From an uncultured Marvinbryantia sp. (GTDB lineage Bacteria; Bacillota; Clostridia; Lachnospirales; Lachnospiraceae), in NCBI GenBank assembly GCA_934394985.1, contig CAKRRF010000041.1, positions 1 through 20,106 of the forward strand: 20,106 bases of DNA, given 5' to 3'. A program made the position numbers and the translations under genes. Positions 1 through 20,106 of this stretch are shown here, piece by piece. Position 1 is the first letter of the stretch. Each line of letters starts with the position of its first letter. The notes under the pieces are model-generated. The model made no database searches. It worked only from the letters and a program-made list of their open reading frames with translations, and was not told the origin of the DNA.

Positions 1-95
1 ACAATTCCGTGCTGATAGCCTGCCGAAGGAGACATGTTATATATTACACCATTTATCTTTTCTTCTTTTTTGTAGTCATCTTTTAAAAGTGGCAT
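1..95 (-). CDS. Uma2-family putative endonuclease, N-terminus only (runs off window)
   Basis: The minus-strand ATG at 95 is preceded by a strong AGGGAGG ribosome binding site six bases upstream and opens a frame that stays open to the window edge. The first 31 residues begin MPLLKDDYKKEEKINGVIY and continue NMSPSAGYQHG. This matches the start of Uma2 (DUF820) proteins, where an acidic stretch leads into an 'E-[LI]-[IN]-[DN]-G-x-[IV]-Y-xMSP' block followed by 'H'. Uma2 proteins are predicted PD-(D/E)XK-fold nucleases of unknown physiological role. The gene starts only 16 bases after the alcohol dehydrogenase stop codon, so it is probably co-transcribed with it. Only the N-terminus is visible, so the nuclease residues cannot be checked. 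Confidence 0.7.
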   Translation of the reverse strand, partial: MPLLKDDYKKEEKINGVIYNMSPSAGYQHGI

Positions 96-111
96 ACAAT
101 TCCTCCCTTCT

Positions 112-1299
112 CTATATCTTATTCGCCATTTTATAGATCTTGTAGATATCCTCTTCATCGCACACATGGAAGGATCCTATTGTCCTGACGCCGCCATAGG
201 TGCAGCTATGTGCCATGGCATGAAGGGTCTCGTCGCTCTGTACTCCGACTCCTTCTGCCTCACCGAAACTGGCTGGCATATCCAGTGATCTGAAGTAATC
301 TACGGTCTGCCGTATTCCTTCTAATGCAGCTTTTTCTGTGTCATCTTCTTTTACATTCCATACCTTTCTGGCATACTGGGCGAATCGCTCCGGTTTTTCC
401 TGGTATACATACAAAGCCCAGGATTCCCACACTGCGGAGAGGCTGGCTCCATGTGCCAGGTCGAATCTGGAGCTTAATTCATGACCCAGCTGATGCACTG
501 CGAAGTCTTTCTGTGCGCCCAGCCCTGTCAGGCCATTATGAGAGAGGCTTCCTGCCCACATCAGTTCACTCATGGCATCATAATTATGAGCATCTTTTAT
601 GGCTGTCTTTCCATTACGGATCACCGTGCGAAGCAATCCTTCTGCAATCTCATCCGTCAGTTCATTGTGTTCTGATTTTGTAAAATAGCGATCCAGTGTG
701 TGCATACAGATGTCCACAATTCCGCATCCCACCTGATACTTTGGCAGGGTGAATGTCAGTTCCGGGTTCATAATCGCAAATGCCGGACGGTTAAAATCTG
801 TGGATAATCCACGTTTTATATGGATTTCTTCATTCGTCAGCACAGCTGAATCACTGGTCTCACTTCCTGCAGCTGATAAAGTCAGCACCACTCCCACCGG
901 CAGAGATCTGGTCACATTTTCCTTTCTGCTCCAGAAATTCCAGATATCTGTATTCGGATTGGCTGTTCCAATAGCGATTGCCTTTCCTGTGTCAATGACA
1001 CTGCCTCCACCGACAGCCAGAACAAAATCTGTACCAAATATTTTTGATTCTTCCACACATTCTCTTGCAAATGAAAGACGTGGATTTGGTTTTACACCAC
1101 CTTTCGTCATCCATGCAAGTCCTGCTTCTGTCAGAGCAGCAGTCACACGTTCCAGCAATCCGCTGCTGACTACACTTCCTCCGCCATATACCACAAAAAC
1201 CTTTGTGGCACCTTGCTTCCTTGCCAGATCTCCCGCCTGCTTCTCGGTATCCTTTCCAAATACAATTCTGGTCGGCGTATATTGTGTAAATGCCTGCAT
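112..1299 (-). CDS. Iron-containing (group III) alcohol dehydrogenase, YqhD/BDH-like
   Basis: This 395-residue protein has the family's full length. The nucleotide-binding motif GGGS is at residues 97-100, preceded by GGVKPNPRLS at 67-76, a signature of butanol dehydrogenase and YqhD enzymes. The divalent-metal ligands are in place: D196 and H200 in GIVDICMHTLDRYF, H269, and H283 in LAHGAS. The spacing is the same as D194/H198/H267/H281 of E. coli YqhD. The expected role is cytosolic NAD(P)H-dependent reduction of aldehydes or oxidation of alcohols; the substrate cannot be read from sequence. The start codon has AAGGAGAG nine bases upstream, overlapping the stop codon of the preceding iolG-like gene (15-base gap), so the two are co-transcribed. 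Confidence 0.93.
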   Translation of the reverse strand: MQAFTQYTPTRIVFGKDTEKQAGDLARKQGATKVFVVYGGGSVVSSGLLERVTAALTEAGLAWMTKGGVKPNPRLSFARECVEESKIFGTDFVLAVGGGSVIDTGKAIAIGTANPNTDIWNFWSRKENVTRSLPVGVVLTLSAAGSETSDSAVLTNEEIHIKRGLSTDFNRPAFAIMNPELTFTLPKYQVGCGIVDICMHTLDRYFTKSEHNELTDEIAEGLLRTVIRNGKTAIKDAHNYDAMSELMWAGSLSHNGLTGLGAQKDFAVHQLGHELSSRFDLAHGASLSAVWESWALYVYQEKPERFAQYARKVWNVKEDDTEKAALEGIRQTVDYFRSLDMPASFGEAEGVGVQSDETLHAMAHSCTYGGVRTIGSFHVCDEEDIYKIYKMANKI

Positions 1300-1314
1300 A
1301 TCTCTATTCTCTCC

Positions 1315-2328
1315 TTATCCTGCAATCTCTGCGATCTTCACCGGTCTGTGCTCGATCAGTGATCGTTTCGCTGCCAGTCCCATACGCACTGCTTCCAGAC
1401 CGTCTGTGATACCAAGCGGTGTATCTGTATCCTGTTCGATTGCCTGCACAAATGCTCTGATCTCTCTGGAATAAGACTGCATATAGCGTTCCAGGAAAAA
1501 GTACAGTGGTTTTTCCCCTGTTACGCCTTCTGCATTACTGATCACTGCTGAAGATGTGGTGTCATTGGCTACCGATACCATACCCTGAGAACCAAATACT
1601 TCCACTCTCTGGTCATATCCATAGACTGCTTTTCTGGAATTATCTATTGTGACGAGACTGCCATTTTTCATCTTCATCGTAATAACCGCTGTGTCTACAT
1701 CACCTGCTGTCCCTATCGCCGGATCCACCAGCACTGCTGCCTGCACATAGATCTCTTCTGCATCGCAGCCTGCCAGAAAACGTGCCATGTCAAAATCATG
1801 AATCGTCATATCCAGGAACATCCCCCCGGATACTCTTACATACTCAGCAGCCGGTGGCTCCGGATCTCTGGATGTGATACGGATGATATGTGGATCTCCG
1901 ATTTTTCCAGCCGCCACTGCATGCTGTACCGCTTCAAAATTATGATCAAATCTGCGGTTAAAGCCCACCTGATATTTTACCGGGTGCTTCTTCAGTGTTT
2001 CCTGCACCTGCTTAATTTTTTCTATCTCATGATCCACCGGTTTCTCACAAAATACATGCTTTCCTGCCTCAATAGCTTCCAGAGAAATCGATGCATGGGT
2101 ATCAGTAGAAGAACAGATCAATACTGCATCTATTTCCGGATCGTCCAGAATATCATGATAATCTCTGGTCACCCGTTCCACACCTTTCTTTTTCGCCCAG
2201 TTTTCTCTTTCCTCATCCATAAACGGATCTGCCAATACCTTCACCCTGGCATTCGGTACCTGCGTACAAATACTTTCCACATGTACTTTTCCGATTCTTC
2301 CTGCTCCGATAATTCCCAAATGAATCAC
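1315..2328 (-). CDS. iolG: Gfo/Idh/MocA oxidoreductase, inositol 2-dehydrogenase-like (IolG)
   Basis: An NAD-dependent sugar or cyclitol dehydrogenase of 337 residues. From the GTG at 2328 the protein begins MIHLGIIGAGRIGKVH, with the Rossmann motif GAGRIG at 8-13, FCEKPVDHE with Lys96, and GGMFLDMTIHDFDMARFL with Asp173 and His177. These correspond to the K97/D172/H176 catalytic set of Bacillus IolG. Further IolG-like blocks are SRDPEPP and SRKAVYGYDQR. I chose GTG because GGAGGGG lies six bases upstream; the in-frame ATG at 2343 has no ribosome binding site. No other inositol genes are here and the neighbours are amino-acid genes, so the true substrate may differ from myo-inositol. It is the first gene of the unit that continues into the alcohol dehydrogenase. 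Confidence 0.82.
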   Translation of the reverse strand: MIHLGIIGAGRIGKVHVESICTQVPNARVKVLADPFMDEERENWAKKKGVERVTRDYHDILDDPEIDAVLICSSTDTHASISLEAIEAGKHVFCEKPVDHEIEKIKQVQETLKKHPVKYQVGFNRRFDHNFEAVQHAVAAGKIGDPHIIRITSRDPEPPAAEYVRVSGGMFLDMTIHDFDMARFLAGCDAEEIYVQAAVLVDPAIGTAGDVDTAVITMKMKNGSLVTIDNSRKAVYGYDQRVEVFGSQGMVSVANDTTSSAVISNAEGVTGEKPLYFFLERYMQSYSREIRAFVQAIEQDTDTPLGITDGLEAVRMGLAAKRSLIEHRPVKIAEIAG

Positions 2329-2369
2329 CACGATCCCCTCCATTCATCATGTTTTATAAATCTTATTCC

Positions 2370-2405
2370 AGTATAGCAAACTCAGCAACAGAATACCAGT
2401 CTGGT
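2370..2405 (-). promoter_or_regulatory. Putative promoter and operator of the iolG-like/alcohol dehydrogenase unit
   Basis: An extended -10 (TG-C-TATACT) ends at 2370, about 40 bases upstream of the start codon. The -35 position (2393-2398, TGGTAT) is poor and lies inside a perfect interrupted palindrome, ACCAG-T-CTGGT, at 2395-2405. The spacer holds TTGCTGAGTTTGC (2376-2388), almost identical to an element in the promoter at 6305-6333. A weak -35 overlapped by a palindrome suggests an activator-dependent promoter. Inference only. Confidence 0.5.
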
Positions 2406-2422
2406 CAGAGCCGTTCTCACTT

Positions 2423-2464
2423 AAAAAAACGTCCGTTTCAGACTTTCCTGAACACAGACGTTTT
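2423..2464 (-). terminator. Intrinsic terminator after the APC permease gene
   Basis: On the minus strand AACGTC...TTCAG pairs with CTGAA...GACGTT (about 14 bp with one bulge, 6-base loop) and is followed directly by seven T residues. It starts a few bases after the permease stop codon and separates that operon from the iolG-like unit. Confidence 0.85.
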
Positions 2465-2467
2465 CTG

Positions 2468-3877
2468 TTATCTCCACAGGCCTCTCCGCTTGCGGATCGT
2501 ATAATACATGCTGTTTTCCATGGCCATAACTTTCTGAATTGGCACGCTTTTGAATACCGGCATCTTCATCTTGATACGAATCCAGAAGAAGGAATATATA
2601 CCAAGCACCAGAAAGGTGATGCCGGTGACCAGCCAGATCATCATGCGTTCGGTCGGATCGGTAGAGATGTTCAGAATCATATATACGGTTCCTGCAATAC
2701 CGACACACGGAAACAATGGTCCACATGGCACTTTGAAGGATCGCGGTGCCTTTGGCAGGCGGTGACGCAGAATCAATACATCCAGATGTGCAAAGATATA
2801 AGAGATCATCCAGAACACCGAGCCTACAAGAATCAGGAAGGAAATGGCTTCGGAGGATCCATCACTGAGTGCCGCAAATACAAATATAAACACGCTGACG
2901 AAAATCACACCGAAGAATGGCACACCGTGTTTATTGGTTTTCGCAAAGATTCTTGGCATCATATTCATTTTCGCCATGCCCTGACAGATTCCTGCCAGTC
3001 CGTTGACGGTGGAATTCTGAGTACTGACTACAGCCAGTGCCGCTACAAAAGTCATCCAGACCTTGCCGGAAGATCCCAGCAAATTTTCACCATACAGCAG
3101 ATGCGGTGCTGCGGAAGCTTCCAGTTCGCCCCATGGTGTATAATTGTGAAAACCAAGCACCATGACAGACTGTACCAGACAGATCAGAGCCAGCCCAATC
3201 ATCATACCAAGTGGTACGTTTCGTTTTGCATTTTTCACGTTTTTAGATACCGGGATGACATATTCTGCTCCGATGAAAAGCCAGAATGCTACGGCCACCA
3301 TAGATACCACTTCTTTCCAGCTGCTAACCATGCTGTATGGCTGTTGTACCATTTCTCCAGTTCCCAGCCCCAGCATACCGATGGTTCCCATAATCAGCAT
3401 GGAGCCTACCAGCAGAAACGCTACCAGATCCTGTATTTTTGCGAACATATCTACACCATAGAGATTAGCAATCATCACCACAATGGTCATGACCAATGTA
3501 TACAGAAGACTTGGTATCGGCAAATGGATCGTAGATGCCATCGCATAAGAAAAAATAGAGGCTTCCACACCGGAGGACATGATGTTACAGATCAGATATC
3601 CACCTACCATGGAAATCAGTGTAGGAAACGGTCCGAGACAGGCCAGTGTATACTGAGCAAGTCCCCCTGTGGTATTTGGCATCAGTGCATTAAGTTCGGA
3701 AAGAGATGCTACCGTGGTCATATTCAGGAGACAGGCAATTGCCATAGCTCCGATAAACACTACCCCAATGCTTCCGGCACCCTGTCCAAGTGATACTAGG
3801 CAACTGGTCGCTATAACCAGACCTACGGAAATAGAGACAACGCTTCTCAATCCCAGAGTTCTGTCTTTTTCTTCCAT
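2468..3877 (-). CDS. APC-superfamily amino-acid permease
   Basis: A 469-residue, very hydrophobic membrane protein with about 12 predicted transmembrane segments. The N-terminus LGLRSVVSISVGLVIATSC has the TM1 helix break typical of amino acid-polyamine-organocation (APC) transporters. The size and the loop between TM8 and TM9 (GMAKMNMMPRIFAKTNKHGVP, in two parts across 290-320) are also typical of the family. It should import an amino acid or amine by proton or sodium symport or by exchange. It is the last gene of the OCD-AraC-PII-APC operon, 16 bases after the P-II gene, with GAGGAG about ten bases before its ATG. The link to P-II and to amino-acid oxidation genes suggests it imports the substrate of this pathway; which one is unknown. 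Confidence 0.88.
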   Translation of the reverse strand: MEEKDRTLGLRSVVSISVGLVIATSCLVSLGQGAGSIGVVFIGAMAIACLLNMTTVASLSELNALMPNTTGGLAQYTLACLGPFPTLISMVGGYLICNIMSSGVEASIFSYAMASTIHLPIPSLLYTLVMTIVVMIANLYGVDMFAKIQDLVAFLLVGSMLIMGTIGMLGLGTGEMVQQPYSMVSSWKEVVSMVAVAFWLFIGAEYVIPVSKNVKNAKRNVPLGMMIGLALICLVQSVMVLGFHNYTPWGELEASAAPHLLYGENLLGSSGKVWMTFVAALAVVSTQNSTVNGLAGICQGMAKMNMMPRIFAKTNKHGVPFFGVIFVSVFIFVFAALSDGSSEAISFLILVGSVFWMISYIFAHLDVLILRHRLPKAPRSFKVPCGPLFPCVGIAGTVYMILNISTDPTERMMIWLVTGITFLVLGIYSFFWIRIKMKMPVFKSVPIQKVMAMENSMYYTIRKRRGLWR

Positions 3878-3893
3878 ATGTACTCACTCCTCG

Positions 3894-4238
3894 TTATAAA
3901 GCATCAATTCCCTCATCACCTGTACGCACCCGAATCACATTGGTGATATCGTATACAAAAATCTTTCCGTCACCAATATGTCCGGTATAAAGTTCCTGCT
4001 TGATCAGTTCTACAATAGCCGGTACTTTTGACTTTTCCACCACCACTGCAATCTGCTGTTTCGGAAGGAGCTCCATCTCATAGTTTTCTTCCACTTCATA
4101 TTCCTTGGTACCTTTTTCAATACCACATCCCAGTACCTGTGTTACCGTCATACCACGAACCCCAGCCTTACTTAAAGCTGATTTCAGTCCATTAAACTTT
4201 GACATACCTGTAATGATTTCTATTCTCGATAATTCCAT
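3894..4238 (-). CDS. P-II family nitrogen-regulatory signal protein (GlnB/GlnK-like)
   Basis: The 114 residues match P-II length. The nucleotide-binding B-loop TGHIGDGKIFV is at 85-95 and the C-loop RVRTGDEG at 103-110; LLPKQQIAVVVE (57-68) closes the T-loop. P-II trimers bind ATP/ADP and 2-oxoglutarate and control transporters or enzymes. The T-loop (residues 37-60) has the canonical length, but the position equivalent to the uridylylated Tyr51 of E. coli GlnB is Glu48. The sequence around it (KEYEVEENYEME) is strongly acidic, so classical uridylylation is unlikely. The ATG lies one base after the AraC stop codon, and the gene precedes an APC permease rather than the usual AmtB ammonium channel. 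It may gate that permease. Confidence 0.9.
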   Translation of the reverse strand: MELSRIEIITGMSKFNGLKSALSKAGVRGMTVTQVLGCGIEKGTKEYEVEENYEMELLPKQQIAVVVEKSKVPAIVELIKQELYTGHIGDGKIFVYDITNVIRVRTGDEGIDAL

Positions 4239-4239
4239 A

Positions 4240-5052
4240 TTACCTCACCTTCCTTTTCTCACAAATCTGTTTTTTATACTTCTCCGGTGTGGTTCCTGCA
4301 AACGCACGAAAATCCTTCAGCATATGTGACTGATCGTAATAGCCACAGTTCAGTGCAATTTCTTCGCTGTCTGCTGCCTTTGGTGCTGCCGTAATTTCAC
4401 TTAGAAATACCTGAAACCGAATGAAGCGTTCAAATTCCTTGGGTGAAATCCCATGAATCTGTTTGAAAATTCTTCGAATATAACATTCTGAATAACCGGT
4501 TTCCCTGCTTAGCATTCCGATGGTGATATTTCCTTTTGTAGCATAAATACGCTGTCTCATATATTCCTCCAGTGTATAGGAGCTGTCCCTGACACTGCTT
4601 TTTTGTTTCTCAGACAGATAGGTCATCAATATCTGCGCTCTCTGATTTACATCAGAGGCTTCTGCTATTTTTTCCGTCAGGCCTGCTCCATAATCATTCT
4701 GACTGATCTCTACATCCGCATTGACCACATCCTGAATGGACAAGTTGTCTGGAAGAATACATCTTCCAGGTAAAAATCTGGCTCCAAAATAATATCTGCC
4801 ATCTTCAAAATCCCAATCCTTTGCTTTCAGAACCGTTCCACCAATCAATATTTTTACATCTTCTTCCCCGATCCCAAAGACAAGATCCGTGCTTCCATCT
4901 GGCACCGCTTTAAAACAACTCTGTGTCTGATCTTTCACCTGAAATTCATAAAAGCTGGAAATTCCCATCCGTCTGTTCAGAATTTCTTTATAATCTTTTG
5001 CATCCAGTCTAAGGTACGGCTGAACCGGATTAACAACCTTCTTTTCGTTCAT
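4240..5052 (-). CDS. AraC-family transcriptional regulator (pathway regulator)
   Basis: A 270-residue protein from the ATG at 5052, which has AGGAG eight bases upstream; an in-frame ATG at 5127 lacks this and would overlap the upstream gene. The C-terminal third (about 180-265) is an AraC double helix-turn-helix: TIGMLSRETGYSECYIRRIF, then GISPKEFERFIRFQ, then the second HTH with NCGYYDQSHMLKDFRAFAG and TPEKYKK. The N-terminal half, with PDGSTDLVFGI, resembles the DUF6597-type sensor seen in some AraC proteins. It lies between the ornithine cyclodeaminase-family gene (50-base gap) and P-II (one base), so it is made with the pathway it probably controls. The paired elements at 6268-6309 and 2376-2388 are candidate targets. 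Confidence 0.9.
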   Translation of the reverse strand: MNEKKVVNPVQPYLRLDAKDYKEILNRRMGISSFYEFQVKDQTQSCFKAVPDGSTDLVFGIGEEDVKILIGGTVLKAKDWDFEDGRYYFGARFLPGRCILPDNLSIQDVVNADVEISQNDYGAGLTEKIAEASDVNQRAQILMTYLSEKQKSSVRDSSYTLEEYMRQRIYATKGNITIGMLSRETGYSECYIRRIFKQIHGISPKEFERFIRFQVFLSEITAAPKAADSEEIALNCGYYDQSHMLKDFRAFAGTTPEKYKKQICEKRKVR

Positions 5053-5102
5053 AATCCCTTCTCCTGTGCATGTTTTGCAGCATAATCCGGGATTGGTCTC
5101 TC

Positions 5103-6230
5103 CTATGCCATTTCTGGTTTCTCCCATAATGGAAGCTTGATTCCGATTCCCATTTTTACTGCATTACGGTATACCGTACCGCCCCATGCAATATCTTCTA
5201 CCGGCATACCTCCTACGGAGTAAACAATGATCTCATCATCACTTTCCCGTCCCGGGTGTCGTTTTTCAATGATATCTGTGATATCTATCATATCTTCTGC
5301 CTTGATTTTTCCGTCATGTTTTAAATCTGTGAATTTCGTTCCGATGATCTGTACCTGTGGATATGTCGGATATGGATACTCTTCTTCCCATGCTTCGTAC
5401 AGCTTGGAATTATCTACCACCAGCTTACAGCCTGCCAGAAAATCATCATCAAATCTGGCTGCAGATGGCATACTGATCAACGCTCCTTTTTTTATCCAAT
5501 CCCCACTGATATATGGGAAGGAAGATACATCATCTTTTACTGTTGTGGTAAAACTGATAATATCACTGTCTCTGACTGCTGCTTCTACCGTATCGCAGAC
5601 TTCTATCTGCTTAATCTGTGGAAATTCTTCTTTTACAAACTTTACAAACGCATCCAGAGATCTCTGGCTTCTTCCTTTGATCTTTACCGTATCCACCTGC
5701 GGGCAGACACTGACAAATGCAGCCAGCGATGTCTTACCCATGACACCCGGGCCAATAACAGATACTACTTTTGCATCCTTGCGTGCCAGGTATTTTGCAC
5801 CCACACCAGGAATTCCTCCGGTACGATATGCACTTACCAGATTGGCTGACATCAGTGCCAGTGGTGCACCAGTATCTTTGTCATTTAACATCATCATCAA
5901 AATGGATCTCGGCAGGCCTTTTTTCTTATTTTCGACGTTCGATCCATACCACTTCATACCCGCCATCTGATATCTTCCGCCGAGGTAGGCAGGCATGGCC
6001 ATGAATCTGCGGTCATCTGCATTCTTCGGCATGCCTTCAAACTGCGGATCATCCGGAAACATAATCATGCAGCCATGAGAATTATGATTTGCCCCACCCA
6101 TCACGTAATCACCTTTATACAAGGTGATGAGCAGATCCTCCATCACTTCTACACAGGAGGTCATGTCTTTGACACCCGCTTTGATCATATCTTCTTCACT
6201 TAAATATAAAAAATCAATTTTTGTATTCAT
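5103..6230 (-). CDS. Ornithine cyclodeaminase/mu-crystallin family protein ('tyramine oxidase subunit B' type)
   Basis: A 375-residue NAD(P)-dependent protein of the OCD/mu-crystallin family. Visible features are the substrate-site Lys93 in MAGMKWYGSN, SAYRTGG (133-139), the dinucleotide-binding VIGPGVMGKTSLAAF (158-172), and ISFTTTV with VVDNSKLYEAW in the NAD domain. Relatives convert ornithine to proline, reduce cyclic ketimines, or act as alanine dehydrogenases. Database entries of this length in Lachnospiraceae are often labelled 'tyramine oxidase subunit B', a name I would not treat as a function. It has its own promoter and AAAGGAG eight bases before the ATG. Its place directly after an amine/amino-acid dehydrogenase suggests it handles the imine or amino-acid product of that complex. 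Confidence 0.85.
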   Translation of the reverse strand: MNTKIDFLYLSEEDMIKAGVKDMTSCVEVMEDLLITLYKGDYVMGGANHNSHGCMIMFPDDPQFEGMPKNADDRRFMAMPAYLGGRYQMAGMKWYGSNVENKKKGLPRSILMMMLNDKDTGAPLALMSANLVSAYRTGGIPGVGAKYLARKDAKVVSVIGPGVMGKTSLAAFVSVCPQVDTVKIKGRSQRSLDAFVKFVKEEFPQIKQIEVCDTVEAAVRDSDIISFTTTVKDDVSSFPYISGDWIKKGALISMPSAARFDDDFLAGCKLVVDNSKLYEAWEEEYPYPTYPQVQIIGTKFTDLKHDGKIKAEDMIDITDIIEKRHPGRESDDEIIVYSVGGMPVEDIAWGGTVYRNAVKMGIGIKLPLWEKPEMA

Positions 6231-6267
6231 TTAAATGTCTCCTTTGCTGAATCTATCATTTTCTGAA

Positions 6268-6309
6268 GCATACTCAGCAATCGAAAACCTTCAACTTTAT
6301 GCTGAGTAT
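6268..6309 (-). promoter_or_regulatory. Inverted-repeat operator candidate at the OCD operon promoter
   Basis: ATACTCAGCA (6270-6279) and TGCTGAGTAT (6300-6309) are perfect 10-bp inverted arms separated by 20 bases. The distal arm overlaps the -10 box and the proximal arm lies downstream in the leader. A site placed like this suits a repressor or an autoregulating AraC protein, which the operon itself encodes. A stem-loop in the leader RNA is the alternative. Confidence 0.55.
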
Positions 6310-6333
6310 AGCACGCAGAATATTATGTGTCAC
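6305..6333 (-). promoter_or_regulatory. Sigma-A-type promoter of the OCD-AraC-PII-APC operon
   Basis: The minus strand reads GTGACA (plus 6328-6333), a 17-bp spacer, then TATACT (plus 6305-6310), with TGC directly before the -10 (extended -10). Each hexamer is one mismatch from consensus. It lies about 75 bases before the start codon at 6230, in the only sizeable gap between the dehydrogenase genes and this operon. Confidence 0.75.
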
Positions 6334-6382
6334 ACTGAAATAAGTGGAGTTCTTTATGCATTTTCCGAATTATTTTTATTTC

Positions 6383-7510
6383 CTAGATCACTGCCTTGAA
6401 CCGATCGTAGCGAAATGCTGACAGATCCAGAGTCGTCTTTTCTTCTCTGGCTGTTTCAGCTAACAGAGTTCCCACAATTGGGGAAATTCCAAAGCCATGT
6501 CCAGTGAAAGCGCAGGCTGCAATCAATCCTGGCACTTCCGCGATCTCACCAAGTATCGGAACGCCATCTGCAGACACATCCTCATATCCTGCCCAGGTAC
6601 GGACAATCTTGGCATCTGCCAGCTTCGGAATATACTTCATGATTCCCCGGCAAATACATGGTGCCGTAATGCTGGAAGTCATATGATGTCCATTGTCTTT
6701 GTTCACGGACTCAAATCCAGAAGCACCGCCAAATACAAAGGAGCCATGATCGGTCTGGTGTCCGTAAAAGTCTGCGTCGGCTGTTCCCAGCATCTGTGGA
6801 AACATTGGAGCTTCTGCCTCTGTCACCAGTGCCTCTATCAGTTCTTTTGACATCGGAATGTCAATTCCCACACTTTCCAGAATCCAGCGGCTTTCATAAC
6901 CTGCTGCCACAATGATTTTTTCCCCTTCAAATATATTCTTTCTGGTAACGACTCTCCTTGCTTTTCCTCTTATAGTCTGAAGTTCTGTCACTTCTTCGCC
7001 AGTATGAAATTGCACACCGAGTTTTCTTGCCGCCCGGTAATATCCAAGGGTGGTCAGCAGAGGATTGGCATGTCCGTCTGTTGCACACCAGCTGGCTCCG
7101 ATCACTTCATCACTTAAGTAAGGATTGATGTCACGAACCTCTTCACCATTGATCATTCTTACATCCAGGCCACAGGCTGTGGCGCGATCTGTCAGCCCCT
7201 GTAAAATCTCCAAATGATGCTCAGTCTTACCAAGTCTTAAATTTCCTTCTTTGTGATATTCTACGTTAATGCCCAATTCTTCCGACAGAAATGGCCACAG
7301 ATTGGTTACTGCATACATGGCAAGAGGCAGTTCTCTTGGATCTCTTCCTGACTGACGAACACCACCGCCATTTCTGGCAGATCCTCCGTTTCCTATATTC
7401 TCATCTTTATCAAGGACAATGACAGAAGTTCCTTTTTTTGCAAGATAATAGGCAGCTGCACAACCGATGACACCGCTTCCTATAATGATAACATCCGCTG
7501 TTCTACTCAT
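6383..7510 (-). CDS. DAO-type FAD-dependent amino-acid/amine oxidoreductase subunit
   Basis: 375 residues of the D-amino-acid oxidase (DAO) flavoprotein family, closest in layout to HcnC, opine oxidase subunit B, sarcosine oxidase beta and archaeal L-proline dehydrogenase beta. The FAD Rossmann motif is IIIGSGVIGCAAAYYLAKKG (8-27). The second FAD block SARNGGGVRQSGRDP is at 44-58, and the C-terminal VPILGEIAEVPG...FTGHGFGISP block contacts flavin. This is the likely substrate-oxidising subunit. The ATG at 7510 overlaps the end of the BFD gene (ATGAGTAG) and has GGAAGG eight bases upstream, so translation is coupled; an in-frame start 21 bases earlier is less well supported. Substrate specificity cannot be told from sequence. 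Confidence 0.9.
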   Translation of the reverse strand: MSRTADVIIIGSGVIGCAAAYYLAKKGTSVIVLDKDENIGNGGSARNGGGVRQSGRDPRELPLAMYAVTNLWPFLSEELGINVEYHKEGNLRLGKTEHHLEILQGLTDRATACGLDVRMINGEEVRDINPYLSDEVIGASWCATDGHANPLLTTLGYYRAARKLGVQFHTGEEVTELQTIRGKARRVVTRKNIFEGEKIIVAAGYESRWILESVGIDIPMSKELIEALVTEAEAPMFPQMLGTADADFYGHQTDHGSFVFGGASGFESVNKDNGHHMTSSITAPCICRGIMKYIPKLADAKIVRTWAGYEDVSADGVPILGEIAEVPGLIAACAFTGHGFGISPIVGTLLAETAREEKTTLDLSAFRYDRFKAVI

Positions 7511-7832
7511 CTTCTTCACCTTCCTTTGCAAAAATCTTCATTTCCAGAGGACGCATCGGTGCTCTGGACGTGGCCGGTGTCAGGACTTCCGGTGAAACAC
7601 CAAGCTCTCTTGCCACAATTCCTTTCACCAGCTTTGCACAGGTCTGCCCCTGGCAAAGCCCCATACCACTGCGTAAATATCTTCGGATCTCGGTAATGGT
7701 ATACATACCGTCATGTACCGCTCTGCGAATCTCTCCCTTGGTGACTTCTTCACATCTGCAGATGATCCGTTCATCGTCCGGTTCCGGTTTATATTCTCCT
7801 ATATCTATGGTTCTGTCATATATGTTCTCCAT
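7503..7832 (-). CDS. BFD-like [2Fe-2S] electron-transfer subunit
   Basis: A 109-residue protein with a bacterioferritin-associated-ferredoxin-type [2Fe-2S] site: C25-x-C27 in IICRCEEVTKGEI and C60-x4-C65 in GMGLCQGQTC. The C-terminal APMRPLEM resembles the tail that follows this domain in HcnB/OoxA-type subunits. In those complexes the BFD domain is fused to the FAD/NAD-fold subunit; here it is a separate gene between the two flavoproteins. GGGAGG lies about seven bases before the ATG. Its last codons overlap the start of the DAO gene. Its role is most likely to pass electrons between the DAO subunit and the larger flavoprotein. Confidence 0.9.
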   Translation of the reverse strand: MENIYDRTIDIGEYKPEPDDERIICRCEEVTKGEIRRAVHDGMYTITEIRRYLRSGMGLCQGQTCAKLVKGIVARELGVSPEVLTPATSRAPMRPLEMKIFAKEGEEDE

Positions 7833-7865
7833 CTTTTACCTCCCATCGATAAGACAATTCTGTCA

Positions 7866-9464
7866 TTACCGTTTCAAGCTGTCTGTTTCATGCGCCATGT
7901 AGAACCTTGCCTTCATGGCATACTCTGCCGGAACTTTGATGGTCAGCAGGTTTGTATGATCGAAGGCTTTTGTGCTCCTGACGGATACCACTTCTGCCTC
8001 GCAGATCTTCTGACCATTTCTGCCAAGTCCATATCCCTTATCTCCCGGTTCCGGAAGTGGAAGGAATTCATACGGAATGGTGACCGTAGCAAATCCCGGT
8101 TCATAAGTCTCATCCACCAGGAAAATAGCCTGTCCTGAGCAGGATGCCACACACATACCACACCCGATACAATCCACCGCTTCATCTACTGCCGGAAGGG
8201 AAGTGATATGCTCACCGATCTTGATGCAATGTTTTGGACATGCATCCTGACACGGATTGCACGGAATATTCTGTGTACATTCCATCACCGGATGTACACC
8301 TGCTCTGTGTGTAACGCCAGGGAAGCGTTCTATTTCTTCATCTGTTATAAACCCATGCTTCAGAAGATTCATGGAGATCTCAATCCCCTCTTCTGTCTTC
8401 TCGATAAGTTTTCCCCTGTTCTTCGGTGCAAACATACCCTGACGCAATTCTTCCAGCGCAGCTTCGTTTTTCTGTACCTCTTCTTCCAGTTCTGCTGTTT
8501 CAATATATCCAAGATAGTTTGCAGCTGCAATTCCGGCAATGCGGCCTTCTATCATAGCGGAACTTGCCTCTTCTATTCCGGATACATCTCCTGCTACAAA
8601 AATTCCTTTTATCGAAGTTTCACCATACTCGTCTACGATTGGTACCTGTCCACCTCGTTTTGGATTATCTTCCATCTCGCAACCAGCCATTTTCAAAAGC
8701 TGTGACATCGGGGAAAGTCCTACTGCCAGACAAATGGTATCCACATCAAAATGTTTTTCTGTTCCCGCCAGGAACTGAAAGTGACTATCCACCTCCGCAA
8801 TGGTAACTCCAGTTACGTAATCCGTTCCTTCGGCTTTTACAATTGTATGGGATAGATAAAATGGTACACCTGTTCTGGCTACTTTTGCCGCATGCACACC
8901 GTATCCTCCGATTCTCGGTGCCGCATCTACCAGTGCCACCACATCACAACCGCACTGTTTTAACTGAAAACTAACCACCAGCCCTACATTTCCGCTTCCC
9001 AGCATAAGGATCTTATTTCCTGGTTTTACTCCGTGCAGATTCATCATAGTCTGTGCTGCACCGGCTCCAATCACACCCGGAAGTGTCCAGCCATCGAAGG
9101 TAACCATATTTTCTGCAGCACCTGTCGCAATGATGATGGCATTTCCTTTGTAATGAAATACTTCTTCTCCCTTACGGACTACCAGTTCTTTGTCCTGATA
9201 CATACCGACCACGGCAGCATTTAATTCCACCTTCACTCCGACTTTATCAGCCTCTTTCAGAAGTTCCTCGCCAATCACGAATCCTCTTATCCTGGCTTTA
9301 TGTTCTTTTGATCCAAAAAACTTATGAATCTGCTTAAATAACTGTCCACCTGGTTTTTCATTTTCATCAAATACCACTACCTTCAGACCTCTTTTAGCCG
9401 CCTCAATAGCAGCTGATAATCCGGACGGTCCGGCTCCTACAACGATCAAATCATATCTCTTCAT
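7866..9464 (-). CDS. FAD/NAD(P)-fold oxidoreductase with two [4Fe-4S] motifs (dehydrogenase alpha-type subunit)
   Basis: 532 residues from the ATG at 9464, which has AGCAGGAG seven bases upstream; the open frame extends 47 codons further but overlaps the preceding gene and lacks a site. The FAD motif is VVGAGPSG (8-15), the ATG motif IIATGAAE is at 111-118, the second Rossmann motif LGSGNVG at 155-161, and the third FAD block GIFVAGDVSG lies near 305. The C-terminal part holds ferredoxin-type cysteines: one set from C396 to C413 (ECTQNIPCNPCQDACP) and a second C432-x2-C435-x2-C438-x3-C442. This matches the alpha subunit of HcnB/OoxA/proline dehydrogenase-type complexes, with a 4Fe-4S module added. 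It probably carries electrons onward to a cellular acceptor. Confidence 0.9.
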   Translation of the reverse strand: MKRYDLIVVGAGPSGLSAAIEAAKRGLKVVVFDENEKPGGQLFKQIHKFFGSKEHKARIRGFVIGEELLKEADKVGVKVELNAAVVGMYQDKELVVRKGEEVFHYKGNAIIIATGAAENMVTFDGWTLPGVIGAGAAQTMMNLHGVKPGNKILMLGSGNVGLVVSFQLKQCGCDVVALVDAAPRIGGYGVHAAKVARTGVPFYLSHTIVKAEGTDYVTGVTIAEVDSHFQFLAGTEKHFDVDTICLAVGLSPMSQLLKMAGCEMEDNPKRGGQVPIVDEYGETSIKGIFVAGDVSGIEEASSAMIEGRIAGIAAANYLGYIETAELEEEVQKNEAALEELRQGMFAPKNRGKLIEKTEEGIEISMNLLKHGFITDEEIERFPGVTHRAGVHPVMECTQNIPCNPCQDACPKHCIKIGEHITSLPAVDEAVDCIGCGMCVASCSGQAIFLVDETYEPGFATVTIPYEFLPLPEPGDKGYGLGRNGQKICEAEVVSVRSTKAFDHTNLLTIKVPAEYAMKARFYMAHETDSLKR

Positions 9465-9478
9465 TTTTTCATCTCCTG

Positions 9479-9805
9479 CTACTGTTTTTCGAAAGGTTCT
9501 GCGGCTACACCATACTGAGTCTGAACCTTCATGCCAGCTTTCAATGGAGTGACACAGGTTCGCACATTTGGCACCCCATTCACTACCATAACACAATCCG
9601 TGCAACGCCCGATCGCACAGAAGATACCTCTTGGCTTATGTTCTTTTTTTGTATATCGATGAATCTGAATACCGGCAGCTTTCAATGCTGCTGCAATCGG
9701 TTCTCCTTCATAGCCCTGAATCTTTTTGCCATCATAAGTAAAGCTGACCAGATTGCCTTTTTGCGGTATTCCCAAAATCGGATGTTCTGTAATACGTGTT
9801 CCCAT
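9479..9805 (-). CDS. [2Fe-2S] ferredoxin-like subunit (HcnA/OoxA small-subunit type)
   Basis: 108 residues from the ATG at 9805, chosen because AAGGGAG lies seven bases upstream; the in-frame ATG at 9835 has no ribosome binding site. A Fer2_4-type plant-ferredoxin fold is indicated by C63-x4-C68-x2-C71-x12-C84 (FCAIGRCTDC, then RTC). The order FTYDGKKIQGYEGEPIAAAL is that of HcnA and the small subunits of opine and sarcosine oxidases. It is the first gene of the four-gene dehydrogenase operon; the next gene starts 14 bases after its stop codon. A stem-loop with a T-run lies 36 bases before its start codon. Confidence 0.9.
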   Translation of the reverse strand: MGTRITEHPILGIPQKGNLVSFTYDGKKIQGYEGEPIAAALKAAGIQIHRYTKKEHKPRGIFCAIGRCTDCVMVVNGVPNVRTCVTPLKAGMKVQTQYGVAAEPFEKQ

Positions 9806-9840
9806 ATCCTGTCTCCCTTCTGCCAATGGCCTCATTGACT

Positions 9841-9887
9841 AAAAACAGCCGGGGACATCTGCGATTGTATGCAGACATCCTCGGCTG
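9841..9887 (-). terminator. Terminator-like hairpin in the leader of the dehydrogenase operon
   Basis: On the minus strand two 17-base arms (plus 9871-9887 and 9846-9862) pair over nearly their whole length, with one mismatch and two G-U pairs, closing an 8-base loop. TTTTTA follows at once. It sits only 36 bases before the first start codon of the operon. It could end transcription from the accessory region or act as an attenuator. Confidence 0.75.
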
Positions 9888-10030
9888 ACTTATCAATTTT
9901 TTTAATTTATATCTGTTTTAATTTTGATTTGTTCATATGATAATTGTTTTTTACAATGTTGTATTGTAAAAAACGATACTCTGGTAACTTTCTCTCCTGA
10001 CATTCACTGGATATATTCTTCGCTCAGATT
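9888..10030 (-). promoter_or_regulatory. AT-rich leader/promoter region with a 12-bp inverted repeat
   Basis: No gene is seen here. GTTTTTTACAAT (9946-9957) and ATTGTAAAAAAC (9963-9974) form a perfect 12-bp inverted repeat with a 5-base loop, about 140 bases before the dehydrogenase operon. The form (TTTACAAT-n5-ATTGTAAA) is that of a dimeric regulator site. The AT-rich stretch on its minus-strand downstream side includes a TATAAA, but no convincing -35 could be assigned, so the exact promoter is not called. Confidence 0.45.
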
Positions 10031-10159
10031 TTATTTTACTGTGATTTTGCATTTTACAGTTTTTTGACCTTTTTTCAGACTGGATTTCTTTGCCACCTTT
10101 GCATTAGAAGATTTCCATTTCACCTCCACCCATTTATCACCATAAACGCAAAATTCAAA
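10031..10159 (-). pseudogene. Short reading frame resembling a serine-recombinase C-terminal end
   Basis: Directly after the KilA-N stop codon, in the same frame, 42 further codons run to a TAA. They begin FEFCVYGDKWVEVKWKSS. The stretch VYGDKWVEVKWK closely matches VYDDGRVEVEWK in the fragments at 11230 and 19850, and the DNA is similar too (GGGTGGAGGTG, then TGGAAA). There is no start codon or ribosome binding site. The remaining residues (SSNAKVAKKSSLKKGQ, then TVKCKITVK) look like a bacterial Ig-like (Big_2) strand, so an Ig-domain remnant is the alternative reading. It is a fragment either way. Confidence 0.4.
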
Positions 10160-10909
10160 TTATATTTCCACCAACTGCTTCTCCTCTTCTATCATTTTAA
10201 TCTGCTCTGCAGTATTCAGAACAATAATCTCTGACATTGTTTTTTTTGCTAACTCAGGATTAGCTTCTCTCCACGCTTTTGCTGTAAATCCAAACAATGC
10301 CACATTTAATATATCCGCTTCTTCTGCATATGCCAGCCATTGTAGATTCTCTCTATAATTCATCCGCGGAATCAAATATTTTTTTACTGCGTCCGTCTGA
10401 ATCAAATAATTATTTTTAGTCAAAAATCGTTTAGCATTCCATTCACTTTGCTCTAAATTATTTTCTTCTTCCTTCAACCGCTGGAATTCTTTTATCAAAT
10501 ACAATTTAAAAACCGGACTGATTGCAGATGCGAATTCAAAGGCAATGTCTTTATGAGCATACGTACCGCCATATTTTCCACGCTTTACATATAATCCTAT
10601 CGCATTCGTTTTATTAATCCATTCTGCAACGCTTAATACAAATGTATGTAAACCTGCTTCAGATTTAAAGTGGTCGAATTCGACCACTTTAAAATCAGGA
10701 TTATAAATCATTTCCCACGTTCCTAAAAATTCTAATGTATTTCTATTTCGCAGCCAGTTTTTCACAACATCGGCACTACGTGATTCGCCTGTTTTAGCTT
10801 TTGCAATATCCGTAATACAAATATAATCATCCAATTTTTGTTCTGAAATCGAAATTGGTACATCTTGTACATTAATTATCCTATTCTTCATCCACTTTTT
10901 CCTTTCCAT
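10160..10909 (-). CDS. KilA-N domain protein
   Basis: 249 residues from the ATG at 10909, with GGAAGG five bases upstream; an ATG at 10891 is a possible alternative. The KilA-N DNA-binding domain covers about residues 15-125: YICITDIAKAKTG, VVKNWLRNRNTLEFLGTWE, NPDFKVVEFDHF, SEAGLHTFVLSVAEWINKTN, GKYGGTYAHKDIAFEFASAI, then KLYLIKEFQRLKEEE. The domain occurs in phage and large DNA-virus proteins and in many bacterial island genes; its function is poorly known. The C-terminus (ILNVALFGFTAKAWREANPE) fits bacterial members, but the end looks shortened and runs into recombinase-like sequence. A truncated HTH gene overlaps its start, and a 30-bp palindrome lies inside it. Confidence 0.88.
   Translation of the reverse strand: MERKKWMKNRIINVQDVPISISEQKLDDYICITDIAKAKTGESRSADVVKNWLRNRNTLEFLGTWEMIYNPDFKVVEFDHFKSEAGLHTFVLSVAEWINKTNAIGLYVKRGKYGGTYAHKDIAFEFASAISPVFKLYLIKEFQRLKEEENNLEQSEWNAKRFLTKNNYLIQTDAVKKYLIPRMNYRENLQWLAYAEEADILNVALFGFTAKAWREANPELAKKTMSEIIVLNTAEQIKMIEEEKQLVEI
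10664..10693. repeat. Perfect 30-bp palindrome inside the KilA-N gene
   Basis: The 15-base arm TTTAAAGTGGTCGAA is followed directly by its exact reverse complement, with no spacer and an EcoRI-type GAATTC centre. It encodes the KVVEFDHFK stretch of the KilA-N domain, a conserved part of the family. The amino-acid constraint does not by itself force a perfect palindrome. Confidence 0.9.
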
Positions 10910-11039
10910 CAAAACCTTCCATTTTTATCCTGTATGCCAATAATCTTAAAACATAATCCGGCATTTTCCTTGTTCCTCTTTCCCATTCCGTTACGGTTCT
11001 GTAAGGAATTCCGAATAGTTTAATCTGGCAAGCTACTTT
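10881..11039 (-). pseudogene. 5'-truncated HTH (XRE-like) gene upstream of KilA-N
   Basis: A 52-codon frame without a start codon, bounded upstream by an in-frame TGA at 11040-11042. It encodes QIKLFGIPYRTVTEWERGTR, then KMPDYVLRLLAYRIKMEG. This is the recognition-helix half and tail of the small helix-turn-helix proteins common in Lachnospiraceae; the first half (usually a TG(L/M)TQ helix) is missing. Its stop codon overlaps the KilA-N start by 29 bases, so HTH and KilA-N were probably one operon. The break lies next to the repeat block that starts at 11057, implying loss by insertion or deletion there. Confidence 0.7.
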
Positions 11040-11056
11040 TCAAACACAATCGTCCC

Positions 11057-11229
11057 GAGGATGTCAAGTCATTGCTACAAACTTTTTGATCTTTTTTCCT
11101 TCGATTTTTCCCATAAAACCGTTGTTTTGGAACGGAGGACGTTATATTGTTGTCACAAAATCAGTGGGGAGGATGTAACGTCATTGCTACAAGTCATATA
11201 GTAGAGGACGTTACATTATTGCTACAAAA
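11057..11229. repeat. Repeat block 1: four copies of a ~25-bp element
   Basis: Copies lie at 11057-11081, 11135-11160, 11169-11192 and 11204-11229, all in the same orientation. Each begins GAGGA(T/C)GT, has a semi-palindromic core (GTAACGTC or CGTTACAT), and ends ATTG followed by CTACAAA or TCACAAAA. The last copy ends exactly at the stop codon of the recombinase-like fragment. The arrangement resembles the multiple terminal repeats of IS21-type insertion sequences, but no transposase is present, so this would be a solo end. Other than these repeats and the flanking fragments, 10940-11230 holds nothing coding. Confidence 0.8.
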
Positions 11230-11436
11230 TCAGGCAAGTGCTTTCCACTCCACCTCCACCCGTCCATCATCATACACATATATCCCATCCACATACTTTT
11301 CAAGCATCTCCTCTGTCAGTTTCTCATACCCCAGATACTCCATCATCTGTTCCATCGGAATATTCTTCTTCAGCAAGATTTCTTTCTCGCCGCAGATCAG
11401 TTCTTCCAGATCTAAAAAAACATTATTTACCGACAA
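11230..11436 (-). pseudogene. Serine-recombinase-like C-terminal fragment
   Basis: An open frame of about 68 codons with only a TTG available as start and no ribosome binding site. From LEELICGEKEILLKKN it matches the frame at 19850-20106 through YLGYEKLTEEMLEKYV and GIYVYDDGRVEVEWKALA. The 'LT-x-EM-x8-I-YVYDDGR-VEVEW' ending is like the C-terminal end of large serine recombinases, after the coiled coil. The homology starts near 11412, only about 30 bases after the stop codon of the adjacent Gfo/Idh gene. I read it as a truncated recombinase left at a recombination junction. Confidence 0.55.
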
Positions 11437-11441
11437 ACTTC

Positions 11442-12755
11442 TTAAACCTTATCACAAAGATAAGCCCGTTCCTTTTTGTATTTTAAAAGCTCTCCTCCCG
11501 CTTTTCTGGAAGCTTCTGCAAGAAAAACGATTTTATGTCCTACCATAGAATCATTTAAAGTGGTACAACAGTCCGATGGTTGTTTGCCACGCAGTACCGC
11601 AATAAAATCCTCCACAATAGCCTGATCTCCATTTCCATGAGCATTTCCTTTTTGCGTTTCCGATACGTCCACTACCATACTGACCCGCCCTCCTTTTTCT
11701 TCTGGCGCAATCACGTGTACAGTAAAACGTTCTTCTTCAAATCTTCCAACCAATTCCCCTTTTGTTCCAGTAATATGGATATTTCTTCCCGATGCTGACG
11801 CTCCTCCATTCATAGAAAATGTACCTGTAGCTCCATCTGCAAACTGTATCAAAACAGATTGATGATCAACGATTTCCAAGTTGCAGCGATATACACATCT
11901 ACCAAACGAATTGTATATGTCCTTTAGTAATTGCTCTTTTTCTTTATCTGTTGGATTTTCCTTTCCAATATCATGCCAAATGTTATTACTCCAGCGTTGT
12001 GGATTTTCTATGTACAATCGTTTTGCAGAATAAATGCATTCACGCTCAACCGGGCAATTTACCATGCAGTGTGTGCCAGCTCTTTCCGGCGCCATTTCCG
12101 GAATAAACTGAATAACAGAACCAACGCTCGAAACTGCATACGGCAAATTTCCATTCATTAACCATGCCATAATATCAAGATCATGACTGCATTTCGACAA
12201 AAGCATTCCAGATCCACACATTATTGGTGAAGCATATTTTCCACGCACATACGATACAGACTCATGAAAATAGCTAACCTGTTCATTCATTTGAATATTG
12301 ATAATTTTACCAATCATACCCTTTCTAAGCACTTTTTTTATTTCTTTGTAAAAAGGCGCATAACGAAGCACGTGGCAAACCATAACTGTCCTCCCAGTTT
12401 CATTCACACACTGAAGTAGTCTGTCTGCTTCTTCCTGATTTATAGCAAAAGGTTTTTCAAGCAGGACATCATACCCCCGCTTCAACAGAGGAATCGTTGT
12501 TTCCACGTGCAACGCATCCATTGTACCGTTTATTACTGCATCTGCAAATTTCGGAACAGAGAGCAATTCTTCTACCGAATGAAAACAATTATTATCTGGT
12601 ATATAGAATACCTCTTGGGCATCGCGAATCCTGTCTTCATTTATATCTACCACACCAACTACCTTAAACCGCTTTGGATGCTTTAAGGATTCTTTCGCAT
12701 AAATCATCGCTCTTGCTCCCATTCCCACCACAACTACTTTTACTGGTTTTTCCAT
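11442..12755 (-). CDS. Gfo/Idh/MocA-family oxidoreductase
   Basis: 437 residues from the ATG at 12755, with AGAGGA eight bases upstream; an ATG at 12779 lacks a site. The N-terminal Rossmann motif is VVVVGMGARA (7-16), then LLEKPF with the catalytic Lys101, and KCSHDLDIM with Lys188 and His191 in the second domain. A cysteine-rich insert (HCMVNCPVEREC followed by IYSAKRLYIEN) marks the longer Gfo/Idh subfamily often found with sugar-degradation genes. It should be an NAD(P)-dependent dehydrogenase for a sugar or sugar derivative. It is divergent from an AraC regulator and lies between two related repeat blocks, as a self-contained cassette; its 3' end abuts the recombinase fragment. Confidence 0.88.
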   Translation of the reverse strand: MEKPVKVVVVGMGARAMIYAKESLKHPKRFKVVGVVDINEDRIRDAQEVFYIPDNNCFHSVEELLSVPKFADAVINGTMDALHVETTIPLLKRGYDVLLEKPFAINQEEADRLLQCVNETGRTVMVCHVLRYAPFYKEIKKVLRKGMIGKIINIQMNEQVSYFHESVSYVRGKYASPIMCGSGMLLSKCSHDLDIMAWLMNGNLPYAVSSVGSVIQFIPEMAPERAGTHCMVNCPVERECIYSAKRLYIENPQRWSNNIWHDIGKENPTDKEKEQLLKDIYNSFGRCVYRCNLEIVDHQSVLIQFADGATGTFSMNGGASASGRNIHITGTKGELVGRFEEERFTVHVIAPEEKGGRVSMVVDVSETQKGNAHGNGDQAIVEDFIAVLRGKQPSDCCTTLNDSMVGHKIVFLAEASRKAGGELLKYKKERAYLCDKV

Positions 12756-12892
12756 AAAATCTATCCTCTCATAATCCATAGTTTCTGTTTTCTGTAAATT
12801 ACAGTAAAATAATTATATTTTTATATGTGGATTTATGAAATAGATTATATTATACTAAAATTATATTATTGTTCACAGGATGGAGATACACA
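12756..12892. promoter_or_regulatory. Divergent promoter region between Gfo/Idh and AraC genes
   Basis: A very AT-rich 137-bp gap. CTGTAA-A-TTACAG (12792-12804) is an interrupted perfect palindrome close to the Gfo/Idh start, a candidate operator. On the plus strand TATACT at 12851-12856 is a possible -10 for the regulator gene, 37 bases before its ATG, but the -35 is weak. Function is inferred from position. Confidence 0.45.
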
Positions 12893-13804
12893 ATGAAAGA
12901 ATATATAAAATATCCGATTTCACTCGATATAGCAATAACAGAGCTTATTTCTATACACTATTTTGAATATACAAAAGACTATAAGTATCCAGGCGAATCT
13001 CATGATTTTTGGGAAATTATGTACGTTGACCGTGGAAAAGTATTTGTTACCTGCAATCAAAACGAATATCTACTGTCTCAAGGAACACTCATCTTCCTTC
13101 CGCCTGATTTTTTTCATACAATAAAGGCTGATGAAATAGCCCCATCAAACGTATTTATCATATCCTTTACAGAAGAAACTTCTGTACTGTCATATATAAA
13201 AGAGCAGGTCATCCATTTATCTTCAGATATGAAAAAACTCATCTCCTCTATTATGCAGGAAGGAGCATTCTCATTTGAACTCCCGATGTCAGATCGATAT
13301 CAGTTGTCTCCAAAAAAGAATGCTCCATTTGGTAGCCAGCAACTTATAAAGCTTCGTCTCGAGGAACTCATCATTCAAATTATTCGAAAAAAATTTCCAG
13401 CAGAGCAATACATTGATCTGCATGTTCCATCATCAAAATCTCAGTTTGACGACCAAATTGCCGGGCAAATATTGCAACTGCTAAAAAAACATATCTACGG
13501 CAACTTATCTCTAGATACAATTACTGACAGTCTTGGCTACGGAAAAACATATCTTTCAATCATTTTTAGAAAAGTATACGGGGAAAGTATTATGTCGTAT
13601 TATACAAAATTGAAAATCGAGGAAGCCAAATACCTCATTCGTAGTAATACCATGTCAATTTCTGAAATTTCAGCTTTGCTTGGATTCAGTTCACCACAGT
13701 ACTTTTCAAAACGTTTTCGTCAATTCGTGCATATGGCACCTAAACAATACACATCCTCCGTAAAAGAGACATTTGTTTCATCCGCAAAGGAATCATCCTC
13801 GTAA
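12893..13804 (+). CDS. AraC-family transcriptional regulator with N-terminal cupin domain
   Basis: The only convincing plus-strand gene: 303 residues from the ATG at 12893, with GGATGGAG upstream. An upstream in-frame TTG (12869) has no site. The N-terminal half is a cupin sensor: SHDFWEIMYVDRGKVFV, then LSQGTLIFLPPDFFHTI. The C-terminal AraC domain (about 190-290) has the first helix-turn-helix at LSLDTITDSLGYGKTYLSII and F-R-K-V-Y-G, and the second at MSISEISALLGFSSPQYFSK with RFRQF and APKQY. Cupin-AraC proteins usually sense a sugar and control the neighbouring catabolic gene, here the divergent Gfo/Idh gene. The serine-rich tail ends just before a non-coding stretch. Confidence 0.9.
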   Translation: MKEYIKYPISLDIAITELISIHYFEYTKDYKYPGESHDFWEIMYVDRGKVFVTCNQNEYLLSQGTLIFLPPDFFHTIKADEIAPSNVFIISFTEETSVLSYIKEQVIHLSSDMKKLISSIMQEGAFSFELPMSDRYQLSPKKNAPFGSQQLIKLRLEELIIQIIRKKFPAEQYIDLHVPSSKSQFDDQIAGQILQLLKKHIYGNLSLDTITDSLGYGKTYLSIIFRKVYGESIMSYYTKLKIEEAKYLIRSNTMSISEISALLGFSSPQYFSKRFRQFVHMAPKQYTSSVKETFVSSAKESSS

Positions 13805-13901
13805 GCGCCGCAAATAAGCTTTTTATTATTCTTTGTTGTTTTCCACTGGAACATGCAGTATAATTCACTTGGGAATGCTCTGTGCTGTACACAAGCTTCC
13901 C

Positions 13902-14040
13902 GAGGATGTCAAGTCATTGCTACAAAAAATATGCGGCTTTTTTGCCACGAAAATGGCTTAAAACCGCATATTTCTGTATAGAGGACGTTATATAATTGTC
14001 ACAAAATTGGTGGAGAGGATGTAACGTTATTGTCACAAAA
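13902..14040. repeat. Repeat block 2: three copies of the ~25-bp element
   Basis: Copies at 13902-13926, 13981-14006 and 14015-14040 are in the same orientation as block 1. The first copy is identical to the first copy of block 1 over 25 bases, including the preceding CCC. The following pair repeats the order 'GAGGACGTTATA..., GGTGG/GTGGG, GAGGATGTAACGT...'. The segments between the first and second copies differ. The two blocks are therefore paralogous copies of one non-coding element, flanking the Gfo/Idh-AraC cassette. Outside them, 13805-14088 holds nothing recognisable. Confidence 0.8.
13921..13973 (-). terminator. Putative intrinsic terminator of the ATPase-nuclease operon
   Basis: AAATATGCGG (13927-13936) and CCGCATATTT (13964-13973) are perfect arms, with an inner GCCA/TGGC stem. 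Read on the minus strand the hairpin ends in a run of six T residues. It lies about 115 bases after the nuclease stop codon, inside repeat block 2. Confidence 0.55.
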
Positions 14041-14088
14041 CTTAATATTATCCATTCTATGCAAGCAACAGTACAGAGAATTCTCAAA

Positions 14089-14712
14089 TCAGCAAATACG
14101 CAAATTTCCTATTAGCTTATCTCCCTCTTCTGTTCTCTGCATCTTAACTGCAACATGTTGAAACTTCATCACAGCTCCAACATCTACGCTAATAATATTA
14201 TTTTCCCATTCTTTCTCTGGTGCTGGTGGCATTGGTTTTCCTAAAGGTGCAACCATTATTTTAGGATCTTCACTTCTATCTGTATTCCAAAATCCAGTAC
14301 TCTCATACGTTGTATATGTCCTAATCTCATCAATATGTATTCCCAATACCCCTTCCAATGCACGAACATTAAAATAACTAGCACGTATTTTTTGTTTTAT
14401 TTCATGCCATTTTTTGTTATCAACCTTACTCTTCATTTCAATAAGATGCAATATCCATTTCTCTTCCTTTTTTTGAAGCAAAACATGATCAACACTTCTT
14501 CTTAATTTAAATGGACTTTCTTTCTTAAGAAAATTGCACTTTCCTTTATGGTCATAATCCTCACTACATAAATTATCCCCTTGTACATCTACGTGCAATT
14601 TGCTTCTTCCTGTCTCACTTTTTTCCTCTAAACAATAGGAATTGCTAAAGGGCAGGAAAAAATTATCTTCTAAAAAATTATCAATTCCATACTGTATCCG
14701 TTCTTCAATCAT
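14089..14712 (-). CDS. Putative PD-(D/E)XK-type nuclease partner of the AAA ATPase
   Basis: A 207-residue protein I do not recognise as a named family. The middle part has the spacing of a PD-(D/E)XK nuclease core: SVDH with Asp75, a short loop, then the hydrophobic strand WILHLIEMKSK with Glu92-x-Lys94, and a following lysine-rich helix (KKWHEIKQKIRASYFNVRAL). An upstream acidic residue such as Glu15 could complete the site. Pro-rich APLGKPMPPAPEKEW is near 165. The ATG lies three bases after the ATPase stop codon, and its AGGAGG site is inside the end of the ATPase gene, so the two proteins are translationally coupled and probably act together. The nuclease assignment is inference from a short motif. 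Confidence 0.6.
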   Translation of the reverse strand: MIEERIQYGIDNFLEDNFFLPFSNSYCLEEKSETGRSKLHVDVQGDNLCSEDYDHKGKCNFLKKESPFKLRRSVDHVLLQKKEEKWILHLIEMKSKVDNKKWHEIKQKIRASYFNVRALEGVLGIHIDEIRTYTTYESTGFWNTDRSEDPKIMVAPLGKPMPPAPEKEWENNIISVDVGAVMKFQHVAVKMQRTEEGDKLIGNLRIC

Positions 14713-14715
14713 TTA

Positions 14716-16044
14716 TCAGTCCTCCTGAAATGCGTATACTTCCTCAACTATTTTTTCAAGAGCATTATTAAATGTTGGAACAACAAATCCATATTTTGTT
14801 GCCTCCAATGGTATCAATCTTGTTTTCCCACTATTTTCCGTAACAAACTGATACATTTGAATATCTTCTCTAGAAAGAAGATCTTCCTTTTTATATCCAT
14901 ATTCCTGCTGCAACTCATTGCTTCGTACATGATTTTTTAATTTCATCATATTATTTATATGTTGCAAAATAGTATCGCTATGAGTAGTAATCCATACCGG
15001 TATACCCAAATTCATCATATTAATAATCAGTCTAGCCATTTTTTGTTGTAACTCTGGATGTAAATGTGCTTCTGGTTCTTCAATAATCATTGCTTTAAAA
15101 TTAATGCCGGATTTCAGTACCAAAAGTAATGGTGAAATTTCCGAAACAATAGATGATGCAACATACAATGGAATTTCTTTATCACTTCCCTCCGGCTGAT
15201 ATTGGATAACTGGTAACATATCTTTTTTTACTGACAAATTTCCTTTTGTCATATTTTTTTCAATATATTCAATTATGCCTGAATACTTTCTGCTATCTTT
15301 TTTATTAATTTCAAACTTCGTTATCAGCTGTAAGAAATCTACATATGGAAGTGTAAGAGTACTTGTATTTTCATGTAATTCTGCCGAAAAACTAATTTGT
15401 AACGAATTTTCAATCAGCTGCGAGTATGTAAGCATAAAGCCTGTTCTCGAAGCCGGAAGATAAATTGGCTCGCCAATTCTTCTTCCCTTTACAATTGGTG
15501 TATATAGTGGAGCAGCAATACCCTCCATTAATAAATTCCAACAAATATACGCATTCATCCGAAGCAACTCATCCCTATTAGGTAAATCTACTTCCGGAAA
15601 TTTAATATAATTGTTTGTTACAGAATATCTAGATCCTGATTTTTCCCAGACAATTTTAATAGGTTTAGTTCTTTCATAATTAGTAATCTTTAATTTTTCA
15701 ACCTCAACATCGTAATTAAAAATCTTTCTAACTAAAGACTTTTTTTGAGTATTTAACAATTCATTAAACCAATTTATATATAGTTCCATATCATTCTCAG
15801 ATAATTCAATCTCTGTATTGATATGTGCTTTTAACCAATCTTCACACTGTTTATATACTCTGGCTTCTGAAGGCTTCTTGGGAAAAATATCTTTTCCTAA
15901 TGTTAAAATCCCCCATAATATACTCATTAAATAACTTTTTCCACTATTATTATCACCCACAAAACACATCAACGGTGCAATAGTAACATCCGCACTTTTT
16001 ATTTTTGCAAAATTTTCAACATGGAGTGTCCATTTTTTATTCAT
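14716..16044 (-). CDS. OLD/RecF-like AAA family ATPase (AAA_15/AAA_21 type)
   Basis: 442 residues from the ATG at 16044, which has AAGGGAG six bases upstream; the frame extends 15 codons further without support. Walker A is GDNNSGKS (30-37). A signature-like VASSIVSEISPLLLVLK is at 295-311, Walker B AMIIEEPEAHLHPELQ at 318-333, and the H-loop WITTHSD at 351-357. This is the ABC/SMC-like ATPase of OLD, PARIS AriA, Gabija and retron-associated proteins. It lacks a fused TOPRIM domain; instead a small putative nuclease gene follows with overlapping translation signals. The pair has the form of a two-gene anti-phage system, though it matches none that I can name. Confidence 0.9.
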   Translation of the reverse strand: MNKKWTLHVENFAKIKSADVTIAPLMCFVGDNNSGKSYLMSILWGILTLGKDIFPKKPSEARVYKQCEDWLKAHINTEIELSENDMELYINWFNELLNTQKKSLVRKIFNYDVEVEKLKITNYERTKPIKIVWEKSGSRYSVTNNYIKFPEVDLPNRDELLRMNAYICWNLLMEGIAAPLYTPIVKGRRIGEPIYLPASRTGFMLTYSQLIENSLQISFSAELHENTSTLTLPYVDFLQLITKFEINKKDSRKYSGIIEYIEKNMTKGNLSVKKDMLPVIQYQPEGSDKEIPLYVASSIVSEISPLLLVLKSGINFKAMIIEEPEAHLHPELQQKMARLIINMMNLGIPVWITTHSDTILQHINNMMKLKNHVRSNELQQEYGYKKEDLLSREDIQMYQFVTENSGKTRLIPLEATKYGFVVPTFNNALEKIVEEVYAFQED

Positions 16045-16290
16045 TCCAGTCTCCCTTCTCGTACATATTGCTCTTATATATTTCCCCAAATATACGCTTT
16101 TTATACTTTAATTATTCTTTTGTTTCTCATGAATTATATCCATTTTAATAGTAACATATGCACTTTTCTTTTTCAACAACTCCACTTATCACATTCTCTT
16201 CAAGTAGCGTATGGTATGCTCTCAACAATACTTAATTGTCTCTAGGATGTCATGTCATTGTCATACAGTATAAGAGCTCAACAATAATAT
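16045..16290. other. AT-rich intergenic region with a solo repeat copy between SIR2 and ATPase genes
   Basis: A solo copy of the ~25-bp element (16243-16267, AGGATGTCATGTCATTG then TCATACA) lies here. It is flanked by perfect 10-bp direct repeats CTCAACAATA at 16221-16230 and 16277-16286. A TATAAT on the minus strand (around 16135) could be the -10 of the ATPase operon, but no good -35 is spaced from it. No gene is seen. Confidence 0.5.
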
Positions 16291-19200
16291 TTACTCATCT
16301 CCTGTAGTATCAAAAACAACATTTCTTATTTCTATAAATTCATTTTTATTCTCACTAATTCTTTTCCACCCATCTACAATATCAGATTTTATTCCTCTTA
16401 CATACAGTTCTTTCGCAATCTTGCAAGATATTATTCGACATCTTAATTTATACAAAGCTTCTTGTTCAGAATCTGTTTGTTTTATTACCGTCTCATCTTG
16501 AAGCTTTAGCAAACATACAAGTAAAGTCTGTATTTCTGTTTTTAAAACAATTTCATTTTTTATTATTGCATAACACAATTTCAATGCAGCCATATTGTGA
16601 AGTATTTCACTACTTATCACTCTATATATCGAAATCCTAAAAAGCATATTTGAACACTTCAACAACATGTCATTGTTTTGTAACTTAAAATCATTTATAT
16701 AAAGTACATCATAAAAATCTTTAATCAACCCCAACTCTTGCTCATTACTTAACCAAATTTTATTTTGAAAATCTTCAAAATAAAATTTGCTATCATCAAC
16801 AAAACATGCTTCTATCATGTCAATTGCAATGGAATTTTTATACAGCTCGCTTAAAGCTTCAAAATATGCATACACCTTTTCTTTTTCTGTCTCGGATAAA
16901 TCAATATTTTTACTCTCACGTAAAATAATCAATCCCATAACAATTAAAAAGCTCTGACGAATTCTTTCACTAGCATTTGGTTGATTTCTCTCAACCCATG
17001 ATTGGTTAGTTTTCACTAAATTCGTCAGCACTTCCAACGCTTCTTCCAAATTAATTTTACTAATATCTATATCATTAAGAATTCCTATTAAGTCTCTATA
17101 ATTATTTCCTCCAGCCGAAAACATTTGCGTATTTGAATCTGATTTCATTCTTTTTAATGTATCTTCAAATATTTCTTTTTTATTTTTCTCATACTTTTGT
17201 TTATCCAACACATATAATATAGACTTATTTTCTAGTGTTTCTTCTTTTTCTAATACCTTACATAAATATCTCAAATCCTCCTCATTTAGTATAATAACTT
17301 GTGCAAGTATAACCAAACGATTCACTGCAGCTTGTCTTTTTTCATTTTCTGCTTCTTTTATTGTTTGTTTAATTTGGAAAAGTATCCTGTTATATATTTC
17401 AATATCAAGCACATATTTTTCTCTCGGTTTTGATATAAATACTATTGGATCGCAATAATCACTCATTCGATCTACATCCACCGGAAATTGTAGTATTTTC
17501 TCGATTCGATTTTCTTGATCTTGAAGTGAAAATGCTTCAAACAATCCTTTAAATATTTTTCGAATACCCTTAAAATTTGTTCGAACATTACTTAAGCACA
17601 AATCAAGAATTGAATCGAAAATTTCATCCAATATATTAATTGAACATTTATAACATAATCTCGCTATAATATCTGGAAGAACTACTGCTGACTGCTCATA
17701 TATAGACTTTGCAAAAAAGAAATTCTCTGGCTTAACATTTTTCATCACAATCTGAAATATTCTTAAATATTCTTTCGCAATATCATCAACTTCTTCTTGT
17801 GATAACTCATACAACTTAACTCGTCCAAACATTAAATCTATATGTTTATTATCCTGTGCTATTAAAATTTGCATAAGGCACCAGTGTGGATAATATGGTG
17901 CTAATAGTTTTACTGTGCTGTGTAATCCTTTAGTATTAGTAACATTCTGCAACCGAAATGGATGACCTGTTTGTTCTAGAAACCTCAAATATTCCAGTGC
18001 ATAAAACACATTTGAATTATCCCTTCCCATATGCATTGTATATGTAGAGGACAAATCGAAATTATCTTTTGTTTCAAAACTCTTATTACCTTTTTCTTCT
18101 GTATTTAAATATAAACAATACTTATCATTTTCATTCCACCAAGATACATCACTTTCATGTATACATTCTTCTGTCTCATCTACAATATTTCCTTGTCTGA
18201 TAAAATTAATTAATGATACAATACTTTCTTCTATCGAAGACAAATATTCGTTTCCACTTGCTTTGACCAACTGTTTCCTCACCAATGTAAGTACATCCGA
18301 TAGGATTGCATCCGCTTTTGATATTTCTCCAATAAGTGCATACATATTGGCTTTAACCAAAGGCCAGTACATATCACCGTTTACCAAATTCCACGAATCC
18401 AGCATTCCCGCTAATTTTTCAGCTTGAAATCTAAATAGCTGTTTCCGACAATCGCACGCATATAAAAATTGCTTATTATCATAGTCTAAATATGCATCTT
18501 TTATTTTTTCATGACATGCTTCATACTTTTCCCATTCTGCCAACTCTCTATAAGAACGTAAGAGATGCAAATATATTACTTGTTCTTTGTATTCTAATTC
18601 TGTTCCAAAACTGTCAACTAGTTCATCCCCTTCTTTTTTCTCCAATACATTCAAAAACTGATCCACTACCTGAGAAAGAATCGGTCTTCCTGCGATATCC
18701 ATAAACTTTACATATTCATACATATAGTTTACTTGATCTGTGAATGAAATATGTTCAAATTCATTCATATTATCGAGTTCATTTAATACATAACTTACCT
18801 TATTTTTCATTTTCCACGGTAAAAAAATCCAACCCGGATATGATTCATTTAATTTTTTCATTATTTCTGTTTTTTTCACAAAATCAGTATCATACTGTAA
18901 ATGCAACTGTCTTAAATCAAACCAATTATCTTTTCTCCGCTTTTCTTCCACTCTTAATTTTAATTCTTCTAAAAAAGAATTCAATCTATCACCAATATTT
19001 TTGTCTGGCCATAGTTCTTGTAAATCAATAACAATAATATTACGTTCAAAAAGTAATTTACGTTTTGCCTCAGCAATATGAGTAACTGATACCATATATA
19101 TCTTTTGCGAGCTACTCTTTCCAAGATTATCATGTATCCATCCAATCCACTTTATGAAATTAGGATCCTCACAAGAAAAACCTAACATGCAAAATACATT

Positions 19201-19776
19201 CTCTAATAATGCTTGCTGAACTGTATTAACCATTGCAGCAAACTTCACTGGATATGTTCTATAATCTTCTTCGGTAATTATAAATGGACGGTATGATGGA
19301 AACGAACCATGTAATTTTAAAATTCTGGGAGCATTGTTACTATTGACTAAATCTTCTTGGCAAATGACAACATTATATCGACGGTTTGTTACCTTATCTG
19401 CTGCACGCTCTAATAAAGTATCATAATTTGTAGTGAATACATCCTTCCATGGCATTTCCATTAACTTCACATACACTTCAGAAGGAGCGTATTCCAAATC
19501 CGGTACTGCATCTTTAATTATTTTTTCCAATTTGGGACGTCCTACCGTAATCTCTACCTCCTGAGCAAGCCTCAGAGAACTATTATATTGCTTCCCTGGC
19601 CCTTCTTTCCCATAAACTGTTTCATAAAACAAATCAGAAAGCTCATTCCAATTTAAGAATTTTTTATCTGTAATAGAAACCTTTTCAGCATTTTTTGAAA
19701 ATCCAGCCCCTACCATCAATGCAGCATGATTCTCAGACAAAGCTTCTGCAATTTCTCTAATATAATTCATATTCAT
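16291..19776 (-). CDS. Large SIR2-domain protein, defence-associated sirtuin-like
   Basis: A 1,161-residue protein. The N-terminal 270 residues are a SIR2-like NADase domain: MVGAGFS (21-27), VFTTNYDTLLE with Asn117, ILKLHGS with His156, and LGFSCEDPNFIKWIGW (198-213). Asn117 and His156 correspond by motif to the catalytic Asn/His pairs of DSR2 and ThsA. The rest, about 890 residues, is helix-rich, Lys/Glu-rich and without motifs I recognise, suggesting TPR- or HEAT-like repeats that could sense phage proteins. In defence sirtuins activation depletes NAD+ and aborts infection. The ATG at 19776 has AAAGGTGAG just upstream. It is a single gene without an evident partner; it is longer than B. 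subtilis DSR2 (about 1,005). Confidence 0.88.
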   Translation of the reverse strand: MNMNYIREIAEALSENHAALMVGAGFSKNAEKVSITDKKFLNWNELSDLFYETVYGKEGPGKQYNSSLRLAQEVEITVGRPKLEKIIKDAVPDLEYAPSEVYVKLMEMPWKDVFTTNYDTLLERAADKVTNRRYNVVICQEDLVNSNNAPRILKLHGSFPSYRPFIITEEDYRTYPVKFAAMVNTVQQALLENVFCMLGFSCEDPNFIKWIGWIHDNLGKSSSQKIYMVSVTHIAEAKRKLLFERNIIVIDLQELWPDKNIGDRLNSFLEELKLRVEEKRRKDNWFDLRQLHLQYDTDFVKKTEIMKKLNESYPGWIFLPWKMKNKVSYVLNELDNMNEFEHISFTDQVNYMYEYVKFMDIAGRPILSQVVDQFLNVLEKKEGDELVDSFGTELEYKEQVIYLHLLRSYRELAEWEKYEACHEKIKDAYLDYDNKQFLYACDCRKQLFRFQAEKLAGMLDSWNLVNGDMYWPLVKANMYALIGEISKADAILSDVLTLVRKQLVKASGNEYLSSIEESIVSLINFIRQGNIVDETEECIHESDVSWWNENDKYCLYLNTEEKGNKSFETKDNFDLSSTYTMHMGRDNSNVFYALEYLRFLEQTGHPFRLQNVTNTKGLHSTVKLLAPYYPHWCLMQILIAQDNKHIDLMFGRVKLYELSQEEVDDIAKEYLRIFQIVMKNVKPENFFFAKSIYEQSAVVLPDIIARLCYKCSINILDEIFDSILDLCLSNVRTNFKGIRKIFKGLFEAFSLQDQENRIEKILQFPVDVDRMSDYCDPIVFISKPREKYVLDIEIYNRILFQIKQTIKEAENEKRQAAVNRLVILAQVIILNEEDLRYLCKVLEKEETLENKSILYVLDKQKYEKNKKEIFEDTLKRMKSDSNTQMFSAGGNNYRDLIGILNDIDISKINLEEALEVLTNLVKTNQSWVERNQPNASERIRQSFLIVMGLIILRESKNIDLSETEKEKVYAYFEALSELYKNSIAIDMIEACFVDDSKFYFEDFQNKIWLSNEQELGLIKDFYDVLYINDFKLQNNDMLLKCSNMLFRISIYRVISSEILHNMAALKLCYAIIKNEIVLKTEIQTLLVCLLKLQDETVIKQTDSEQEALYKLRCRIISCKIAKELYVRGIKSDIVDGWKRISENKNEFIEIRNVVFDTTGDE

Positions 19777-19823
19777 GTTCTCACCTTTCTTTCAACATAA
19801 AAACATTATCTAAATCTATATTT

Positions 19824-19853
19824 ATTCTACCATAACACATTAAATATTGTCAT
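19824..19853 (-). promoter_or_regulatory. Putative promoter of the SIR2 gene
   Basis: The minus strand reads ATGACA (plus 19848-19853), an 18-bp spacer, then TAGAAT (plus 19824-19829) preceded by TGG, an extended -10. It is about 50 bases before the start codon. The -35 box overlaps the stop codon of the upstream recombinase-like gene. Confidence 0.5.
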
Positions 19854-20106
19854 CGTGCTAATTTAAGTGCCCTCCATTCCACCTCCACTCTCCCGTCATC
19901 ATACACATATATTCCCTGCACATATTCTTCCAGCATTTCTCGTGTCAACTTCTCATAGCCTAAATACTTCAACATCTGCTCCACCGGAACATTTTTTTTC
20001 ATCAGAATTTCTTTCTCTCCGTTTATCAGTTCATCCAGTTCCTGTACACGTTTCTGCAGTCGTTCTCTTTCTTCTTCCAACTGCTTCTTGGCTTCCATAA
20101 ACTGGT
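19850..20106 (-). CDS. Serine-recombinase-like C-terminal end (runs off window)
   Basis: The frame is open to the window edge (…QF before the Met at 20098), so only the last 85 residues are seen. A charged coiled coil (AKKQLEEERERLQKRVQELD) is followed by ELINGEKEILMKKNVPVEQM, then YLGYEKLTREMLEEYVQ and GIYVYDDGRVEVEWRALKLA. A coiled coil followed by 'LT-x-EM...I-YVY-x-x-GR-VEV' is how many large serine recombinases end. It is homologous to the fragment at 11230-11436, about 8.5 kb away. If intact beyond the edge it could be the integrase or transposase that moved the island; the N-terminal catalytic domain must be checked outside the window. Confidence 0.55.
   Translation of the reverse strand, partial: QFMEAKKQLEEERERLQKRVQELDELINGEKEILMKKNVPVEQMLKYLGYEKLTREMLEEYVQGIYVYDDGRVEVEWRALKLAR

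Follow-up and report, generated by a model that had tools for sequence, protein, structure and literature searches.

The gene pair and the segment that carries it

The window, by which we mean the whole stretch of 20,106 nucleotides that was analysed, carries on its reverse strand two adjacent genes, one for an OLD-type ABC ATPase and one for a putative PD-(D/E)XK nuclease, flanked by a DSR2-like gene and the end of a serine recombinase gene (Table 1). The ATPase runs from an ATG at 16044 to a stop at 14716-14718 in both the ORF list and the sequence; its open frame extends to a TTG at 16089, the ATG, with its good ribosome site, being preferred. The nuclease ATG follows the ATPase stop after exactly 3 bases, as the first-pass annotation had stated, and the ribosome binding site that it placed within the ATPase gene can likewise be seen in the sequence. 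Such an arrangement suggests that translation of the two genes is coupled.

Table 1. Coordinates of the gene pair and of the features of its mobile segment (positions in the window)
Feature	Position	Strand	Remarks
Left edge of shared mobile segment	13899-14040	.	Homology to Clostridium sp. AT4 locus L010 begins sharply at 13899; three repeat copies
Putative PD-(D/E)XK nuclease gene	14089-14712	-	207 aa (ORF list); probable effector
Nuclease ribosome binding site	14720-14725	-	AGGAGG, inside the ATPase gene (from sequence)
OLD-type ABC ATPase gene	14716-16044	-	442 aa (ORF list); probable sensor/regulator, without TOPRIM domain
ATPase ribosome binding site	16050-16059	-	AGAAGGGAGA (from sequence)
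Single edge-repeat copy	16244-16263	+	Between the DSR2 stop and the ATPase gene; 0 mismatches to the pattern
DSR2-like SIR2 defence protein	16291-19776	-	1161 aa; same mobile segment, separate system
Large serine recombinase, C-terminal end	19850-20106	-	Runs off the window; colinear with L010; DUF4368 1.7e-4

That the pair lies beside a SIR2 defence gene was also noticed at first pass and holds, the neighbour being DSR2-like: it is matched by the PADLOC model Dsr2 at 1.8e-204 (680 bits, residues 4-1154) and by the NCBIfam model Dsr2 (NF041819) at 1.1e-208, with 696 bits, which is under the model cut-off of 1400. No DSR2 was found in viral contigs. The recombinase end scores 22.2 bits with the Pfam model DUF4368, under its cut-off of 25, and the stretch that matches it in L010 is the end of the third of three tandem serine recombinases, the ORFs of which (15-1643, 1644-3299 and 3292-4863) have Resolvase and Recombinase domains and precede DSR2.

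Positions 13899-20104 of the window are 99.7% identical to L010 (Clostridium sp. AT4, contig NZ_LN999828.1) and this shared segment comprises the gene pair together with the DSR2-like gene and the recombinase tail; elsewhere the window shares with L010 just two short diverged repeats. Window positions 1-9000 have only two short weak matches in the Clostridium sp. AT4 genome (G001). Their matches in other genomes of the same family reach 71%, and in the 17 genomes of its genus there is none at E<=1e-30, so that the window is probably of the family of G001 but probably not of its genus. As the high identity is confined to 13899-20104, the segment has moved recently between distinct genomes, which are probably of different genera.

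The left edge of the segment is marked by a repeat, AGGATGT/AGGACGT...ATTG (pattern AGGATGT-ANGT-ATTG), with copies at 13903, 13982 and 14016. Within the window there are 8 matches to it at <=3 mismatches against 0.09 expected, one of which, at 6155, is probably due to chance. The idea that this repeat accompanies the pair everywhere was not borne out: apart from L010, which is the same segment, 13 of the 14 other pair loci have no match (two of the loci checked, L006 and L009, are probably one place), and in the exception, L136, a single match with 3 mismatches lies ~3.6 kb away from the pair. It could be supposed that recombinase elements stack defence modules at their end site and that the pair is a cassette lying between the repeats at 16244 and 13903-14040, behind DSR2; as the repeat is missing beside the pair in other loci this stays a minority reading, which we regard as unlikely. 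Were it true, it would mean that recombinases drive the assembly of defence islands, with a nuclease branch among the contents that current defence-finding models do not see. No paper was found that joins any three of serine recombinase, Lachnospiraceae, defence systems and DSR2.

Another feature of the window is a diverged copy of the edge repeat (72-76%) followed by a recombinase tail (78.5%) at 11044-11412, without cargo, which is probably the remnant of a second related element. Just outside this remnant, at 10160-10912, is a KilA-N domain gene that matches the PADLOC candidate PDC-S22 at 333 bits.

Features of the ATPase and the nuclease

The ATPase was described at first pass as having clear Walker A, Walker B and H-loop motifs, and these are present as GDNNSGKS (30-37), a Walker B ending in EEPE (322-325) and H355, with G30, N32, K36, R200, E323, P324, E325, H329 and H355 among the residues invariant in 19 sequences, window included. 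Together with the Pfam matches to AAA_15 (8.2e-23) and AAA_21 (2.7e-14), the Walker A, acidic Walker B and H-loop give the 442-aa protein the features of an OLD-type ABC ATPase, and no TOPRIM family was found in it with Pfam. Its best PADLOC models are PD-T4-4_A (PDLC04033; 6.2e-41, 139 bits) and PDC-M47A (2.2e-30), followed by NsnB, AriA, PDC-M56A and GajA. The AF2 model of the ATPase (pLDDT 83.4) finds as its best Foldseek matches in the PDB the ATPases of retron IA/Eco8, PtuA/Septu and the Rad50 type, with E-values down to 1.3e-10 and low TM-scores of 0.3-0.5.

The smaller protein had been credited with the spacing of a nuclease, D75 and E92-x-K94. Among 45 relatives (127 sequences thinned at 70% identity) E30, G35, D75, E92 and K94 are the sole fully invariant positions of 207, and D75, E92 and K94 are also invariant in a set of 30 sequences and in 16 more diverse ones, so that the spacing is not a matter of chance; the protein therefore has the catalytic residues of a PD-(D/E)XK enzyme, a D and a (D/E)xK in register, with E30 in addition. 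A structural check had been proposed, and the AlphaFold2 model, which is confident (pLDDT 85.5), appears to resemble PD-(D/E)XK nucleases, these being most of its nearest solved folds, at modest Z-scores of at most 6.1 that are below the conclusive level.

The statement that this protein fits no named family stands, as it has no match to any PADLOC, Pfam or NCBIfam model; in PADLOC there are 0 families at E<=1 and thus no match to PD-T4-4_B or PDC-M47B. Furthermore, its profile has 0 matches among PDB sequences, tblastn against phage and plasmid records gave no match, and a BFVD fold search gave none at E<=0.001.

Linkage, relatives and known systems

Relatives of the nuclease were sought in sets of 98, 398 and 397 genomes, in which 5 (the later rejected L005 included), 2 and 9 genomes respectively had a match, with G001 counted in each, and also in GTDB contigs (7 loci) and viral contigs (2 loci). 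Once repeat fetches of the same places had been merged and L005 dropped there were 15 distinct loci, and in all 15 the ATPase gene is directly upstream on the same strand; the same pair in other genomes was what the first-pass annotation had advised looking for. Reckoned from longest-frame starts, the two genes are separated by up to 56 bases or overlap by up to 32, and in 10 of the 15 loci the spacing is <=4 bases. The ATPase is cut by the contig in L003, and in two loci the nuclease frame is broken and the ATPase frame intact (L007/L011 at 10001-10616 and L012 at 10001-10623, from Eubacterium ramulus strain 21 and a Eubacterium MAG). The rejected locus, L005 (E 3.9e-4), is a chance match: its frame has a stop, no open frame fits the family profiles, and the adjoining ATPase match reads as a transport-type ABC protein.

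A search of 299 genomes that started from the ATPase instead yielded 13 ATPase genes (14 matches at E<=1e-15). Of these genes, 8 have a nuclease of the window type as partner, 1 has a PD-T4-4_B-like one, 3 have other proteins of 225-234 aa and 1 is cut by a contig end. Among the best 80 of 89 ATPase loci in viral contigs, 53 have a profile E<1e-25, a value that like those of the check on L005 refers to a single locus and a small search space, and many of these are near-copies. A gene of 186-225 aa is directly downstream in 47 of the 53; the loci without one are L050, L056, L068, L070, L071 and L085, some ATPase frames being truncated. Two of the viral-contig loci, L048 and L049, duplicate L006 and L007. 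So far the branch to which the pair belongs has been seen mainly in Lachnospiraceae-type Clostridia, where searching was heaviest; as the searches leaned on the family of G001, from which kinship was reckoned and to which the family counts refer, this distribution is biased.

It had also been proposed to see how often the pair is near known defence genes, and this seems not to be a general feature of its surroundings. In a flank scan of 13 relative loci that excluded the window's own segment and covered 116 of 120 listed ORFs, few of the 116 proteins match a defence model at E<=1e-15. By raw counts, 18 PADLOC models were matched at this threshold, none of them by more than two proteins; several of the matches look like housekeeping cross-matches (DndA/SspA, RecD). 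The 116 proteins have 131 Pfam families. Five proteins from loci other than L010 are by Pfam a MatE, an MMPL, a RecD2-type helicase, a PriA and a sugar epimerase.

Relatives of the ATPase are present in 33 plasmid and phage records, and the 8 that were inspected all have a gene of 176-210 aa directly downstream in the same gene order. In 7 of the 8 this gene has a PADLOC match at E<=1e-9, to PD-T4-4_B or PDC-M47B; the eighth, L030, gets no better than 1.8e-7, with PDC-M47B. When aligned, these partner nucleases share the plan of the window nuclease, that is an early E, a central D and an (E/D)xK, and among 39 diverse partners D75 is the one position besides M1 that is kept in 90%. When the window nuclease family was compared by hhalign with 11 PD-T4-4_B-type partners, a grouping of our own, the score was 53.2 (P 1.9e-7, 99 columns), whereas 20 column shuffles reached no more than 17.0 and a reversed profile 11.3; a further profile comparison with the PD-T4-4_B type gave P 1.2e-6 over 38 columns. 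Judged by these profiles, the window nuclease is distantly homologous to nucleases of the PD-T4-4_B type. Weaker links were found, with scores of 37.4 for the L053 group, 29.7 for the L041 group (P 0.0012) and 29.4 for PDC-M47B (P 8e-4, from 2 sequences), and none to the L054, L079 and L086 groups (P 0.03-0.41), so that homology is not claimed for all partner nucleases.

A tree of 52 ATPases, midpoint rooted and with a few long rows, places the ATPases of the window branch in one clade (100/99) that has 12 branch members and L050, a viral-contig ATPase without a recognisable nuclease and an ATPase-only exception. Three ATPases with partners of 225-234 aa join this clade (100/98), and those of PD-T4-4 and M47 are grouped elsewhere, with a support of only 89/87.

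Several other partners of related ATPases deserve mention. Those of 225-234 aa at L041 (2282-2959), L042 (661-1365) and L043 (786-1472) have a D..DxK pattern and no match better than 0.07 in Pfam or 0.01 in PADLOC, and form a further unlisted group. The partners at L053, L061 and L062, all in viral contigs, are weakly recognised by the window nuclease profile and are possibly a bridge between branches. In Vibrio phage 1.202.O (L031, 1984-4015) an ATPase and a PD-T4-4_B-like nuclease lie between repressor and integrase genes, likely a position for defence cargo.

The effectors of PARIS, Gabija and Septu/retron Ec78, which like the window pair have an OLD/PtuA-type ABC ATPase, are respectively TOPRIM, TOPRIM plus helicase, and HNH proteins, none of which was found here. 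The TOPRIM effector of PARIS (AriB) has no counterpart, the partner being without any family match, and of the Gabija features neither a TOPRIM in the ATPase nor a UvrD-like helicase (GajB) was found, the neighbours being the 207-aa protein and the DSR2-like gene. It was thus correctly noted at first pass that the effector is neither TOPRIM nor helicase.

Anaerovibrio lipolyticus is a Firmicute. It is the source of the Novel REase example modelled in PMC12137116; the OLD-ABC ATPase + Novel REase operons (Krishnan et al. 2020), as they are described in PMC12137116 and PMC12409358, have the same gene design as the window pair. In PMC12137116 and again in PMC12409358 these operons and PD-T4-4 are likened to WonAB, which is placed there in a larger family that combines ATPase sensors and nuclease effectors. 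WonAB, from the Vibrio cholerae prophage WASA-1, is an OLD-type ABC ATPase with a small PD-(D/E)XK nuclease that is reported to abort infection by phage ICP1 (PMC12137116). According to the same source neither gene can be dispensed with, nor can the catalytic residues of either, WonB(K71A) being inactive; WonB is not toxic unless WonA is active, and translation stops whilst genomic DNA stays intact. Like the window pair WonAB is a two-gene operon, with the ATPase followed by the small nuclease and with neither TOPRIM nor helicase; the two differ in that in WonB, a protein of 16.1 kDa, the motif lysine is residue 71, whereas the window nuclease has 207 aa and K94, and in that WonAB is described from mainly Gram-negative bacteria, the comparison here being with its published description (PMC12137116). 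OLD-ABC ATPases paired with PD-(D/E)XK nucleases are also reported near BREX (PMC12839542).

PD-T4-4 is listed with a PD(D/E)XK nuclease (PMC10952713) and is described in an integrative element (Vassallo et al. 2022, PMC9519451). It resembles the window pair in that PD-T4-4_A is the best match of the ATPase, in the distant homology of the nucleases and in gene order, but the window nuclease has no PD-T4-4_B match and the ATPases of its branch lie outside the PD-T4-4/M47 group. PDC-M47 is similarly placed: its ATPase model fits the window ATPase and the pair at L033 shares order and motif plan, but there is no PDC-M47B match. No paper was found that names PDC-M47, a PADLOC candidate system, and none that describes the window nuclease branch, in a literature search with thin coverage of subscription papers and preprints.

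The core interpretation of the first-pass annotation is supported. Of the two results that it named as refuting it, a structure with no nuclease fold and homologues that seldom occur together, neither was obtained: the model resembles PD-(D/E)XK nucleases, at modest scores, and the genes are together in 15 of 15 distinct nuclease loci. Its claim that an ATPase with an effector nuclease is a form of defence system holds as to the form, which is not novel, being that of WonAB, PD-T4-4 and the Novel REase operons. As relatives with the same motif plan exist and WonAB with the same design is already in print, the pair is a new branch and not a new kind; on its sequence, it is an unlisted branch of the OLD-ABC ATPase and PD-(D/E)XK nuclease systems with a putative role in defence.

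Proposed action of the pair and its significance

We consider it probable that the pair is an abortive-infection anti-phage system of the kind that joins an OLD-ABC ATPase to a small PD-(D/E)XK nuclease, similar to WonAB and PD-T4-4 and a branch of its own, and it is proposed to be abortive because WonAB, of the same design, aborts infection. The two proteins would be made together from one operon, and a dimer of the ATPase, as the sensor, would bind the nuclease and hold it in check. A trigger made by the phage would then shift the ATP-driven state of this dimer; the nuclease, as the effector, would cut host or phage nucleic acid by means of E30, D75, E92, K94 and a metal ion, and growth would halt before phage are produced. 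The formation of the complex, the trigger, the target and defence itself are what we infer by analogy, and as to the target the proposal for WonB, by itself, suggests that it may be RNA.

It would seem unlikely that the system is closer to restriction, with the ATPase loading or positioning the nuclease on invading DNA that is then cut directly, the host not being killed. Most of the PD-(D/E)XK enzymes in the fold list act on DNA, and the ATPase fold is nearest to retron/PtuA and Rad50-type ATPases, which would suit such a role; yet no methylase or specificity gene was seen among the window ORFs, and WonAB as reported in PMC12137116 acts by abortive infection and spares genomic DNA. The location of the pair on a recently transferred segment next to serine recombinases, together with the small plasmids on which pairs of the related PD-T4-4 branch are found, could be taken to mean that the ATPase merely restrains a toxic nuclease and that both serve the upkeep of the mobile segment as a toxin and antitoxin. 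This is very unlikely, as in the account of WonAB (PMC12137116) the ATPase is required for toxicity and does not neutralise it, and the window nuclease branch is absent from the plasmid and phage records searched by tblastn.

We would give the smallest probability to the 207-aa protein being an inactive structural or DNA-binding partner with a nuclease-like fold. Its inconclusive fold scores are in keeping with this, but the complete invariance of its four putative catalytic residues in 45 sequences and the D plus E/DxK plan that other partner groups also show point to catalysis.

Genomes with the window nuclease branch are probably counted as being without the system, because the PADLOC models give the nuclease no match. 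The shared segment in addition represents the recent transfer of two systems, the DSR2-like gene and the ATPase-nuclease pair, between distinct genomes. More generally, OLD-ABC ATPases have a greater diversity of partner nucleases than the listed models cover. The constant part of these nucleases is the D..(E/D)xK core, and it is this core that makes the question of the target, RNA or DNA, testable across branches.
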